Shown here piece by piece: positions 1 through 64,000 of a stretch of 64,000 nt of DNA. Below the pieces are notes generated by a model. It was not told the origin of the DNA and searched no databases. It saw only the letters and a list, made by a program, of their open reading frames with translations. The position numbers and the translations under genes were made by a program. The DNA is taken from contig NZ_JAZHRR010000001.1 of NCBI RefSeq assembly GCF_036924515.1, positions 5,613,001 to 5,677,000 on the forward strand. Reading direction: 5' to 3'. Every line of letters starts with the position of its first letter. Positions within the stretch are counted from its first letter, which is position 1. The stretch is from Bradyrhizobium sp. AZCC 1610. GTDB lineage: Bacteria; Pseudomonadota; Alphaproteobacteria; Rhizobiales; Xanthobacteraceae.

Positions 1-1192
1 CGAGGCCGAGCCGGAAGCTTTCGCTCCAGACGTAAATCCCGGTGGTATCGTCCCGCAGCACCATCACGATGTTGATTTCGGCGCCCGCCTGGTAGGCGGT
101 GGTTTCGATGCAGTATTGCGACGCCGTGCCCGAGGCGGGAAGTACGACAGCCGCGGGAGGACGATCGACCACGCTCCATTCACGGAAGCGGACGAGACAG
201 GCGGCGAGATGTTGCGAGAACCCCTGCACCAGATGGCTGTGATCCTCGTCGACGCCATGCATCGCAAAGGGCCGCAGCACCAGGCGCGTCCTGGCAGATG
301 CATTGACCGCTGGCGACATCGGGGCCACCGGCTGGAGAGCCGTCCCCCTGACCATCCTGATGGCGAACTCGTCATTCGCTGCCGAGGCGGCCAGGTCGGC
401 CGGCGTGCGCTCCAGAATGCCGAGCTTGATATTGGCGACGAGCTCCTCAGTGGCCGACGACGGCTCCATCGCGTAGTCGCGGTCCAGGAGATCCCACAGC
501 GCCTTGTAAATGCGCAGCGCACCGGCGACGTCGCCCTCTTCCGCATGCGCCCGCATCAGATAGCGGCAGGCATATTCATGGGTCGGATCGAGATTGACGA
601 TCGCGGCCGCGATCCTCTTTTTGGCGTCGGCGGGGACGCGCGCGGAGGTCAAGCCTTCGTCGAGATTTCGCATCAGTCGTTCATGGATGGTCTGCCGCTT
701 GGCCAGCACCCAGACCCGGAACGACGGGTCGAGATCGTCCATTCCTTCGAGCAGCCGCCCATCAAGCTGTGGAGTATCGAGCAGCAGCGGGTGAACGCGT
801 CCGCCTTCGGCGAGTTGGATCACGCTTTCGATGTCGACTTCGATTCGTCCGACGTCGATGCCGATCATCAGCCGCTCCGCGACGAAGCCGTCATATCCGG
901 CCTCCTCCAGCATCGACCGCAGTTCGCGAACGACCTGGCGCAGCGAGGCACGTGCCTTTTCCTCGTCCGAACGACTCCAGAGCAGGCCAACGAGCCGCTC
1001 GCGGCTCTCCTGCTTCGCCTCCAACAGCGCAAGGTAACTTAGGACCGCGCCGGCCTTGCGGGTTCGCAGTGCGATCGCCCGGCCGTTGAACCGCACGCCG
1101 AGCCGTCCGACCAGCGACACCGAAAGACGCGGAGCGCTTTCAGGCGCCGCCGTGGCCTTGTCTGCTGTCATGGCGTTTGTGCTGGCCGGCAT
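1..1192 (-). CDS. SARP/BTAD-family transcriptional regulator, 3' part beyond window edge
   Basis: The frame is open on the minus strand from an ATG at 1192 (a second in-frame ATG at 1171) to the window edge, giving about 397 residues without a stop. The first ~100 residues look like the winged-helix domain of SARP/AfsR-type activators (VSLVGRLGVRFNGR, then LLWSRSDEEKARASLRQVVREL). Next comes a helical bacterial transcriptional activator (BTAD) domain ending in GALRIYKALWDLLDRDYAMEPS. The last visible part (TRLVLRPFAM...LVQGFSQHLAACLVRF) resembles the TolB-like segment that follows BTAD in many proteobacterial members. It starts 38 bp after the YcaO gene on the same strand, so the two are probably co-transcribed. 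The start choice is uncertain because neither ATG has a clear ribosome binding site. Confidence 0.8.
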   Translation of the reverse strand, partial: MPASTNAMTADKATAAPESAPRLSVSLVGRLGVRFNGRAIALRTRKAGAVLSYLALLEAKQESRERLVGLLWSRSDEEKARASLRQVVRELRSMLEEAGYDGFVAERLMIGIDVGRIEVDIESVIQLAEGGRVHPLLLDTPQLDGRLLEGMDDLDPSFRVWVLAKRQTIHERLMRNLDEGLTSARVPADAKKRIAAAIVNLDPTHEYACRYLMRAHAEEGDVAGALRIYKALWDLLDRDYAMEPSSATEELVANIKLGILERTPADLAASAANDEFAIRMVRGTALQPVAPMSPAVNASARTRLVLRPFAMHGVDEDHSHLVQGFSQHLAACLVRFREWSVVDRPPAAVVLPASGTASQYCIETTAYQAGAEINIVMVLRDDTTGIYVWSESFRLGL

Positions 1193-1230
1193 GCAAGGTT
1201 TTCGGAACCGGTTGGTTAATTCCAGCCAGT

Positions 1231-2592
1231 CTATATCAAAGAGACACCCCCGGTATAGGTTGCGCCGCCTCCGGTTCGCGCAATCGCATCCTGCAGCCTG
1301 GCCGTGACGATTTCGGATGGCTCGAGTTGCAGCCCTGGGGCAATCACGCGGACCACCGGAACGGCGAAGCGCTGGCGCGTGAGATCAAGGCAAAACGTCT
1401 CGATTCCCAGCTTCTCCAAACGCTGTACGATCAATCCAAATATGATGCTCGCTTCAGTTGCGGGAAGAGGCAGATGGACCGCGTACTCCGCGACCGGCTG
1501 CAACAGTCTGCACTGATCGGCATCGATCGCCGCGCGCTGCAGGTGGATGCGATCCTGCGCGTTGAGCGCCTCATCGCCGCGCTCGCTGCGTTTGGTTGCG
1601 ACGACGGCGTCGGCCAGTTCGAGCTGACACATTTCGAGCGTAGCCGAGCGGACCGCGGCCTCGAGCGCCGGCCGCGCGGCGAGGCCGAAGGCAAAACCGG
1701 AACCGTCCGCCCGGCAGGAGACGGCCGCGACGCAGGGCACGCCGATATCCGTCGTGATATCGAGCAGCCATGTCCGGCGCTGCACCGATGCGCCATGCCG
1801 GAGCTGCCGCAGCAAACCTTCCACCACGATGCCGGCTTCATGCTGCGGCGGAATCGATCGGGCCAGCTGACCGCCCCGCCACCACAGGCTGGCCGCATCG
1901 CGCTCGATCAATTCCAGCAGGCCATGCAGTGCCGCAGCGTCCCGTGACGGACCGGCGGCCGATCCGATGCTCAAGGGGAATGGCGGCGCAAAGTCGCGCT
2001 GCGCCGGCGGACGCCGCAGGCAGATGTCGGCCGGAAGCCACACTTCGCCGCCGTCGGTCAGCCTCGTTGCGCGGTACCAGGAAAGCGCTCGCTCTGGTTG
2101 CATGCGGCGTTCCGAAACGGCAGCCACTAGCGCCAGCGCCTTCGGACCGAGTTTTCCGGCCCAGTCGTCGACGCCGGGCTTGAGCAGCAGGTCGGTCCCG
2201 GCCTGCAATTGAGACAGGTACTCAATTCCCTCGCCGATGCAGCCCTGAAATGCATCCCGCAACGTCAGACCGACGCCGGAAACGCCGACCATCGGGCTTC
2301 CGTCATGCAAGGGATCGGCAAGCGCCGGATCGAATTGCGCGCCAAAGCTGAACAGGCCGGGCGCATCGGGTGAGGACAGTTCGAACACCCGCGCAAATCG
2401 GGAAGCAGCGATCAGCAAATGGGCGCGATTCGCGGTCTCCGGATCAATCCGTTTGCTGGATTTCGAGGCATATTCCAGCGCCTGAAGGATATGTCTGGCA
2501 TCGTGGTCGCCGGCGGCGTCCACTTCGTTGCCAATAAGCAACGATGCCGCGCGCGCAAACAATTCCTGCATCGAATTTTCGGTACCGCTCAC
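1231..2592 (-). CDS. YcaO-domain protein (ATP-dependent peptide backbone-modifying family)
   Basis: About 453 residues. YcaO enzymes use ATP to activate peptide backbone amides, making azolines, thioamides or amidines in modified peptides. Visible family features are SIGSAAGPSRDAA followed by GLLELIERDA (nucleotide/Mg-binding core), EAAVRSATLEMCQLELA (second core helix) and PVVRVIAPGLQ near the C-terminus. The C-terminus ends GGVSLI and lacks the proline-rich PxPxP tail of azoline-forming cyclodehydratases, so the reaction is open. I chose a GTG start at 2592 because a GAGG sequence lies just upstream; an ATG at 2571 is an alternative. No E1-like, TfuA-like or precursor gene is recognised beside it. 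It is followed by a SARP regulator and faces an unknown gene at 2660. Confidence 0.85.
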   Translation of the reverse strand: MSGTENSMQELFARAASLLIGNEVDAAGDHDARHILQALEYASKSSKRIDPETANRAHLLIAASRFARVFELSSPDAPGLFSFGAQFDPALADPLHDGSPMVGVSGVGLTLRDAFQGCIGEGIEYLSQLQAGTDLLLKPGVDDWAGKLGPKALALVAAVSERRMQPERALSWYRATRLTDGGEVWLPADICLRRPPAQRDFAPPFPLSIGSAAGPSRDAAALHGLLELIERDAASLWWRGGQLARSIPPQHEAGIVVEGLLRQLRHGASVQRRTWLLDITTDIGVPCVAAVSCRADGSGFAFGLAARPALEAAVRSATLEMCQLELADAVVATKRSERGDEALNAQDRIHLQRAAIDADQCRLLQPVAEYAVHLPLPATEASIIFGLIVQRLEKLGIETFCLDLTRQRFAVPVVRVIAPGLQLEPSEIVTARLQDAIARTGGGATYTGGVSLI

Positions 2593-2659
2593 GGTGACCT
2601 CACGACTTGACCTGCAGACTCCGACGAGAGGCCAGCCCGCCCTCGCCCTGGAGGAAATT

Positions 2660-3214
2660 ATGCTCGCGAAAGCCTTAGTCATAGCCATGGCAGCAGATAT
2701 TGCCCGTTCAGACTATGCCAAGCCGACCTTGATTCGTAGCCGCAGCCGCGAGTGGCTGATAGCCTGCCGTTGGGGACCGGAGGGCGAATATCTCTCGATC
2801 GCGACGGCTGGCCCGATCACGGAGCCTCTCGCGCTGGTTGCACCGCAGGTGATCGCGCCGATCCACAGCCTGGTCGGCGTACTGGTTTCCGAATCGGAAT
2901 CGCAATCCACCAGCACGTTCCTGTTGGTGCGCCAGTTGCCTGGTGCGATCGAGCTTGCCGGCACGTTTTTTCCGGCCGATGGCTACGTGCTGCTACAGAA
3001 CCACGGCGATATCCACCTCGTCTGCAAGGCGCGCTACTCGCACAGCTGCGGCTGGCTCGACGGCAAGGAGATCCGCAAAGACATTCCCGATCCGGCACCC
3101 TATTCGGCCGAGGCAATGTCCTGGCATATCGAAGCGACGCGCCGCGACTGGATCGGCGAATTCATTCCCGGCAGCAGGCCGCCGGAGCGGCTTGCGATTC
3201 GCGCGACCGGCTGA
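2660..3214 (+). CDS. Protein of unknown function, divergent from YcaO gene
   Basis: 184 residues from an ATG with a strong GGAGG five bases upstream. I do not recognise a family. The protein is soluble-looking, with no signal peptide or membrane segment; the middle is valine/isoleucine-rich and the C-terminal half is rich in aromatic and charged residues (residues ~110-140 hold HGDIHLVCKARYSHSCGW). The 5' end is only 67 bp from the YcaO start, so the two share a divergent promoter region. It could be an accessory or substrate-binding protein for the YcaO system, but that rests only on position. It converges with the XRE regulator, 14 bp away. Confidence 0.75.
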   Translation: MLAKALVIAMAADIARSDYAKPTLIRSRSREWLIACRWGPEGEYLSIATAGPITEPLALVAPQVIAPIHSLVGVLVSESESQSTSTFLLVRQLPGAIELAGTFFPADGYVLLQNHGDIHLVCKARYSHSCGWLDGKEIRKDIPDPAPYSAEAMSWHIEATRRDWIGEFIPGSRPPERLAIRATG

Positions 3215-3228
3215 CGCCTGCAATCAAA

Positions 3229-3720
3229 TTACGGGGCGGCACAAGATTGCCGCTCGTCTTCCTGCGGAAGACTATCCTCGCGAGGAAACTTCCGCCGCTC
3301 ACCACGATCGACAGTATTGAACAGCGCGACCGTGGCCTTCGCTCCGGGAGTTCGACTGGCGATGCTTTCAATCAGCTTCGCGATGCAAAGCCGCACACGC
3401 GGACTGGTCGTTCGCGCATAGGCCTTGAGAACGCGCAAGGCCCCCGGCTCGGCAAGCAAGCGAACCGGCGAATTCAAGCCGGGAGATCCGACCCCGGAAG
3501 ATTCGAACAGCTCGCCGACCGAAACACCCAGCCCGGAAGCGATTTGCGACAACCGGCTGGCGCCCACCCGGGTGGCGCCCCGCTCGTATTTCTGCACCTG
3601 TTGAAAGGTAACGCCGATCCGTTCCGCGAGCATGGCCTGGCTCATGCCGCGGTCGACCCGCAACATACTAATCCTGGCACCCACCATCGCATCGAGCGGG
3701 CCAGATTTCCTCGTCGCCAT
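3229..3720 (-). CDS. XRE-family helix-turn-helix regulator
   Basis: 163 residues. An N-terminal Cro/CI-type helix-turn-helix spans about residues 14-70 (GARISMLRVDRGMSQ, then AERIGVTFQQVQKYERGATR), the form common in short alphaproteobacterial XRE regulators. The remainder (LLAEPGALRVLKAY...RLCIAKLIESIA) is a helical tail seen in that group, followed by a basic, probably disordered C-terminus. ATG at 3720 has GGGAG upstream. The next minus-strand gene upstream (3780-4106) ends 59 bp away, so both may be one transcript. The target is unknown; the YcaO locus next door is a candidate. Confidence 0.88.
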   Translation of the reverse strand: MATRKSGPLDAMVGARISMLRVDRGMSQAMLAERIGVTFQQVQKYERGATRVGASRLSQIASGLGVSVGELFESSGVGSPGLNSPVRLLAEPGALRVLKAYARTTSPRVRLCIAKLIESIASRTPGAKATVALFNTVDRGERRKFPREDSLPQEDERQSCAAP

Positions 3721-3779
3721 GGGTAGGCTCCCAACTGTTCGAGCTGGAATCCTAGCACAACCTGAGGGAGCACAAGATA

Positions 3780-4106
3780 CTAATTTGCGATCACAGGGAG
3801 CATTTTTATGCGCCGCTCGACATCGATGTGCTCAATCGTCAACCGGCCCTTCGGGTCGATCGCCGCCTTCATGGCCGGCGGGTGGCCGGCTTCGAGAAAG
3901 TGCTGCAGGACGGCACGGCTCTCGTCCGAAAGCGCAAATAGCCCGCGCATCAATTCAAAGAATCCCGGCTCTTCCGCTACATAGAGCAGTTCACGCAGTT
4001 CCGCGCCGGTATATTGCCCCAATGCAGTCAAAAGCCATTCGGTCTGGTCATTCGGATCGCTCTCAGGTACGCGATTTAGATAGTAGACAACTGATTCCGC
4101 ACTCAT
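3780..4106 (-). CDS. Small protein of unknown function
   Basis: 108 residues, start supported by a GGGGGG-type ribosome binding site just upstream of ATG 4106. The sequence is mostly helical and acidic (ELRELLYVAEEPGFFELMRGLFALSD), with no signal peptide or membrane segment. The C-terminus (RRIKMLPVIAN) is basic/hydrophobic. It lies upstream of the XRE regulator on the same strand and may be co-expressed. No family is recognised. Confidence 0.7.
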   Translation of the reverse strand: MSAESVVYYLNRVPESDPNDQTEWLLTALGQYTGAELRELLYVAEEPGFFELMRGLFALSDESRAVLQHFLEAGHPPAMKAAIDPKGRLTIEHIDVERRIKMLPVIAN

Positions 4107-4376
4107 TTCATCCCCCCGGTACCTCGTGATAGCTTACAGGCCGCCCAGCTCTCGGACGGCTTTTGGCAGCTAGCTCCCGAAGCTAACACTGCGTGGAGCT
4201 TCGTGATTTCAGCGTGATCGCAAGCGCGACGGCGCCGGAAACCCATTTCCACAGTTCCCGTCTGGGCAGGAGTGTACCCGAACTGGTGCACCTGGGCGTA
4301 GCCTGGCGCAACATTCTTCCCACTGCGCGATGAGCGGTCGGGGATTTGACGTTGCCCCAACCGCCTCATCGCGAAA

Positions 4377-6017
4377 TCAGAAGGCCTTCGCGATGGCGCG
4401 CTGGGCGTCCTGCTGAATCATCTTCAGATGGCTCTGGTCTCGGAAACTCTCGGCGTAGATCTTGTAGACGTCTTCAGTGCCCGATGGCCGCGCGGCAAAC
4501 CATCCCGCCTGCGATTCGACCTTGATGCCGCCGAAGGATTGATCGTTACCCGGCGCCCGGGTCCGAATCGCGCTGACCGGCTCACCGGCAAGCTGGCGCA
4601 TATCGAGCTGCTCCGGCCCGAGTGCCTTCAGCGCGCTCTTCTGCTTCGGCGTCGCCGGCACGTCGATCCGCTCGTAGTAGGGCACGCCGAGTTCGGCGGT
4701 CAGAGTGGCAAACAACTGGCTTGGGTCGCGGCCGGTTCGGCCGAGGATTTCGGCGGCGAGCAGCCCCATCACCATGCCGTCCTTGTCGGTTGTCCAGACC
4801 GAGCCGTCGCGCTTGAGCAACGATGCGCCGGCACTTTCCTCGCCGGCGAATCCGAACGCACCGGTGCCAAGGCCTTCGACGAACCACTTGAAGCCGACCG
4901 GGGTTTCGACCAGCTTGCGGTTCAACTTACCTGCGACACGGTCGATGATCGAGCTGGAGACAATGGTCTTGCCGATCGCAGCCTCGCTGCCCCATTGCGG
5001 CCGATGCTCGAACAGATAGGCAATCGCAGCCGCAAGAAAATGGTTCGGATTCATCAGGCCGCCCGTGCGCGTCACGATGCCGTGCCGGTCGGCGTCGGTG
5101 TCGTTGGCAAAGGCGACGTCGAACCTGTCGCGCATCGCAATCAGGCTCGCCATCGCGAACGGCGAAGAACAGTCCATCCGGATTTTTCCATCCCAGTCCG
5201 CCGTCATGAAGCGAAACGTCGGGTCGACGGCGGTGTTCACAACAGTCGCGCTGATTCCGTAATGCTCGATCAGCGGCTGCCAGTAATGAACGGCGGCGCC
5301 GCCCAGCGGATCGATACCGATTTTCACGCCCGATGATTTGATCAGCGCCATGTCCACGGCATTGCCGAGATCGGCGACATAGGGTTGGATGTAGTCGTGC
5401 AGATGCGTCGAGGGCGCCTTGCGGGCGCGCTCATACGGCACCCGCGCAACGCCCTTCATGTCGGCTTCCATGTAGGCGTTGGCGGCCTTTTCGACCTTGG
5501 CGGTCACATCGGTGTCGGCCGGGCCGCCATGCGGCGGGTTATATTTGTATCCGCCATCTTCAGGCGGATTGTGCGATGGTGAGATGATGACGCCATCGGC
5601 AAGCCCGCTCGTTCGACCCTTGTTGTAGCTCAGGATCGCATGCGAGATGACGGGCGTCGGCGTGTAGCCGCTGCGCTCGTCGATCATGATGTCGACGCCG
5701 TTGGCGGCAAACACTTCCACCGCGCTCGCCAGCGCCGGCTCGGCGAGCGCATGGGTATCGATACCGACGAACAGCGGACCGGTCAGCCCGGTTTCGCGGC
5801 GGTGGTCGCAGATCGCCTGCGTCGTTGCCAGGATATGGTTTTCGTTGAAGGAGTTCTTCAGCGAGGTCCCGCGATGACCAGAGGTTCCGAAGGAAACGCG
5901 CTGGGTGGGATCAGAGGGATCCGGTTTCGACGCGAAATAGGCCGTTACCAACTGCGGCACGTTGACAAGGGAGGCGGAATCGACCGGTTTGCCGGCAGCG
6001 GGATTGGGGGCAGTCAC
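4377..6017 (-). CDS. pgm: Phosphoglucomutase (alpha-D-glucose phosphate-specific)
   Basis: 546 residues, the normal length for this enzyme, which interconverts glucose 1-phosphate and glucose 6-phosphate for glycogen, trehalose and surface polysaccharide metabolism. All signature loops are present: SFGTSGHRG near residue 43; the phosphoserine loop ISPSHNPPEDGG near 145; the Mg loop DTDADRHG near 307; the sugar loop GEESAG near 394; and the phosphate-binding RPSGTEDVYKIY near the C-terminus. A GTG start at 6017 with GAGG upstream fits best. It stands alone; no glg genes are in the window. Confidence 0.97.
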   Translation of the reverse strand: MTAPNPAAGKPVDSASLVNVPQLVTAYFASKPDPSDPTQRVSFGTSGHRGTSLKNSFNENHILATTQAICDHRRETGLTGPLFVGIDTHALAEPALASAVEVFAANGVDIMIDERSGYTPTPVISHAILSYNKGRTSGLADGVIISPSHNPPEDGGYKYNPPHGGPADTDVTAKVEKAANAYMEADMKGVARVPYERARKAPSTHLHDYIQPYVADLGNAVDMALIKSSGVKIGIDPLGGAAVHYWQPLIEHYGISATVVNTAVDPTFRFMTADWDGKIRMDCSSPFAMASLIAMRDRFDVAFANDTDADRHGIVTRTGGLMNPNHFLAAAIAYLFEHRPQWGSEAAIGKTIVSSSIIDRVAGKLNRKLVETPVGFKWFVEGLGTGAFGFAGEESAGASLLKRDGSVWTTDKDGMVMGLLAAEILGRTGRDPSQLFATLTAELGVPYYERIDVPATPKQKSALKALGPEQLDMRQLAGEPVSAIRTRAPGNDQSFGGIKVESQAGWFAARPSGTEDVYKIYAESFRDQSHLKMIQQDAQRAIAKAF

Positions 6018-6117
6018 ATGACCTCACGGAATGGGTGGTTCGCCGGATTATACGTAGAAGCGATGGCGTGGGCAAAATTGGGCATGACGCCTCCGAAGCA
6101 AGCCAATGCGGCCGCCA

Positions 6118-6372
6118 CTAGTAAACGCCGCGGTGCCGAGGCAGTTTCCTGTCGCCTTGCGCGAAATACGGATTGTTCAGGCACTGCGCCGCACGCCCCG
6201 ACGCGGACGCGGCGCACTGCGCCAGCGAAGTAAAGCTGCAGTCGATATAGCCGCCGCCAAGGGCGTAGGTCTGCAGGCAGACCGGGAAGTTTGGATTATA
6301 GGTCTGGGCGCGTGCGGACGCGGCGACCAGCATCGCTCCGATCGTGAAAATCGTGCAAGCCAATGCGCGCAT
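6118..6372 (-). CDS. Small secreted Cys-containing protein, DUF3551-like
   Basis: 84 residues from ATG 6372 (an upstream in-frame ATG at 6399 would add nine residues). Residues 1-23 form a signal peptide ending ASARAQ. The mature part has four cysteines and the pattern FPVCLQ...DCSFTSLAQCAASASGRAAQCLNNPY, typical of the DUF3551 family that is multi-copy in Bradyrhizobium and relatives. Function is unknown; it is probably periplasmic. It supports the taxonomic placement of the window. Confidence 0.8.
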   Translation of the reverse strand: MRALACTIFTIGAMLVAASARAQTYNPNFPVCLQTYALGGGYIDCSFTSLAQCAASASGRAAQCLNNPYFAQGDRKLPRHRGVY

Positions 6373-6597
6373 TGGGGGCTCCTTCGGCGGACAAGCCAAT
6401 GTGGAAGCTGATTATTTCTTGTCCACAAACAGATAGGAAATGATACGGAAATCAGCCACCCCATATGAGGCATCATACGAGGCGATCTTTGACGCCGCCG
6501 ACCGACACGGTCGCGCAGACCGGAAGCCCCGTCGACATCGTGTTCAGTGAGCTCTTAGCGGTGTGCGCGCTCGATGCGTTCAGCCTGGGAGCGGCAG

Positions 6598-7113
6598 TCA
6601 CGCCGGCAGGCTGCTCGGTCCGTATCCGAGGCTTGTTGAAGCAGGGCTGGTCGGCTCGTCGCAACTCGCCTGGTAATCCTTCAAAGCGAGGCGCATGTCG
6701 TCGGGCAATGCGATCGATTTGTGATCCACCAGCGAAGTCGTCACCGTTACGAACGTGGCGCGTACGCATTCGGTGCCATCCTTGAACGCATGGACCGTCA
6801 GCTTCACCGAGGTGCGTCCGATATCGCGCACGATGACCGCGACGTCGAGCACGTCACCCATGCGGCTGGGTTTCGCGAAATCCGCCGAGACGTGCGCATA
6901 GCCAAGGCCGGTTCTCCGTGTTCCGACCAGCTGATGATAGGGCAGTCCCAGCGCATCGCCGTACCAGTCCTCGATCACGCCGTTGAACAGGTTGAGATAT
7001 TCCGGCGTGTAGACGATTCCGGCCGGATCGCAGGAGCCGAAGCGCACCGGGAGGCGCGTGCGCCAGATGCCACTCGGCAGCTCGGAGAGTGTCATGGATT
7101 CAAAACAGGCCAT
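6598..7113 (-). CDS. Acyl-CoA thioesterase, hotdog fold (4HBT-like)
   Basis: 171 residues. The N-terminal core VRFGSCDPAGIVYTPEYLNL contains the Asp of 4-hydroxybenzoyl-CoA thioesterase-type hotdog enzymes (xxxD-xxGIVY), followed by the long central helix with DWYGDALG. It probably hydrolyses an aryl- or acyl-CoA made in the neighbouring aromatic pathway. A palindromic site (7130-7148) lies immediately upstream, almost identical to the one between the two CoA ligases, suggesting shared MarR control. Start is ATG 7113 or ATG 7095; neither has a strong ribosome binding site. Confidence 0.85.
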   Translation of the reverse strand: MACFESMTLSELPSGIWRTRLPVRFGSCDPAGIVYTPEYLNLFNGVIEDWYGDALGLPYHQLVGTRRTGLGYAHVSADFAKPSRMGDVLDVAVIVRDIGRTSVKLTVHAFKDGTECVRATFVTVTTSLVDHKSIALPDDMRLALKDYQASCDEPTSPASTSLGYGPSSLPA

Positions 7114-7129
7114 GCAAGGCGCTCATTTT

Positions 7130-7148
7130 AGTTTAGGCATAAAGTATT
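7130..7148. promoter_or_regulatory. Putative MarR operator, site 1
   Basis: AGTTTAGGCATAAAGTATT, with near-palindromic core TTTAGGCATAAA, sits 16 bp upstream of the thioesterase start and some 330 bp upstream of marR (7482). Eighteen of 19 bases are identical to site 2 (9698-9716). Operator function is inferred from repetition and position. Confidence 0.6.
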
Positions 7149-7481
7149 ATTCTATAACCGGGCCGCCGCGCAAAGTCGAGCATCGAAGTCTCCGTACGCC
7201 ATACCCCACCTCTCATCGGCGATTCCGCGTTGAGGCACAGAGCCGCGTTTTCCAGAAATTTAGGGCGATTTCCTGCGTAAATGGGCCCCGGCCCGCTTGC
7301 CTCGCCACGATATCCTCTACTACGGTCGTGGATGCTGCAGGCAACGAACCGGGAGCAGAATCGTTCAGGCCTCTCTCGCACCAGGCGCTTGATTTGGTCC
7401 TAAAGGATCTACACGTTCGTTTCAGAACCTTTTGATGCCGATCCGCTCGGCTGCACAGGGAATGTCGGGAGACATGGATTG
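7149..7481. other. Intergenic region upstream of marR gene
   Basis: About 330 bp between operator site 1 and the MarR gene. I see no credible gene, repeat or RNA here. A GGGAG ribosome binding site for the MarR gene is at its right end. Confidence 0.5.
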
Positions 7482-7991
7482 ATGGCCGGCAAGGAGACCG
7501 AGCTGATCGACGACGAGAACATGACCGAGGAAGACGCTGATAACCGCGCCCAGGTCAGGGTATGGCTTCGCCTCCTTGCCTGCACGTCGTTAATTGGCGC
7601 CGAGCTTCGGCGTCAGTTCCGAGAAGAGTTCGATTTCACGATGCCGCGGTTTGACGTGCTGGCACAGCTCGATCGCGAGCCTGTTGGGCTGGTGCTGGGT
7701 GAGCTGCCAAAGCGCCTGATGGTCACGGCCGGAAATCTGACCCCGATTGTGGATCGCCTGGTCGAAGATGGCTTCATCACGCGGTCGCCGTCGCCGCTCG
7801 ACCGTCGCGTGCAGATCGTATGCATGACGGCCGAGGGCAGGAAGGCGTTCCGGCGGATGGCGAAAAAGCACGGCCTCTGGCTGGCGTCGCTGCTTGCCGG
7901 GTTTCCGAAAGCGCGGCTCGACGGATTGGTCAAGGAGCTTGACGAGCTGAAGAACGCCGTGAAGCGCGCGACGGACGAAGCCCGCGCCTGA
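7482..7991 (+). CDS. MarR-family regulator (first of two paralogues)
   Basis: 169 residues from ATG 7482. A winged helix spans roughly residues 30-125, with the wing segment DGFITRSPSPLDRRVQIVCMTAEGR. It is clearly paralogous to the MarR protein at 37333-37860 (shared RxWLRLL, FDxLAQL, DRR). MarR proteins usually repress catabolic operons until an aromatic ligand binds. Paired MarR regulators are, from memory, a feature of iad-type auxin degradation loci; auxin as ligand is inference. It converges with the CoA ligase at 7994, two bases apart. Confidence 0.92.
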   Translation: MAGKETELIDDENMTEEDADNRAQVRVWLRLLACTSLIGAELRRQFREEFDFTMPRFDVLAQLDREPVGLVLGELPKRLMVTAGNLTPIVDRLVEDGFITRSPSPLDRRVQIVCMTAEGRKAFRRMAKKHGLWLASLLAGFPKARLDGLVKELDELKNAVKRATDEARA

Positions 7992-7993
7992 TC

Positions 7994-9643
7994 CTAACGG
8001 CGCAGCTTGTAGCCTGCGGCATCGCGGTCCCAGGTGTCGGGAGTCTTCCCGGCCTCGCGCAGCACGACCTTTCGGATCTTGCCGTTCTCGGTCAACGGCA
8101 TCTCGGTGACGATCCGGACAAAGCGCGGAATCGCGAAATAGGCCATCTTTCCTTCGCAATGCCTGACAACATCGATCGGCTCCAGCATATGGCCGGGGTC
8201 GTGCTGGACAGCGGCCGCAACCTCATCCTCGCCGAGTTCGGACGGCAGCGGATAGACGGCGCAGGCAGCGATCGCCGGATGCTTCAGCAGCACCTGCTCC
8301 ACCTCCCAGGATGAAACATTCTCGCCGCGCCGTCGGATCGAATCCTTCATCCGGTCGACGAAGCGATAGTGGCCGTCCGCATCGCGCACGACGCGGTCGC
8401 CGGTGTGAAACCAGAGATTTCGCCACGCTTCGGCCGTCTTGTCCGGCATTCCGAAATAGCCGGTGGAGAATGCGAGCGGCTCGCGCGATCGTAGCAGCAA
8501 CTCGCCGGCCTCACCGTCCGGGAGAGGCGCGTCGTCGGTATCGACGATGCAGGCCTCCACGCCCTCGACGAGATGGCCCATGGTGCCGGGGCGATCGGAC
8601 GGGATCGTGCTCGCGAACACGAAATTCGTTTCGGTCGAGCCGTAGCCGTCGAGCAGCGGCACGCCGAAGCGTTCGAGAAACGGGCCGTGAAACTGGCCGG
8701 GCACGCCGCCGCCGAGCGCGACCCGCAGGAAATGCGCGGTGTCGTCGGCGGACCTCGGCTGCGCCAGCAGCATCACGGCCATCGCGCCGAGGAGATAGCC
8801 GACGGTCGCCTGATGCCGTCGCGCCGCTGCCCAGAAACCGGAGGCGGAGAATTTCGGCTCGAGTGCATAGGTGCAGCCGTTCAGGAGCGCCTGATAGAAC
8901 GCGTTCAGTGCATTGGTGTGGAACAGCGGCAGCGTCGTGAACAGCACATCGCCTTCAAGGATCCCAAGCGCGCGCGCCGAGTGGATGCCCCACCAGAACA
9001 TCTGCGCCTGCGGGCAGCAGACGCCTTTTGAAAGACCCGTGGTGCCCGACGTATAGAGGATCGCGACCGTGTCGTCCGGCCGCACGGGCGCGGCCGGGGC
9101 CTCCTCGTCGAGCGCAGGCAGCGGCGAGACCGATCCCGACACGGCCGGCGGCACGGCGCCTTCTCCGATCATCCAGATAAGATCCGGCAGCGCGACGTCG
9201 CTTTCCAGCGTTTCGATGGTCGGCATAAATCCAGACTCGATCGCCAGCAGTTTCGGCGTGGAGTTGCGCAGGATGTGGCTGAGCTGGATGCCGCGCAGCG
9301 CGGTGTTAATCGGCACGGTCACGGCGCCCATCCAGGCGCAGCCGAGATAGACTTCCAGAAATTCCGGCCGGTTCGAGCACATCAGGGCGATGCGGTCGCC
9401 GGCCTGAATTCCGGCGCGCATCAGGCGGGCCGCGGATGCGGCGGCGATCGCGGCCGTCTCGGCATAGCTCCATCGTGTTTCGCCAAAGACAAACAGCGTG
9501 CGGTCGCGGTATTGCGCGGCCTGCCGCGTCAGAATGGTCGAGAGAATCCGGTCCGCCGGCGGAAAACGTTCAGCCGCCTGCGACCAGATCGGCGCACCCC
9601 GCCGCTGCCTGGCCGCGCTGCTCTCATCTACCTGCACACGCAC
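7994..9643 (-). CDS. AMP-forming acyl/aryl-CoA ligase
   Basis: 549 residues, an ANL-superfamily ligase that makes an acyl-AMP then the CoA thioester. The P-loop is ILYTSGTTGLSKGV (around residue 195), then DGYGSTETN, the hinge region TGDRVVRDADGHYRFVDRMKDSIRRRGENVSS, and a C-terminal catalytic lysine in LTENGKIRK. It is most like CaiC-type ligases. In this setting it could activate dioxindole-3-acetate, indole-3-acetate or anthranilate; the sequence does not decide. It diverges from a second ligase at 9811, with operator site 2 between them. Confidence 0.93.
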   Translation of the reverse strand: MRVQVDESSAARQRRGAPIWSQAAERFPPADRILSTILTRQAAQYRDRTLFVFGETRWSYAETAAIAAASAARLMRAGIQAGDRIALMCSNRPEFLEVYLGCAWMGAVTVPINTALRGIQLSHILRNSTPKLLAIESGFMPTIETLESDVALPDLIWMIGEGAVPPAVSGSVSPLPALDEEAPAAPVRPDDTVAILYTSGTTGLSKGVCCPQAQMFWWGIHSARALGILEGDVLFTTLPLFHTNALNAFYQALLNGCTYALEPKFSASGFWAAARRHQATVGYLLGAMAVMLLAQPRSADDTAHFLRVALGGGVPGQFHGPFLERFGVPLLDGYGSTETNFVFASTIPSDRPGTMGHLVEGVEACIVDTDDAPLPDGEAGELLLRSREPLAFSTGYFGMPDKTAEAWRNLWFHTGDRVVRDADGHYRFVDRMKDSIRRRGENVSSWEVEQVLLKHPAIAACAVYPLPSELGEDEVAAAVQHDPGHMLEPIDVVRHCEGKMAYFAIPRFVRIVTEMPLTENGKIRKVVLREAGKTPDTWDRDAAGYKLRR

Positions 9644-9697
9644 CTCCTGGGATTTCGCCGGACTGGTCTGCGATAGATCGCACTTGGCCAGCGAGAT

Positions 9698-9716
9698 AGT
9701 TTAGGCTTAAAGTATT
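9698..9716. promoter_or_regulatory. Putative MarR operator, site 2
   Basis: AGTTTAGGCTTAAAGTATT lies in the 167-bp gap between the divergent CoA ligase genes, 54 bp from the minus-strand start. Its core TTTAGGCTTAAA is a near-perfect palindrome. It differs from site 1 at one base. Confidence 0.65.
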
Positions 9717-9810
9717 CACGAAAGCTGCCGCCGCAGCAAGGGGCTGCGCGCGGGTTCCGGCCGACATCCCTGGCAATGGCTGCAGCCCACGAACAGGAGC
9801 GACATCCGCA

Positions 9811-11433
9811 ATGAGCCTCGACACGCCTTATCAATCGCCGTCCGATGCCTTCGCGGCCACGGCCAAAAGACGTCCGGACGCGCCATTCCTGCTGGCGCCG
9901 GCAAGCGCGGGATTGCCCTACGCGCCGGAAGGATTCAAGATCGAATACGGGGCGTTCAAGACGGCGGTCGATCGGCTTCGCGCCGAATATGCGGCCGCCG
10001 GCTATGGACGCGGGGCGCGGGCTGCCCTGCTGCTCGAAAATCGCCCGGTCTTCTTTCTGCACTGGCTCGCGCTCAATGCGCTCGGAGTTTCGATCGTTCC
10101 TATCAACCCCGATGTTCGCCCCGACGAATTGTCCTTCCAGCTCGAGCTGTCACAGGCTGACCTGCTGGTGGCGACGCCGGATCGCATTCACGTGGCCAAG
10201 GATGCCGTGCTCGGACGCACCCGCCTGATCGACACCGACAGTCGTATTCCACCGTGCCGGACGGACGTCGTTGCGCAAGATGCCGAGTTCAATGGCGAAT
10301 GCGCGCTGCTGTTCACCTCAGGCAGCACCGGCAAGCCAAAGGGCTGCATGCTTTCGAACCGCTATTTCCTGCAGGTCGCCGACTGGTACGTCACGCAAGG
10401 CGGCGTGGCCGAGCTGCAGCCGGACCGCGAGATCAACCTGACGCCGCTGCCGATGTTTCACATGAATGCGCTCGGCTGCAGCGCCGTCGGCATGATGGTG
10501 CTCGGCGGCGCCGTGGTTCCGCTCGACCGCTTTCACGCCAATCGCTGGTGGCAGTGCGTGGCCGATAGCGGGGCGACCGTCGTGCACTGTCTCGGCGTCA
10601 TCCCCGCCATTCTGCTTCAACTGCCGGTGACCGAGGCGGAACGGCAGCATCGCGTGCGCTTCGCCTTCGCGCCCGGCGTCGATGTGCGCCACCGCGCCAC
10701 CTTCGAGGAGCGTTACCGCATCCCGATCGTCGAGGCCTGGGCGATGACCGAGACCGGGGGTGCGGCGGCGACGACCACCGCTCGCGAACCAGCGGGCTTT
10801 GGCGCACGCTGCGTCGGCCGGCCATCTGAAGGCATGGAATATCGCCTCGTTGACGATCAGGGTGCCGATGTCGCGCTTGGAAAACCTGGCGAACTTTTGG
10901 TGCGCGCGAAAGGCGGCGATGTCCGCGCCGGATTCTTCAGCGGTTATCTAAAGGACGAAGAAGCGACCGAAGCGGCGTGGCAGGACGGCTGGTTCCATAC
11001 CGGAGACCTGGTCTTCGCCGATAAAGACGGGCTGATGTATTTCTTCGATCGCAAGAAGACCATCGTGCGGCGCAGCGGCGAGAACATCGGCGTGCTCGAG
11101 GTCGAAAGCGCGCTGTACATGGACACCCGCATCGGCGGCTGCGCGGTGACGCCCGTTCCGGATGATATTCGCGGCGAAGAGGTTTTCGCGTTCATCGTGC
11201 CGAACGCCGAGGTCGATGACGCCGCTGCGCTCGCGGCCTCGATCGTCAAGACCTGCGCTGAACGCCTCGCCTATCACAAGGTACCCGGCTATATCGCCAT
11301 CGTCGACGAACTTCCCTTGTCGTCAACGCGCAAGCTTGCCCGGGGCGAAATCAAGACGCTCGCGGCCACTTCGGTCAGCGACAAACGCGCGATCGACATG
11401 CGCGCGCTCAAGGCGAAGCTGCGCCACGCCTGA
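9811..11433 (+). CDS. AMP-forming acyl/aryl-CoA ligase (second)
   Basis: 540 residues, same superfamily as the ligase at 7994 but distinct. It has the P-loop LLFTSGSTGKPKGC (around residue 168), the aromatic site EAWAMTETGG, the hinge TGDLVFADKDGLMYFFDRKKTIVRRSGENI and a C-terminal lysine in LPLSSTRKLARGE. ATG 9811 has a purine-rich CAGGAGCG stretch upstream. Two ligases in one cluster suggest two CoA-activation steps, for example a side-chain acid and anthranilate (inference). It converges with the binding protein at 11456. Confidence 0.93.
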   Translation: MSLDTPYQSPSDAFAATAKRRPDAPFLLAPASAGLPYAPEGFKIEYGAFKTAVDRLRAEYAAAGYGRGARAALLLENRPVFFLHWLALNALGVSIVPINPDVRPDELSFQLELSQADLLVATPDRIHVAKDAVLGRTRLIDTDSRIPPCRTDVVAQDAEFNGECALLFTSGSTGKPKGCMLSNRYFLQVADWYVTQGGVAELQPDREINLTPLPMFHMNALGCSAVGMMVLGGAVVPLDRFHANRWWQCVADSGATVVHCLGVIPAILLQLPVTEAERQHRVRFAFAPGVDVRHRATFEERYRIPIVEAWAMTETGGAAATTTAREPAGFGARCVGRPSEGMEYRLVDDQGADVALGKPGELLVRAKGGDVRAGFFSGYLKDEEATEAAWQDGWFHTGDLVFADKDGLMYFFDRKKTIVRRSGENIGVLEVESALYMDTRIGGCAVTPVPDDIRGEEVFAFIVPNAEVDDAAALAASIVKTCAERLAYHKVPGYIAIVDELPLSSTRKLARGEIKTLAATSVSDKRAIDMRALKAKLRHA

Positions 11434-11455
11434 GCCGCGCGCCAGCATGCTGTCG

Positions 11456-12613
11456 TCACGGCAGCAACTTGTATTTCCCGTTCTCGATCTGGACCAGAAT
11501 CCGCGCGCGGCTGTCGACGCCGTGGCGGTCGGCCGGCGTATAAGTGTAGATGCCGTGCGCGCCGACGACATCCTTGGTCGCGAACAGCGCCTCGCGCAGC
11601 GCGTTGCGAAATGCCGGCGTGCCGGGCGCCGCGCCCGTCGCCTTTGCGCGTTTGGCGGCATCCATGAACACCAGCCAGCCATCGAACGCATAGGGTGAAA
11701 ACGCGTCGGCCGGCGCCTCGCCATTGGCCTTCTCGTAGGCCGCGCGGAACGCCAGCGCGACCTTGCGGATCGGATTGCTCTCGGGAAGCTGTTCGCCCGC
11801 CGTCACCGGCCCGGTCGGACAGATGATGCCCTCGGCGGATTTGCCGGCAAGCCGCAGGAAATCCGCGCTGATCATGCCGTGATTGCCGTAAAGCGGCCCC
11901 TTGTAGCCGCGCTCGGACAGCGCGATCACGGGCAGCGCGCCGGGTGTGCCGGTGCCGCCCAGCATGATCGCATCGGGGCGGGCGGAAATCGCGCGCAACA
12001 CCTGGGCGGTGACCGAGTTGTCGGAGCGCGCATAGCGTTCGTTCGCGATCACCTTGATGCCGGCCGCATCAGCGGCTTGCAGCAGCGAGTTGTACATCAG
12101 GTCGCCAAAGGCATCGGAGAAGCCGATGAACGCCACTGTCTTCACATTGCGGCTCTTCATATGATCGACGATGCCTTGAACGAGAAGCGGCGTCGGCTGC
12201 GGCGTTTGTACCACCCATGGCCCGCCCTCACCGGCCGGCACCGGCGCGATCGGCGAGACCGCCACCATCGGGACCTTCATTTCGATGGCCGCGGTGGCCA
12301 TCGCCAGCGTCTGCGGCGCGCCTGACGTGCCGATCAGGAAGTCGACCTTTTCCTGTTCGACCAGCTTGCGGGCGTTGCGCGTGGATGCGGCCGGGTCCGA
12401 GCCATCATCGAGCTGGATGACGCGGACTTTTTCACCATCGATCTCGCCGACATAGACCTGGCCCGCGGCCAATCCCTTGGCGTTCGGCACGCCGATCGAG
12501 GACACCGGCCCGCTCAGGCCGGTGACGAAACCGACGAGGATTTCGGCACGCGCCGGCGCGATCGTACCGAGCAGGAGCGCGGCACCGATCAACAAGGTCT
12601 TTTTGTTTTTCAT
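11456..12613 (-). CDS. Branched-chain amino acid-type ABC transporter substrate-binding protein
   Basis: 385 residues with a signal peptide cleaved after about residue 23 (APARA). The periplasmic binding fold of LivJ type begins EILVGFVTGLSGPVSSIG. It is paralogous to the binding protein at 18597-19745 (shared LSGPxSSIG, IQLDDGSDP, TRNARKL). It is the last gene of a six-gene minus-strand operon starting at 17155. It probably delivers an aromatic acid to the Liv permease encoded at 19784-23303. Ligand unknown. Confidence 0.93.
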   Translation of the reverse strand: MKNKKTLLIGAALLLGTIAPARAEILVGFVTGLSGPVSSIGVPNAKGLAAGQVYVGEIDGEKVRVIQLDDGSDPAASTRNARKLVEQEKVDFLIGTSGAPQTLAMATAAIEMKVPMVAVSPIAPVPAGEGGPWVVQTPQPTPLLVQGIVDHMKSRNVKTVAFIGFSDAFGDLMYNSLLQAADAAGIKVIANERYARSDNSVTAQVLRAISARPDAIMLGGTGTPGALPVIALSERGYKGPLYGNHGMISADFLRLAGKSAEGIICPTGPVTAGEQLPESNPIRKVALAFRAAYEKANGEAPADAFSPYAFDGWLVFMDAAKRAKATGAAPGTPAFRNALREALFATKDVVGAHGIYTYTPADRHGVDSRARILVQIENGKYKLLP

Positions 12614-12640
12614 GATCTCACTCGATGTGGAAGAAGGGAT

Positions 12641-13426
12641 TCAACCTTGCCCAGGTACCAGCGCGAGCACGCGCAACGGACTGCCGGAGCCGTTCTGGAT
12701 CTTGAGCGGCGCGGCGACGATCACCGCGCCGGTCGGCGGAAGCTGATCGAGATTGCACAGGCATTGCAGGCCGTAACGCCCGCCACCGTGAAGGAAATGA
12801 TGCGCCGGATAGGGCGGATCGAGATGACCGGCCTGGCCGGCATCCGTCCCGATGGTCTCGGTGCCGAGGCCGATGATGCCGCGCTCCTCGACGAGCCAGC
12901 GCATCACGGCGGCGCCCGGCCCGGGCGTATGCGCGCCGTCATCCTTCAAATTGGCGTAGTCGCGCCAGCCTTTCTTCGACCAGTCGGTGCGCAGCAGCAC
13001 CCAGTGCCGTTCCGGAATCCGCCCGTGGCTTTTTTCCCAGGCTTCAACGACCGGTACCGTCAAAAGAAAATCCGCATCTTGCGCGGCCTGCGCCGAGCAA
13101 TCGATCACGCAGGCCGGCGCGATCATGTCGCGCACCGGGAGCGTGTCGACCGAATTGTTCGGCAGATCCTTGCCGGTGAACCAGTGGATCGGCGCATCGA
13201 AATGCGTGCCGGTATGTTCGCCGAAGGTCAGGTTGTTCCAGTACCAGGCCGGGCCGGCCGCGTCGTATTGCGAAATCCGCTGGATGCGCACGGGCGCGGC
13301 CTGGCCGAATTCCGGCGGCAGTACGATGACCGGAAAGTCCGGGCTGAGCGTGAAGGTCAGATCGACGACACGCACCGCGCCGGATGCAACCGCGCCGGCA
13401 AATTGCTTGAGACTGTTGCTGTCCAT
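12641..13426 (-). CDS. Cyclase-family metal hydrolase, candidate isatin hydrolase
   Basis: 261 residues of the PF04199 'cyclase' family (kynurenine formamidase, isatin hydrolase). The Mn-binding motif HTGTHFDAPIHW is at about residues 68-79 with a later conserved GLGTETIGTD. Isatin hydrolase opens isatin to isatinate; isatin hydrolases are known in Bradyrhizobium as part of auxin breakdown to anthranilate. The surrounding CoA ligases, Rieske dioxygenase and MarR pair make isatin the most likely substrate, but formamidase activity cannot be excluded. It is co-transcribed with the DUF35-SDR gene upstream (29-bp gap) and a binding protein downstream (27-bp gap). Confidence 0.82.
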   Translation of the reverse strand: MDSNSLKQFAGAVASGAVRVVDLTFTLSPDFPVIVLPPEFGQAAPVRIQRISQYDAAGPAWYWNNLTFGEHTGTHFDAPIHWFTGKDLPNNSVDTLPVRDMIAPACVIDCSAQAAQDADFLLTVPVVEAWEKSHGRIPERHWVLLRTDWSKKGWRDYANLKDDGAHTPGPGAAVMRWLVEERGIIGLGTETIGTDAGQAGHLDPPYPAHHFLHGGGRYGLQCLCNLDQLPPTGAVIVAAPLKIQNGSGSPLRVLALVPGQG

Positions 13427-13455
13427 TGCGCTTCTCCCGTTTCTAGCAAACCCGC

Positions 13456-14697
13456 CTACGCCCCTAGCTCACGCTCGACCGCCTTGGGATTGGCCGCAAG
13501 GCGCTGGCGAATGTCCTTGGCGACATCGCCCACAAACACATCTTCCAGTCCGCGCTTGAGCGCCGACACGATCGCACTCGCAACCGCGCGGGGCGCGACC
13601 TTCGGCGGCGGCACCGTCTGGAACCATTCGATATCGAGTGGCCCGGTGAACACGTTCATCACCTTGACGCCGCCGGGCCGAAGCTCAGCGCGCAGGGAAT
13701 GCGACAGCGACAGACACGCGGCCTGCGACGCCGAATAGGCGCCGAATACCGGCCAGTTTGCGAGCGCATAGACCGACAGGATATTGACCCAGGCGGCGGC
13801 GCTGTTGACACCATCGGAGCCCCGCATCCGCATCGCCGGCCCGAATGCCTGCGCCAGATGCACGAAGCCGAGATAGCTCTGGTCGATCTCGTCGCGCACC
13901 ACGCTGGTGCCCTGACGATCGAGCAGCCCGCCGGCGCGGACATGCTCGGTGGTGTTCACGAGAATATCGACCTTGCCGCCGATATCAGCCGCCAGATCGG
14001 CGACGGATTTTTCGTCGCCGATATCGAGCGGCACGATCTCGACGTCCTCCAGCGCGCGCAACGCATCCTCACCGCGGAACGGCTTCCACGGTTCGGCAAC
14101 GCCGACGAATACGATCGAGGCGCCCGCCGCCTTCAGCGCGGCCACCGCTTCCTGACCGACGATGCTCCGCCCGTTCGTCACGAGAACGCGCCGGAATTTT
14201 GGATCGGCCGTCATCTCACGCCACTGCCTGTCGTCCATCATGTTGGGGGTCTCACGTTCGGGGTGCGCGAAGGCTACCGCCTGCCCGCTCTTGTCCAGTT
14301 GAAACGACATCACGACCGGTCCGCCCTCTTCGCAATCGGCATGCAGGTGCGTCACCAGTTTGGGCCCACACTCCATCGCGACCAGGCCGACACGCCATGG
14401 CGCGCGCTCGCGGAAATGCACGTCGGCCGGGACGTGCAGCGTGGTTTCGGACAGAAGCGTGCCGCGCCGCGGTGCGTCCGCGAACACGAGATCGGCGGAA
14501 AGGCACGTAGGGCACGCATCGCGCGCCGGATAGCAGAACGTCCCGCAGGCGCCGCAGCGCTGCAGCATGAAGTGGCCCTCGGCGGCGGCCCGCGTAAAAC
14601 CGTGCGAGGCGCGGCTGCGTGCGCGCGGGGGCGATGTCGGCAGCCGCGTCCGCTTTAGCGGATTCTTCCGGCGCGGTTTTACGATCGGTTCGATCAT
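13456..14697 (-). CDS. DUF35 zinc-ribbon/OB-fold fused to an atypical SDR domain
   Basis: 413 residues. After a basic leader, residues 48-65 hold a zinc ribbon (CGAC, then CPTC) followed by an OB-fold typical of DUF35 partners of thiolase-like enzymes. From about residue 178 there is a short-chain dehydrogenase fold. The SDR active site is altered: the cofactor loop reads TNGRSIVG rather than TGxxxGIG, and the catalytic pair reads YSASQ, with Gln where Lys is expected. The domain may be structural or have changed chemistry. The start overlaps the stop of the thiolase-like gene (ATGA), which suggests translational coupling and a protein complex. Confidence 0.88.
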   Translation of the reverse strand: MIEPIVKPRRKNPLKRTRLPTSPPRARSRASHGFTRAAAEGHFMLQRCGACGTFCYPARDACPTCLSADLVFADAPRRGTLLSETTLHVPADVHFRERAPWRVGLVAMECGPKLVTHLHADCEEGGPVVMSFQLDKSGQAVAFAHPERETPNMMDDRQWREMTADPKFRRVLVTNGRSIVGQEAVAALKAAGASIVFVGVAEPWKPFRGEDALRALEDVEIVPLDIGDEKSVADLAADIGGKVDILVNTTEHVRAGGLLDRQGTSVVRDEIDQSYLGFVHLAQAFGPAMRMRGSDGVNSAAAWVNILSVYALANWPVFGAYSASQAACLSLSHSLRAELRPGGVKVMNVFTGPLDIEWFQTVPPPKVAPRAVASAIVSALKRGLEDVFVGDVAKDIRQRLAANPKAVERELGA

Positions 14698-15872
14698 GAG
14701 CCTGGTCCCGCGAGGATCGCCGCGCCCGAGGCGAGGCCGCGGTCATAGTTGATCATTCCGAAGCCCGACGCCAACCCGATGCGGGCATCCCTAACCTGCG
14801 TCGGACCGGCCTGCCCGAGAACCTGGCGCAGCGCCTCGACCACCCCGAGATAGGCGCCGCCCGCGCCGGCCTGCCCGACCGAGAGCTGCCCGCCGGATGT
14901 GTTGTGTGGGAAGCTGCCATCGATCGTGAGATCATGCTGCCGGACGAAATCCGGCCCCTCGCCCTTTCGGCAGAAGCCGAGGTCCTCGAACTGCATCATC
15001 GAAATGACAGGGTAATCGTCGTAGGTCTCGACGAAGTCCAGATCATCAGGCTTGACACCGGCCATCGCGTAGAGCTCGTCGACGTCCATCGCCCATCCGC
15101 CGCGCACCTGAACAGGATCGTCGCTGAACGCATTGTGGCGCTCGATCGTGCCGAGGATTTTGGCGGCAGGCAGCTTCAGCGAAGCGGCGACGTCCTCGCC
15201 CATGACCAGGAAGGCCTCCGCGCCCGCGCACGGCATCACACAGTCGAACAGATGAATAGGGTCGGCGATCGGTCGCGCCGACATATACTGATCGAGGGTC
15301 AGCGGCGCCTTCATCAGGGCATGGGGATTGCGAAGTGCGTTGCTGCGCTGGGCAACCGCGATCTTGCCAAAGTCCTCGCGCCGCGCGCCGAACGTGCGCA
15401 TGTAGTTGCGCGCGATCAGCGCAAAGCTCGCATTGGCGCCGCCGGCGCCATAGGGATAGACGGCATCCTGATTGAAGCGCGAGAAATTTTCGAGCGTATA
15501 GCGGAAGGAATCGACATGGTTGGTATCACCCGCCACGCAAGCCACGATGCGGGCGTCCCCAGCCTGCACTGCCCGCGCGGCGCGGCGGAGCGCGGCAATC
15601 GCGCTCGCGCCCCCGAGCGGAATGGTGTCGATCCATCGCACGCACAGGCCGAAATGCTGGGTGAGGCTGATCCCGCTATCGAGCCCCGCCGTGAAACTCG
15701 AAACACAGAACCCGTCGATGTCGCGCGGCGTGATCCCGGCGCCATCGACCAGCGCCTTCAGCGCGCGGCCGATCCACCACTGTGCGCTCTCGATCGAGTA
15801 GCGCACATAGGGAATCGTCACCGGAACCGCCATCACAACCCGATCATAAGGTGTTCGGATGGAGCTCTGCAT
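14694..15872 (-). CDS. Thiolase-like (SCP2-thiolase/Ltp2-type) protein lacking thiolase residues
   Basis: 392 residues from ATG 15872. Overall fold is that of nonspecific lipid-transfer/thiolase proteins. At the position of the nucleophilic cysteine it reads PLGGASAI (residues 85-92), without Cys. The usual GHP histidine motif reads NTSGGQLSVGQ (324-334), with Gln, and the C-terminal Cys loop is absent (LASGFGM). In steroid side-chain degradation, Ltp2-type proteins with DUF35 partners act as retro-aldolases. Here the next gene encodes a DUF35 fusion, so a retro-aldol cleavage of a 3-hydroxyacyl-CoA is proposed, for example dioxindole-acetyl-CoA to isatin plus acetyl-CoA (inference). Confidence 0.88.
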   Translation of the reverse strand: MQSSIRTPYDRVVMAVPVTIPYVRYSIESAQWWIGRALKALVDGAGITPRDIDGFCVSSFTAGLDSGISLTQHFGLCVRWIDTIPLGGASAIAALRRAARAVQAGDARIVACVAGDTNHVDSFRYTLENFSRFNQDAVYPYGAGGANASFALIARNYMRTFGARREDFGKIAVAQRSNALRNPHALMKAPLTLDQYMSARPIADPIHLFDCVMPCAGAEAFLVMGEDVAASLKLPAAKILGTIERHNAFSDDPVQVRGGWAMDVDELYAMAGVKPDDLDFVETYDDYPVISMMQFEDLGFCRKGEGPDFVRQHDLTIDGSFPHNTSGGQLSVGQAGAGGAYLGVVEALRQVLGQAGPTQVRDARIGLASGFGMINYDRGLASGAAILAGPGS

Positions 15873-15898
15873 CGGACTACCAGGTTCCTGTGAGCCGC

Positions 15899-16327
15899 TT
15901 AGAGCACGGTCAGCTTGACGTCGATATTGCCGCGCGTTGCGTTGGAATAAGGGCAGCGCTCGTGGGCGCCGGCAACGACTTCCTCCGCGACGGATTTCTC
16001 CAATCCGGGGAGCAGCACCTTGAGCTCGACGGTGAGCGCGTAACCGACCGCGACCGGCCCCATGCCGACCTTGGCGGTAACGGCCGGCTCCGCCGTGGGC
16101 GTGATCTTGCGGGTGCGCGCAACCAGCTTCACTGCGCCCAGGAAACACGCGGCATAGCCGGCGGCAAAAAGCTGCTCCGGATTGGTTCCCGGTCCACCCA
16201 GCCCGCCCAGCGATTTCGGTAGCGACAGCGACACTGACAACAACCCGTCGTCGCTCGCGGCCTTGCCGTCGCGCCCGCCGGTCGCCGTCACCTCGGCTTC
16301 GTACAGAATCTTGTCTGGCTGCAGCAT
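15899..16327 (-). CDS. ohr: Ohr/OsmC-type organic hydroperoxide reductase
   Basis: 142 residues. Both peroxidatic elements are present: the first cysteine in AAGYAACFLGA (around residue 60) and the second in HERCPYSNATRGN (around 124), with the N-terminal GGRDG typical of Ohr. It reduces organic hydroperoxides with lipoyl thiols in the cytoplasm. It is embedded between the racemase-like and thiolase-like genes with short gaps (9 and 26 bp), so it is expressed with the catabolic operon, perhaps to deal with peroxides from oxygenase chemistry. No adjacent ohrR is seen. Confidence 0.93.
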   Translation of the reverse strand: MLQPDKILYEAEVTATGGRDGKAASDDGLLSVSLSLPKSLGGLGGPGTNPEQLFAAGYAACFLGAVKLVARTRKITPTAEPAVTAKVGMGPVAVGYALTVELKVLLPGLEKSVAEEVVAGAHERCPYSNATRGNIDVKLTVL

Positions 16328-16336
16328 GTCTTGTCC

Positions 16337-17155
16337 TCAGGGGCTCTTTGGTTTGTCGGCTTGCGTGCGCGCAACGGTGGCGCGGAAATCCTGGCGGGCG
16401 CGGTCGTTGGCCAGTGCGAAGCTCGGCCCGCGGCTCGGCTCGGTGCCATTGAGGCATCGCAACTGCACCCACATCTCGGCGCTCTTCAGCGCCACCGCTG
16501 CACAGTTCACCACGGGCGCATGACCGATCTTGAAGCCGTGCTCGCTCGCAATGAGGAGACCGGGCAACACGCCGGCCGGGATGATGACGTCGGCACCACG
16601 ATCGACGAGTGGCTGCGCGCAGGCCGAAAAGTCGCTCAGCATGCGCGCCCTTGCCACCGCATCGCCTGCGAACGCGGCGCTGAAATCCTCCGGACGGCAG
16701 CCCATCCCGGTGACGTGCACCACGCGGCCGGAAAGCCCGTAACGATCGGCCTGCTCGTAATGCCAGACCTCGAAAGCTGAATCGAGCGTGACAAGGCCGA
16801 GCCGCCGCCCAAGCTGCGAGGCCGCGAGCAGCGTGGCCTCACCAGCGCCGACCACCGGAATCGTCAGCGCCGAACGCAATTCGTACAATCCCGGATCCTG
16901 GAAGTGCCCCATGACATACGCGTCGAAGCCGTTCTCCTGCGCCGCGAGCCCGTTATCGACTGCCTGGATCGCGCAACGAAATTCGCTGAGGCGGCCGAAG
17001 TCGCGATCGGCGGGCGTGATGCCTTCAACGTGGACGCTGGTGCCGGGCGCCGCGATTTCGTTCAGATAGGCCGCAAGCCGCGCCATGTAGGGCGCGCTCG
17101 TAGCTTGGTCGACGAAGCTCTGCCAGAAGATGCGCACAGCGGGTATCCTGTTCAC
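16337..17155 (-). CDS. Asp/Glu/hydantoin racemase-superfamily protein lacking catalytic cysteines
   Basis: 272 residues from GTG 17155. The fold features of the hydantoin/Asp-Glu racemase family are visible: MGHFQDPGL, IPVVGAGEATLLAA, LGLVTLD and ADVIIPAG. The two cysteines used by racemases are not where expected: the first position reads GHFQDPGL instead of a CFxDPGL type, and the second region reads IIPAGVLPG rather than LGCAGM. A cysteine remains in PVVNCAAVAL. It is therefore probably not a classical racemase; a lyase, isomerase or decarboxylase activity is possible. First gene of the operon running to 11456. Confidence 0.8.
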   Translation of the reverse strand: MNRIPAVRIFWQSFVDQATSAPYMARLAAYLNEIAAPGTSVHVEGITPADRDFGRLSEFRCAIQAVDNGLAAQENGFDAYVMGHFQDPGLYELRSALTIPVVGAGEATLLAASQLGRRLGLVTLDSAFEVWHYEQADRYGLSGRVVHVTGMGCRPEDFSAAFAGDAVARARMLSDFSACAQPLVDRGADVIIPAGVLPGLLIASEHGFKIGHAPVVNCAAVALKSAEMWVQLRCLNGTEPSRGPSFALANDRARQDFRATVARTQADKPKSP

Positions 17156-17632
17156 AGGCTAAGCGTGCCGGTCCTCGAACCTTCGCAGCCTTGGAGGGCT
17201 GACGACACGCACATGCCGGTCACTGCGAAAGCGCGCCGTAGCGTGGCGCCATTCCATCGACCGAAATATTTCAACCACAAAATAATTTTGGCGTCAATTG
17301 AACCGCATGCCGATACGTTCAGCGCGCGACAAGATCGCGTGCTGAAAGGACAGGCAGGTAGCGCCTCGCCCTTTTGCACAGGCGAATTCAGCCTTCGCGG
17401 CCCGCACGCGCCGCGGCAAACTTTTTCCGCGGCGCACGAATCTGGCGTATTGACCTTCGGCCGATAAATACTTTAGGCTTTAAACAATTGGGCAGGCACC
17501 GGCGCCTGTACGGGCGCACGTCGCATTGGTAGTTGCGTTGATAAAGGCTCATCACTCGTGGCTGAGATCATCAACCTCGGAACAGCAAGCGCTGCGGGCG
17601 AATTCCCATTCGCCGCGGTTAAGCGGGGCGTT
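17156..17632. other. Intergenic region with promoter elements for the 17155-11456 operon
   Basis: 477 bp without a convincing gene. It is AT-richer than its surroundings near 17270-17300 and contains operator site 3. The alpha/beta hydrolase gene ends at 17633 on the same strand, so read-through is possible, but the size of the gap and the operator suggest a separate promoter for the racemase-led operon. Confidence 0.55.
17467..17485. promoter_or_regulatory. Putative MarR operator, site 3
   Basis: AATACTTTAGGCTTTAAAC. Read against the reverse complement of site 2, it shares AATACTTTA-GC-TAAA but with one extra base between the half sites. It lies about 310 bp upstream of the racemase-like gene. 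It is weaker than sites 1 and 2. Confidence 0.45.
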
Positions 17633-18457
17633 TCAGTTTCCGGACATCTGGGCGGCGATGAAATCGCGGACGAGGCCGGCGAAAGCCTCCGGCATCTGAT
17701 CGGGAAGCGGCACCATGCCTCCTGAGAGCTCGCGCAAGATGCTGCCTTCGATGGCTCCAGCGACCTTCGGAGCCACCGGATGAACGTGCGGATCGCCCGT
17801 CGGAGCAATGACCAGCGTGGGACAGCGGATCTGCCCCAGACGGTCCTCCATCCGATAGCGATTCACCACCCGGTGGCCTTCCGCCGCCATCTCTCCGGAC
17901 CGCAGGGCGTCGATCATGAAGCGCCGCAGCAGATCAGTATCACCAGCGGGATAGAACGGCTGCCGGCGCGCCCAGAGCTCAGCGAGATGAGCGCCGTCGG
18001 TACGCGCTTCCACATCGTCGATGACGCGCATGTCGTGGTGTTTCGCCCTGCGCGCTGCATCAACGAAAGGACAGGCCGAGAGCACCAGCGCGCTCACGCG
18101 CGCGGGCGCCGAAGCGGCCATTTCGACCGCGATCACCGCGCCGGTGTGATGACCGACGATCGCGGCCCGCGGTTCTTCCAGCGCATCGAGCAGCGCGAAC
18201 GCGCCCTCGGCCCACAGTTCAATCGAGGGGTCGCCGGCAGGCCGGTCCGAATCCCCGAAGCCGAGCGTATCCATCGCGATCGCGCGGAAATCGCGGCCGA
18301 GCAGCGGCAGCACGTCGCGGTATTCATCCCACGAGCGCGGCGTCTGGTGCAGCAGGAGAACAGGAAAACCGGTTCCCGCCATGGCGACGTGGATGCGGCC
18401 AAGACGCGTCGTGACGAAGCGGCGCTCGACGTTGGAACCGGTGCTGGTGGCGCTCAT
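17633..18457 (-). CDS. Alpha/beta hydrolase
   Basis: 274 residues from ATG 18457 (GGAG upstream). The oxyanion loop is LLLHQTPRSWDEY; the nucleophile elbow reads VGHHTGAVIAVE, with His in place of the usual Ser/Asp of GxSxG (G-H-H-T-G), which is unusual. The catalytic acid/His area is APTGDPHVHPVAPK and a C-terminal MVPLPDQMPEAF, with no clear HP motif. It belongs to the haloalkane dehalogenase/epoxide hydrolase-like branch. Substrate unknown; it is divergent from the Liv operon. Confidence 0.82.
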   Translation of the reverse strand: MSATSTGSNVERRFVTTRLGRIHVAMAGTGFPVLLLHQTPRSWDEYRDVLPLLGRDFRAIAMDTLGFGDSDRPAGDPSIELWAEGAFALLDALEEPRAAIVGHHTGAVIAVEMAASAPARVSALVLSACPFVDAARRAKHHDMRVIDDVEARTDGAHLAELWARRQPFYPAGDTDLLRRFMIDALRSGEMAAEGHRVVNRYRMEDRLGQIRCPTLVIAPTGDPHVHPVAPKVAGAIEGSILRELSGGMVPLPDQMPEAFAGLVRDFIAAQMSGN

Positions 18458-18596
18458 TTCATAACTCCATCCGGATGCGGGGACCAGGCCCGCGCCGGCT
18501 TTCGGCAACAACTGCGGCATCGATCGTGCTGGTCCGACCTCGATCCATGCTGACATTTCGCTCAGGTCGCGGCTGTTTTCAACCAAGGGGAATGCA

Positions 18597-19745
18597 ATGC
18601 GCAAGATGTTGAGTTTGACTGCCCTCATCGGCGGCCTCGTCGCGGCCTCGACCGCACAGGCCGACATCACGATCGGATTCGTGACGTCGCTCAGTGGCCC
18701 CGGCTCCTCGATCGGCATCCCGTACGGGCGCGGCATCCAGGCCGCCATGGAATACAAGAACGAAGTCAACGGCGAGAAGATCAAGCTGATCCAGCTCGAC
18801 GACGGCTCCGATCCCTCCGCCGCGACCCGCAACGCGCGCAAGCTCATCGAAGAAGAGAAGGTCGATCTCCTGATCGGCACCGCAACGGCGCCTTCAACCA
18901 TCGCGATGATGGCGGTCGCGACCGAACTGAAGGTGCCGATGATCGCCGTCTCCCCGGTGATCGGGCAGCCCAATCCCGCGGATCAATGGGGCATTTCCGT
19001 TCCGCAGCCCGCCTCGCTGCTGGTCAAGGTCGTCGCCGACCGCATGAAGCGCGATGCCATGAAGAACATCGGCTATATCGGCTTCTCCGACGCCTGGGGC
19101 GATCTCGTCTACAACGGAGCCAAGGCGGTGGAAACCGACGACGGCATCAAGGTGCTGACCAACGAGCGCTACGCGCGCGTCGATACGTCGGTCACCGGCC
19201 AGATCCTTAAAGTTCTCGCCGTGCGTCCGGATGCCGTGCTGATCGGCGGATCAGGCACGCAGGGCGCGCTGCCGCTGCTCGCGCTCGGCGAACGTGGCTT
19301 CAAGGGCAAGACCTACGGCACAGTTGCACTGGTCAATCCCGATTTCGTGCGCGTCGGCGGCAAGGCCGCGGAAGGCATTCAGGTCTCGGCCGGTCCGGTC
19401 ATCGTGGCCGAGCAGCTTCCCGACAACCATTTCGCCAAGAAGCTCGCGCTCGACTTTCGCGCCGCCTTCCTGAAAGCCAACAATGTCCCGACCACGGACG
19501 GGTTCTCGGCCTACTCCTTCGACGGCTGGATGATCTTCACGTCCGCTGCGGCGCGCGCGCTGAAGACCGCGAAACCCGGCACCGTCGAATTCCGCAAGGC
19601 CATGCGCGACGAGATCCTCAACACCAGGGAGCTCTCGGGCGTGCACGCGGTCTACAACTTCAAGCCCGGCGCCTACCACGGCGTGGACGAGCGCGCGCTG
19701 GTGATCGTCCGCCTGAACAACGGCGCCTGGACCTACCAGCCCTGA
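18597..19745 (+). CDS. Branched-chain amino acid-type ABC transporter substrate-binding protein (second)
   Basis: 382 residues. Signal peptide of about 22 residues ending STAQA, then DITIGFVTSLSGPGSSIG. It is a paralogue of the protein at 11456. It heads the transport operon: permease, permease-ATPase fusion and ATPase follow with short gaps or overlaps. Having two binding proteins and one permease set suggests the transporter serves two related ligands. Confidence 0.94.
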   Translation: MRKMLSLTALIGGLVAASTAQADITIGFVTSLSGPGSSIGIPYGRGIQAAMEYKNEVNGEKIKLIQLDDGSDPSAATRNARKLIEEEKVDLLIGTATAPSTIAMMAVATELKVPMIAVSPVIGQPNPADQWGISVPQPASLLVKVVADRMKRDAMKNIGYIGFSDAWGDLVYNGAKAVETDDGIKVLTNERYARVDTSVTGQILKVLAVRPDAVLIGGSGTQGALPLLALGERGFKGKTYGTVALVNPDFVRVGGKAAEGIQVSAGPVIVAEQLPDNHFAKKLALDFRAAFLKANNVPTTDGFSAYSFDGWMIFTSAAARALKTAKPGTVEFRKAMRDEILNTRELSGVHAVYNFKPGAYHGVDERALVIVRLNNGAWTYQP

Positions 19746-19783
19746 GCGGTACCTGCGGGTAACACGGAAGGACGGCCGACGGC

Positions 19784-20827
19784 ATGACGGCAGATATCGC
19801 AGCGATCCTTGCGATCGACGGAATAGCGACCGGGGCGGTCTACGCCCTGGTGGCGATCGGCACCGTGCTGATCTTCACCGTAACGCGGGTGATCTTCATT
19901 CCGTTCGGCGACATCGCAGCCTTTACCGCGCTGACGCTGGCAGCGCTCGACGCCAGGCAGCTTCCCGGAACGGTCGGGCTTGTCGTCGTGCTGGCCTGCA
20001 TGGCCTGCGTGATGGAGGTCATCTCGCTGGCGCGCACAGGCGAACTCCGCGCGGTGCCGAAGGCCGTCCTCGGCTATCTCGTGTTGCCCTTGATTGTCGT
20101 CGGCATCGTCTGGCTGACGATGCGCTTCAATCCGCCGATGCCGGTCCGGATCGTGCTGGCGCTGCTCTTGATCATGCCGATCTCGCCGCTCCTGGACCGG
20201 ATCGTGTTCCGCCCAATCGCGGACGCCTCGGTTCTGTTGTTGCTGACGGTCTCGGTCGCGCTGCACTTCGCGCTGGTCGGACTTGGCTTGCTGTTCTTCG
20301 GCCCTGAAGGCGTCAGGACCGAGCCGCTGACGTCGATGGCAATGGAGATCGCCGGTGTTCACGTTTCCGGACAGACGATACTGATCCTGGCGGCAGCGCT
20401 GGTGTTCAGCGGCCTGCTGTTTCTCTTTTTCGACTTCACGCTGGTTGGCAAGGCGCTGCGCGCGACCGCCCTCAACCGCACGGGCGCCCGGCTGATGGGA
20501 ATCAGGCCGGCGCGCGCCGGGACCATCGCCTACCTGCTGGGATCGCTGATGGCGGGCGTCTCCGGCATCCTGATCGCACCTGTGAACACCATCTTCTACG
20601 ACTCCGGATTCCTGCTCGGCCTGAAAGCCTTTGTCGGCGCCATCGTCGGCGGCATGGCCAGCTATCCAGGCGCGGCGCTAGGTGCGTTCGGCGTCGGCAT
20701 TATCGAGAGCTTCGCTTCATTCCAGAGCAGCACCTTGAAGGACGTCATCGTCTTCTCGCTGTTGATCCCCGTCCTGCTCTGGCGCTCGCTCGCCTCGCAT
20801 CATTCCGAAGAGGAAGTCGAGGAATGA
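19784..20827 (+). CDS. Liv-type ABC transporter permease (LivH-like)
   Basis: 347 residues, inner-membrane permease with many hydrophobic segments. It starts AAILAIDGIATGAVYALVAIGTVLIFTVTRVI, the LivH N-terminal pattern (AxGAxYALVAxG), and ends with the conserved GLKAFVGAIVGGMASYPGAALGAFGVGIIES. GGAAGG-like bases precede ATG 19784. Its stop overlaps the start of the next gene by four bases. Confidence 0.94.
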   Translation: MTADIAAILAIDGIATGAVYALVAIGTVLIFTVTRVIFIPFGDIAAFTALTLAALDARQLPGTVGLVVVLACMACVMEVISLARTGELRAVPKAVLGYLVLPLIVVGIVWLTMRFNPPMPVRIVLALLLIMPISPLLDRIVFRPIADASVLLLLTVSVALHFALVGLGLLFFGPEGVRTEPLTSMAMEIAGVHVSGQTILILAAALVFSGLLFLFFDFTLVGKALRATALNRTGARLMGIRPARAGTIAYLLGSLMAGVSGILIAPVNTIFYDSGFLLGLKAFVGAIVGGMASYPGAALGAFGVGIIESFASFQSSTLKDVIVFSLLIPVLLWRSLASHHSEEEVEE

Positions 20828-22593
20828 CACTGCAGCAGATCCGTCTCATCATTGCCGCGGCGATCGCCTGCCTCGTGGCGGCGCCCTTCGTGCTCAATCC
20901 GTTCAGCGTCACATTGTTGAACTACATCGGCATCTACGCGCTTGCCGCCATTGGGCTGGCGCTATTGACCGGGGTCGGCGGCATCGTTTCGTTCGGCCAG
21001 GCAGCCTTCGTCGGCGTCGCCGCTTACTCAACTGCCTGGGTCACGGCGGTGAACGGCTACTCGCCATGGCTCGGGCTGGTGCTGGCGGTCGTCCTTACCT
21101 GCAGCATTGCTGCGATCCTGGGCTTCGTGACGCTGCGCCTGGGGGGCCACTTCCTGTCGCTGAGCACAGTCGCCTGGGGACTGGCGATCGCGTTCCTGTT
21201 CGGCAACATCGATGGCCTCGGTCAACACAACGGCATCTCCGGCATTCCGCCGATCTCGATCGGCCCGCTCGCCTTGGTCGAGAGCCGGCAGATCTATTTC
21301 CTGATCTGGGCGATCGTCGTTGCGATCCTCCTCCTCTGCTACAATCTGCTCGACTCCCGCATCGGCCGCGCGATGCGCGCGCTCCGCGGCGGTAATACCC
21401 TGGTCGAAAGCCTCGGGATCAGCGCATTCCAGATCAAGCTGGTGACGTTCGTCATCGCCGCCTTCCTCGGCGCGCTGTCCGGATGGCTCTATGCCCATCT
21501 CGGCCGTTTCGTCAGCCCCGGACCATTCGAGGCCGGCATGGGCATCGAATATCTGATGATGGCGATGGTCGGCGGCGCCGGCAGCATTTTGGGCGGCGTG
21601 GTGGGTGCGGCGATCGTCACGCTTCTGAAGAATTCCGTGCAGGACTACCTGCCGCTGATCGCCAAGGGCGCTTCCGGCCAGCTCGAGATCGTAGCGTTCT
21701 CGGCGCTGTTCATCCTGTTCCTGCAGCGCGCCCGGCAGGGCATCGTCCCGTTCCTCGCGGGTTTTCTCCCGGGCCTCAAACTATCCCGCCCGCAAGCGGC
21801 GGCGCCGTTGCCGCGCCGCGAGCAACCGCCGCCCGGCACGCTGCTTCTTGAAGTGAGCGACGCGCAGCGGCGATTTGGCGGCCTCGTCGCCGTCAACAAT
21901 GTCAGCTTCGACGTGAAGTCCGGCGAGATCCTCGGGCTGATTGGGCCGAACGGCGCCGGCAAGACCACGATGTTCAACCTGCTCACGGGCGCGCTCCGCG
22001 CCAACAGCGGCGAGATCGCGTTTGCGGGACGATCGATCAGCCGCGACCAGCAGTTCCACATCGCCCGCTCCGGAATCTCCCGCACCTTCCAGCACGTCAA
22101 GCTGCGCCCGCGCATGACGCTGCTCGACAACGTGCTGCTCGGTACCTATTCGCGCACCAAAACCGGCCTGCTCGCCGGCGCCCTGCGCCTGAACCGGGCG
22201 GAAGAAGCCAGCGCACGCTACGAGGCGCTGCGGCAGCTCGAACGGGTCGGGCTCGGCGACAAGCCGTTCGAGCTCGCCGGCAACCTGCCGCTGGGCAATC
22301 AGCGCGTGCTCGAGATCGCCCGCGCGCTCGCCGCCGATCCGACGCTGCTCGTCCTCGACGAACCGGCAGCCGGCCTGCGTCGCCAGGAAAAGCTCAAGCT
22401 CGCCGAACTGCTGCGGTCGCTGCGCGCGGACCACCTGACCATCCTTCTCGTCGAGCACGACATGGAGTTCGTGATGTCGCTGGTCGACCGCATCGTAGTG
22501 CTCGATTTCGGCTCAAAGCTCTGCGAAGGCGAACCGGCGGCGATCCGCAGCGACGCCCGCGTCCAGGAAGCCTATCTCGGAGGTGTCGCGTGA
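20824..22593 (+). CDS. Fused Liv permease (LivM-like) and ATPase (LivG-like)
   Basis: 589 residues. Residues ~1-305 are a LivM-type permease (TGVGGIVSFGQAAFVGVAAY, MAMVGGAGSILGGVVGAA). A proline-rich linker of about 25 residues follows (PQAAAPLPRREQPPPG). Residues ~338-589 are a LivG-type ATPase with Walker A GPNGAGKTT near 374, signature LPLGNQRVLEIARAL near 487, Walker B LLVLDEPAAGL near 508 and the switch LLVEHDM. The signature's LPLGNQ replaces the more usual LSYGxQ. Such fusions occur in the family; they fix the stoichiometry of the two subunits. Overlaps both neighbours by four bases. Confidence 0.95.
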   Translation: MTLQQIRLIIAAAIACLVAAPFVLNPFSVTLLNYIGIYALAAIGLALLTGVGGIVSFGQAAFVGVAAYSTAWVTAVNGYSPWLGLVLAVVLTCSIAAILGFVTLRLGGHFLSLSTVAWGLAIAFLFGNIDGLGQHNGISGIPPISIGPLALVESRQIYFLIWAIVVAILLLCYNLLDSRIGRAMRALRGGNTLVESLGISAFQIKLVTFVIAAFLGALSGWLYAHLGRFVSPGPFEAGMGIEYLMMAMVGGAGSILGGVVGAAIVTLLKNSVQDYLPLIAKGASGQLEIVAFSALFILFLQRARQGIVPFLAGFLPGLKLSRPQAAAPLPRREQPPPGTLLLEVSDAQRRFGGLVAVNNVSFDVKSGEILGLIGPNGAGKTTMFNLLTGALRANSGEIAFAGRSISRDQQFHIARSGISRTFQHVKLRPRMTLLDNVLLGTYSRTKTGLLAGALRLNRAEEASARYEALRQLERVGLGDKPFELAGNLPLGNQRVLEIARALAADPTLLVLDEPAAGLRRQEKLKLAELLRSLRADHLTILLVEHDMEFVMSLVDRIVVLDFGSKLCEGEPAAIRSDARVQEAYLGGVA

Positions 22594-23303
22594 CACAGAT
22601 GTTCTCGATCGAGAATGTCTCGGTCGCCTACGGCAAGGTGGAGGCGGTGCGGAACGTCTCGCTGTCCGTCGAGCAGGGGCAGATCGTGACCGTGATCGGT
22701 CCGAACGGCGCCGGCAAGACCACCCTCCTGATGGCGGCGATCGGGCTTCTGAAGTCCACCGGGCGGATGGTCTTTCAGGGGACTGATCTTGCGCGGATCG
22801 ATGTCGAGGGCCGCGTCGAACGAGGCCTCTGCCTCGTGCCCGAGAAGCGCGAACTGTTCGCCGACATGTCGGTCGCCGACAATCTGTTGCTCGGCACCTA
22901 CAGCCTGCGCGATCGCTCGACAACACGTAAGAGCCTCGACGACGTGTTCGACCGTTTCCCACGGCTGAAGGAGCGCAGCAAGCAGGCTGCCGGCACGCTG
23001 TCGGGCGGCGAGCGGCAGATGCTGGCGCTCGGCCGCGCGCTGATGGCGAGGCCGAAACTCCTCGTCCTCGATGAACCCAGTCTCGGCCTCGCGCCGCTGA
23101 TCGTCCGCGAAATCTTCCGCACCATCGCCTCGCTGCGGAGCCTCGGCGTTTCCGTCCTGCTCGTCGAGCAGAACGCCCGCGCAGCGCTGGAGACCGCGGA
23201 TTACGGCTATGTGCTGGAGACCGGCGAGATCATCCAGTCCGGTCCGGCGGACACGCTGATCCACGACCCGAAACTGATCGCGGCGTATCTCGGCGGTCAC
23301 TGA
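22590..23303 (+). CDS. Liv-type ABC transporter ATPase (LivF-like)
   Basis: 237 residues from a GTG start overlapping the previous stop. Walker A GPNGAGKTT is near residue 34, signature LSGGERQMLALGRAL near 137, Walker B LLVLDEPSLGL near 158 and the His-switch position reads LLVEQN, normal for LivF. It completes the transporter. It converges with the 3-hydroxyacyl-CoA dehydrogenase gene. Confidence 0.95.
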   Translation: MTQMFSIENVSVAYGKVEAVRNVSLSVEQGQIVTVIGPNGAGKTTLLMAAIGLLKSTGRMVFQGTDLARIDVEGRVERGLCLVPEKRELFADMSVADNLLLGTYSLRDRSTTRKSLDDVFDRFPRLKERSKQAAGTLSGGERQMLALGRALMARPKLLVLDEPSLGLAPLIVREIFRTIASLRSLGVSVLLVEQNARAALETADYGYVLETGEIIQSGPADTLIHDPKLIAAYLGGH

Positions 23304-23325
23304 CGCGAGGCGCGCCGCGCCCCGT

Positions 23326-24303
23326 TCAAGCGACGGGTTCCCGGGCAAGACCCATGGCCCGCAGCGCCGCGGCAAAGGCCGCAAGACGCTTCTCGCGATA
23401 GGCGGCCTGGTCGACGCCTTCGTAGTTCATGAATCCCTGCCCGGTCTTCATGCCGATGCGTCCCTCGCGCATATTCGCCGCGATGATGTCAGGTGCGGCG
23501 TAACGACTATCGCCGAGCGCCTCGACCAGATAGCGGCTGGCATGGTGCAGGATATCGCCGCCGCCCCAGTCGATGAACTCGAGCAGGCCGAGCACCGCGA
23601 AGCGGAATCCGAAGCCATAGATCACGGCCTTGTCGATATCCTCCGCCGACGCGACGCCCTCCTCCACCATGCGGGCGGCTTCGTTCATCGCCAGCGCCTG
23701 GATTCTGGGAACGATGAAACCCGGCCGTGCCGCGCAGACGACCGGCACCTTGCCGATGCCTTCGAGCAAACTCTTCATCCGCTCCGTGACCTCCGGCGCG
23801 GTGAGCCTACCGGGTGACAATTCGATCAACGGCACCAGATAGGCCGGATTGAGCCAGTGCGCATTGAGGAAGCGGCCGGGATGCTCGATCGATCCCGCAA
23901 GATCGTCGACCAGTATGGTCGACGTAGTCGAAGCGATGATCGGGCCTTCGCCCGCCAGCCGCGACGCCTCGACCAGCGCGGCCTGCTTCAAGCTGAGGAT
24001 TTCCGGCATTCCTTCGAAGATGACATCGCAGCGCGGCAGCGCCGCAGCCGCCTCCTGCCGGGACGCGATCGTGATCCGTTCGACAATCGTGGACACAAGC
24101 TCTGCCGGGAGTAGATCGATGCGCGAGAGAATCTCGAGTGTCGAGCGGATTTCAGCTTTGGCCTCAACCGCAAGCGCCTCAAATGCCGCAGCTTCCCGTT
24201 CCTTGAAGTCGACGACGACGACCTGGTGACCGGCGAATGCGAACACGACCGCAATCCCGCGACCCATTCGTCCGGCGCCGAGGCATCCGATGACCGGCTT
24301 CAT
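23326..24303 (-). CDS. 3-hydroxyacyl-CoA dehydrogenase
   Basis: 325 residues from ATG 24303. NAD-binding GCLGAGRMGRGIAVVFAFAGH at the N-terminus; the substrate region FLNAHWLNPAYLVPLIELSPG and PGFIVPRIQALAMNEAARMVEEGVAS match the HADH family (L-3-hydroxyacyl-CoA/hydroxybutyryl-CoA dehydrogenase). It is the last gene of the minus-strand operon that begins at 29784, and overlaps the upstream gene by four bases. In this pathway it could oxidise a side-chain 3-hydroxyacyl-CoA. Confidence 0.92.
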   Translation of the reverse strand: MKPVIGCLGAGRMGRGIAVVFAFAGHQVVVVDFKEREAAAFEALAVEAKAEIRSTLEILSRIDLLPAELVSTIVERITIASRQEAAAALPRCDVIFEGMPEILSLKQAALVEASRLAGEGPIIASTTSTILVDDLAGSIEHPGRFLNAHWLNPAYLVPLIELSPGRLTAPEVTERMKSLLEGIGKVPVVCAARPGFIVPRIQALAMNEAARMVEEGVASAEDIDKAVIYGFGFRFAVLGLLEFIDWGGGDILHHASRYLVEALGDSRYAAPDIIAANMREGRIGMKTGQGFMNYEGVDQAAYREKRLAAFAAALRAMGLAREPVA

Positions 24304-25391
24304 CGAAAACCCTCGGCCAAAAGATTTTGCAAGGCGGCTCGGTCGAGATCGCCGAGGCCGAGCGAAGACAAGGTCCGGCCCTCCACCGCGAAATCCTTGC
24401 CGGTGATGGCGGAACCGATCGCGAGGAACGCCTTGACGAGCGGCGTTTGCACACCCGCAAGGCCTGCGACTGATGCGAGAAACGACAGGCCGAGACGCAA
24501 ATCCTCCAGCATATAGCGATGCTCGACGAGAATGAGGCGTTCCGACCAATCGCCGGAATCCGTAAGCTGGTCGTGGGCATCGCGCGCATACATCCAGGGC
24601 TCTCCGTCGCGCGAATAGTGGTCGGCAAGGGGGAAATGCGGCCCTCCGTAGCCAAGCGCCTCGCGGATGGCGATGCGTTCGGCATCGAGCGCGTCCGTGA
24701 CGCGGCGGATCGCCGGCTGGGTTCCTTCCTTGTGGATGTCCCATTTGTCGAAATGTTCGATCGGGCCGGCGTTCATGGTGATGAGCGGCGGATGAATGAT
24801 CGGGCCGGCATTCATCAGCGCGCCCGACAGCGCGTCGCCGCATGGCTCGATGGCGTTCGGAAACGCGCGTCCGATCACGCCGAGCGCGTGCGGGGCAAGA
24901 CGCAACGGAAACACCCCGGTCGGCAACCGCGCGCCCCTGCCGGAGATGCGCACGGCATAAGGACCCTGCTTGCGCGCCAGCCACGGCAGGGTCCCGGTCT
25001 CCGCGGTTGCGATCTCGGCGCGGTTGCCCGCGTCTTTCGCAGCGCGGGCGAAGATGTAGGAGCCGAACGTGCCGGGCGGCAGGAACACCACCTGGCCTTC
25101 GCGCAGATGCGGCGCGGCCAATTCAGCGATTGCGGGCTGCGCGAAGGCCGGCGCTGGACACAGAATGAGATCGGCTGCGTCGATGGCTTCCGCGATCGAA
25201 GACGTGACCATAGCCAGCCTGATATCACGGCGGCCCGATCGATCGATGACCGTTATCATGCCGCCCTGCGCACGATGCGCCTCGACATCTCCAGGACTTC
25301 GCCGCCACAACCGGACTTCGTGACCGGCCAAGGCGAAGTCGCCGGCGGCCGCGAACGAACCGTTGCCGCCACCCAACACTGCAATCTTCAC
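24300..25391 (-). CDS. NAD/NADP octopine/nopaline dehydrogenase-family protein
   Basis: 363 residues. GTG at 25391 with GGAGG five bases upstream is chosen over longer starts. The N-terminus VKIAVLGGGNGSFAAAGDFALAGHEVRLW is a Rossmann fold; the C-terminal helical domain (MNAGPIIHPPLITMNAGPI, then HFDKWDIHKEG) matches octopine/opine dehydrogenases. These reductively join an amino acid and a 2-oxo acid, or run in reverse. The substrate is unknown. It is translationally coupled to the 3-hydroxyacyl-CoA dehydrogenase gene. Confidence 0.85.
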   Translation of the reverse strand: MKIAVLGGGNGSFAAAGDFALAGHEVRLWRRSPGDVEAHRAQGGMITVIDRSGRRDIRLAMVTSSIAEAIDAADLILCPAPAFAQPAIAELAAPHLREGQVVFLPPGTFGSYIFARAAKDAGNRAEIATAETGTLPWLARKQGPYAVRISGRGARLPTGVFPLRLAPHALGVIGRAFPNAIEPCGDALSGALMNAGPIIHPPLITMNAGPIEHFDKWDIHKEGTQPAIRRVTDALDAERIAIREALGYGGPHFPLADHYSRDGEPWMYARDAHDQLTDSGDWSERLILVEHRYMLEDLRLGLSFLASVAGLAGVQTPLVKAFLAIGSAITGKDFAVEGRTLSSLGLGDLDRAALQNLLAEGFR

Positions 25392-25414
25392 GACGTCCTC
25401 CGCTTCAGATCCCG

Positions 25415-26061
25415 CTACACAGGTTTCGCCTTGACGTTCTCTTCCTGCCACGCAGCCCAGGTCGGCCGATCGATCTGAAACAGGTCGGTGGAGCGCGCAT
25501 ACCAGCCGCTTCCGTGCATGCGTGCGATCAGACGCAGCGCCTGGGTGTCGATGTGACAGCGCTCCTTGTCCAAAATGACAGCGTCATCGACATGGGCGCG
25601 GACCACGCGGCCAATGACGGCGGTCTGGCGCGGCCCCGTCACCAGCGAACTGAGGACCCGGCATTCGAACGATACCGGCGATTCCGCAATGCGCGGCGGG
25701 CGCACCGCGTTCGAGGCAGCTGGCGTCAATCCGGCGAGCTTTAGTTCGTCGATCTCGGGCGGCGCGTCGATGCAGGTGATGTTCATGGCCTCGACGTTGG
25801 CTTCGCCAACGAGGTTCACGACGAATTCCCCGGTATCGAGGATGTTCGCCGCCGTGTCCTTGAAGCGCTCCGAGCCTGCCAGAAGCCCGATCGCGACAGT
25901 GGGCGGCTCATGCCCCATCACGTTGAAGAAGCTGAAAGCGCGGCATTGATCACGCCGCTCGCGGAGAGCGTGGTGACCCAGGCGATCGGCCGCGGCGTCA
26001 CCGTGGCCGTCAGGATCTTGTAGCGGTTCTGCGCTTCCAGCGTCTCCATGTCGAAAATCAT
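25415..26061 (-). pseudogene. Flavin reductase-like (DIM6/NTAB) gene with a 1-base frameshift
   Basis: Read from ATG 26061 the sequence gives MIFDMETLEAQNRYK, then TPRPIAWVTTLSASGVINAA, and then hits TGA. One frame over, it continues FSFFNVMGHEPPTVAIG to a stop at 25415. Restoring one C near 25935-25942 (GCGCTTT to GCGCCTTT) gives the conserved NAAPFSFFNVMG of FMN-binding flavin reductases and a 215-residue protein of normal length. So the gene appears to carry a one-base deletion; a sequencing error is the alternative. Intact family members supply reduced flavin to monooxygenases or act as FMN-binding reductases. Confidence 0.85.
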
Positions 26062-26070
26062 GCCGGCCTC

Positions 26071-26982
26071 TCAGATCGCCACCACCGGGTGGCGCAGCCG
26101 GCCGATGCCCGCCACTTCCGCTTCCACCACGTCGCCCGGCCACAGCCATTCCTGCGGAGTTCGCCCGGCGCCGACGCCCTCGGGCGTCCCCGTCGCGATG
26201 ATGTCTCCCGGCTCGAGCGTCATCGCGGCCGAAATATCCGCGATCAGAAGCGGCACCTTGAACAGCATGTGGCGCGTGTTGGAACGCTGCTTCTCGACGC
26301 CGTTCACCGTCAGCCAGAGATCGAGCGCGTGCGGATCGGTGATTTCGTCTGATGTGACGATGCACGGCCCGAACGGCGCATAAGTGTCCTGTCCCTTGGA
26401 GTAGATCCATTGGCCGGCGCGGCGATTGTCGCGGGCGCTGATGTCGATCATCACGCTGTAACCGAACACGAAGCCGAGTGCTTCCGCCTCCGATACCCGC
26501 CGCGCGGTTCGCCCCATCACGACGGCAAGCTCGACTTCCCAGTCGAGTTGCTGCGTGATCGCCTTGTTGTGATGGATGGCCTCGTCCGGCCCGATCACGC
26601 TGGTCGGCGGTTTCGAGAAGATGATCGGCTGCTTGGGCAGGTCCTTTGCGGTATCGAGAGCACGGGACGATTCCGCGACGTGCTCGACATAATTGAGGCC
26701 GATGCCGAAGATGTTTTTGCGCGGACGCGGGATCGGCGCCAGCCCCCTGACATTCGCCAGCGGCAATGCGGCGCCAACGGGCCAGTTATCCTTGCCCTCG
26801 TTCAATATCTTCTTGAGGGCCGCCAGTGCCGGCGGTCCCAGATCAATGAAATCGAGCATCGATGAGGGAAGGGAAACCCCGGCATGCTGGCCGGCCTTCT
26901 CGACGTCCACGACCAGATCGTCGACAACAGCGCCAAGACGGGCAGCGGCCTCAACGGTGCCGCGATAGGTAACAAGACGCAC
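26071..26982 (-). CDS. Fumarylacetoacetate hydrolase-family protein
   Basis: 303 residues. GTG 26982 preceded by AGGAGAG is chosen. The core holds GIGLNYVEHVAES, the metal ligands DWEVELAVVMG, and GDIIATGTPEGVG near the C-terminus. The family cleaves carbon-carbon bonds of beta-diketones such as fumarylpyruvate. Directly upstream is a gentisate-dioxygenase-like gene, so ring-opened gentisate-type products are the likely substrate. Confidence 0.93.
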   Translation of the reverse strand: MRLVTYRGTVEAAARLGAVVDDLVVDVEKAGQHAGVSLPSSMLDFIDLGPPALAALKKILNEGKDNWPVGAALPLANVRGLAPIPRPRKNIFGIGLNYVEHVAESSRALDTAKDLPKQPIIFSKPPTSVIGPDEAIHHNKAITQQLDWEVELAVVMGRTARRVSEAEALGFVFGYSVMIDISARDNRRAGQWIYSKGQDTYAPFGPCIVTSDEITDPHALDLWLTVNGVEKQRSNTRHMLFKVPLLIADISAAMTLEPGDIIATGTPEGVGAGRTPQEWLWPGDVVEAEVAGIGRLRHPVVAI

Positions 26983-26992
26983 TGTTGCTCTC

Positions 26993-28120
26993 CTAGGATA
27001 CGAGGGGCTGCCGGCCGCCATTGTCGCCAAAGGCTTCCTCGCGGTAGAGCCCGAGCGCGTGCATGACCGGCAGGTCGTTGAAGGTGAAGAGGCAGGCGTC
27101 CTCGCTGGCGGAGGCGTTGACATGCTCATGCCAGGCCCAGGACGGAACACAGAAGATGTCGCGCTCCTTCCAGTCGAAGCGCTTGCCGTCGATGATCGAG
27201 TGGCCGCGCCCTTTCGCCACCTGATAGATGAAGCTGCCGGTGTGACGATGCGCGCGCGTACTCTCGCCCGGCCGCAGCATCTGCATCGACGCGCCGATCG
27301 TCTGCATCACCGGACCGCCGGTCACCGGATTGACGTAGTTCATGAGAACGCCGTCATATGGCGAGCCGTCGGTGGCCTTGGCGTAGCGCTGCAGCGCCTC
27401 GTAGGTCGGGCCCCACTCATATTTCAGCAGCGGCGAATAACCCTTGGACCATTCGGCGCCCGCCGGACGCAAGCCGGGATTGCCCCAGGTGTGCGTCATG
27501 TCGTCGACGGGATAGCCGACGCTCTGCTGCAGGTCGGGGTGAACGACGTAGAAGTTGGCTTCGAGCGTGTTGACCAGGGGAATGTCGAGCCCGTCCTGCC
27601 AGATGCAGGGCGCACCGTCGCTGGAGACGCCGTGTTCGTGCCAGGTGCCGTTCGGCGTCAGCACAAAATCGTTGGCGCCGAGTGTCATCTTGTGGCCGTC
27701 GACGATGGTGTAGGCGCCCTCGCCTTCCATGATGAAGCGAAGGGCGGAAGCCGAATGGGCGTGGGCGGATGCGACCTCGCCCGGATGCATGACCTGCAGG
27801 CCAGAATAGAGCCAGCCGACCGCCGCGGCATGCTCACGGCGGCCGGGATTGTTCAGATAGATGACGCGCCGCCCGGCCTTCTCCGGCGACACCAGTTCGA
27901 CGGAGCGCAACACATGCGCGCGGAGGTCCTCATAGCGCCACAACACCGGAACGGAAGACGATTTGGGCTGCCAGGGCTCGATCTTGTTCGCGACCGTCCA
28001 GAGCGCGCCGGCCTCCAGCCTTTCGAGTTGGTCGTAATAGGCGAGCAACTCAGGCGTGTCCTCGACATTGGCCCGTCCGGCCACGTCTTCCCGGTGGTTC
28101 TCACGAGCTTTCGTTGCCAT
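26993..28120 (-). CDS. Gentisate 1,2-dioxygenase-like bicupin
   Basis: 375 residues. Two cupin domains: the first with SAHAHSASALRFIMEGEGAY and WHEHG, the second with RAHRHTGSFIYQVAKGRGH and WAWHEH. The first holds the Fe-binding histidines of gentisate/salicylate-type ring-cleaving dioxygenases. Gentisate, 5-hydroxyanthranilate or a related ring could be the substrate; the sequence alone does not tell. It is followed after 10 bp by the FAH gene, matching the cleavage-then-hydrolysis order. Confidence 0.92.
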   Translation of the reverse strand: MATKARENHREDVAGRANVEDTPELLAYYDQLERLEAGALWTVANKIEPWQPKSSSVPVLWRYEDLRAHVLRSVELVSPEKAGRRVIYLNNPGRREHAAAVGWLYSGLQVMHPGEVASAHAHSASALRFIMEGEGAYTIVDGHKMTLGANDFVLTPNGTWHEHGVSSDGAPCIWQDGLDIPLVNTLEANFYVVHPDLQQSVGYPVDDMTHTWGNPGLRPAGAEWSKGYSPLLKYEWGPTYEALQRYAKATDGSPYDGVLMNYVNPVTGGPVMQTIGASMQMLRPGESTRAHRHTGSFIYQVAKGRGHSIIDGKRFDWKERDIFCVPSWAWHEHVNASASEDACLFTFNDLPVMHALGLYREEAFGDNGGRQPLVS

Positions 28121-28162
28121 GTCGCTCTCCTGTGAGTTGGCGCCGTGTCCGGCGTCGCGTTG

Positions 28163-28567
28163 TCAGTCCATCTGGTCGGGTATCATTGCGATCGCCTGGA
28201 TTTCGACCTTGGCGCGATCCTCGATCAGCCCGGATACCTGCAGCGCCGTCATGGCCGGAAAGCGCCGGCCCATGACGCCGCGATAGGCCACGCCGATCTC
28301 CTTCAGGCGCGCCGAGTATTCCTTGCGGTCGAGCAGGAACCAGGTCATCGACACGATATGCTCCGGCCCGGCGCCGCCGGCACGCACCACCGCATCGACG
28401 TTCTTCAAGGTCTGGCCGATCTGATCCACCAGATCATCCGACTCGAACTTGCATTGTTCGTTCCAGCCGATCTGGCCTGCGACGAAGATCATCTTGCCGC
28501 GGGCGGCGATGCCGTTCGCGTAACCGCTCGGCTTGGCCCAACCGGGCGGCTGCAAAGACTCGAACAT
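28163..28567 (-). CDS. RidA-family protein (YER057c/UK114)
   Basis: 134 residues, family length. AAGxxFVAGQIGWN-like strand (KMIFVAGQIGWNEQ), QIGQTLKNVDAVVRAGGA and VSGLIEDRAKVEIQAIAM match RidA proteins. Canonical members hydrolyse reactive enamines/imines; catabolic-cluster members often act on pathway-specific imines. The typical Arg before the terminal acid (xxARxxVExxxxA) reads DRAKVEIQA, so the Arg/Ala spacing is not diagnostic. An imine-type intermediate would fit an indole/anthranilate pathway. Confidence 0.9.
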   Translation of the reverse strand: MFESLQPPGWAKPSGYANGIAARGKMIFVAGQIGWNEQCKFESDDLVDQIGQTLKNVDAVVRAGGAGPEHIVSMTWFLLDRKEYSARLKEIGVAYRGVMGRRFPAMTALQVSGLIEDRAKVEIQAIAMIPDQMD

Positions 28568-28608
28568 TTCTCACTCCCGTAGCAGGACGCGACTGGACGC
28601 CTGCGCGG

Positions 28609-29784
28609 CTAAGCCACCTTCAGGACATCGCGTCCGATAATGAGTTTCTGAACTTCGGTTGCGCCTTCATAGATGCGCAACGCGCGTATCTCGCGGTAGA
28701 GCTGCTCGACGATTTCGCCCGAACGGACCCCTCGGCCGCCGAACATCTGCACGGCACGGTCGATCACCGTCTGCGCGGTCTCGGTAGCGACCATCTTCGC
28801 CATGGCGGCTTCGCGCGTCGTGGCAGCTTTCTGCACGTCGCGCCGCCAGGCGGCGCGATAGGTGAGGAGCGCACTGGCATCGACGCCCGCGGCCATGTCG
28901 CCGAGGGCTGCCTGCGTCAATTGCTGGTCGCCCAGTACGCCGCCGAACATCCGCCGTGACAGCGCGTGCACTGTTGCCTCATCCAGCGCGCGGCGGGCAA
29001 AACCAAGTGCTGCGGCTGCGACCGACGCGCGGAAGATATCGAGCGTGCGCATCGCGATCTTGAAACCTTCGCCCGGCGTGCCCAACAACCGCGCCGCAGG
29101 AATCCGGCAAGCGTCGAACCGCAGCGTGGCCAGCGGATGCGGCGCCATCACGTCGATGCGGTCGGCAATCGAGAAACCAGAATCGTCCGGAAGCACCACA
29201 AAGGCCGAAATGCCCCGCGCGCCCGGCGCCTCGCCCGTTCGCGCAAACAACGTATAGACGTCGGCGATGCCGCCGTTGGAAATCCACGTCTTCTCGCCAT
29301 CCAGAATATAATGATCGCCCTCGCGCCGGGCGCTGCAGGCCATGGCGGCAACGTCGGAGCCGGCTTCCTTCTCCGACAGCGCAAAGGCGGCGACCCACTC
29401 GCCACGCCGCGCCTTCGGCAGCACCAGCGCGCGCATTTCAGGCGAACCGGCAATCGCCACCGCACCGGTGCCAAGTCCCTGCATCGCAAAGGCGAAGTCG
29501 GCGAGCCCGCTGTGCCAGGCCAGCGACTCGCGAGCCAGACAAATCAGCCGGGAATCGATCACCGCATCCGGCCGATCGCCCGCGACGGACGCCTCCAGCA
29601 ATCCCGCAGCCCCAAGTCTGCGAACCAGCGAACGGCAAATCTCGTCGACGTCACCGCCATGTGTATCGCCAAGACCGGCTGCAAACGCATCGAGCGCCGC
29701 AGCGTAATCGCGGTGGCGGGAATCGAAGAACGGCCACGCGAGATGTTCGCGGGACGGCCCGCGCAATTGCGAAACCGGGGTCAT
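28609..29784 (-). CDS. Acyl-CoA dehydrogenase
   Basis: 391 residues from ATG 29784 (GGGAG upstream). FAD-dependent fold: FALSEKEAGSDVAAMACSARREGDHY is the FAD/substrate loop, TWISNGGIADVY follows, and the C-terminal domain ends with QMFGGRGVRSGEIVEQLYREIRALRIYEGATEVQ, containing the usual catalytic-Glu region (YEGATE). First gene of the minus-strand operon 29784-23326. Operator-like site 4 lies 60 bp upstream. Confidence 0.94.
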   Translation of the reverse strand: MTPVSQLRGPSREHLAWPFFDSRHRDYAAALDAFAAGLGDTHGGDVDEICRSLVRRLGAAGLLEASVAGDRPDAVIDSRLICLARESLAWHSGLADFAFAMQGLGTGAVAIAGSPEMRALVLPKARRGEWVAAFALSEKEAGSDVAAMACSARREGDHYILDGEKTWISNGGIADVYTLFARTGEAPGARGISAFVVLPDDSGFSIADRIDVMAPHPLATLRFDACRIPAARLLGTPGEGFKIAMRTLDIFRASVAAAALGFARRALDEATVHALSRRMFGGVLGDQQLTQAALGDMAAGVDASALLTYRAAWRRDVQKAATTREAAMAKMVATETAQTVIDRAVQMFGGRGVRSGEIVEQLYREIRALRIYEGATEVQKLIIGRDVLKVA

Positions 29785-29844
29785 GTCAGTCTCCCGCAAG
29801 GGCCGCCTTAGCGTGCGCCACCAGGCGCGACGCGCCCCAATAAT

Positions 29845-29862
29845 GTTTCATGGCTAAAATAT
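29845..29862. promoter_or_regulatory. Putative MarR operator, site 4
   Basis: GTTTCATGGCTAAAATAT, closely matching site 5 (GTTTSATGKCTAAAAT consensus). It lies in the divergent promoter region about 60 bp from the acyl-CoA dehydrogenase start. Confidence 0.5.
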
Positions 29863-30000
29863 CCTGTCAAGCGAGCCGATCCGGCGCCGAAGCCGGCCGG
29901 CTGTGCATGAAGCTCACGAAATAGGCTGCAAAACTGCACCTAAATCCGCGCAGGGTGTTTTGCCATGCGTAACCCCGCAAGTCCGATTGACATCATTTTT

Positions 30001-30019
30001 GTTTGATGTCTAAAATTAT
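30001..30019. promoter_or_regulatory. Putative MarR operator, site 5
   Basis: GTTTGATGTCTAAAATTAT, same orientation as site 4 and 156 bp from it. It sits about 45-60 bp upstream of the IorA-like start, where it would overlap a promoter. The half-site TTTAG-CAT-AAAC (reverse strand) is related to sites 1-3. Confidence 0.5.
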
Positions 30020-30062
30020 ATTCGGTCATCCGGAGTTCCCCCGCAAGGCCGAGGAGGCGAGC

Positions 30063-32225
30063 ATGGCAGAACGCTCTTTCGCGCGCGAGGTGGAAGACCT
30101 GAAGCTCGGCGCCGGCCAGGAATTTCGCGGCGAAGGCATCCTCGCGATCACCAAGGCATTGCTCGAATGCGGCGTCAGCTATGTCGCCGGCTACCAGGGC
30201 GCGCCGATCTCGCATCTGATGGACGTACTGTCGGATGCGCAGGATATCCTTTCCGACCTCGGCGTGCATTTCGAATCAAGCGCCAGCGAGGCAACCGCGG
30301 CGGCGACGCTTGCGGCTTCCGTGATGTACCCGATCCGCGGCGCGGTCACCTTCAAGGCGCCGGTCGGCATCAACGTCGCGTCCGACGCGCTCGCCAACCT
30401 GTCCTCGGGCGGTGTGACCGGCGGCGCGCTCGTCATTATCGGCGAGGATTACGGCGAAGGCTCCTCCATTATGCAGGAGCGATCGCACGCGTTTGCGATG
30501 AAGTCGCAGCTTTGGCTGGTCGATCCGCGGCCCAACGTGGCGTCGATCGTCAAGGCCGTGCACGATTCCTTCGAGCTATCCGAGGCGTCGAATACGCCTG
30601 TGATGCTGGAGGTTCGGATTCGCGCCTGCCATGTCCATGGCCGCTTCGCCACCCGCGACAATGTCCGCCCCACCTTTCCACTTGCCCGCGCGCTCGAACA
30701 GCCGTCGCGCGACACCAACCGCATCGTGCTGCCACCGGCCTCGTTCCTGCACGAGAAGGAAAAGATCGAGCAGCGCTGGCCGGCGGCGGTCGAATTCATC
30801 CACGCGCGCGGCATGAACGAGACGTTCGACGGCGATATCGACGATATCGGCATCATCATGCAGGGCGGCATGTATAACGGCGTCATCACCGCGCTGCGCG
30901 AGGCCGGCCTTGCCGATATCTGGGGCGAGACGCGGGTGCCGCTCTATGTGATGAACGTGACCTACCCGATCGTCGACCGCGAGGTGATCGACTTCTGCCA
31001 GTCTAAGAAGGCGGTTCTGATGGTCGAGGAGGGACAGCCCGAATTCATCGAACAGACGCTGCACAAGATCCTGCGCAACGCCGACATTCCGGCCAAGCTG
31101 CACGGCAAGGACCTGCTCCCGATGGCCGGCGAATACACCGCGCAGGTCATGGGCGAAGCGATCGGCGCCTTCATCCGCCGCTGGCGAGCGGACGTGCTTC
31201 CCGATGCCGCGCGCGCGCCGAACATCGACCGCGTCGAGGTCGATGACAAGATCCGTGCATTGGCCGACGTGGTGCCGCCGCGGCCGCCGGGCTTCTGCAC
31301 CGGCTGTCCGGAGCGGCCGATCTTTTCCGCGATGAAGCTCGTGGAGAAGGAGCTCGGCCCGCATCACATCGCCGCCGATATCGGCTGCCATTTGTTCTCG
31401 ATCCTGCCGCCGTTCAATATCGGCGCCACCACCATGGGTTACGGGCTCGGCCCGGCGTCGGCCTCGGCCTTCAACGTTCCGGCGAGCAAGCGCTCGATCT
31501 CGATGATGGGCGACGGCGGCTTCTGGCACAACGGGCTGACCAGCGGCGTCGGCAACGCCGTCTTCAACCAGCACGACGGCGTGATCGTCGTGGTCGACAA
31601 TTATTATTCCGCCGCGACCGGCGGCCAGGACATCCCCTCTTCTCGCGCCGACAACCGTTCGCGCTCGACCAAGCATCCGATCGTCGAGGCGGTGAAGGGC
31701 GTCGGCGCCAAATGGGTGCGCCAGATCGACCGCACCTACGACGCCACGCGCATGCGCGACACGCTGCGCGAGGCGCTGACGACGGAGGAAAAGGGCCCGA
31801 AGATCATCGTCGCCTCGTCGGAGTGCATGCTGAACAAGCAGCGGCGGGTGAAGCCGCAGGTCGCGGCCGCCGCCAAGCGCGGAGAACGCATCGTGCGCGA
31901 GCGCTTCGGTGTCGACGAGGACGTCTGTTCCGGCGACCATGCCTGTATCCGCCTGTCGGGCTGCCCGTCGCTATCGGTGAAGCCGACCAGCGATCCCCTG
32001 AAGGACAATCCGGTCGCCGCCGTCGACAATACCTGCGTCGGCTGCGGCCATTGCGGCGAGGTCGCGGACGCCGCCGTCTTGTGTCCTTCCTTCTATCGCG
32101 CCGACGTCGTTTCCAATCCGACCGCGTTCGAAACGCGGCTCGACCGCATCTGGCGACGGCTGATCGGCACGTTGCAGCACTGGCGAGCGGGACGGCGGAT
32201 CATGTTCCAACAGGAGGCGGTATGA
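30063..32225 (+). CDS. Indolepyruvate ferredoxin oxidoreductase alpha-like subunit (IorA-like)
   Basis: 720 residues from ATG 30063 with GAGGAGG upstream (a weaker start exists at 30003). N-terminal 2-oxoacid:ferredoxin oxidoreductase domain (GVSYVAGYQGAPISHLMDVL), then the thiamine-diphosphate domain with MGDGGFWHNG near residue 481 and VVVDNYYSAATGG, then a ferredoxin-like C-terminus with CSGDHACIRLSGCPS (near 621) and CVGCGHCGEVADAAVLCPS (near 657). It oxidises aryl-2-oxoacids to acyl-CoA with ferredoxin as acceptor. Being first in the dioxygenase operon suggests a role in the auxin/indole pathway, but the exact step is unclear. Confidence 0.92.
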   Translation: MAERSFAREVEDLKLGAGQEFRGEGILAITKALLECGVSYVAGYQGAPISHLMDVLSDAQDILSDLGVHFESSASEATAAATLAASVMYPIRGAVTFKAPVGINVASDALANLSSGGVTGGALVIIGEDYGEGSSIMQERSHAFAMKSQLWLVDPRPNVASIVKAVHDSFELSEASNTPVMLEVRIRACHVHGRFATRDNVRPTFPLARALEQPSRDTNRIVLPPASFLHEKEKIEQRWPAAVEFIHARGMNETFDGDIDDIGIIMQGGMYNGVITALREAGLADIWGETRVPLYVMNVTYPIVDREVIDFCQSKKAVLMVEEGQPEFIEQTLHKILRNADIPAKLHGKDLLPMAGEYTAQVMGEAIGAFIRRWRADVLPDAARAPNIDRVEVDDKIRALADVVPPRPPGFCTGCPERPIFSAMKLVEKELGPHHIAADIGCHLFSILPPFNIGATTMGYGLGPASASAFNVPASKRSISMMGDGGFWHNGLTSGVGNAVFNQHDGVIVVVDNYYSAATGGQDIPSSRADNRSRSTKHPIVEAVKGVGAKWVRQIDRTYDATRMRDTLREALTTEEKGPKIIVASSECMLNKQRRVKPQVAAAAKRGERIVRERFGVDEDVCSGDHACIRLSGCPSLSVKPTSDPLKDNPVAAVDNTCVGCGHCGEVADAAVLCPSFYRADVVSNPTAFETRLDRIWRRLIGTLQHWRAGRRIMFQQEAV

Positions 32226-33766
32226 ACGTCTCCATAGCCCCTTCCTCCATCGCGCTCAGTCAGGCCCGCCCCATCACCGTCGCGGTGCTGGCGATGGGCG
32301 GCCAGGGCGGCGGCGTGCTGGTCGACTGGATCGTGGCGCTGGCCGAGCGGCGCGGCTGGTTCGCGCAATCAACCTCGGTGCCCGGCGTCGCCCAGCGCAC
32401 CGGCGCCACGATCTATTACATCGAGATGATCGCACCCGACGCGAGCAAGCCGGAGCGTTACCCGGTGCTGTCGCTGATGCCGGCGCCGGGCAAGGTCGAC
32501 ATCGTGATTGGCGCCGAATTGATGGAGGCGGGCCGTGCCATTTTGCGCGGGCTGGTCTCGCCCGACCGCACGCTTTTGATCGGCTCCTCGCACCGCTCGT
32601 TGGCCGTGATCGAGAAGACCGCGCCCGGCGACGGCACCGCCGACGCGGCGCAGGTCTACGAGGCGGCCAATGTCGCGGCCAACCGATTCATCGCGTTCGA
32701 CATGGCCGAGATCGCCGACGCCACCGGCAGCGTGGTTTCCTCGGTGCTGTTCGGTGCGCTCGCGGGCTCCGGCGCCCTGCCCTTCACGACGGAGAATTTT
32801 GAAGCCACGATCCGCGCCGCCGGCGTCGGCGTCGATGCCAGCCTGCGCGCCTTCACCGCCGGCCGCGAGCGGGCGGAGGCTACGCTCAAGCAGGATCCGA
32901 AGATCAAGCCCGCAGCAAAACCATCGCTCGCCAAACGTTTTCCGCGCCTCGAGCCGATTGGCCACGCCAGCTATGACGCGCTTGTCGCGCGGGCGCGGCA
33001 ATTGCCGGCAGAGCTGCACGGCATCGTCGCGGCCGGCTTGCAACGCGTCGTCGATTATCAGGACGTCGCCTATGGCAGCGAATATCTCGACCGGCTGGAA
33101 GCGATGCCGCGCGACGCGATCGGCCTGATGCAGGCTTTTGCGAAGTATCTCGCGGTCGCGATGGCCTATGACGACGTCATCCGCGTAGCGGATCTCAAGA
33201 CGCGCGCGGGACGATTCGACCGGGTGCGCCGCGAGGCGCGGGCCGGCGATGACCAAATCCTCGGGATCACTGAATTCTTCCATCCAAGGATCGAGGAAAT
33301 GGCAGGGCTCTTGCCACCGCGGCTCGGTGAAAAGGTCGAGCGCAGCGAACGGCTCGCCCGGCTCGTTGATCGTGGACGAAAATTGCGCACCACCGCGCCG
33401 TCGGCGTTCCTGATGCTGTACTGCGTGGCGGGCCTGCGGCGATTCCGCCGCCGCACGCTGCGGCATGTCCGCGAGATGCGCCATCTCGATCAATGGGCGC
33501 TACGCATCAGGAAATTCGCCGCTGACGATCCCGCGCTCGCGACCGCCGCGTGCGAGGCCCGCCGTCTCGTCGCCGGCTACTCGGACACGCATTCGCGCGG
33601 CGAATCGAAGTTCGACAAGGTCATGCTTGCGTCCGAGCGCCTGGCCGGCCGGCCCGATGCTGCTGAATGGGTGCAGCGGTTGATCAAGGTGGCGCTGAAG
33701 GACGCCGACGGCACTGAGCTCGACGGCGCGTTGCGCACGGTCGAGACACTGTTCGAGGACGCCTGA
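32222..33766 (+). CDS. Indolepyruvate ferredoxin oxidoreductase beta-like subunit, extended (IorB-like)
   Basis: 514 residues; start overlaps the IorA-like stop (ATGA). The first ~200 residues are the gamma/beta-type domain of 2-oxoacid oxidoreductases (VLAMGGQGGGVLVDWIVALAE, then STSVPGVAQRTGATIYYIE). The C-terminal ~300 residues are helical and found in long IorB homologues (DUF6537-like region); they are absent in archaeal IorB. It forms a complex with the preceding subunit. Confidence 0.9.
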   Translation: MNVSIAPSSIALSQARPITVAVLAMGGQGGGVLVDWIVALAERRGWFAQSTSVPGVAQRTGATIYYIEMIAPDASKPERYPVLSLMPAPGKVDIVIGAELMEAGRAILRGLVSPDRTLLIGSSHRSLAVIEKTAPGDGTADAAQVYEAANVAANRFIAFDMAEIADATGSVVSSVLFGALAGSGALPFTTENFEATIRAAGVGVDASLRAFTAGRERAEATLKQDPKIKPAAKPSLAKRFPRLEPIGHASYDALVARARQLPAELHGIVAAGLQRVVDYQDVAYGSEYLDRLEAMPRDAIGLMQAFAKYLAVAMAYDDVIRVADLKTRAGRFDRVRREARAGDDQILGITEFFHPRIEEMAGLLPPRLGEKVERSERLARLVDRGRKLRTTAPSAFLMLYCVAGLRRFRRRTLRHVREMRHLDQWALRIRKFAADDPALATAACEARRLVAGYSDTHSRGESKFDKVMLASERLAGRPDAAEWVQRLIKVALKDADGTELDGALRTVETLFEDA

Positions 33767-33768
33767 GG

Positions 33769-34734
33769 ATGGATCAATTCGAGGTCGTGGTGTCGAAGGC
33801 CGAGGCGCTCACGCCGCGCATTCGCGAGTTTGTGCTTGCGCGCGCCAACGGCGCCCCGGTGCCGGGCTGGGCCGCCGGCGCCCATATCGACGTGCATCTG
33901 CCCGATGTCGGCCGGCGCTCCTATTCGCTGATCGAGACGGGTTCGCCGCGCGCAGCGGCCGAACATCCCGCCGCCTATCGCATCGCCGTGCTGCAGGAAA
34001 GCAAGAGCCACGGCGGCTCGACCTATATGCATGGTCTCAAGACCGGCGATCGCCTGACGATCTCACCGCCGGCGAATAATTTTCCGCTCGGCGCGGGCGC
34101 CGGCGAAGTCGCACTCGTCGCAGGCGGCATCGGCGTGACGCCGCTGCTTACGATGGCCTGCGAATTGAGCGCGGCAAAGCGGCCGTTTTCCTTCTACTAC
34201 GCCGGCCGCAGCCGCAGCGAACTCCCTTTTCTCGGCGACATCGAGCGGCTGACCAGCGCAAGCGCTGCCATCCACGCCGACGACGAGACCGGTCACTTCT
34301 TCGACATCGAGGGCCTGATGACGCGGCTCGCGCCGGACGTGCCGCTTTACCTCTGCGGGCCGCTACCGATGATCGAAGCTGCCATCGCGCTGGCGAAGCG
34401 GATGAACTGGCCGCAGGGGCGCCTGCATTTCGAAATCTTCAGCGCACCCGAAGAGAAATCCGGCGACGCCAGTTTTGAGGTCGAACTCAAGGGCAGCGGA
34501 CGCGTCTATGAGATTCCTGCCGGCAAAACCATCCTCGATGTACTGCTCGAGGCCGGCGAAGACCCGATACATGACTGCAAGCGCGGCGATTGCGGCATCT
34601 GCCAGACCCCTGTCATCGAGGGCATCCCCGATCATCGCGACTACATCTTGAACGAAAGCGAGAAGGCGTCGAACAAGGTGATGCAGATCTGTGTTTCGCG
34701 CGCGAAAACCAAGAGACTCGTGCTCGACCTGTGA
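33769..34734 (+). CDS. Phthalate dioxygenase reductase-family oxidoreductase (candidate IadC)
   Basis: 321 residues. Flavin domain with RRSYSLIETG (residues ~45-54), NAD-binding GGIGVTPLLTMA (around 119-130) and a C-terminal plant-type 2Fe-2S ferredoxin with CKRGDCGICQTP (around 270-281) plus a final Cys in MQICVSRA. It passes electrons from NAD(P)H to the Rieske dioxygenase whose genes follow. In iad-type loci the corresponding reductase is called IadC; assignment is by gene context. Confidence 0.93.
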   Translation: MDQFEVVVSKAEALTPRIREFVLARANGAPVPGWAAGAHIDVHLPDVGRRSYSLIETGSPRAAAEHPAAYRIAVLQESKSHGGSTYMHGLKTGDRLTISPPANNFPLGAGAGEVALVAGGIGVTPLLTMACELSAAKRPFSFYYAGRSRSELPFLGDIERLTSASAAIHADDETGHFFDIEGLMTRLAPDVPLYLCGPLPMIEAAIALAKRMNWPQGRLHFEIFSAPEEKSGDASFEVELKGSGRVYEIPAGKTILDVLLEAGEDPIHDCKRGDCGICQTPVIEGIPDHRDYILNESEKASNKVMQICVSRAKTKRLVLDL

Positions 34735-34745
34735 TGGAGGAACGC

Positions 34746-36059
34746 ATGACCCGATATGCCGGCAACGTCGCGGCCATTCGCGCCCTGGTACGCGACCAGG
34801 AGGTTCACCGCGACGTCTATGTCAGCGAGGAAGTTTTCCAGCTCGAGATGGAGCACGTGTTCCCGAATAGCTGGGTCTATGTCGGCCACGACAGCCAGGT
34901 CCCTAACGCCGGTGATTATTTCGGCACCACAATCGGCACGCAGCCGGTGCTTCTCGTGCGCCATACCGACGGCAAGGTGCACGTGTTGCACAACCGTTGC
35001 CCCCACAAGGGCACGCGCATCACGTCCGAAACCTGCGGCAACACCGGAAAATTCTTCCGCTGCCCCTATCACGCCTGGAGCTTCAAGACCGACGGCTCAC
35101 TGCTCGCGATTCCCTTGAAGAAAGGCTACGAGAACACCGGCTTCGAGCAGAGCCATGCCGCGACCGGAATGGCGCCGGTGCGCCATGTCCGCAACTATCG
35201 CGGTTTCCTGTTTGCCAAGATCAACGACGGCGGCCTCGACTTCGAGGATTTCTTCGGCGAAAGCCTGTCGAGCTTCGACAACATGATCGACCGTTCGCCG
35301 GTCGGCCAGCTCAAGGTCGCCGGCGGCGTGCTGCGTTACATGCACAACTGCAACTGGAAGATGCTGGTCGAAAACCAGACCGACACCTGCCATCCGATGG
35401 TGGCGCACGAATCCTCGGCCGGGACCGTGGTCGAGGTCTGGAAGAAGGCGCCGCCCGGCACCAAAAAGCCGATGGCGGTGGAGATCATCGCCCCCTTCAT
35501 GAGCTCGTACGAGTTCTTCGAAAACATGGGTATCCGTATCTGGGACAACGGCCACGGCCACACCGGCGTGCACCACTCGATCCATTCCGACTATTCGGCG
35601 GTGCCTGGCTATTTCGAGAAGATGAAAGCCGCCTACGGCGAGGAACGCGCCAAGGCGATCCTCGACGAGAACCGGCACAACACGGTCTACTTCCCTAACA
35701 TCATGATCAAGGGACCGATCCAGTTGTTGCGGCACTTCAAGCCGATTGCGGCCAACAAGACGCTGGTTGAATCCTGGACCTTCCAACTCGTCGACGCGCC
35801 CGACATGCTGCTCGAGCGCACGCTGATGTACAATCGGCTGATCAATGCCCCGACCTCCATCGTCGGCCATGACGACCTCGAAATGTACGAGCGGGCACAG
35901 GAAGGCCTGCACTCGAACGGCAACGAATGGGTGAACCTCCAGCGCCTCTACAGCCCCGACGAAGCCGAACAGACCAATGTGGCGGTCAACGGGACCAGCG
36001 AGTGGCCGATGCGCCACCAGTTCCGGGCGTGGTCCAAGTTCATGACGATGGGGATGTGA
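34746..36059 (+). CDS. Rieske aromatic ring-hydroxylating dioxygenase alpha subunit (candidate IadD)
   Basis: 437 residues from ATG 34746 (GGAGG five bases upstream). Rieske centre: RCPHKGTRI and CPYHAWSF, i.e. CxH...CxxH, at residues ~85-107. Mononuclear iron site: ENQTDTCHPMVAH at ~208-220, with the bridging Asp and two His. The partner beta subunit and reductase are adjacent. In iad-type auxin degradation this complex oxygenates indole-3-acetate to dioxindole-3-acetate; here that is inferred from cluster content, not proven. Benzoate/anthranilate dioxygenases have the same architecture. Confidence 0.95.
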   Translation: MTRYAGNVAAIRALVRDQEVHRDVYVSEEVFQLEMEHVFPNSWVYVGHDSQVPNAGDYFGTTIGTQPVLLVRHTDGKVHVLHNRCPHKGTRITSETCGNTGKFFRCPYHAWSFKTDGSLLAIPLKKGYENTGFEQSHAATGMAPVRHVRNYRGFLFAKINDGGLDFEDFFGESLSSFDNMIDRSPVGQLKVAGGVLRYMHNCNWKMLVENQTDTCHPMVAHESSAGTVVEVWKKAPPGTKKPMAVEIIAPFMSSYEFFENMGIRIWDNGHGHTGVHHSIHSDYSAVPGYFEKMKAAYGEERAKAILDENRHNTVYFPNIMIKGPIQLLRHFKPIAANKTLVESWTFQLVDAPDMLLERTLMYNRLINAPTSIVGHDDLEMYERAQEGLHSNGNEWVNLQRLYSPDEAEQTNVAVNGTSEWPMRHQFRAWSKFMTMGM

Positions 36060-36060
36060 C

Positions 36061-36573
36061 ATGAGCATGCTCGCCGACGCCCCACTCAAGAGTGCGGTCC
36101 CGACCGACCAGGAACTGATCGACTTCGTGGTCCGCGAGGCGCGGCTGATCGACCAGCAGCGTTTCGACGAATGGCTCGACATGTACGCCGACGACGCCTT
36201 CTACTGGATGCCGCTGGAATGGAATCAAACCGATCCGCGACTGACCTGCTCGTTGATGTACGAGGACAAGCTGCTGCTCTCGATCCGGGTCGAGCGGCTC
36301 AAGGGCGCGCGGACTTTTAGCCAGAAGCCGAAGAGCCGCTGCCATCATGTGCTGCAGACGCCGCAGGTTGATTCGCGCAACACCGCCGCCAACAGCTATG
36401 TCACCTGGACGGCGATGCATTATGTCGAGACTCGCTTGGAAGAGCAGACGCTCTATGCGGCCTGGGCGACGCATCATATGAGTGTCGAAGACGGCAGGCT
36501 GAAGATAAATCTGAAGCGCGTCGACGTGATCAATTGCGATGCTGCCTTCGGCAACATCCAGCTCTTCATGTGA
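36061..36573 (+). CDS. Aromatic ring-hydroxylating dioxygenase beta subunit (candidate IadE)
   Basis: 170 residues, one base after the alpha subunit stop. Cystatin-like beta-subunit fold, with LIDQQRFDEWLDMYADDAFYW near the N-terminus and AAWATHHMSVEDGRLKI-type strands later. It is a structural partner of the alpha subunit and has no cofactor of its own. Confidence 0.94.
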   Translation: MSMLADAPLKSAVPTDQELIDFVVREARLIDQQRFDEWLDMYADDAFYWMPLEWNQTDPRLTCSLMYEDKLLLSIRVERLKGARTFSQKPKSRCHHVLQTPQVDSRNTAANSYVTWTAMHYVETRLEEQTLYAAWATHHMSVEDGRLKINLKRVDVINCDAAFGNIQLFM

Positions 36574-36579
36574 CGGAGG

Positions 36580-37314
36580 ATGAGCGTGGTCCATCACACG
36601 GCGATCGTGAGCGGCGGCAATACCGGCATCGGCGCGGCGATTGCCCGCGGCCTCCTCGCCGAGGGCTATGACGTGATTTCGCTGTCGCGGCGCAAGCCCG
36701 ACTGGAGCCATCCAAAGCTCTCCTCGCGCGAGGTCGACCTGCTCGATGCGGCCGCGACGCGGCAGGCGGCGGCGGAGATCGCCGCGAAGGTTGCGATCAC
36801 CCACGTCGTGCACAATGCCGGCGCGATCCGCGCCAAGCCGCTGGAAGAGGTCGCTGACGAGGATGTCGGCGCACTGGCCCAATTGCATTTCGGCGCCGCG
36901 ATTGCGCTGGCGCAGGCGGCGCTGCCTGGCATGAAGCAAGCTCGCTTCGGCCGCATCGTGCTGCTGTCGTCCCGCGCCGCGCTCGGGGCCGCCACGCGCA
37001 CGGTCTATTCGGCGACCAAGGCCGGCATCATCGGCATGGCGCGGACCTGGGCGCTGGAGCTTGCGCCCTTCGGCATTACCGTCAATGTCGTCGCACCCGG
37101 CCCGATCGGCGATACCGAAATGTTCGAGAGCGTGATGTCGCCGGAATCCGAACGCGCCAAAAAGCTGGCGCAGTCGATTCCGCTCGGTCGCCTCGGCAAA
37201 TCCGCCGACGTCGCGCGCGCGGTCACGTTCTTCAGTTCACCTGATGCCGACTTCATCACCGGGCAGACGCTGTATGTCTGCGGCGGAGCCAGCATCGGAT
37301 CGATTTCCATCTAG
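36580..37314 (+). CDS. Short-chain dehydrogenase/reductase
   Basis: 244 residues. Cofactor motif SGGNTGIGAAIARGL, VHNAGA, catalytic Ser in VLLSSRAALG and YSATK with the normal Lys. Six bases after the beta subunit, so part of the dioxygenase operon. It may act on a dihydrodiol or hydroxy-oxindole product such as dioxindole/isatin. Contrast with the SDR domain at 13456-14697, which lacks the catalytic Lys. Confidence 0.93.
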   Translation: MSVVHHTAIVSGGNTGIGAAIARGLLAEGYDVISLSRRKPDWSHPKLSSREVDLLDAAATRQAAAEIAAKVAITHVVHNAGAIRAKPLEEVADEDVGALAQLHFGAAIALAQAALPGMKQARFGRIVLLSSRAALGAATRTVYSATKAGIIGMARTWALELAPFGITVNVVAPGPIGDTEMFESVMSPESERAKKLAQSIPLGRLGKSADVARAVTFFSSPDADFITGQTLYVCGGASIGSISI

Positions 37315-37332
37315 CCCGGTGAGACGCCAGCC

Positions 37333-37860
37333 ATGGATGCCACAGTCAAACGAAAGGCCAGATCCCCGAAGGGCGCGCGCGGACAAGCGTTGCGGCCGGC
37401 CGAGCCGACGCACGAATCCGACGGCGCGCATCTGGAATTGCGCATCTGGCTGCGACTGCTCTCCTGCGCCACCCGGATCGAGAAGGCGCTGAACGCCCGG
37501 CTGCGCAAGGAGTTCAACACCACGCTGGCCCGCTTCGACCTGCTGGCGCAGCTCGCGCGCAAGCCTGCAGGCGCGACCATGTCCGAAGTTTCCGAACTTC
37601 TGATGGTTTCAAACGGCGCGATCACGGCGCTCGTGCAGAAGCTGGAAGCCGATGGCTTTATCCATCGCGAAGTCGATTCCGAGGACCGCCGCACCTTCCG
37701 CTTGAGCTTGTCGCAGGAAGGCGCCAAGGAATTCGGCCGGATGGCGCGCCGGCATGAGGAATGGGTGATCGCCTTGATCGGCGAACTGTCACATGTCGCG
37801 CAGTCGGATCTGCTGCAACATTTGACCCTACTCAAGCGCCGCCTCGACAAGCACTCCTGA
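37333..37860 (+). CDS. MarR-family regulator (second of two paralogues)
   Basis: 175 residues. Winged helix with DGFIHREVDSEDRRTFRLSLSQEG; N-terminal extension is basic (KRKARSPKGARGQ). Last gene of the dioxygenase operon, 18 bp after the SDR gene, so it is likely autoregulated through operator sites 4/5 upstream of the operon. Paralogue of the regulator at 7482. It converges with the dienelactone hydrolase-like gene, one base away. Confidence 0.92.
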   Translation: MDATVKRKARSPKGARGQALRPAEPTHESDGAHLELRIWLRLLSCATRIEKALNARLRKEFNTTLARFDLLAQLARKPAGATMSEVSELLMVSNGAITALVQKLEADGFIHREVDSEDRRTFRLSLSQEGAKEFGRMARRHEEWVIALIGELSHVAQSDLLQHLTLLKRRLDKHS

Positions 37861-37861
37861 C

Positions 37862-38692
37862 TTAGACCCCGGGCGAAGGCGCGAGCCTGTGTCTGAAGAA
37901 CGCCAAAATCTCATCGCGGGCCGCGATCGTCGGCTGGCCGGCCTCGTCGATCAGGTGCGCGGTGACGACGCTATGCGGGGTCGTCACGTGGCGCTCGAAG
38001 AACGGCGCAAGATCGGTATTCGCCGCGCTGTCCGGAAGCACCCGCCCGACGAAGCGGTCGCCGAGCGCTTCCGCATAGGCCGCGAAACGTTGCGCCATGC
38101 AGAACTTGTCGCCCGCGAAGCGATAGGCCATGACACTCAAATCTTCCCGCTCGAGCCGTTCTCGGACGGCCTTGATCTCGTCGGGAGCGATTTCAATGCC
38201 TGCCGGATTGTTCAGCGGCAGCGACGGCTGCGAGAGCACCGGCGCCAGCATCGATCGTTCGAGCATCATGGTCAGCGCGAAGTTTCCCGTAAAACACATG
38301 CCGATGGCACCGACGCCGGGACCGCCGCACTCGCGATGCGCAAATCGCGCCAGCGACTGGAGCCACTTCGTCACGGGACTGGATTCGTTTGACGCCAGGG
38401 CGCGAAACTCGGCGCTTACGCACGCGCGCTGAAAGATCGCAGCGCCCTCCTCCGCGCCTGGTACGGCGCCATCGCGGCCGAACAGCGACGGCATGTAGAC
38501 GGTGAAGCCGGCGTCGCGGACCCAGCGGGCAAACCGCGCGACATGCGGGCTGATGCCCGGCATCTCCGTCATCACGATGACGGCAGGCCCCGCGCCAGCC
38601 ACGTAGACGACCTTGCTGACGCCGTCGAGCGTGATGTCGCGGCGCTTGAAATCCTCGAGCGGATCATCCTGCTTCATGGATCGTTTCGGCAT
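37862..38692 (-). CDS. Dienelactone hydrolase-family protein
   Basis: 276 residues from ATG 38692 (AAGGGA upstream; GTG 38698 possible). The nucleophile elbow GAIGMCFTGN contains the Cys of dienelactone hydrolase-type enzymes, and the N-terminal Glu in VIVMTEMPGISPH corresponds to the Glu that activates that Cys. It probably opens a lactone or ester produced in aromatic degradation. It diverges from the GlxA-like regulator. Confidence 0.9.
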   Translation of the reverse strand: MPKRSMKQDDPLEDFKRRDITLDGVSKVVYVAGAGPAVIVMTEMPGISPHVARFARWVRDAGFTVYMPSLFGRDGAVPGAEEGAAIFQRACVSAEFRALASNESSPVTKWLQSLARFAHRECGGPGVGAIGMCFTGNFALTMMLERSMLAPVLSQPSLPLNNPAGIEIAPDEIKAVRERLEREDLSVMAYRFAGDKFCMAQRFAAYAEALGDRFVGRVLPDSAANTDLAPFFERHVTTPHSVVTAHLIDEAGQPTIAARDEILAFFRHRLAPSPGV

Positions 38693-38818
38693 CGGCACAA
38701 TCCCTTGTTGGTCGATGAATACTCACAGGCCGCAGCGCAGGGCCAAAGGTGCCTGCGGCCAAGGCCCCGGGGCGATGTCTTCACGGATATCGTTGCGATT
38801 TCGAGGCCCGTGGGCTAG

Positions 38819-38832
38819 TGTCAAAATTGACA
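38819..38832. promoter_or_regulatory. Inverted repeat upstream of GlxA-like regulator
   Basis: TGTCAAAATTGACA: arms TGTCAA/TTGACA around AA. A further TTGACAT lies at 38848, overlapping the regulator's start. Likely an operator or promoter of the divergent genes; autoregulation is inferred. Confidence 0.45.
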
Positions 38833-38852
38833 TTAATCGGGCTTTTTTTGAC

Positions 38853-39782
38853 ATGACCAAAGTTGCGGTTGTCGAGATCGAGGGGTGCATGGCCTCGAGC
38901 GCGGCTATCACCCACGATGTATTGGCAACCGCCAACCGGATCAGCGCTGCGAAGCGCGTTCTGCCATTCAAGGTTACGACGGTGCGTTGCGGATCCCGCC
39001 GCAGCAACGTCGATCTGCGAGGAACCGAACTCGTCATCGTCCCCGGCCTTGGAACGGCGTCGGCAGACGAACTGGACACAAAGTTGAAGAGCCCAATGTG
39101 CCGGCGCGCGGGCGACATGCTGACGCGGGCGCACGCGACCGGTGCCATGCTCGCCGCGTCCTGCGCGAGCACCTTCCTGGTGGCGGAGGCGGGCTTGCTC
39201 GACGGCCGGCGGGCGACCACGACGTGGTGGCTCGCGCCGCTGTTCCGTCAGCGCTATCCCGCAGTCGAACTGCTGACGGAGCAGATGGTCATCGCCGATT
39301 GGCCGATCGCAACCGGTGGCGCGGCCATGGCGCAGATGGACCTGATGCTTGCCGTCGTCGGTCGGTTCGCTGGACCGGGCCTGGCGAAGGCCTGCGCCAA
39401 CTATCTCCTGCTGGACGAGCGGCGCTCCCAGGCGCCATTCATGGCGATTACCTATCTGGCGAGCCAGGACCCCAGGATTGCCAAGGCCGAGAAATGGGTG
39501 CGCGACAACATCGCGCGCGACTTTGCGATCGAAGAACTGGCCGAAGCCGTCGCGCTGGCGCCGCGGACATTTGCCCGGCGAATTGCGGCGACCTGCGGCG
39601 TTTCACCGATTCAGTTCGTGCAACGCATCAGGCTGGAGACCGCGCGATTCCTGCTCGAGACCACGCGCCTGTCAGTCGAAGAGATCGCGCGGAGGATCGG
39701 ATATGCGGAGCCTTCCACGCTGCGACGGCTGATCCGGCGCGATACGAAACATCCGCCCGGACATTTCCGTCCCGCCGCCTGA
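38853..39782 (+). CDS. GlxA-family AraC-type transcriptional regulator
   Basis: 309 residues from ATG 38853. N-terminal class I glutamine amidotransferase-like (DJ-1/PfpI) domain, with ATGAMLAASCASTFLVAEAGLLDG around the pseudo-nucleophile Cys. The C-terminal AraC DNA-binding domain has two helix-turn-helix units (IEELAEAVALAPRTFARR, then SVEEIARRIGYAEPSTLRRL). GlxA-type regulators sense small metabolites. It is divergent from the dienelactone hydrolase gene, with an inverted repeat between, and converges with the ALDH gene. Confidence 0.92.
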   Translation: MTKVAVVEIEGCMASSAAITHDVLATANRISAAKRVLPFKVTTVRCGSRRSNVDLRGTELVIVPGLGTASADELDTKLKSPMCRRAGDMLTRAHATGAMLAASCASTFLVAEAGLLDGRRATTTWWLAPLFRQRYPAVELLTEQMVIADWPIATGGAAMAQMDLMLAVVGRFAGPGLAKACANYLLLDERRSQAPFMAITYLASQDPRIAKAEKWVRDNIARDFAIEELAEAVALAPRTFARRIAATCGVSPIQFVQRIRLETARFLLETTRLSVEEIARRIGYAEPSTLRRLIRRDTKHPPGHFRPAA

Positions 39783-39812
39783 GGGTCTCCCTCGCCCGCG
39801 AAACCGCCAGCC

Positions 39813-41231
39813 TCAGTAGCCGAGTATGGCCTTCACCTCGAGATATTCTTCAAATCCGAAGACCCCGAACTCTCGTCCGTTGCCGGACTGCTTGTAGCCA
39901 CCAAAGGGCAGGCTGCGGTCGAAAGGAGCACCGTTGAGATAGACGCGTCCTGCGCGGATGCGGTTGGCGACAGCGCGAGCGCGGTCAATATCCCCGGATT
40001 GCACGAAGCCCGCCAATCCGAACGGCGTGTCATTGGCGATTTCGATCGCCTCGTCCTCGGTGTCATAGCTCATGATCGACAGCACCGGGCCGAAGATTTC
40101 CTCACGTGCAATCTTCATTTGCGGCGTCACATCGCCGAAGACAGTCGGACGAACATAGTGTCCACGGTTGATATCGGCCGGCCGCCCCGTTCCGCCGGCC
40201 ACCAGCGTCGCCCCCTCATCAATGCCGGACTGGATGAGATCCTGCACTTTCTCGAACTGCGCCTGGCTCACCAGTGGCCCCATGGTGGACGCCGGATCGA
40301 GCGGGTCACCTAAGCGAATGGTGTCGACAGCCTCACGCGCAGCCGCGAATGCCGCGTCCCGCTGCGCGCGGGGGATAAGCATACGCGTGGGAGACTGGCA
40401 GTTTTGGCCGGCGTTGGTGTAGCAAGCGTGAACGCCTTCGATCACGGCGGTTTTCAGGTCGGCATCGGCAAGGATGATGTTGGCGGACTTGCCGCCCAGT
40501 TCCTGCGCGACGCGCTTGACCGTATCAGCCGCAAGCTTGGCCACTCTTACGCCGGCCGTCGTCGATCCGGTGAAAGACACCATGTCGATCTCCGGGTGGG
40601 CGGCGATCGCCTCGCCCACGGTGGGTCCACAGCCGTTGACGAGATTGAGGACGCCCGCCGGGACACCGGCGGCGTCGACGATCTCCGCCAACAACATCGC
40701 GCTGAGCGGCGCAATTTCACTGGGCTTCAGAACGACGGTGCAGCCGGTGGCGAGTGCCGGTGCGACTTTGGAGGCAACCTGGTTCAGCGGCCAGTTCCAC
40801 GGTGTGATCAGTCCGCAGACACCGATCGGTTCGCGGCGGATGATCCCGGTCCCCATCCGCTCCTCGAACTTGTAGTTCGCAAGCACGCGCGCCGCCTCCT
40901 CGAAATGAAACAGCGCAACCGTTGCCTGACGCTGGGTCGCAAACGTGATCGGCGCGCCCATCTCCAAGGTCATCATCCGCGCCAGTTCCGGCAGGCGCAC
41001 CCTGAAGCCCTCGATGATCTTCGCAAGCCAGGACAGACGCTCTTCGACATCAGTTACGGAATATGTCGCGAAAGCGCGGCGCGCTGCCTTGGCGGCTCGA
41101 TCCACGTCTAGCCTCGAGCCCAGGCTGATCTGCGCGAATGTCTCCTCCGTCGCCGGGTTGACTATTCCGATGGTTGACGGCGCGGCGGGATCCACCCAGG
41201 CGCCATCGATATAGAATTTCAATTTTTCCAT
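39813..41231 (-). CDS. NAD(P)-dependent aldehyde dehydrogenase
   Basis: 472 residues. Standard ALDH: TPWNWPLNQVASKVAPALATG, FTGSTTAGVRVA, catalytic Glu in QELGGKSANII and catalytic Cys in YTNAGQNCQSPTR, then EIFGPVLSIM. Last gene of a seven-gene minus-strand operon starting at 46933. It oxidises the aldehyde end product of that pathway; substrate unknown. Confidence 0.95.
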   Translation of the reverse strand: MEKLKFYIDGAWVDPAAPSTIGIVNPATEETFAQISLGSRLDVDRAAKAARRAFATYSVTDVEERLSWLAKIIEGFRVRLPELARMMTLEMGAPITFATQRQATVALFHFEEAARVLANYKFEERMGTGIIRREPIGVCGLITPWNWPLNQVASKVAPALATGCTVVLKPSEIAPLSAMLLAEIVDAAGVPAGVLNLVNGCGPTVGEAIAAHPEIDMVSFTGSTTAGVRVAKLAADTVKRVAQELGGKSANIILADADLKTAVIEGVHACYTNAGQNCQSPTRMLIPRAQRDAAFAAAREAVDTIRLGDPLDPASTMGPLVSQAQFEKVQDLIQSGIDEGATLVAGGTGRPADINRGHYVRPTVFGDVTPQMKIAREEIFGPVLSIMSYDTEDEAIEIANDTPFGLAGFVQSGDIDRARAVANRIRAGRVYLNGAPFDRSLPFGGYKQSGNGREFGVFGFEEYLEVKAILGY

Positions 41232-41278
41232 TGTTTCCCGTCCACGACGTTACGCCGCGCTACCGTTGCGGTGCGTTT

Positions 41279-42040
41279 CTAGAGGTGCCTGCCCTCATCC
41301 ACCGGCACCACAATTCCCGTCGAACTGGTCAGGTTGACGATGCAGGCAACCACCGCCCTTGCGACATCGTCGGGCGTGGTGACGTGGGCCAGCGGCAGTC
41401 TTTCGGCGGCTTTCTGCAGCGCTTCACGAGTTCGCCCGGCGACAAAATCCGTATCCACACCGGCCGGCGAGACCGAGAACACGCGGATTTTCGGCGCAAG
41501 TACTTTCGCGAGCGCGATCGTGAGCGCATCGACGCCCGCCTTTGCCGCCAGATAGGCCAGGCTGCTGCCCAAGCCGGTACGAGCTGCAATCGACGAAATG
41601 TTCACGATGGCTGCCCCGCTGCCGCGTTCCAGCAAGGGGCGGAAGGCGCGAACCATGGCGAACGGCCCGCGCAGATTGAGCAAAACGGTCCGGTCGAAGA
41701 TATCGTCCGTCAATCCCTGGAGATCGTTGGCAGGCACAGGGGTGGTAGCGCCTCCGCAATTGACCAGCACATCGAGCCGCCCGTACTGCTTGTCAACGGC
41801 AGCGGTGGCCTCGGAGATAGAAGCCGGATCGTCGATCGCGATCCGCATGGCGAGATGACCGCTGCCTTGCAAGCCGCCGATCACCTCTTCGGCAAGTGAG
41901 CGGCGACTGTTGTAGCCGACCACGACAGCAGAACCCATGGCGGCAAGCCGCGCCGCCGTCGCCTTGCCGATACCGCTATTGCCACCCGTGACGAGCGCGA
42001 CCTTCGGGACCGACAGCGCAGGAATTTCAATACCAGTCAT
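41279..42040 (-). CDS. Short-chain dehydrogenase/reductase
   Basis: 253 residues. VTGGNSGIGKATAARL cofactor loop, NCGG, ISSIAARTG with catalytic Ser and YLAAKAG with Tyr-xxx-Lys. Eleven bases after the Bug-type binding protein gene on the same transcript. Normal, complete SDR active site. Confidence 0.94.
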   Translation of the reverse strand: MTGIEIPALSVPKVALVTGGNSGIGKATAARLAAMGSAVVVGYNSRRSLAEEVIGGLQGSGHLAMRIAIDDPASISEATAAVDKQYGRLDVLVNCGGATTPVPANDLQGLTDDIFDRTVLLNLRGPFAMVRAFRPLLERGSGAAIVNISSIAARTGLGSSLAYLAAKAGVDALTIALAKVLAPKIRVFSVSPAGVDTDFVAGRTREALQKAAERLPLAHVTTPDDVARAVVACIVNLTSSTGIVVPVDEGRHL

Positions 42041-42051
42041 CTATGGTGGCC

Positions 42052-43020
42052 TCACATCGTGATCTTTGCAGCCTCGATCACGGGACGCCATTTGGCGCGT
42101 TCGCCGTCGATAAACGTCTTGAGGTTATCAGGAGAGCCTCCGACGCCTTGCAGCGAGTTTTGCTCGAGGATGGTCTTGCCCTTTGCACTCTTCAGAAAGG
42201 AGTTCACCGCATTGTTTACCTTACTCACGATGTCAGGCGGCGTACCGGTCGGCGCGACGATCGCGTACCACGCGGTCGCCTCGAAGCCTTTGAATCCCGC
42301 TTCCTGCACCGTCGGCACATCGGGCAGCTGCGCGACGCGCTGGCTCGTCGTCACCGCCAGCGCGCGAATCTTGCCGCTGGCCACCAGCGGCAGATAGGTC
42401 GGCATGAAATCCATGGCGACGTTGACCTGTCCGCCCAGCAGGTCCGTGATCAGCGGTGCCGAGCCACGATAAGGCACATGTGTCATCTCCGCGCCGGCAA
42501 ATTGCTGGATCAGCGCCGAGGTAATGTGCCCGAGCGTGCCGTTGCCGGGATGGCCGACATTGACCTTGCCCGGGTTCTGTTTGGCATAGGCGATCAACTC
42601 GGGAAGCGTCTTCGCCGGAAAGTCCGATGTCGCTGTAATGATCATCGGAGACTTGGCGACAAGCACGACCGGCGTGAAATCCCGCTCGGAGTCGTAAGGC
42701 AGGCCCTTGTACATGAACTTGTTGAGCGCGATCGGCGCCGGCGTCCCGAACAGCCACGTATGGCCGTCGGCCGCGGCCTTGGCGACCGCAGTCCCACCGA
42801 GATTGCCGCCCGCTCCCGCCCGGTTTTCGACGATGAACTGCTTGCCGAAGTCTTCGCTCAGCGCGTGCGCAACGGCGCGCGCAAGGGTATCAACGGCGGC
42901 GCCGGCCGGGAACGGCACGACCATGGTGACCGGACGGTTCGGCCACTCCTGCGCCACGGCGTGGTGACATGGCGAAATGGCAAGTGCGAGGCCGAGGAAG
43001 CCGAAAGAGAGCAGGCGCAT
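42052..43020 (-). CDS. Bug/TTT-family periplasmic solute-binding protein
   Basis: 322 residues from ATG 43020 (GGAGGAAAC upstream). Signal peptide to about residue 22, then QEWPNRPVTMVVPFPAGAAVDTLARAVA, the Bug family N-terminus; GAGGNLGG and VNVGHPGNGTLGH follow. These proteins bind carboxylates or aromatic acids for tripartite tricarboxylate transporters. No TctA/TctB genes are visible nearby, as is common for orphan Bug proteins. Confidence 0.94.
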   Translation of the reverse strand: MRLLSFGFLGLALAISPCHHAVAQEWPNRPVTMVVPFPAGAAVDTLARAVAHALSEDFGKQFIVENRAGAGGNLGGTAVAKAAADGHTWLFGTPAPIALNKFMYKGLPYDSERDFTPVVLVAKSPMIITATSDFPAKTLPELIAYAKQNPGKVNVGHPGNGTLGHITSALIQQFAGAEMTHVPYRGSAPLITDLLGGQVNVAMDFMPTYLPLVASGKIRALAVTTSQRVAQLPDVPTVQEAGFKGFEATAWYAIVAPTGTPPDIVSKVNNAVNSFLKSAKGKTILEQNSLQGVGGSPDNLKTFIDGERAKWRPVIEAAKITM

Positions 43021-43063
43021 GTTTCCTCCGAGTTGTGTGCGGGGCTCGCGTTCGGGCCAGCGC

Positions 43064-44143
43064 TTATTCTGCAGCAAACTTGTCCAGGCCCTTGCGGTGC
43101 AACCATTTGGATAATTCGTCCGCAACGGCTTCGTTATTGAGATCGGCAAAGGCGATGTGCGTGTTGCCGCGCAGCCCCGCATCGGGGAGCAGCAAGACCT
43201 CGCAATCGCCGCCGTGACGATTGACGATACCGCAGAAGGTCCGCGCCACGTTGACGGAGGAGGCCCAGATCGGACGCGTGTCGGTGTAGTCGCCGAACAC
43301 CATCTGGATCGGAAACTTCGTCAGCTTCTTGAACTCCGCGAGCGGCACGGAATTGGGACCGTACGGCGCACCCGGCTTGGGCTCGGGCCCCTCCCCCTCC
43401 GGAAAGACGAAGCCCGGCGTTTCGTAGGCAACGATGCCCTTCATATTGTCGCTCTTTGCCTTCAGTGCCGACAACAGCGCGCGCCAGCCGCCCGCGGAAT
43501 TGGTGACAGCAATGACGGGTCCGATCTTGTCGATGGCCTGGCCGCCGGCCTCCGCCTGCAACAATGCATTCTCGAACGTATCGAACTCGTCGTAACGGGC
43601 CCGCGTCGCCTGGTTCCAGGCTTCCTTGTCGGCGGTCGGGAATTGCAGCCCCGGATGCCAGTTCAGATAGGTCAGGCCGAACCGCCAGGCGGCAAAGTTG
43701 CGTTGATCGAAATAGTCCGGCGTATAGGCGATCGGCTCGCAACTCCAGTTCGCGCGACCGACGCGCGGGCCGTCCCATAGGTAAACCGGATATCCCTTGC
43801 GCAGGAAAATGCTCTTGTAGCCTTCGCCGCCGTCCCAGCGGTTTTCCCAAACCTTCGTGCTGGAGCTGTGCCACATGATCAGGCCGACGCTGCGCCTCTT
43901 CGCGGGGATGAAGTATTCGACGTAACCATGGTCGCAGGAGAGTGTCTGGCTGGGGTCGCCGGGCTTGGTAACGACCTTGCCGCCTACCTCGTACGCACCC
44001 GTTGATTCCAGGATGATCGGAGGCTTCGATGGTTTGCGGTCCTCTTCGGCGAACGCCGTGCTGCTTAGTCCGGCAAACAATAATGCCGCAGCAAACGGCT
44101 GCAACTGCTTCCAGCCTGTCAAATGGACTCTACCGCAACTCAT
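43064..44143 (-). CDS. Secreted alpha/beta hydrolase (esterase-like)
   Basis: 359 residues from ATG 44143 (GGGGAGGAGG upstream). Signal peptide to about residue 32 (SSTAFAEE). The nucleophile region VIAVTNSAGGWRALLSAL places a Ser in NSAGG, and LLPDAGLRGNTHIAF near the C-terminus offers the catalytic His. It resembles periplasmic esterases with a WHSSSTKVWENRWDGGEGY oxyanion region. It may hydrolyse an ester substrate outside the cytoplasm before uptake by the Bug/TTT or another system. Confidence 0.82.
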   Translation of the reverse strand: MSCGRVHLTGWKQLQPFAAALLFAGLSSTAFAEEDRKPSKPPIILESTGAYEVGGKVVTKPGDPSQTLSCDHGYVEYFIPAKRRSVGLIMWHSSSTKVWENRWDGGEGYKSIFLRKGYPVYLWDGPRVGRANWSCEPIAYTPDYFDQRNFAAWRFGLTYLNWHPGLQFPTADKEAWNQATRARYDEFDTFENALLQAEAGGQAIDKIGPVIAVTNSAGGWRALLSALKAKSDNMKGIVAYETPGFVFPEGEGPEPKPGAPYGPNSVPLAEFKKLTKFPIQMVFGDYTDTRPIWASSVNVARTFCGIVNRHGGDCEVLLLPDAGLRGNTHIAFADLNNEAVADELSKWLHRKGLDKFAAE

Positions 44144-44202
44144 GATCTGCCTCCTCCCCAAATGGTGCGCGCCGCTTTTCGCGATCTTTGCGCTTGTTTT
44201 TT

Positions 44203-45174
44203 CTATGCGGCGTTCTGCGCGGCCGGCTGGCTCACCGGAAGATTCAGGAACCGTGCGGCGTTGTCGCTGATGAGCTTCCTGATGGCGGCGCGCGGCATCT
44301 GCAGATCGAGCAGAATCTGCGTTATGCTACGGAAGCCATCGACCGGACGCTGCGACCCCTGCAGCCCGAGGTCGGACGACAGGATCGTGTTGTCGATGCC
44401 GGCTACCTCGATCAGGTGCGCGAGATCATCCGGGCTGTACTTCAGGGATTTGCCTTCGATGAACATGCAGATCGAATGTTCCATCTTGACGCCGCGCGCG
44501 ACCAGCTGGCGGATATCGATGTCGTTGCAGCCGACAATGTAGGTCGGATGGTTGACCATCATCTTCTTGACGCCGCGCCGCGCCGCCTCATCGAACAGGA
44601 TGTGCAGCTCGCTGGCCGGCAGGTGACCACCGGCCAGGATGATGTCCGCCTCGGCAATAAGATCGATGACTTTCCTGGTGTCGTCCGTGAGCTTGCCGTT
44701 GGCGTCGAGCGCCGAAAGCGGAATCGGATCGAGCATCTTCTGCGAGGTCTTTGGAAAGGTCGAATTTCCGGCCGCCATGGCCTTGATATGATTCGCGGCC
44801 GACAACGTCGGCATCCAGACGGCCTTGGCGCCGAGCTTGATGGCGTGATCGACGGCGTGGGGGTTGATGCCGCCTGACGCATTGTTCAGCGCAATACCCG
44901 AGAACAGCTTCACATTGGTTTCGGGGAACAACTTCTCCAGCAGGATCGCATGCGCCATGCCGGCATAGAAGTGATCCTTGTAGAGCACGGCACGGAATTT
45001 CGCGGCTGCCGCATCGAGCAGTTCCTCGTGATGATCGAGGATGCGCGGCATGGCCGCCGGACCGCTATGGCAGTGCAGATCGACCGCGCCGACCAGAAGC
45101 TCGGCAACTTCCGCCGCCCGCGACAGCGGCGGCAGCGGTACGGTGCTCGGATAGGACACTTGTTGGTCGGCCAT
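44203..45174 (-). CDS. DUF6282-family putative metal-dependent hydrolase
   Basis: 323 residues. Amidohydrolase-like features: VDLHCHSGPAAMPRILDHHEEL (HxH metal pair) near residue 32, LILAGGHLPASELHILFDEA and MMVNHPTYI. A TIM-barrel metal hydrolase is likely; substrate unknown. Between the esterase-like and cupin genes in the same operon. Confidence 0.85.
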   Translation of the reverse strand: MADQQVSYPSTVPLPPLSRAAEVAELLVGAVDLHCHSGPAAMPRILDHHEELLDAAAAKFRAVLYKDHFYAGMAHAILLEKLFPETNVKLFSGIALNNASGGINPHAVDHAIKLGAKAVWMPTLSAANHIKAMAAGNSTFPKTSQKMLDPIPLSALDANGKLTDDTRKVIDLIAEADIILAGGHLPASELHILFDEAARRGVKKMMVNHPTYIVGCNDIDIRQLVARGVKMEHSICMFIEGKSLKYSPDDLAHLIEVAGIDNTILSSDLGLQGSQRPVDGFRSITQILLDLQMPRAAIRKLISDNAARFLNLPVSQPAAQNAA

Positions 45175-45198
45175 GGTCAGGACCCTTTCGGCTACGTG

Positions 45199-46140
45199 TC
45201 AGGCGGCGGACTTTCCGGCGGGAGTTTGCGCGGGCATCGGATAGTCGTCTTCGTTCAGCACCCAGCCCGGCTTGGCTGAAAAATCCATGCGCGGCGGGCA
45301 GAAGATGTCGACGAGAACATTGAGCTTGGGATCGACGGCCTGCGAGGTGTGAATGGAGGGTGGGGGAATCACCGCGATGGAGGGCGATCCGCAGCTCTCG
45401 TGATCGTCGTTGCGCCACTGGGCCATGTCGGTCGTCCATGGCCAGCGCAGGTGATGAATGAAGGTGCCGGCCAGCGCCAGCGAGCATTGCTCGAAATCGT
45501 CGTGGTGATGCGGCGACATCTTGCTCGGATCGCGCGGGCCGTTTTTCGGCTCGAGGAAATTCACCATGAAGGTCGAGCAGCGGAAGATCCGCCCGAACCT
45601 ACCCGGCGTTGCCGCGACGTCGAGGCTGTAGGTTCGGATTTTAGGGCCGCCGGTCGCCTCCGGCCACGGCTCGAAAGGCGGCAGGTTGGGATGCGGCGTC
45701 GCGTAAGACGCTGCGTTTGAGCACAGCCGTGCAAGATCTTCCGATCGCGTCGTCACCATGCGCACTACCTTGGCGGCACCCAGCAGTGTGACGGAGCTTG
45801 CGCCCGCCGGCACAAAACTGATGGAGTGACCGTTGACAACCTTGCGCTCGCTGCCCCACACGATCTCGGCGCCCGCCCCTGGATCGGGAAGCAGCACAAC
45901 ATATTCGTCGGGCTGGTCGGTCCGGCTCAGCACGGCGCCCTTGTCGGCGTCGCTATAGGCGATGATGAAGTTCTGGCCGCGGGCGTACCAGGTGCGCGCC
46001 CCGTTCTGATTTTCGGCCGGCGGCGTTTCGTAAAACTTCGCATACTCGGCGCCTGCGAAATGGGTGGCGGTGGGTTTTGCGCCGACCGGAGCGGCAGCGA
46101 GCGCTGCGCGGGGATCAGTGCTGTGATACATGTGAGCCAT
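45199..46140 (-). CDS. Cupin-like protein of unknown function
   Basis: 313 residues from ATG 46140 (ATG 46131 is an alternative; ribosome binding site weak). The C-terminal half has cupin-like features: SPHHHDDFEQCSLALAGTFIHHLRWPW and PPSIHTSQAVD, with His residues suited to metal binding. The N-terminal half (GQNFIIAYSDADKG, then YVVLLPDPGA) resembles a second cupin. Possibly a dioxygenase or isomerase. The 5' end overlaps the aldolase gene by 26 bp, indicating coupling. Confidence 0.75.
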   Translation of the reverse strand: MAHMYHSTDPRAALAAAPVGAKPTATHFAGAEYAKFYETPPAENQNGARTWYARGQNFIIAYSDADKGAVLSRTDQPDEYVVLLPDPGAGAEIVWGSERKVVNGHSISFVPAGASSVTLLGAAKVVRMVTTRSEDLARLCSNAASYATPHPNLPPFEPWPEATGGPKIRTYSLDVAATPGRFGRIFRCSTFMVNFLEPKNGPRDPSKMSPHHHDDFEQCSLALAGTFIHHLRWPWTTDMAQWRNDDHESCGSPSIAVIPPPSIHTSQAVDPKLNVLVDIFCPPRMDFSAKPGWVLNEDDYPMPAQTPAGKSAA

Positions 46141-46933
46141 CCGTGGTTTGAACGAGGGTCTTGAAGTCGGTAAGGGTTTGTGCTGCGGCCCGGCGCATCT
46201 GGCCCTGGTCCGACGAGATGATGAAGGCGCTGGCGCCGAGGTCGGCAAAATCCTTGGCTTCCGCAGCACTCGCCACCATCACGCAGACCGGCTTGGCGAC
46301 TTTCTTCGCCGCCGCGATGATCCTGATAACCGCATCCTTCACGGACGCATCGGCCGACGATTTGGCGCCGAGGGCGACTGTGAGATCGCCACGGCCGATG
46401 AAGAACCCGTGGATTCCATCGACGGCAGCGATGGCATCGATGTGATCGAGCGCTTCCGCGTCCTCGATCATCGCAATCGTGCAGACCGATGCATCCTGCT
46501 CGTCAACGAGGGCCCACATCGGAGTGCCGCCATAGGCGCCGGCGCGGGCCGAACCGGAATAGCCGCGCCGTCCACCGCGGTATCGCGCGGCGGCAGCAAT
46601 CGCGCGCGCCTTCTCGACGGTAGCGACATGGGGCACCAGCACACCGGCCGCGCCGCAGTCCAGGCAGGACAGGATTTTGGCCGGATCATCTGATGACACC
46701 CGCACGATGCCGGCGAGGTTGCTGGCGCGCGCAGCCAGCAGCATGACATCGGTCATCGCGCGATCGATCGGCGCATGCTCTTCGTCGATCACCACGAAAT
46801 CATAGCCGAGCGCGCCGAATATCTCGGTCGCATGCGTGGTCGGCGTCTTGATGAACGAGCCAACGACGGTCTGCCGCGCGGAGAAGCGGCGGCGGAATGA
46901 CGAAAAATGGGGCCTGACGACGTCTCCGGACAC
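46115..46933 (-). CDS. HpcH/HpaI aldolase-family protein
   Basis: 272 residues from GTG 46933 with GGGGAGG upstream. HpcH/HpaI class II aldolase family: FVVIDEEHAPIDRAMT (His/Asp), VRVSSDDPAKILSCLDCGAAGVLVPHV with the conserved Arg, and IEDAEALDHIDAIAAVDGIHGFFIGRGDL with metal-binding Glu/Asp. Cleaves 4-hydroxy-2-oxo acids to pyruvate and an aldehyde. First gene of the seven-gene operon; the ALDH at its end could oxidise the released aldehyde. Confidence 0.92.
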   Translation of the reverse strand: MSGDVVRPHFSSFRRRFSARQTVVGSFIKTPTTHATEIFGALGYDFVVIDEEHAPIDRAMTDVMLLAARASNLAGIVRVSSDDPAKILSCLDCGAAGVLVPHVATVEKARAIAAAARYRGGRRGYSGSARAGAYGGTPMWALVDEQDASVCTIAMIEDAEALDHIDAIAAVDGIHGFFIGRGDLTVALGAKSSADASVKDAVIRIIAAAKKVAKPVCVMVASAAEAKDFADLGASAFIISSDQGQMRRAAAQTLTDFKTLVQTTDGSHVSQH

Positions 46934-47045
46934 GGCTGTTCCTCCCCGCCATCTGCCCGGGCCGCCTTCAGAAGACCGGTACCGACGTGGCTTGGCGAAA
47001 ACCATTGCAGGACGGGCGCCTCTGGGCCATAGCTATTCCACTGCG

Positions 47046-47060
47046 TTCCACCAGGTGGAA
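47046..47060. promoter_or_regulatory. Palindrome, putative IclR operator
   Basis: TTCCACCAGGTGGAA, a perfect 15-bp palindrome around a single A, nine bases upstream of the iclR start and between the divergent aldolase operon and iclR. A further half site ATTCCAC precedes it. IclR-type operators often have such GGAA/TTCC arms. Confidence 0.6.
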
Positions 47061-47069
47061 TATCATTGT

Positions 47070-47849
47070 ATGCCGCTCAAGTCTGACACCGTCGAAGCCG
47101 CCTCGCGCACGCTCCTGCTACTGGAGGAGCTCAACCGCCACCGCGTCACCTCGATCGATCGCCTGCACAAGGCGACGGGGCTGCCGAAATCGACCGTGGT
47201 GCGGTTGATGAAGTCGCTATGCGCGATGGGCTATGCCGCCAACGACCGGCGGCAGGGCGGCTACGCGGTCGCCTCGCGGGTCAAATCGCTAAGCAACGGC
47301 TTTCACGGCGATCCGCTAGTGGTGGAGGCCGCGCGCCCGTGGGCGCTCGCCTTCACGCGACAGTATCACTGGCCGATCGCCATCGCCGTTCTCGACAGGA
47401 GCTCTGTCGTGGTCCGCTTCAGCACCATTCCCGACAGCCCGGTCTCGCCATTTCACGGCACCCTCAACACGCACCTCAGCCTGCTCGGGCGGGCACTGGG
47501 GCGCGCCTATCTGGCGTTCTGTCCGACGAGCGAACGCTCGATGCTGCTCGACATGCTGGCACGGTCGCAGGAGCCGGAAGACATGCTCGCCACCGAGCGC
47601 AAACGCGCGCTGGCTTTGCTGGGCACGATCCGCAAGCAGGGTTTCGCCGAACGCGACCCGATGGTCGAGCCGCGCTCGTCCGGCACGATTGCCGTTCCCA
47701 TCATCGTCAACCGGCGCGTGCTGGCCACCGTCGGCATGACCTACTTCACGTCGGCGCTCGACCACGCGGACGTGGTCCAGCGCTACGTGCCTCTTGTGAA
47801 GGCGCTGGCCGACAATATTGCCGCAAGCGTCTCATCATTGCAGCAGTAG
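47070..47849 (+). CDS. IclR-family transcriptional regulator
   Basis: 259 residues from ATG 47070. N-terminal winged helix with TSIDRLHKATGLPKSTVVRLMKSLCAMGY; C-terminal effector-binding domain with HLSLLGRALGRAYLAF and GTIAVPIIVNRRVLATVGMTYF. It sits divergent to the aldolase-led operon and just upstream of the TRAP transporter, so it likely controls both. Confidence 0.94.
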   Translation: MPLKSDTVEAASRTLLLLEELNRHRVTSIDRLHKATGLPKSTVVRLMKSLCAMGYAANDRRQGGYAVASRVKSLSNGFHGDPLVVEAARPWALAFTRQYHWPIAIAVLDRSSVVVRFSTIPDSPVSPFHGTLNTHLSLLGRALGRAYLAFCPTSERSMLLDMLARSQEPEDMLATERKRALALLGTIRKQGFAERDPMVEPRSSGTIAVPIIVNRRVLATVGMTYFTSALDHADVVQRYVPLVKALADNIAASVSSLQQ

Positions 47850-48058
47850 AGGCTACGCTTGACCATATCCGCCACGAGCTTGGCCTTGACGGCCCGGAGC
47901 AATTCCGAAACCCTGTCACCTTCTTCTGGGGACTGATTTTCAGTGGTCTGCTTTCGCCCACGGCCAGGATCGATAGACTCTTTCCGGAAGAGGACAGTTA
48001 TTGGAAGTGGCACCTCTATTGCTTGCGGGCAATAGGCGTGCGAGGAGAAGGACACAGT

Positions 48059-48604
48059 ATGATCCGCGTGTTTCTTGATCGAATCTACCTCTTCTCCGGT
48101 TATCTCGCCGGACTTTTCCTGATTGCGATTTTTGTGCTGATGCTGCTGCTGTCGGGCGGCAGGCCGCTCGGTATCAATATTCCGGCGGGCGATGATTTCA
48201 TCTCCTGGTGCATGGCGGCGACGGCCTTCCTCGGGCTCGCGCATACGTTCAAGCACGGCGAGATGATCCGCGTCGGCCTCTTGATCGACCGCCTCAACGA
48301 CAACGTACGCCATTATGTCGAGATCGCAGCCCTCCTCGTCGGCGTTGGCTTCATCGGCTTTTTCGCGTGGCATGCTTCGATCATGACCTGGCAGTCATGG
48401 AAATTTTCCGACATTTCGCAAGGCGTCATCGCGGTGCCGCTGTGGATTCCGCAACTCGGCTACAGTGGCGGCCTCGTGATTCTTTTCATCGCTTTTGTGG
48501 ATGAGCTGGTCCATGTCCTGCGCGGCTTCGCGCCGCGCTACGAATTGCCGAAGCCGCAGAGCGCCGAGGAGATCGTCGAACGCGCCATGCAGAGCGGGGT
48601 CTGA
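48059..48604 (+). CDS. TRAP transporter small permease (DctQ-like)
   Basis: 181 residues from ATG 48059 with GAGGAG upstream. Four hydrophobic segments; GDDFISWCMAATAFLGLAHTFKHGEMIRVGLLIDRL matches DctQ. It works with the DctM subunit and the DctP binding protein encoded next. The ~200 bp between the IclR gene and this start hold no obvious gene. Confidence 0.93.
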   Translation: MIRVFLDRIYLFSGYLAGLFLIAIFVLMLLLSGGRPLGINIPAGDDFISWCMAATAFLGLAHTFKHGEMIRVGLLIDRLNDNVRHYVEIAALLVGVGFIGFFAWHASIMTWQSWKFSDISQGVIAVPLWIPQLGYSGGLVILFIAFVDELVHVLRGFAPRYELPKPQSAEEIVERAMQSGV

Positions 48605-48605
48605 T

Positions 48606-49913
48606 ATGGAGCTTCTCTCCATCGCCGCCATCCTGCTGGGATTTCTTGCGCTGCTGCTCGGTGCCGGCGTCTGGATCGGCGTCGCCTTGATGGCGACGGG
48701 ATGGGCCGGCATGCAGTTCGCCGGCGGCGGCATTCCGGCGGGCAGCGTGCTTGCGACAACGGTGTGGGGCAACAGCGCGTCGTGGTCGCTCGCGGCTTTG
48801 CCACTCTTCATCTGGATGGGCGAAATTCTCTTCCGCACGCGCCTATCGGAGGAAATGTTTCGTGGATTTGCGCCCTGGCTGAACTGGCTGCCGGGCCGGC
48901 TCATGCACGTCAACGTGCTCGCCTGTGGCGTATTCGGCTCGGTGTCGGGATCATCCGCCGCGACCTGCGCCACGGTTGCCAAGATTGCGCTCCCGGAATT
49001 GAAGAAGCGCGGCTATGACGAAAACTTGAGTCTCGGCTCGCTGGCCGGTGCCGGCACGCTCGGCATCCTGATCCCGCCGTCGATCACCATGGTGGTCTAC
49101 GCCGTGCAGGCGAACGTCTCCATCATTCAGGTTTTCCTTGCCGGATTTCTGCCGGGTCTGTTGGTGATGGTGCTCTATTCCGGCTACATCGCGGTTTGGT
49201 CGCTCGCCAATCCGAAGCTCACGCCGCCGGCCGATCCGCCCATGAGCCTTCGCAGGCGCATTGCAGAATCGTTCAATCTAATTCCTTGTCTGCTGCTGAT
49301 CGTTTTCGTCTTTCTGTCGTTGCTGATGGGCTGGGCGACGGCGACGGAATGCGCAGCCTGGGGCGTGTTGGGATCGCTCGCGATCGCATGGTGGCAAGGC
49401 GCGCTGACCTGGCAATCTTTCTGGGCGAGCGTCATGGGTGCGACGCGGGTCAATTGCATGATCCTGCTGATCCTGGCGGGCGCTTCCTACATGGGCACGT
49501 CGATGGCCTATACCGGCATCCCATTGGCGCTCGCGAATTGGGTGAACGGCCTCCAGCTCAGCCCCTATGCGCTGATCGCGGCGCTGACCGTCATGTACAT
49601 CGTGCTCGGCGCGGCACTTGACGGCATTTCCATGATCGTGCTGACCACCGCCATCGTGATTCCGATGGTGAGTCAGGCCGGCTTCGACCTCGTCTGGTTC
49701 GGCATTTTCCTCATATTGGTGGTGGAAATGGCGGAAGTCTCTCCGCCCGTCGGCTTTAATCTGTTCGTCCTGCAGACCATGAGCGGCAAGGATTCCAACA
49801 CGGTCGCCAAGGCGGCCCTGCCGTTCTTCTTTTTGCTCGTTCTGGCGGTTGCCATCATCACGGTCTTTCCTGATATCGTGATGCTGCTGCCGCGGATAGC
49901 GTTCCCTGGCTAG
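48606..49913 (+). CDS. TRAP transporter large permease (DctM-like)
   Basis: 435 residues, one base after the DctQ stop. Many membrane segments, with FGSVSGSSAATCATVAKIALPELKKRGYD and GAGTLGILIPPSITMVVYAV, hallmarks of DctM, and MAEVSPPVGFNLFVLQ near the C-terminus. Sodium-driven import of organic acids. Confidence 0.95.
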   Translation: MELLSIAAILLGFLALLLGAGVWIGVALMATGWAGMQFAGGGIPAGSVLATTVWGNSASWSLAALPLFIWMGEILFRTRLSEEMFRGFAPWLNWLPGRLMHVNVLACGVFGSVSGSSAATCATVAKIALPELKKRGYDENLSLGSLAGAGTLGILIPPSITMVVYAVQANVSIIQVFLAGFLPGLLVMVLYSGYIAVWSLANPKLTPPADPPMSLRRRIAESFNLIPCLLLIVFVFLSLLMGWATATECAAWGVLGSLAIAWWQGALTWQSFWASVMGATRVNCMILLILAGASYMGTSMAYTGIPLALANWVNGLQLSPYALIAALTVMYIVLGAALDGISMIVLTTAIVIPMVSQAGFDLVWFGIFLILVVEMAEVSPPVGFNLFVLQTMSGKDSNTVAKAALPFFFLLVLAVAIITVFPDIVMLLPRIAFPG

Positions 49914-49927
49914 AAAGAGGTGTTATC

Positions 49928-50902
49928 ATGTTAAAGCTTATTAAGACGTGCGCGATGGCCGCCTGCGTCGCGGCTCTTGCCGGCCCGGCGATGGCGCAGA
50001 CCAAATGGAACCTTCCGGCGGCCTATCCGGCGGACAATCCGCATTCGGTGAACCTGATCGCGTTTGCCAAGGATGTCGGCGACGCCACCGGCGGCAAGCT
50101 GCAAATCACCGTGCATGCCGCGGCGTCGCTGTTCAAGGCGCCGGAAATCAAGCGCGCGGTCGCCACCGGACAGGCGCAGGCGGGTGAGGTCCTGATCTCA
50201 CTGCATGAGAACGAAGATCCGATGTTCGGCATCGATGTTATCCCGTTCTTGTCGACGAGCTATCCGGCAGCCAAAAAGCTGTGGCTGGCCTCGAAACCCG
50301 CAATCGAAAAGAAGCTCGCATCGCAAGGTCTTCTGCTCCTCTTCGCGGTGCCGTGGGGTCCGCAGGGCATTTATGCCAAGAAAGACCTCAACACCATTGA
50401 CGACATGAAAGGCCTGAAGTGGCGCGCCTATAATGTCGGCACCTCGCGCATCGCCGAACTCGTCGGCGCGCAGCCTGTCACCATCCAGGCGGCGGAACTG
50501 CCGCAGGCGCTAGCTACCGGCGTTGTAAACGCATTCATGACCTCAGGCTCGACCGGCTACGACAGCAAGGCCTGGGAAACCATGACGCATTTCTATGATA
50601 CGCAGGCCTGGATTCCGAAGAACGTCACCTTCGTGAACAAGGCGGCTTTTGACGCGCTCGACAAGCCGACCCAGGACGCGATCCTCAAGGCGGCAGCGGT
50701 CGCCGAAGAACGCGGCTGGAAACTCGCGGAGGAAAAGGCGAAGTGGTACCTTGAGCAGCTTCAGGCCAACAAGATGAAGGTGCTGCCGCCACCTCCGGCG
50801 CTGAAGTCCGGCCTTGAGAAGATCGGGGAACAGTTGACGGCCGATTGGCTCAAGAAGGCCGGCCCCGATGGTGAAGCCGTGATCGCTGCCTATAAAAAAT
50901 AA
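49928..50902 (+). CDS. TRAP transporter substrate-binding protein (DctP-like)
   Basis: 324 residues with a 23-residue signal peptide (AGPAMAQ). KWNLPAAYPADNPHSVNLIAFAKDV is the DctP N-terminus, with GLKWRAYNVGTSRIAEL (Arg for the ligand carboxylate) and LPQALATGVVNAFMTSGSTGYDSKAWE. Delivers an organic acid to the preceding permease. It is followed by a terminator-like hairpin. Confidence 0.94.
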   Translation: MLKLIKTCAMAACVAALAGPAMAQTKWNLPAAYPADNPHSVNLIAFAKDVGDATGGKLQITVHAAASLFKAPEIKRAVATGQAQAGEVLISLHENEDPMFGIDVIPFLSTSYPAAKKLWLASKPAIEKKLASQGLLLLFAVPWGPQGIYAKKDLNTIDDMKGLKWRAYNVGTSRIAELVGAQPVTIQAAELPQALATGVVNAFMTSGSTGYDSKAWETMTHFYDTQAWIPKNVTFVNKAAFDALDKPTQDAILKAAAVAEERGWKLAEEKAKWYLEQLQANKMKVLPPPPALKSGLEKIGEQLTADWLKKAGPDGEAVIAAYKK

Positions 50903-50923
50903 GACGATCGTTATTGCGTTCCA

Positions 50924-50955
50924 GTCGCGTCCGGCGTTCGATTGCCGGACGCGAC
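50924..50955. terminator. Strong hairpin between convergent TRAP and CobW genes
   Basis: Perfect 12-bp stem (GTCGCGTCCGGC / GCCGGACGCGAC) with an 8-base loop, 20 bp after the DctP stop and 38 bp before the CobW stop. No T-tract follows, so it may be a bidirectional terminator or mRNA 3' end protector. Confidence 0.7.
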
Positions 50956-50993
50956 AGTCTCGCAGGGAGGAGAGGCGATCGGCCCCGCTCACT

Positions 50994-51923
50994 TCACCCG
51001 GTTTCGATGCACGCTTCCATGATCCCATTGATCTCGGCGATCGATAGAACCCCGATCTCGGCAATGAATACGATCCGTGCCCGCGGCACCCCGGCCGCCA
51101 GCGCGCCGCCCGGTGCCAACGTCGCGCGCCCGCCGGCGAGTTGAAACACCATCAACCGCCCGGGCTGCTCCACCGTCTCGAACAACCCCTTCGCCCGGGC
51201 GAGCTTCGGCGCCAGCCGACCGATCGCTTGCTGCAACCGGGGGAGCGACACCGGCCGTTCCGATGTCCAGCTCAGCGTCTCGAACCGGTCAGCCGTCGGC
51301 CGTCGTGGCCCCGGCGCGCGCGGCACCGGCACGCGGTCCACGTCCGCGGGGAACAGCAGCGCTGCGGGGACTTCGCCATGCAGAGCATCGACCATCACCG
51401 CCGCCGGGCGCAGCGTCCGGACGGCATCGCGCAGCTGTGCGCGACCCGCCGCGTCCACCAGATCCACCTTGCTCAGCGCCACCACGTCGGCCGCCCGCAA
51501 TTGAGCCCGCAGCAGCGCGTCGTTCAACGTCTCCGCATCTGTCGTCGCGTCCACCACGCACAGCACCGTTTCCAGCGGCGCCTCCCGCCAGATCATCGGA
51601 TCCATCAGGTTGCGCACGATATCCGAGGGATCGGCGACGCCGCTGGTTTCGATCACGATGAACTCCGGCCGCGGATCACGCCGCAGCAGGGCGGCGAGCG
51701 TGCGCAGCAAATCGCCTTCCAGCGAGCAACAGATGCAGCCGTTGCTCAGGCTGACCACCCCATCGCTGGCGCCCGCGATCAGCTCCGCATCGATGTTGAT
51801 CGCGCCGAAATCGTTGACCACGGCGGCGATCCGCCGCCCTTCCGCATGCGCCAGCAGGTGGTTCACGACCGTGGTCTTGCCCGCCCCGAGGAAGCCGGTC
51901 ACCAGCAGGATCGGGACCGGCAC
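50994..51923 (-). CDS. CobW/COG0523-family GTPase metallochaperone
   Basis: 309 residues. A GTG start at 51923, two bases after the amidohydrolase stop, gives the N-terminus VPVPILLVTGFLGAGKTTVVNHLL with the Walker A GxxxxGKT. The metal-binding CxCC motif is NGCICCSL (residues ~65-72), followed by FIVIETSGVADP. C-terminal CobW domain is present. Members load metals such as Zn into partner enzymes. Coupled to a metal-dependent amidohydrolase gene, it may serve that enzyme (inference). Confidence 0.9.
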   Translation of the reverse strand: MPVPILLVTGFLGAGKTTVVNHLLAHAEGRRIAAVVNDFGAINIDAELIAGASDGVVSLSNGCICCSLEGDLLRTLAALLRRDPRPEFIVIETSGVADPSDIVRNLMDPMIWREAPLETVLCVVDATTDAETLNDALLRAQLRAADVVALSKVDLVDAAGRAQLRDAVRTLRPAAVMVDALHGEVPAALLFPADVDRVPVPRAPGPRRPTADRFETLSWTSERPVSLPRLQQAIGRLAPKLARAKGLFETVEQPGRLMVFQLAGGRATLAPGGALAAGVPRARIVFIAEIGVLSIAEINGIMEACIETG

Positions 51924-51925
51924 AA

Positions 51926-53416
51926 TCAGCTCTCGGCAACGGGCCGGCGCACCGCCCGGCCGGGCCTCGCCGCCACATCCAGCACGCCATCGGCGATCAG
52001 CGGCTGGCCGCTGACCACCAAGTGCCGCACACCCTCCGACGGGCGGTTCATCGCCGAGAAAGTCGCCCGGTCGGTCAGCGTGCCGAAATCGAAGGCGACT
52101 ATGTCGGCATCCGCGCCCGGCTGCAGCCTGCCCTTGGCCCGCATGGCGGGCGTGCTCGCAGCCAAAATCTCCGCCGGGATCAGGGCGCATTTGCGAACGC
52201 CTTCCAGGAGCGACAGCGCCTTGCGCTCACGCACCCACTCGCGGATGAAACGGGTGAAGCAACCCGCCGAACGCGGATGCGAAGTGGCGTCCGCCGGCAG
52301 CGGCCAGGCGTCGCCGGTGTAGACGCTGCCGTCCGACAGCGTCCAGGGCATCGCGTCGGATGCGATCGCGCCGCCGGGATACAGCACCGAGATATCCAGG
52401 AGGTCACGATGGTGCGGATTGTTCTCCGTATCCAGGATATGCCACAGCACCAGCGTGGAAGGCTCCTCCGCCTGTGCTGCCAGCAGTTCCTTCCGATCGC
52501 GGAAGCGCCGCCCGTCGGTCACACGCTGCACCGAATCGTAGCCGAGGCCATTGCGCGCCTCGAACTCCGGATCGCTGAAGAAGGCCGCCGCCAGCACAGT
52601 CGAACCGGTGCCGTACGGATAGGCCTCCACCGTGATCGGCAGGCCCTGCGCCTGCGCCTTGGCGATCAACACGGCGCAACGCTCCACGTCGGTCTTGCTG
52701 GAAGAGTTGAAGTGGCAGATGTGCATGTGCGCGCCGGTGGCGCCGGCATAGCCGATCAGGCGGATATAGGCCTCGGCGGCGCTTTCCGGGTCGATACGGG
52801 ACATGTAGGCGACGTGGGTGAAGGTCGCCACATCATGCGCCGCCGCCAGTTGGCACACCGCGGTCAGCTCCTGCACCCCGGCGCCCGGGGCATAGGCGTT
52901 GAGAATGCCGATACCGATGCCGCCCTCGTTCAGTCCATTGGCAAGGCGGTCGAGGATGCCGGCCACCTCCGTGTCGCTAGCCACGTTGTCGATCCAGCGG
53001 CGATCGCGCATGGCATTACCGAACGCCTCCAGCGAGCTTTCCGCGTTGGAGCCGGTCATCGCGCCGATGCGCGCGAAGGCCCAATTGGCGGCGGCGCCGT
53101 AGTTCAGCACGCGTCCACGAGCAGCCTGGCGCCGATACCAGGACGCGACCGGCAATACGCCCGCCTCGAGGTCGAGCGTTGTCGTCACCCCGTCGAACGC
53201 CTGCATGCGGTCGGCCGGGACCGACTGGCCGTGGGCGTGCAGGTCGATGAAGCCGGGAGCCACCACCAGCCCGGTTGCGTCGATCACCCGTTCGGCGCTG
53301 CCGAGCCCCGTGCCGACAGCGGCGATCTGGCCATCCAGCACCGCCACATCGCCCATCGCGTCCATCCCGCTGGCCGGATCCACCACCCGGCCGCCGCTGA
53401 TCACCAAGCCGCTCAT
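51926..53416 (-). CDS. N-acyl-D-amino-acid deacylase/D-aminoacylase-family amidohydrolase
   Basis: 496 residues from ATG 53416 (GGGGAG upstream). MSGLVISGGRVVDPASGMDA and VVAPGFIDLHAHGQ (HxH metal site) are the N-terminal signature; HICHFNSSSKTDVERC and later SDAMPW and SHPRSAGCFTRFI are D-aminoacylase family features. It hydrolyses N-acylated D-amino acids or dihydropyrimidine-like amides. A degraded copy of its 5' end is at 60683-60850. Confidence 0.93.
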   Translation of the reverse strand: MSGLVISGGRVVDPASGMDAMGDVAVLDGQIAAVGTGLGSAERVIDATGLVVAPGFIDLHAHGQSVPADRMQAFDGVTTTLDLEAGVLPVASWYRRQAARGRVLNYGAAANWAFARIGAMTGSNAESSLEAFGNAMRDRRWIDNVASDTEVAGILDRLANGLNEGGIGIGILNAYAPGAGVQELTAVCQLAAAHDVATFTHVAYMSRIDPESAAEAYIRLIGYAGATGAHMHICHFNSSSKTDVERCAVLIAKAQAQGLPITVEAYPYGTGSTVLAAAFFSDPEFEARNGLGYDSVQRVTDGRRFRDRKELLAAQAEEPSTLVLWHILDTENNPHHRDLLDISVLYPGGAIASDAMPWTLSDGSVYTGDAWPLPADATSHPRSAGCFTRFIREWVRERKALSLLEGVRKCALIPAEILAASTPAMRAKGRLQPGADADIVAFDFGTLTDRATFSAMNRPSEGVRHLVVSGQPLIADGVLDVAARPGRAVRRPVAES

Positions 53417-53825
53417 ATCGGCACTCCCCACACGCAAAAACTTTAGGCAAGGCCCGCAACAGCGCCGCAGGCACCTGGAGCGCCCACGCACGGGCGGTCT
53501 CGGCTCCAATAGAGACAGATTTTGGGACCGGCGACCACCTCCGCCGATGCGGATTCATCGAAACAACCCCATGCAAAGTAGCATCGGCTATCGGCATGAA
53601 TGCAGCGAAAAACAATTTGACTCGTCGGGCAAATCAGCGGCATTCCTTCATCATTCCGCAATCTTGTAAACGCCCGTCGCCCCGCAATAGCGGGCGCGTC
53701 GGAGCGATTGCGGCTCAAACCCTCACCCACAATTGAAATTGCTCTCGCCTCGCCGCGGCGAACGATCGCCTGCGCGTGGCCGAACCGCGCGCGTGGCCTG
53801 CGCGCGTTCCTCAAGGAATCTCGAC
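53417..53825. other. Intergenic region with direct repeat B
   Basis: About 400 bp with no supported gene. It contains the 5' region of the amidohydrolase gene and repeat B (53506-53552), then ordinary sequence up to the ribosome binding site of the gene at 53826. Confidence 0.5.
53506..53552 (+). repeat. Imperfect 47-bp direct repeat, left copy (B)
   Basis: Starts CCAATAGAGACAGATTTT and ends CCGATGCGG. It matches 60081-60127 in the same orientation at 41 of 47 positions. The two copies bracket the 6.5-kb island-like region; the right copy begins immediately at the end of hairpin repeat 3. Confidence 0.75.
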
Positions 53826-54488
53826 ATGAACACCGCTCCGGACCTCACGACGTCAACGACGATCGCAGCAACTGACCAGACCAAAGCTGCCGCGCCCCCG
53901 CGAATAAAGCTTCTGTCGCACGGATTCGCCATCGACCATCCAGACCCTGAAATCGGCGAACAGCTCATGGCTGATACATTGGGGGTCGCCGATCGCGAAG
54001 CGATGCATGGCATTATCAGGCAATTGGTAAAAGCCAGCGTGAGCGGCGAGAGTCCCGACGAGGTCAACCTCTCCTTCATGATTTCGATGGTGAAGAGCAT
54101 CAAGCCCCGGGATTCCATCGAAGCCATGCTGGTGGCGCAGATGGTTTCCGTTCACGTGATGGCGATGCGATGCGCCCATCACCTCGCGAATGCGGACGAC
54201 CTCGCTCAGCACGACAGTGCCGCGCGCGCGTTGGGCAGGCTCGCCCGCACGTTTCCCGCCCAGATCGATGCGCTCAACCGCTACCGGAGCCATGGCGAGC
54301 CCGCCATCACCGTGCAGAACGTGTCCGTGGGCGATGGCGGCAAGGCCATTGTCGGCAACGTCACGCAGCATGCGCGCGTGATCGTTTCGGACAATAACCC
54401 GGCATCCGCTGCGCGGAATGCACCGAAGACCGCGCGATCCAGGCGAAGGCGCGATTCCGCCGAGGCCAAGCGGGAAGCACCGGCATGA
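53826..54488 (+). CDS. Protein of unknown function, paired with HGGxxTG-type protein
   Basis: 220 residues from ATG 53826 (AAGGAA upstream). It has a low-complexity Thr/Ala N-terminus, a helical core (SFMISMVKSIKPRDSIEAMLVAQMVSVHVMAMRC, residues ~78-120) and a basic C-terminus. Its stop overlaps the next start (ATGA). Such pairs occur in mobile or accessory regions of Rhizobiales, from memory. No function is assigned. Confidence 0.75.
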   Translation: MNTAPDLTTSTTIAATDQTKAAAPPRIKLLSHGFAIDHPDPEIGEQLMADTLGVADREAMHGIIRQLVKASVSGESPDEVNLSFMISMVKSIKPRDSIEAMLVAQMVSVHVMAMRCAHHLANADDLAQHDSAARALGRLARTFPAQIDALNRYRSHGEPAITVQNVSVGDGGKAIVGNVTQHARVIVSDNNPASAARNAPKTARSRRRRDSAEAKREAPA

Positions 54489-54751
54489 GCGATCACATCC
54501 GAATTACCGGCCCGATGCTGGCGAGCCCACGTTGCGGCGCCAAAACCCGTTCCGGCGGCGCGTGTCGCTCGCCGGCGGTGCACGGCAAAAAGCGCTGCCG
54601 CATGCACGGCGGTGCACAGGGATCCGGCGCACCAAGGCCAAACCAGAACGCGCGCAAGCACGGCCTGTTCACCAGGGATGCGATCGCCGAGCGAAGGCAG
54701 ATTCACGCGTTGCTGGGTGAAGCGCGGAAGCTGCTGGAGGAGATGAAGTGA
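54485..54751 (+). CDS. HGGxxTG-domain protein, small basic
   Basis: 88 residues. CGAKTRSGGACRSPAVHGKKRCRMHGG has Cys/His spacing (C, C, C, H) suitable for zinc binding, then GAPRPNQNARKHGLFT. This motif defines a family common on phage, plasmid and island DNA. Translationally coupled to the preceding gene. Confidence 0.85.
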   Translation: MSDHIRITGPMLASPRCGAKTRSGGACRSPAVHGKKRCRMHGGAQGSGAPRPNQNARKHGLFTRDAIAERRQIHALLGEARKLLEEMK

Positions 54752-55157
54752 GTGGGTTTCGCAGAGGGTGCGCTACGCGTTGGCAAGCTTGCCCTTGTCT
54801 TGCACTGACAGCATTCGATTTCTAGCTAGCCATACTTGCCGTTCAAGCATTGGGGATTCGGTGATAGTGCACTCAAACTCTGGGGAGTTTATGCACTGTC
54901 ACCGTAATTGCACAGACCAAGCCAAGGTATGCCAAAAGCAAGATTGCATTAGGGCGCTCTTAAGGAAGAGCTAGCGCGAGCAATGTCGGCCTGTTTTGTC
55001 GTGGCGGTATGACGCAATCTTGAATTGGCAGTGTGGTGCACCGGATAAATGGAGCAAGTTATTTGAATGGGTGTCAAAGAACTAAGACGCGGAACTCCCC
55101 CTGGCCGCATCCGCACGACCACTTCCTGCAGTTCTTTCAGAATTTTCTGCGATGCGG
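54752..55157. other. Intergenic region with hairpin repeat 1
   Basis: About 400 bp without a supported gene, containing hairpin repeat copy 1 and low-GC flanks. It separates the plus-strand pair from the minus-strand island genes; both converge here. Confidence 0.5.
54855..54909. repeat. Hairpin repeat, copy 1
   Basis: Left arm GATTCGGTGATAGTGCA, right arm TGCACTGTCACCGTAATT, loop of 20 bases including CTCAAACTC. The left arm has diverged from the two other copies by a base deletion and a C-to-T change, so the stem is imperfect. Confidence 0.8.
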
Positions 55158-55770
55158 TCAAGCAGCGTCTTCAACTATCCATTCCGCGATTACAAAAGTA
55201 AGATCGTGAAAAGTTAGGTCAGTCTTATCAAGATCCAGTCTCTTGCAGATTCTCACCTTGTCCTTCTGAAATTTTTCATAGTCTGCAGCTATTCGAGCGC
55301 CGCCGGGAACGTGAGGGCCGATCGTTCTAAGAAAATCTCTCACTTGTCTGACCAGCGAAGGAACCGCCATATTGTGGGAATGAATATCTTGGCCAGCAAT
55401 GTCAGAGATGAACTTCTGATAGCGGAACCGCTCTCGGTCGAGAACCAAGCATCGCTTACGACGCTGAACCAAGTTCCCATATCGTTTTGCGCCTAAGTAA
55501 ATGCCGAGTTCAAATGGGCATATTGAAGCGCGGAAGGCGGCTCTTGGAGTCTAGTTGGGTCCTGCAAAGATCATGGATACCGTAGGGGCATTCCTCTATC
55601 AACGCCATGATCTTGTCGATGCGAGTGCCACTACCGTCATCAATTTCGAAGGCACACCGAGCTGAAAAACCACATCGGATGACTGTAAAGACTATAGCGT
55701 CAAAGAATTTCTGATATTTTCGGTCAAACGGACAGTTGATGAACACTCCTAGCGGAGATGCCTTCGCCAT
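55158..55770 (-). pseudogene. TIR/NDT-superfamily-like protein gene, frameshifted
   Basis: From ATG 55770 the frame gives ASPLGVFINCPFDRKYQKFF, FEIDDGSGTRIDKIMALIEE and RLPRFNMPI then TGA at 55510. One frame over, it continues FELGIYLGAKRYG and then QRRKRCLVLDRERFRYQKF to a stop at 55158. Removing one A near 55515 restores NMPFELGIYLGAKRYG. The fused protein would have about 203 residues. The FINCPFD strand and the N..FELG element are typical of TIR/nucleoside-deoxyribosyltransferase-like folds, several of which are immune effectors; that role is inferred. The gene follows the 55773 gene after two bases. Confidence 0.75.
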
Positions 55771-55772
55771 CC

Positions 55773-56096
55773 TTAACCCTTTGCCACCCTTACGTCAGAA
55801 AGGGCTTTCTTCAGGTTGCTAAGTTTAAAGCTATCCGGCTTTCCCGCCGGCTTAACAATAATCACCCCATCACCGGTCGTACCGACTATTTGATGCCCAG
55901 CGCTTTTGTAGGCCTTTCTAACGGTCTTAACCTTAGCGTTAGCCCGAGCGTTCGTAATTAGATAGGCCCCGACGCTCTTCACCGTTTTCGCAGATGGAAA
56001 TGCGAAGTGCCCCGACGCCGAATCATGAGTTACAACCCGAAAACCCTTAGCTTTCGCGGAAACTTTCTTTCTAAGCTTACCTGCTGATTTGGCCAT
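55773..56096 (-). CDS. Small basic protein of unknown function, upstream of TIR-like gene
   Basis: 107 residues from ATG 56096 (GAGAG upstream). The first 20 residues are lysine-rich (MAKSAGKLRKKVSAKAKGF), followed by a compact region with beta-strand/helix alternation (AYLITNARANAKVKTVRKAYKSAGHQIVGTTGDGVIIVKP). Two bases separate its stop from the TIR-like gene, so they form a two-gene unit. It could be an antitoxin, sensor or specificity partner, but nothing in the sequence names it. Confidence 0.65.
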   Translation of the reverse strand: MAKSAGKLRKKVSAKAKGFRVVTHDSASGHFAFPSAKTVKSVGAYLITNARANAKVKTVRKAYKSAGHQIVGTTGDGVIIVKPAGKPDSFKLSNLKKALSDVRVAKG

Positions 56097-56599
56097 CGGT
56101 CTCTCAACCCTACGATGTTGCTCCCATCCTATTCTATGCATTTCTTTTAAGATTTCCATACCTATCCCAAAGCAAAGCGCAGCTTTTGCCAACTTGTACA
56201 CGGCAGTTGCGTGTCCTTTCTCCTTCCCCTTTCTCCTTCCCCCTTCCCCTCCCCTTTTCTTTTCCCTCTTTTTTGTTTTTCCTTCCCTTCCTCTTTTCCT
56301 GCCCCTCCCACACTCTCCTTAAGTCGATCGTTTCGGGACGAAAGCTCGCCTCCCTTTACAGCGTCCTCCAGCTCATCTTTCATTCTTGTCGACGAGGGTT
56401 CGTGCTGACTCCCGTCTCGCGCTTACCTTTCTTCTCACGTTGCACGAAATCCCTTGCAAAGAGTTTTGACGACCTATTGGTAGAGTGGATTATTCGTCGG
56501 ATAACGTCGGCGGCCCGCCCGCGCCAAGGTCAGCATCGGTCGCCTTTGTCTAGTCAGGAACCGGCGTTAGGAAGTTTATCGTCTCCGTAGCGTCTGGGG
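56097..56599. other. Gene-poor spacer with polypyrimidine tract
   Basis: Roughly 500 bp between two minus-strand genes. It holds the polypyrimidine tract (56213-56320). A minus-strand frame at 56162-56383 could encode 73 residues, but nearly half of it is the low-complexity tract, so I do not count it as a gene. Confidence 0.5.
56213..56320 (+). repeat. Polypyrimidine/polypurine tract
   Basis: About 108 nt on the plus strand with only four purines (G56275, G56301, A56310, A56312), made of irregular CCTT/CCCT/TTTC units. Strongly atypical for this genome. Confidence 0.85.
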
Positions 56600-56657
56600 A
56601 TTACGGTGACAGTGCACTCAAACTCCGGGTAAGAATTTTATGCACTGTCACCGTAAT
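56600..56657. repeat. Hairpin repeat, copy 2
   Basis: Perfect 17-bp arms (ATTACGGTGACAGTGCA / TGCACTGTCACCGTAAT) and a 24-base loop containing CTCAAACTCCGGG. Its right arm overlaps the last ten bases of the gene at 56648-57313, including the stop codon, so it may also act as that gene's terminator. Confidence 0.9.
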
Positions 56658-57313
56658 ACCGTTGGACCGCGACGGATTACGTGAAGTTTGAAAACTGGGC
56701 AGCACTTGCTCTCAGGCTCATAGGCAAGGCCCAACAGTACGTCCGAGATACGATCAGCCTGGAACGTTGCACTGCTCAGCCACTTCTCCACCTGCGAGGC
56801 ATCCAAAAACATCTCATCCGTGGGGATGACAAGGATGTATCGTTGGTAAGGGCCACCCTTCAGCTTGGCCCGGTCTTTCTGGTCGATGCGCTCTTGGAGC
56901 GCGTGAATAAGATCGGCCTGTTGCCACACAAAGTAGGCTTCCGGCTTATTCGGCTCCATTCCGGATGCTCGTTGCTGCAATGCCTTCAGGGAACGTTTCA
57001 GCGTTGGCTCATGGACGAGTTCAGTAACTTCAACGGCAGTTCGGCACCCGTCGATGTTGCCTTCGCAGTCAGGCGGATCGTCCTTGCCGCGTGAGACAAG
57101 ATCACGGACATCAATACCAGCCACTGCGAGAATCTCGCGAGCGGCACCAAGCTCACCGATCGGCTTGTCTTTCCAGCTCCAGAATCCATTCCAAGGACGG
57201 ATGTTTGTCTCAATGGTTTCACCGAGACTGCGCCCCCCGTCGTCTTCGTCGGACATTTCCTGGCTCACTCGCAACGGTCCATTTGGAAGAGAATAAGGCC
57301 GGCTACTGCCCAT
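56648..57313 (-). CDS. Protein of unknown function with nuclease-like motif
   Basis: 221 residues from ATG 57313 (AAGGGG upstream), 20 bp after the large gene. Residues ~72-97 read RGKDDPPDCEGNIDGCRTAVEVTEL: an acidic PPDCE then a strand EVTEL, like the D...ExK/ExT core of PD-(D/E)XK nucleases. The middle (PEAYFVWQQADLIHALQERIDQKD) and C-terminus (YQRYILVIPTDEMFLDASQVEKWL) are typical of accessory proteins near restriction-like genes. Function is inferred only. The stop codon is in hairpin repeat 2. Confidence 0.75.
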   Translation of the reverse strand: MGSSRPYSLPNGPLRVSQEMSDEDDGGRSLGETIETNIRPWNGFWSWKDKPIGELGAAREILAVAGIDVRDLVSRGKDDPPDCEGNIDGCRTAVEVTELVHEPTLKRSLKALQQRASGMEPNKPEAYFVWQQADLIHALQERIDQKDRAKLKGGPYQRYILVIPTDEMFLDASQVEKWLSSATFQADRISDVLLGLAYEPESKCCPVFKLHVIRRGPTVLR

Positions 57314-57333
57314 TACTACCCCTTACAAGCGCT

Positions 57334-59274
57334 CTATCGTTTGTGTCGATTTCGCCTTCTCGCACGTTTTGAGATTTTCTCTGCGGACCGATGTCCCTTG
57401 GCACCACCTAGCTTTCTGTAGGACTTCCGCTTGGCATCCGCTTCCGACACGAGCGCGGCATAGTCGGCACGGATGATGGGTGGGGACCGAACCTTATCAA
57501 GCCGAATAGAAGATATCCCTTCATCTGCGTAGCCGATGATCAGTACAAGCACCTCCGGCCTTTGGGAGATTAAGCACGCCACTTCGCCCCGATGCGTAAC
57601 CTCGGCAACGGATACTGTATGATCTGACGAATGAATGAATACCTGAAGCGGTGTGTGACCGTCGAACAGAAAGCTACGTTCAGGATATCTTTTCAAGCTA
57701 GGCAAAAGCTCGCGCACAAGCGACGCTAGGTTCTCACGGCTGTCCCCACTGAGATCACGCAGATGGGCGTCAAACTCCAACCAACCCTTCGGACGAAAGA
57801 CGTCGAGACCGCTAAGGATAGTTAAGAGCTCAGCAGGAAAATTCTGTTGGGGAACAGGTGTACTCTGCCAGTCAGTTCCAGAAAAATAGTTACTTATCTT
57901 GTCGCTGAACCCGTCCCACGTCACTCGATCGGCCTTCTTCAGTTGCTCAACCATATCGTGGTCAAACCGATTTCGTGAGACATAGGCTCCCAAGTGGTCC
58001 TGCTCATCAAACATCATCGCATCACGGATACCAGCGACGTGCTGACGAACGTCTAGATAGTGGAACAGCATACCCGTAGAAGGGAGAAAGCGCTTCAAGA
58101 CGAACAGATCGTCGATGGACATGGAAATGAATGGATACTTTCCCAGTATCGGCGTGATCTCGGGAAGCTCCTTGCACATTGCCGAAAATGGCGTGAACGC
58201 CTCCACAGTAAGTCCGATAGGCACGACCTTACGAAAGGTATCAAGCCTTAGTTTGGCGACATCTTTGTACGTGCCAGCTTCCAGCTTATAGATGGGCATT
58301 TCTGGCGCGCTCGCCAAATATTCGAGAAAGCGCCTACATTGGCTAAACGCCTTGATGACTAAGTCACGAACTGCGCGGATGTGCCGCTCAAAATCAGTTG
58401 CAGGCGAGTGCATAGCCATCACGCCCGCCTTTATCTCAACAACGAACAGAGTATCGTCTAAGATGCCGACCGTGTCGGTCTCCACCCACTGGTCCGTTGC
58501 AGGGTCCTTGAAGTAAACTTCGTTGTAGATTGTAGCTGCCTTCAATTGCTCTTTTAATATTTCCGGAAGAGCTTCTTCAGTCAGCTTCTTCTGCCTGTGG
58601 TTCCAGATTTCGCGATAGGAGCTGTCTCGACCGATCAGGCCGCGCTGAATAGCCCGGTAGGCTGAATCGCGAACAAACTGACCGTCAGTGGCATAGTAAT
58701 CGTTCCCAAGACGAACGAGCGGCCGTATGCGTGCTGGCAGCGTTCGAAGGGGTGTGCCTACTAGTGGCCCCGCTTGAAAGAACTTCGTTTCGCCGCCCGG
58801 CTGATACCCCATATCTTCAAGCAATGCTTGCGGCAGTTCTGAGTGACGCGATACGTTGCAGACACCTCCTTGAAATAGGTCTCGTATCGCGTTGCTGACT
58901 TTCTCTTCGAGGCCGGGGTCTTCTTCTCTATTTCGATTGACGGCCTCCTCGAGAGAAACCTGTTCCCGCTCCGACAATTCGACTGTTCGGTCGTGTTGTT
59001 CCTTGAGGGTGTCCGCAGCATTTGCGTGCCCCGCGCGAAATGTATCTGCGATGCGTTGCATCCCGGCAGCAATGTCAACCGCGCCAATTCCATACGACTG
59101 TTTGAGTTGGTCATCATGGGGTGCGAGCGCGAACCGGAAGAACTCTTCTTCAAGAACTTGGTGTCTATGGCCCCGGATAAGCACCCAAGTGCTCTTCGCC
59201 TGGAAATCTAAATCGCTCTGCAATTCAGTCGCATTCGACCTATTGGCCAAACTGCTGACCAAGCAAAACTGCAT
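57334..59274 (-). CDS. Large protein with PD-(D/E)XK-like nuclease domain (main part of split gene)
   Basis: From ATG 59274 about 646 residues. Residues ~275-300 contain WVETDTVGILDDTLFVVEIKAG, matching the D-Xn-ExK catalytic core of restriction-like nucleases. The rest is unrecognised; the C-terminus is strongly basic (RSAEKISKRARRRNRHKR). The frame continues upstream without a clear start, and the first ~35 residues before the conserved-looking part look unlike protein, so the true N-terminus is probably encoded by the overlapping 59240-59641 frame joined by a one-base frameshift. Codon use and GC are lower than in the catabolic genes. Confidence 0.7.
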   Translation of the reverse strand: MQFCLVSSLANRSNATELQSDLDFQAKSTWVLIRGHRHQVLEEEFFRFALAPHDDQLKQSYGIGAVDIAAGMQRIADTFRAGHANAADTLKEQHDRTVELSEREQVSLEEAVNRNREEDPGLEEKVSNAIRDLFQGGVCNVSRHSELPQALLEDMGYQPGGETKFFQAGPLVGTPLRTLPARIRPLVRLGNDYYATDGQFVRDSAYRAIQRGLIGRDSSYREIWNHRQKKLTEEALPEILKEQLKAATIYNEVYFKDPATDQWVETDTVGILDDTLFVVEIKAGVMAMHSPATDFERHIRAVRDLVIKAFSQCRRFLEYLASAPEMPIYKLEAGTYKDVAKLRLDTFRKVVPIGLTVEAFTPFSAMCKELPEITPILGKYPFISMSIDDLFVLKRFLPSTGMLFHYLDVRQHVAGIRDAMMFDEQDHLGAYVSRNRFDHDMVEQLKKADRVTWDGFSDKISNYFSGTDWQSTPVPQQNFPAELLTILSGLDVFRPKGWLEFDAHLRDLSGDSRENLASLVRELLPSLKRYPERSFLFDGHTPLQVFIHSSDHTVSVAEVTHRGEVACLISQRPEVLVLIIGYADEGISSIRLDKVRSPPIIRADYAALVSEADAKRKSYRKLGGAKGHRSAEKISKRARRRNRHKR

Positions 59275-59641
59275 CGTCTTCGTTCTGAGTTCTTTCGAAG
59301 AGGGAGAGAAGTTCTTTAGCTTTCCCTTCATCCACCACGCCGCTGGGGAATGGGCCGTTGTTCCCACTCGAAACGGCATGAAGATACTCCAGCGCTAGCT
59401 GAAGCAGTTCAAAGCCAGGCGATTTCCCTTCATCGTCATTGTTCAAGCCGCTCTGTATGCGCTTAATAAATGCTTGTCCCCAAATATAGCCAAGCAAACT
59501 CGCTGGTGGCAGGGTGAGAGCAAGCGCCGTTATCTTAGTGCCGAGTTGCTCCAGTTCATCTCTCAGCGCGTTGGATGCCGCTTCCAGCTTCTCCTGCCGA
59601 TCTGGCCCGCTTGCGGCCAATGCATCTCCGAGACCTTCCAT
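59240..59641 (-). CDS. N-terminal part of the split large gene, or separate small protein
   Basis: 133 residues from ATG 59641 with a strong GGGGGAAG upstream. Helical, with a hydrophobic stretch TKITALALTLPPASLLGYIWG (around residues 35-55), then acidic linkers and LLSLFERTQNEDDAVLLGQQFGQ to a stop at 59240. Dropping one base near 59243 (GGC CAA TAG to GGC AAT AGG) joins it in frame to NRSNATELQSDLDFQAK of the large gene, giving one protein of about 768 residues. The alternative is two overlapping genes with coupling. Confidence 0.65.
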   Translation of the reverse strand: MEGLGDALAASGPDRQEKLEAASNALRDELEQLGTKITALALTLPPASLLGYIWGQAFIKRIQSGLNNDDEGKSPGFELLQLALEYLHAVSSGNNGPFPSGVVDEGKAKELLSLFERTQNEDDAVLLGQQFGQ

Positions 59642-59844
59642 GTTGCTTCCCCCGGCGCATGTTGGTTTCAATCCAACTTGCCTTCGTGGTAACGCAACTT
59701 AAGAACGAACACCACAAGACTTGCAAGAAATCCGCCAGCCGGCCTCACATTCTGGAATCGCTATGATTTTAGAAATACCTCTGCTTGTCCTGACCGGCGA
59801 ATGTTGCAAACCGTCGTAACGGTCATTGGTGGTCGTAGCTTACG

Positions 59845-59997
59845 TCAGTCATGAGGCGGCGTGCTCAATCGACCGCTGTTCCGTGCGAACGTTCGGATGA
59901 TCATTTTGGAGAATGACACCAGTTCAAGCGTAAGCTCCTCGACCGCTTCCGCATGGGCGATCAAATCCTCCGTAACTAACGCCTCTTTACCCTTCAT
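59845..59997 (-). CDS. Possible small protein of 50 residues
   Basis: MKGKEALVTEDLIAHAEAVE begins it; the rest is LTLELVSFSKMIIRTFARNSG plus a short tail. It is amphipathic-helical and protein-like, on the strand of the neighbouring island genes. An AAAGGA precedes the ATG but is very close to it. The frame is closed upstream by a stop inside hairpin repeat 3, so it may be the end of a longer gene cut by that repeat. Confidence 0.35.
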   Translation of the reverse strand: MKGKEALVTEDLIAHAEAVEELTLELVSFSKMIIRTFARNSGRLSTPPHD

Positions 59998-60021
59998 TCC
60001 TTTCGGCTTCTTATTGAGAAA

Positions 60022-60082
60022 GGATTACGGTGACAGTGCACTCAACTGCGGGTGAGAGTTTCGTGCACTGTCACCGTAATCC
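60022..60082. repeat. Hairpin repeat, copy 3
   Basis: Perfect 19-bp arms (GGATTACGGTGACAGTGCA / TGCACTGTCACCGTAATCC), loop of 23 bases with CTCAACTGCGGG. Its right end coincides with the start of direct repeat B' (60081). Confidence 0.92.
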
Positions 60083-60127
60083 AATAGAGGCAGATTTTCG
60101 GGCCGACGACCACCTCCACCGATGCCG
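60081..60127 (+). repeat. Imperfect 47-bp direct repeat, right copy (B')
   Basis: Starts CCAATAGAGGCAGATTTT and ends CCGATGCCG, 41 of 47 positions identical to 53506-53552. Marks the likely right edge of the island-like region. Confidence 0.75.
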
Positions 60128-60490
60128 ACGCATCATGCGTATCGCTCCACATCTTTGGCACTCATCGCGACGGTAGCCTCTTCAGATCGATCGCCGATAT
60201 TGCGGCATCGCTTCAGCAAAGGGGACGGGAAGATTTGGGTTAAGCGTCCAACAGCGGGAACCAACTGTAACTCCGTTACCACATTCGTGAGTTCAGTGTT
60301 GCTGTGTTCGCCGCGCTACAGACTCTGCGCAAAACTTCAGTAAGCGTGCACGACGGGGGCCACCAAAGCGGCGCGGTGGTTGCGGACTCGTCGAGGGCTA
60401 CGTGGTTTGACCTCTACGAGTCCGCACGCTCCGTTTTTCAAGCGCACGTGTGACGATCTATAGGTTCATGGAGAGAGCGGAGGGATTGAA
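60128..60490. other. Intergenic region with an inverted repeat
   Basis: About 360 bp without a supported gene. It holds a perfect 11-bp inverted repeat (60382-60427) and, at its right end, the GGAGGG ribosome binding site of the small gene at 60491. Confidence 0.45.
60382..60427. repeat. Inverted repeat, 11-bp arms
   Basis: TGCGGACTCGT / ACGAGTCCGCA, perfectly complementary, with a 24-base spacer. It is 63 bp upstream of the small gene at 60491. Could be a recombination-site arm, a terminator remnant or an RNA hairpin. Confidence 0.5.
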
Positions 60491-60682
60491 ATGCGCAAAC
60501 GTCCCGCTACGGCTACTTCAGCTGATTTCAACTTCGTCAAAGCGTATTTCGAGCTAAAGAAATTACGAGAAGACATTGAGTGCATCGAAAGATCATCGGG
60601 GCCGGCTTCAAGCCAAGCGACGGTAGCGGGTCGCGATACACCCAAGTGTGATGATGGCATCCAAGGAATTTTGCGGTCTTAG
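60491..60682 (+). CDS. Small protein of unknown function
   Basis: 63 residues from ATG with GGAGGG seven bases upstream. The N-terminal half (FNFVKAYFELKKLREDIECIERSS) is predicted as an amphipathic helix; the remainder is polar. No family recognised. The stop is followed directly by the amidohydrolase remnant. Confidence 0.5.
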   Translation: MRKRPATATSADFNFVKAYFELKKLREDIECIERSSGPASSQATVAGRDTPKCDDGIQGILRS

Positions 60683-60850
60683 CGCACCCTTGTCCGCGCA
60701 GGCGCGGATCTGACCATCAAGCAGCCACATCGCCAATGGCATCCATCCCGCTTGCGGGATGCACCACCCGGCGCCGCTGATCACCAAGTCACCCATTTCG
60801 CCACTCCCGCACCCAGGAACGCAAGCCGGCCCGCGAGCAGTTCCGCAAGG
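60683..60850 (-). pseudogene. Degraded 5' fragment of the D-aminoacylase-like gene
   Basis: Minus-strand sequence reading MGDLVISGAGWCIPQAG, then LLDGQIRA, corresponds to MSGLVISGGRVVDPASG and VLDGQIAAVG of the intact gene at 51926-53416. Nucleotide similarity extends through the ribosome binding site into the upstream region (compare 53300-53470). Several indels break the frame. Confidence 0.8.
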
Positions 60851-60895
60851 CACGTCGGCGAAGCCTGATCCAACCTGCCCTACCAATCCATTTTT

Positions 60896-61081
60896 CTAGC
60901 ATCCCATATTTTCGAACGCGGCCTGACTACCGATCAATCGTGCACCCTGCGAGATCAGTAGGAATTTTCCGGTCGAGGTGTCATAGACATGCCCGGTCAC
61001 CTGCGCCGTGACCCTCACCGGCAGATCGGATTGGATGCCCGTGAGGGGCGCGGCTGGAATTACAAGCCCTCGCTTTTGCAT
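60896..61081 (-). pseudogene. Fragment of conjugal transfer protein TrbI (VirB10 family)
   Basis: 61 residues: MQKRGLVIPAAPLTGIQSDL, then VTAQVTGHVYDTSTGKFLLI and QGARLIGSQ. This is the TrbI/VirB10 core (VIPA-L-TGI-SDLPG--TAQVT--VYD---G--LLIPQGARLIG). Intact TrbI has about 400 residues, so only a small internal piece remains, followed by unrelated residues and a stop. It marks a decayed conjugative element. Confidence 0.75.
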
Positions 61082-61095
61082 TATGGTTGCGGCTG

Positions 61096-61452
61096 ATGCG
61101 TCGTGTTTACCTTGCTCTCGGTTTTATCTTCATCGCCCTCGGCTTTGTCGGCGCATTCTTGCCGGTGCTCCCGACGACGCCATTCCTTATTCTCGCCACG
61201 ACCTGCTTCGCACGATCGTCTCCGCGGCTCGAAAACTGGCTTCTCTCCCATCCTCGCTTCGGGCCGGCGCTGCGTGCGTGGCGGGAGCGCGGCGCGATCC
61301 CTCTGAGAGCGAAACTGCTGGCCCTTGCTGGCATAAGCGCCGGATTCCTGCTGTTCTGGATCGGAAGCGCGCCTGGCCCGATCCTGATGGCATGCGTCGG
61401 CACACTCATGCTTGTGGGTCTGGTCTACGTCATCACCAGACCGTCGGCTTGA
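61096..61452 (+). CDS. DUF454 (YbaN-like) small membrane protein
   Basis: 118 residues from ATG 61096. YbaN family: YLALGFIFIALGFVGAFLPVLPTTPFLILA, CFARSSPRLENWLLSHPRFGPALRAWRERGAIP and two C-terminal membrane segments. Function unknown; inner membrane. Often found near haem or respiratory genes, none of which are here. Confidence 0.93.
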   Translation: MRRVYLALGFIFIALGFVGAFLPVLPTTPFLILATTCFARSSPRLENWLLSHPRFGPALRAWRERGAIPLRAKLLALAGISAGFLLFWIGSAPGPILMACVGTLMLVGLVYVITRPSA

Positions 61453-61473
61453 CGGCGCCGTGCATTCAATGGG

Positions 61474-61493
61474 TTGCCCAAACGTTTGGGCAA
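61474..61493. promoter_or_regulatory. Perfect 20-bp palindrome, likely operator of LuxR-type regulator
   Basis: TTGCCCAAACGTTTGGGCAA, equal to its own reverse complement, 21 bp after the DUF454 stop and 123 bp upstream of the hydrolase-LuxR gene. It could be an autoregulatory site of that gene; a terminator hairpin is less likely without a loop. Confidence 0.6.
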
Positions 61494-61616
61494 GGAATAT
61501 ACCATTGTTCTTCAAGGCGTTTCAGAACAGACGCCCCAACCTTTCGTCCAACATCCCAGACACGCGCCGTCACGGATGGCGTATAATGATCGTCACATGT
61601 TGGCAACGGAGCATTG

Positions 61617-62687
61617 ATGAAGCAGACGATACGGTTCTGCACGTCCCGCGACGGAGTGCGCATTGCCTTCGCCACGGCCGGCCATGGACCACCCATTGTT
61701 CGCGTGAACAACTGGTTCACGCACCTCGAGATCGATTGGGAGAGTCCGGTCTGGCGACACTGGATGGAGGTATTCGTGCAGCGGCACACGCTTATCCGCC
61801 ACGATCCCAGAGGCTCGGGCCTTTCCGACAGGAACGTGACGGATTTCTCGCTGGATGCCTGGGTGGCCGACCTCGAAGCGGTGGTCGATGCTGCCGGCCT
61901 GCGCCGGTTCCCGCTTTTTGGATTGTGCCAGGGCGGCTCAGTCGCGATTGCCTATGCGGCGCGCCACCCGGACCGGGTCAGCAGACTCGTCCTCTACAGC
62001 GCCTATCCTCACGGTGCTTATGTCGACGGTGCAGCAGAGAAAACTGCGAGGCAGGCCCAAACACTCGCGCAGATGATCGAGATCGGTTGGGGCCGGGACG
62101 CCGGGGCCTTCCGCGAGGTCTTTGCCAATCTCCTGATGCCGGACGGTGGCAAGGAGCAGCTCAAATGGATTGGCGAGTTGCAGCGGCGCAGTGCCTCGCC
62201 TGAGACCGCTTGCCGGCTCTGGAATGCCTTCCACGCCTTCGACATACGCACTGAGGCGGGCAAGGTAAGCGTGCCGACACTTGTCTTTCACGTTCGCGGC
62301 GATGCGATGGTGCCGTTCGAGTCGGGTCGACAAGTGGCGTCGATGATACCGAATGCTCGGTTCGTGCCGCTTGAGAGCAAGAACCACATTTTGCTTCCGC
62401 ATGAGAAAGCCTGGTCTGTGTTCCGCAACGAGCTCGACGACTTCCTCAGGGCTGACGAGCCTGTCAAGACGGCGGCGACCGGCGAGTTGTCCGATCTGAC
62501 GGCGCGTGAAAGGGAGATACTGGACAGAGTCGCGCGCGGGCTCAGCAACGGTGAGATTGCGAAGCTGCTGCGCATTTCCGAGAAGACCGTCCGAAATCAC
62601 TTGACGACGATCTTTGCCAAGCTCGGCCTTGCAAGCCGCGCGCAGGCGATCGTCACCGCGCGCGAGGCCGGCCTCGGCCGCAACTGA
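61617..62687 (+). CDS. Alpha/beta hydrolase-LuxR helix-turn-helix fusion regulator
   Basis: 356 residues. Residues ~1-270 are an alpha/beta hydrolase with RHDPRGSGLSDR and nucleophile elbow FGLCQGGSVAIAYA, where Cys replaces Ser, and a C-terminal KNHILLPHE with His. Residues ~285-350 are a LuxR/GerE domain (LTAREREILDRVARGLSNGE, then KTVRNHLTTIFAKLGLASRA). The hydrolase part probably senses or processes a small ester-like ligand. It may control the OsmC and tautomerase genes downstream. Confidence 0.92.
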   Translation: MKQTIRFCTSRDGVRIAFATAGHGPPIVRVNNWFTHLEIDWESPVWRHWMEVFVQRHTLIRHDPRGSGLSDRNVTDFSLDAWVADLEAVVDAAGLRRFPLFGLCQGGSVAIAYAARHPDRVSRLVLYSAYPHGAYVDGAAEKTARQAQTLAQMIEIGWGRDAGAFREVFANLLMPDGGKEQLKWIGELQRRSASPETACRLWNAFHAFDIRTEAGKVSVPTLVFHVRGDAMVPFESGRQVASMIPNARFVPLESKNHILLPHEKAWSVFRNELDDFLRADEPVKTAATGELSDLTAREREILDRVARGLSNGEIAKLLRISEKTVRNHLTTIFAKLGLASRAQAIVTAREAGLGRN

Positions 62688-62818
62688 ACGGGACAAACGT
62701 CCCGAATCCGGACTTTTCACCGAAAAATAATACGCATCGATGGGACTGGCGCCTCATGCGCCGATACCTGCCTTGGGGCATCCTCGCATCATCGGCCAGC
62801 AGACATGGGAGGGGCCCG

Positions 62819-63370
62819 ATGAGCGCAAGCACAATCGATATGGTAACGCCGCGTCAGGAACCTCTGCGCAGGCGCTATCGCGAGAGGCCGGAGCACGCGC
62901 AGATCGCAGATCACGCGCGGGCTGCAAACATAGACCGTGATCCATTCCATGGTGCGGTCGTCGCTGGCGATGGTGAGGTCTTGCTGGATTTCGGCATCCA
63001 CCGGGCCATTGGCGGCGATCACGATCTGCAGAATCCGGGCGACATGCTGTGTGCAGCGCTGGCCGCCTGCCTGGACTCTACGCTTCGGATGATCGCGGTG
63101 CGCATGGGAATCGCGCTTAAGACCCTCGCGGTCGAGGTGAGGGCCTTCGCCGACGTGCGCGGCTGTCTGGTGGTGGACCGCCAGGTCCCGGTCGGTTTCC
63201 AGCGGATCGATGTCGACGTGCTCATCGAGGCCGAAGGGAACACCGATCCCGCGCAGATCAGTAGGCTAACATCAGTCGCCGAGCGCTGCTGCGTCGTTCT
63301 TCAGACCTTGCGCGGCGACATCGCGGTGGACACGAGATTCCGCGGACCGGGCAGCCATTGCATCCGCTGA
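62819..63370 (+). CDS. OsmC-family protein
   Basis: 183 residues from ATG 62819 (GGAGGGG upstream). The OsmC core has [22 protein letters not shown] (first Cys) and [19 protein letters not shown] (second Cys area). It resembles the YhfA/OsmC branch rather than Ohr. A peroxide or thiol-related role is likely. Same direction as its LuxR-type neighbour. Confidence 0.87.
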
Positions 63371-63435
63371 ATGAGCCGCGTCGAGAGGTTCGCGGCGATC
63401 GAAAAACTTGGACGCAGAAACAGGAGCAACAGACT

Positions 63436-63660
63436 ATGCCACTCGTCGATATTCACGTCATTCGAGACGTTTTCACACCGGCCCAGAAGCAACAGATGAT
63501 CGAGAAAGTGACCGAAGCGATGGTCGCCGTGGAGGGCGAGAACATGCGCGGCGTCACCTGGGTGAAGATCAACGAGGTCGCAAGCGGCGACTGGGCGATC
63601 GGCGGAGAAAGGCTGACGTCCGAAAAGGTGAAGGCAATCGCTGCCGGACGGGCAGCATAG
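63436..63660 (+). CDS. 4-oxalocrotonate tautomerase-family protein
   Basis: 74 residues: [20 protein letters not shown]. The N-terminal Pro after Met is the catalytic base of tautomerases, and residues ~38-50 carry [16 protein letters not shown]. Family length is 60-80. It interconverts keto/enol forms of a small acid. 65 bp after the OsmC gene. Confidence 0.93.
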
Positions 63661-63705
63661 CGGCGGGCCACAGTGTCCTCGGCGGAGGCAGCCGCTGAAC
63701 CAGCA

Positions 63706-64000
63706 ATGGAACCCTCCGGGCCCCATCGCGCAGGACGGTTGGTCTTGCGCGCGTGCGTGACGTCTGGCACGTGCTATCTTGACGTCGGTTGCGGCGCCGG
63801 CATGGCGGCGCAGATGGCCGCGGCCCGCGGCGCCAAGGTATCGGGCATCGATGCCGCCGAAGCATCCGGCGGGATCAACGTAGACGACGGCGTCGAACCT
63901 AACCGCTATAGATCAGGCCGGCGGGGATCGCACATTCCGGCTCATGCACGTCCGACGGCCTGCATGACGCGCAAGTCCGCAGGCGGGACAGCCTGTGTTG
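63706..64000 (+). pseudogene. Degenerate class I SAM-dependent methyltransferase fragment
   Basis: The plus-strand frame is open from ATG 63706 to the window end. It contains a good SAM-binding motif I, YLDVGCGAGMAAQMAAARGAK then GIDAAEA. Neither the preceding residues nor what follows (SGGINVDDGVEPNRYRSGRR) resembles the rest of a methyltransferase. Only about 35 residues of homology remain, so it is probably a remnant. Confidence 0.55.

What the first reader, a model, noticed from the sequence alone, without database searches (positions are those of the whole stretch)
13456..15872. Thiolase-like/DUF35-SDR pair as a candidate retro-aldolase giving isatin
The thiolase-like protein lacks the nucleophilic Cys (GGASAI) and the His motif (SVGQ), and is coupled by an ATGA overlap to a protein with a DUF35 domain. 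In steroid breakdown, Ltp2-type thiolase-like proteins with DUF35 partners cleave tertiary 3-hydroxyacyl-CoAs to a ketone and an acyl-CoA. Dioxindole-3-acetyl-CoA is such a compound; cleavage would give isatin plus acetyl-CoA, and the next gene is the isatin-hydrolase-like cyclase. The gene order therefore spells a direct route.
Basis: partly seen in the sequence, partly recalled or inferred. Interest (0 to 1): 0.78.

Follow-up and report, generated by a model that had tools for sequence, protein, structure and literature searches.

The report
Likely enzyme pair making isatin from auxin
Two overlapping genes in a plant-hormone (auxin) degradation cluster look like a carbon-carbon bond-cutting enzyme and its helper, not the thiolase and alcohol dehydrogenase they are annotated as, and they probably produce isatin directly for the isatin-cutting enzyme encoded next to them.

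Summary
The window holds an iad (indole-3-acetate degradation) gene set. The pair at 13456-15872 is IadG (thiolase fold) and IadH (DUF35 plus SDR domain).

By single-sequence and fold search, IadG's nearest structures are the DUF35-partnered retro-aldolases Sal (9MYR) and Ltp2 (6OK1); by profile the uncharacterised 4U4E scores first. IadG lacks the thiolase Cys and His in 96 of 96 rows. It keeps the base Tyr, but the acid position is Asp (YDDY, 96 of 96), where Sal has Cys.

IadH keeps the DUF35 zinc Cys4 while its SDR active site has decayed; the catalytic Tyr is Phe in 120 of 120 Variovorax-type sequences. Two Sulfitobacter loci pair a second IadG with a DUF35 protein without SDR. The next gene is an isatin hydrolase (63% identical to 5NNA).

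Best reading: redox-neutral retro-aldol cleavage of dioxindole-3-acetyl-CoA to isatin and acetyl-CoA. A 2025 preprint instead calls IadG a ketothiolase and IadH an alcohol dehydrogenase; its C8H7NO2 (dioxindole) peak is the main evidence against my reading. New variant of a known kind.

The parts
14694..15872 (-). IadG: thiolase-fold, DUF35-partnered protein, proposed retro-aldolase catalytic subunit (392 aa)
   Evidence: (Thiolase_C_1 2.4e-35)
15606..15611 (-). Codons of Gly88-Ala89, the site of the nucleophilic Cys in thiolases
   Evidence: no Cys in 96 of 96 IadG rows; Cys in own paralogs L098 and L100
15012..15023 (-). Codons of Tyr284-Asp285-Asp286-Tyr287 (YDDY): proposed base Tyr284 and acid Asp286
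   Evidence: CtSal YDCY and TcLtp2 YDHF from PMC12329534
14871..14888 (-). Codons of Gln329 to Gln334 (QLSVGQ), in place of the thiolase GHP His
14694..14697 (-). ATGA overlap of the iadG stop and iadH start
   Evidence: 67 of 81 copies
13456..14697 (-). IadH: DUF35 (zinc ribbon plus OB fold) fused to a decayed SDR domain (413 aa)
14503..14556 (-). Zinc Cys4 of the DUF35 part (Cys48, 51, 62, 65; spacing x2-x10-x2)
13723..13737 (-). SDR Tyr321-x3-Gln325, where active SDRs have YxxxK
12641..13426 (-). IadI: isatin hydrolase homologue (HTGTHFDAPIH, GLQC)
11456..12613 (-). Periplasmic binding protein, IadK2 candidate
   Evidence: next to IadI in many loci
9811..11433 (+). AMP-forming CoA ligase, IadF candidate (relatives at 45-49% identity sit directly before iadG in C-D-E-F-G-H-I-J loci); the second ligase 7994-9643 (-) is not excluded
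   Evidence: found within the fetched flank in 37 of 80 loci; 27 loci show only the second ligase
33769..34734 (+). IadC candidate, ferredoxin-type reductase
34734..36059 (+). IadD candidate, Rieske oxygenase large subunit; only close copy in the genome
36061..36573 (+). IadE candidate, oxygenase small subunit
36580..37314 (+). IadJ candidate, SDR with intact YxxxK and glycine motif

Best explanation
IadG-IadH is a DUF35-partnered, thiolase-fold CoA retro-aldolase. An acyl-CoA ligase (IadF) makes dioxindole-3-acetyl-CoA, a tertiary 3-hydroxyacyl-CoA. In IadG, Tyr284 takes the proton of the C3 hydroxyl, the side-chain C-C bond breaks, and isatin leaves. Asp286, held near Gln329 and Gln334, protonates the acetyl-CoA enolate. 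IadH supplies the zinc-ribbon/OB DUF35 subunit that completes the active site; its SDR domain is mostly a catalytic fossil kept for structure. IadI at once hydrolyses isatin to isatinate and pulls the reversible step forward. Shown by sequence here: the family placement, the loss and replacement of residues, the partner, the gene order, and that IadI is an isatin hydrolase homologue. Shown by others in Variovorax: the genetic need for iadF-I and C10H9NO4 (assigned as dioxindole-3-acetic acid) as the pool before them. Inferred: CoA activation by IadF, the retro-aldol step, the roles of Tyr284 and Asp286, and the complex itself.
Confidence: 0.85

Rival explanations
1. Published assignment: IadG is a ketothiolase and IadH an alcohol dehydrogenase that together remove the acetyl side chain reductively, giving dioxindole, which IadI or later steps then process.
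For: C8H7NO2 accumulates in the iadI mutant and in the strain with iadCDEFGH, J and K2; iadG and iadH are both needed (PMC12633357, section 5 read). Three of 91 IadH keep N-S-Y-K, and a related SDR binds NADP (5U4S).
Against: No Cys and no His in any IadG row examined. The substrate has a tertiary hydroxyl and no 3-keto group, so thiolysis is not possible on it (established chemistry). The IadH Tyr is Phe in 120 of 120 of the best matches to the L093 IadH; nearly all of those that carry a species name are Variovorax, the genus in which the role was proposed. The IadH of strain CL014 itself was not seen. The SDR half is absent in two Sulfitobacter partners. The preprint takes the roles from annotation.
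Confidence: 0.06
2. IadG-IadH is a retro-aldolase, but IadH also carries a working isatin/dioxindole oxidoreductase, so that dioxindole is a true intermediate or storage form.
For: Dioxindole was detected with isatin in V. paradoxus cultures (PMC9613470, passages). Twelve of 91 IadH keep the Lys and three the full tetrad.
Against: Decay of the tetrad and of TGxxxGxG in most lineages, including the window (Lys to Gln) and Variovorax-type (Tyr to Phe); IadJ in the same set is intact.
Confidence: 0.06
3. The pair is a retro-aldolase for another tertiary 3-hydroxyacyl-CoA and is only a neighbour of the auxin genes.
For: In this window the oxygenase genes lie about 18 kb away; the one Oc-type YDDY locus examined (L083) has a CoA-transferase and no isatin hydrolase.
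Against: Contiguous C-D-E-F-G-H-I-J order in Roseibium, Ruegeria, Aromatoleum and others; IadI follows IadH in 74 of 81; IadG, H, I and D have one close copy each in the genome; the iadG mutant of Variovorax accumulates C10H9NO4 (PMC12633357).
Confidence: 0.03

Closest known systems
Sal-Shy(DUF35), bile acid side-chain aldolase of Comamonas testosteroni (9MYR)
   Same: Thiolase fold, no nucleophilic Cys, base Tyr of YDxY, GGQLS-x-GQ with two Gln, DUF35 partner; best fold match
   Different: Acid residue Cys304 is Asp286 here; Gln161 is Ala/Pro/Thr; partner is fused to an SDR instead of a MaoC hydratase; zinc site is Cys4 instead of Cys3His; substrate is an oxindole (inferred) instead of a steroid
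Ltp2-ChsH2(DUF35) aldolase of Thermomonospora curvata (6OK1)
   Same: Fold, base Tyr of YDHF, GGQL, Cys4 zinc spacing x2-x10-x2, tertiary 3-hydroxyacyl-CoA substrate giving a ketone (product recalled)
   Different: Tyr344 acid corresponds to Gln334 here; His of YDHF is Asp286; 28% identity
Benzoylsuccinyl-CoA thiolase BbsAB and archaeal acetoacetyl-CoA thiolase with DUF35 (7PXP, 6ESQ)
   Same: Fold and DUF35 partner
   Different: BbsB has Cys, HDAF and GHP and falls with the thiolases in the tree. 6ESQ's motifs and place in the tree were not examined
IadG, IadH and IadI of the Variovorax paradoxus iad locus
   Same: L093, whose IadH is 98-99% identical to named Variovorax proteins, has F-G-H-I in a row; its IadG is 62% identical to the window's and keeps YDDY
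   Different: Roles assigned in print are ketothiolase, alcohol dehydrogenase and amidase; one gene region instead of a split set. Strain CL014 sequences were not seen here
Isatin hydrolase A of Labrenzia (Roseibium) aggregata (5NNA, 5NNB)
   Same: Window IadI 63% identical, same metal motif and GLQC
   Different: No difference looked for beyond these motifs

Membership tests
DUF35-partnered thiolase-fold retro-aldolases (Sal, Ltp2) | No nucleophilic Cys | tested here: met
   Gly88 and Ala/Val89 in 96 of 96
DUF35-partnered thiolase-fold retro-aldolases (Sal, Ltp2) | Base Tyr of the YDxx motif | tested here: met
   Tyr284 in 96 of 96; also present in some Cys-bearing paralogs
DUF35-partnered thiolase-fold retro-aldolases (Sal, Ltp2) | Known general acid: Cys304 (Sal) or Tyr344 (Ltp2) | tested here: not met
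   Asp286 and Gln334 in 96 of 96. IadG is therefore filed as a new variant and not as a Sal or an Ltp2
DUF35-partnered thiolase-fold retro-aldolases (Sal, Ltp2) | DUF35 partner with zinc site, encoded alongside | tested here: met
   Cys4 in 91 of 91; overlap
DUF35-partnered thiolase-fold retro-aldolases (Sal, Ltp2) | Fold nearest to 9MYR and 6OK1 | tested here: met
   Foldseek order 9MYR, 6OK1; by VIA 9MYR leads and 6OK1 ties with thiolases
DUF35-partnered thiolase-fold retro-aldolases (Sal, Ltp2) | Phylogenetic grouping with Sal and Ltp2 apart from thiolases | tested here: inconclusive
   Grouped at 90/81 (not starred); split from 7YVY, BbsB and L099_0 at 100/98
DUF35-partnered thiolase-fold retro-aldolases (Sal, Ltp2) | Retro-aldol activity on a 3-hydroxyacyl-CoA | not testable with these tools
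   Needs an assay
Thiolase (EC 2.3.1.16 / 2.3.1.9) | Nucleophilic Cys and GHP His | tested here: not met
Classical SDR dehydrogenase (IadH SDR half) | Catalytic N-S-Y-K and TGxxxGxG | tested here: not met
   Window S-S-Y-Q and TNGRSIVG; 3 of 91 with the tetrad, 0 of 91 with the glycine motif
Isatin hydrolase (IadI) | HxGTHxDxPxH and GLQC/GLAS, as against Glu in KynB | tested here: met
   HTGTHFDAPIH in the window (metal residues 75 of 75 rows); YGLQC in the window
iad locus | iadC-D-E-F-G-H-I-J set present | tested here: met
   Candidates for each in the window, in more than one transcription unit; which of two ligases is IadF is open

The most novel reading that the evidence does not exclude
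The YDD clade (IadG and the related Oc-type proteins) is a third class of thiolase-fold CoA retro-aldolases, using Tyr and Asp, that works outside steroid breakdown. In auxin degradation it makes the side-chain cleavage redox-neutral and yields isatin directly, with dioxindole only a by-product, and its DUF35 subunit carries a decaying SDR domain that some bacteria have lost or never had.
Probability: 0.65. Interest if true: 0.76.

Novelty: new variant of a known kind. Interest (0 to 1): 0.7.

Why it matters
The carbon-carbon cleavage is the least worked-out step of the iad pathway by which root bacteria remove the plant hormone auxin, and the pathway has been installed in other root bacteria to promote plant growth (PMC12633357). 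The published roles of IadG and IadH come from annotation. If the retro-aldol reading holds, the pathway needs no reductant at this step and gains an acetyl-CoA, isatin comes directly from the cleavage and dioxindole is a side product, and a two-residue hypothesis (Tyr284, Asp286) becomes directly testable. It would also extend a mechanism shown for steroid side chains to a plant hormone.

Tried and rejected
Ketothiolase role: rejected for lack of Cys, His and a keto group. Dehydrogenase role of IadH: disfavoured by residue decay; not fully excluded because three Burkholderiales rows keep the tetrad. Strict Ltp2 membership: rejected (no Tyr344). Kynurenine formamidase for IadI: rejected (5NNA 3.8e-115 against KynB 5.7e-07; NCBIfam arylformamidase 33.6 bits against a cut-off of 223). 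The idea that Asp at position 286 always goes with loss of the Cys: not upheld (L112 and L113 have both).

NCBIfam gave no model above its cut-off among those shown for IadG, IadH or IadI. No pair model of G with H could be made: the fold tool takes one chain. The VIA look with IadH listed only SDR chains because that domain filled the list; the DUF35 half was placed by sequence (6OK1_B 5.4e-08). None of the listings or passages seen proposes a retro-aldol route to isatin in auxin degradation (open-licence PubMed Central only; subscription papers, such as Jensen 1995 on Bradyrhizobium, were not read). Besides the papers cited, passages of PMC11630574, PMC10374108 and PMC8383072 were seen and did not bear on the mechanism.

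Full report
What is there. The window lies in a 7.75 Mb genome at C1:5613001-5677000; the best named matches to its IadG are Bradyrhizobium. It holds candidates for a whole iad set: IadC, D, E and J at 33769-37314, an IadF-type CoA ligase at 9811-11433 (+), and IadG, IadH, IadI and an IadK2-type binding protein as a minus-strand run from 15872 down to 11456. IadG, H, I and D have one close copy each in the genome (next best 35% identity or less, mostly partial matches). In Roseibium aggregatum and Ruegeria pomeroyi the same genes stand as C-D-E-F-G-H-I-J, overlapping by 1 or 4 nt at 11 of the 14 junctions. Of the 80 fetched loci, L058, L069, L074 and L079 show the full order, L067, L073 and L077 the order without F, and L075 its part on a short contig. 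The IadF assignment is the weakest: the ligase 9811-11433 has a relative within the fetched flank in 37 of 80 loci, 27 show only the second ligase (7994-9643), and 16 show neither.

Check of the observation. Coordinates, ATGA overlap, missing Cys and His, and the neighbouring cyclase are all as described. G-H coupling and G-H-I order recur: 4-nt overlap in 67 of 81 copies, G-H-I together in 74 of 81, with five of the other seven cut by contig ends. The sample is skewed to Bradyrhizobium, because the 80 best of 595 were kept.

What the aldolases use. In CtSal, Tyr302 and Cys304 are essential, Gly stands in for the thiolase Cys, and Gln352 replaces the Tyr344 of Ltp2 (PMC12329534: abstract, section 9 and passages read). 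Mapped on IadG: Tyr302 is Tyr284, Cys304 is Asp286, Gln347 and Gln352 are Gln329 and Gln334, Gln161 is Ala146 (Pro in 30 and Thr in 1 of 96). The proposed acid is therefore new. In the tree of 45 rows IadG is one clade (100/100), sister to the Oc-type YDDY proteins (100/98), then to L112/L113 (YDDF, but with GGCS); this YDD branch falls with Sal and Ltp2 at 90/81 (not starred) and apart from 7YVY, BbsB and L099_0 (100/98). Among the 26 rows outside the YDD branch, position 286 is Cys 16, Ser 5, Ala 4, His 1.

A natural deletion. In Sulfitobacter EhC04 (L069) and THAF37 (L131), next to a C-D-E-F-G-H-I-J operon, a second IadG with YDDY is followed, with a 4-nt overlap, by a DUF35-only protein (139 and 135 aa) that keeps Cys-x2-Cys-x10-Cys-x2-Cys; in the 2.4 kb from the end of that IadG the best SDR-half match in L069 is E 0.021 on the other strand. 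All 78 of 81 IadG copies not cut off before the next gene are followed by a DUF35 protein, in one of them without SDR. So the SDR is the dispensable part, the DUF35 the constant one. What the second Sulfitobacter pair does is unknown, and both cases are from one genus.

IadI. It matches isatin hydrolase A at 3.8e-115 and KynB at 5.7e-07. The IadI inside the Roseibium operon is 96% identical to the 5NNA fragment, and the window's is 63% identical. LaIHA hydrolyses isatin with Km 16 uM and has GLQC, where KynB has Glu (PMC6117287, passages); the window has YGLQC. So isatin is the expected substrate of the step after the pair.

Published genetics. In V. paradoxus, deletion of iadF, G, H or I lowers anthranilate and raises C10H9NO4, assigned as dioxindole-3-acetic acid; C8H7NO2 rises in the iadI mutant; roles of G and H were taken from annotation (PMC12633357: abstract, sections 5, 6, 11, 42 and passages). 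A redox-neutral, reversible retro-aldol explains why even the iadI mutant backs up to C10H9NO4: isatin would push the equilibrium back (inference). It explains C8H7NO2 only if isatin is reduced in the cell (inference); the formula of isatin does not occur in that main text. PMC9613470 (passages) reports dioxindole, isatin and isatinic acid in V. paradoxus cultures.

Verdict. Retro-aldol cleavage of dioxindole-3-acetyl-CoA to isatin and acetyl-CoA by IadG with the DUF35 of IadH is the best-supported reading (0.85). It works like Sal and Ltp2 but is not filed as either, because the defining acid was tested and is not there. The listings and passages seen contain no such proposal.

Noticed in passing
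L069:9989-11589 and L131:8968-10568: Sulfitobacter carries a second IadG with a DUF35-only partner directly after an iad operon; its substrate may differ.
   Followed up: partly
L083:7953-9532; L101-L103 by tree only: A sister group of IadG with YDDY. In L083 it sits with CoA-transferase, AtuA-like and DUF4387 genes and its OB-fold partner lacks the zinc Cys4; possibly another retro-aldolase.
   Followed up: partly
window 30003-33766: IorA/IorB-like genes (2-oxoacid:ferredoxin oxidoreductase family) just before the oxygenase genes and near IadG in several loci; a candidate for turning isatinate into anthranilate or its CoA ester.
   Followed up: no
window 7994-9643 and 6598-7113: A second CoA ligase (NCBIfam PRK06155 above cut-off) and a 4HBT thioesterase near the MarR gene; they may handle anthranilate or its CoA ester, or the ligase may be the true IadF.
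   Followed up: partly
window 18597-23303: A branched-chain-amino-acid-type ABC transporter set (by reading of the ORFs) whose binding protein is of the same Pfam family as the IadK2 candidate, in opposite orientation to the IadGHI run.
   Followed up: no
window 25415-29799: Flavin reductase, FAA hydrolase, double-cupin, RidA and acyl-CoA-dehydrogenase-like genes: looks like a gentisate-type ring-cleavage branch, perhaps for a hydroxylated anthranilate.
   Followed up: no
window 56001-60000: G+C drops to 0.526 against 0.60-0.65 in the other 4-kb steps of the window; the two reading frames called there have weak third-position signal, so it may be a foreign stretch.
   Followed up: no
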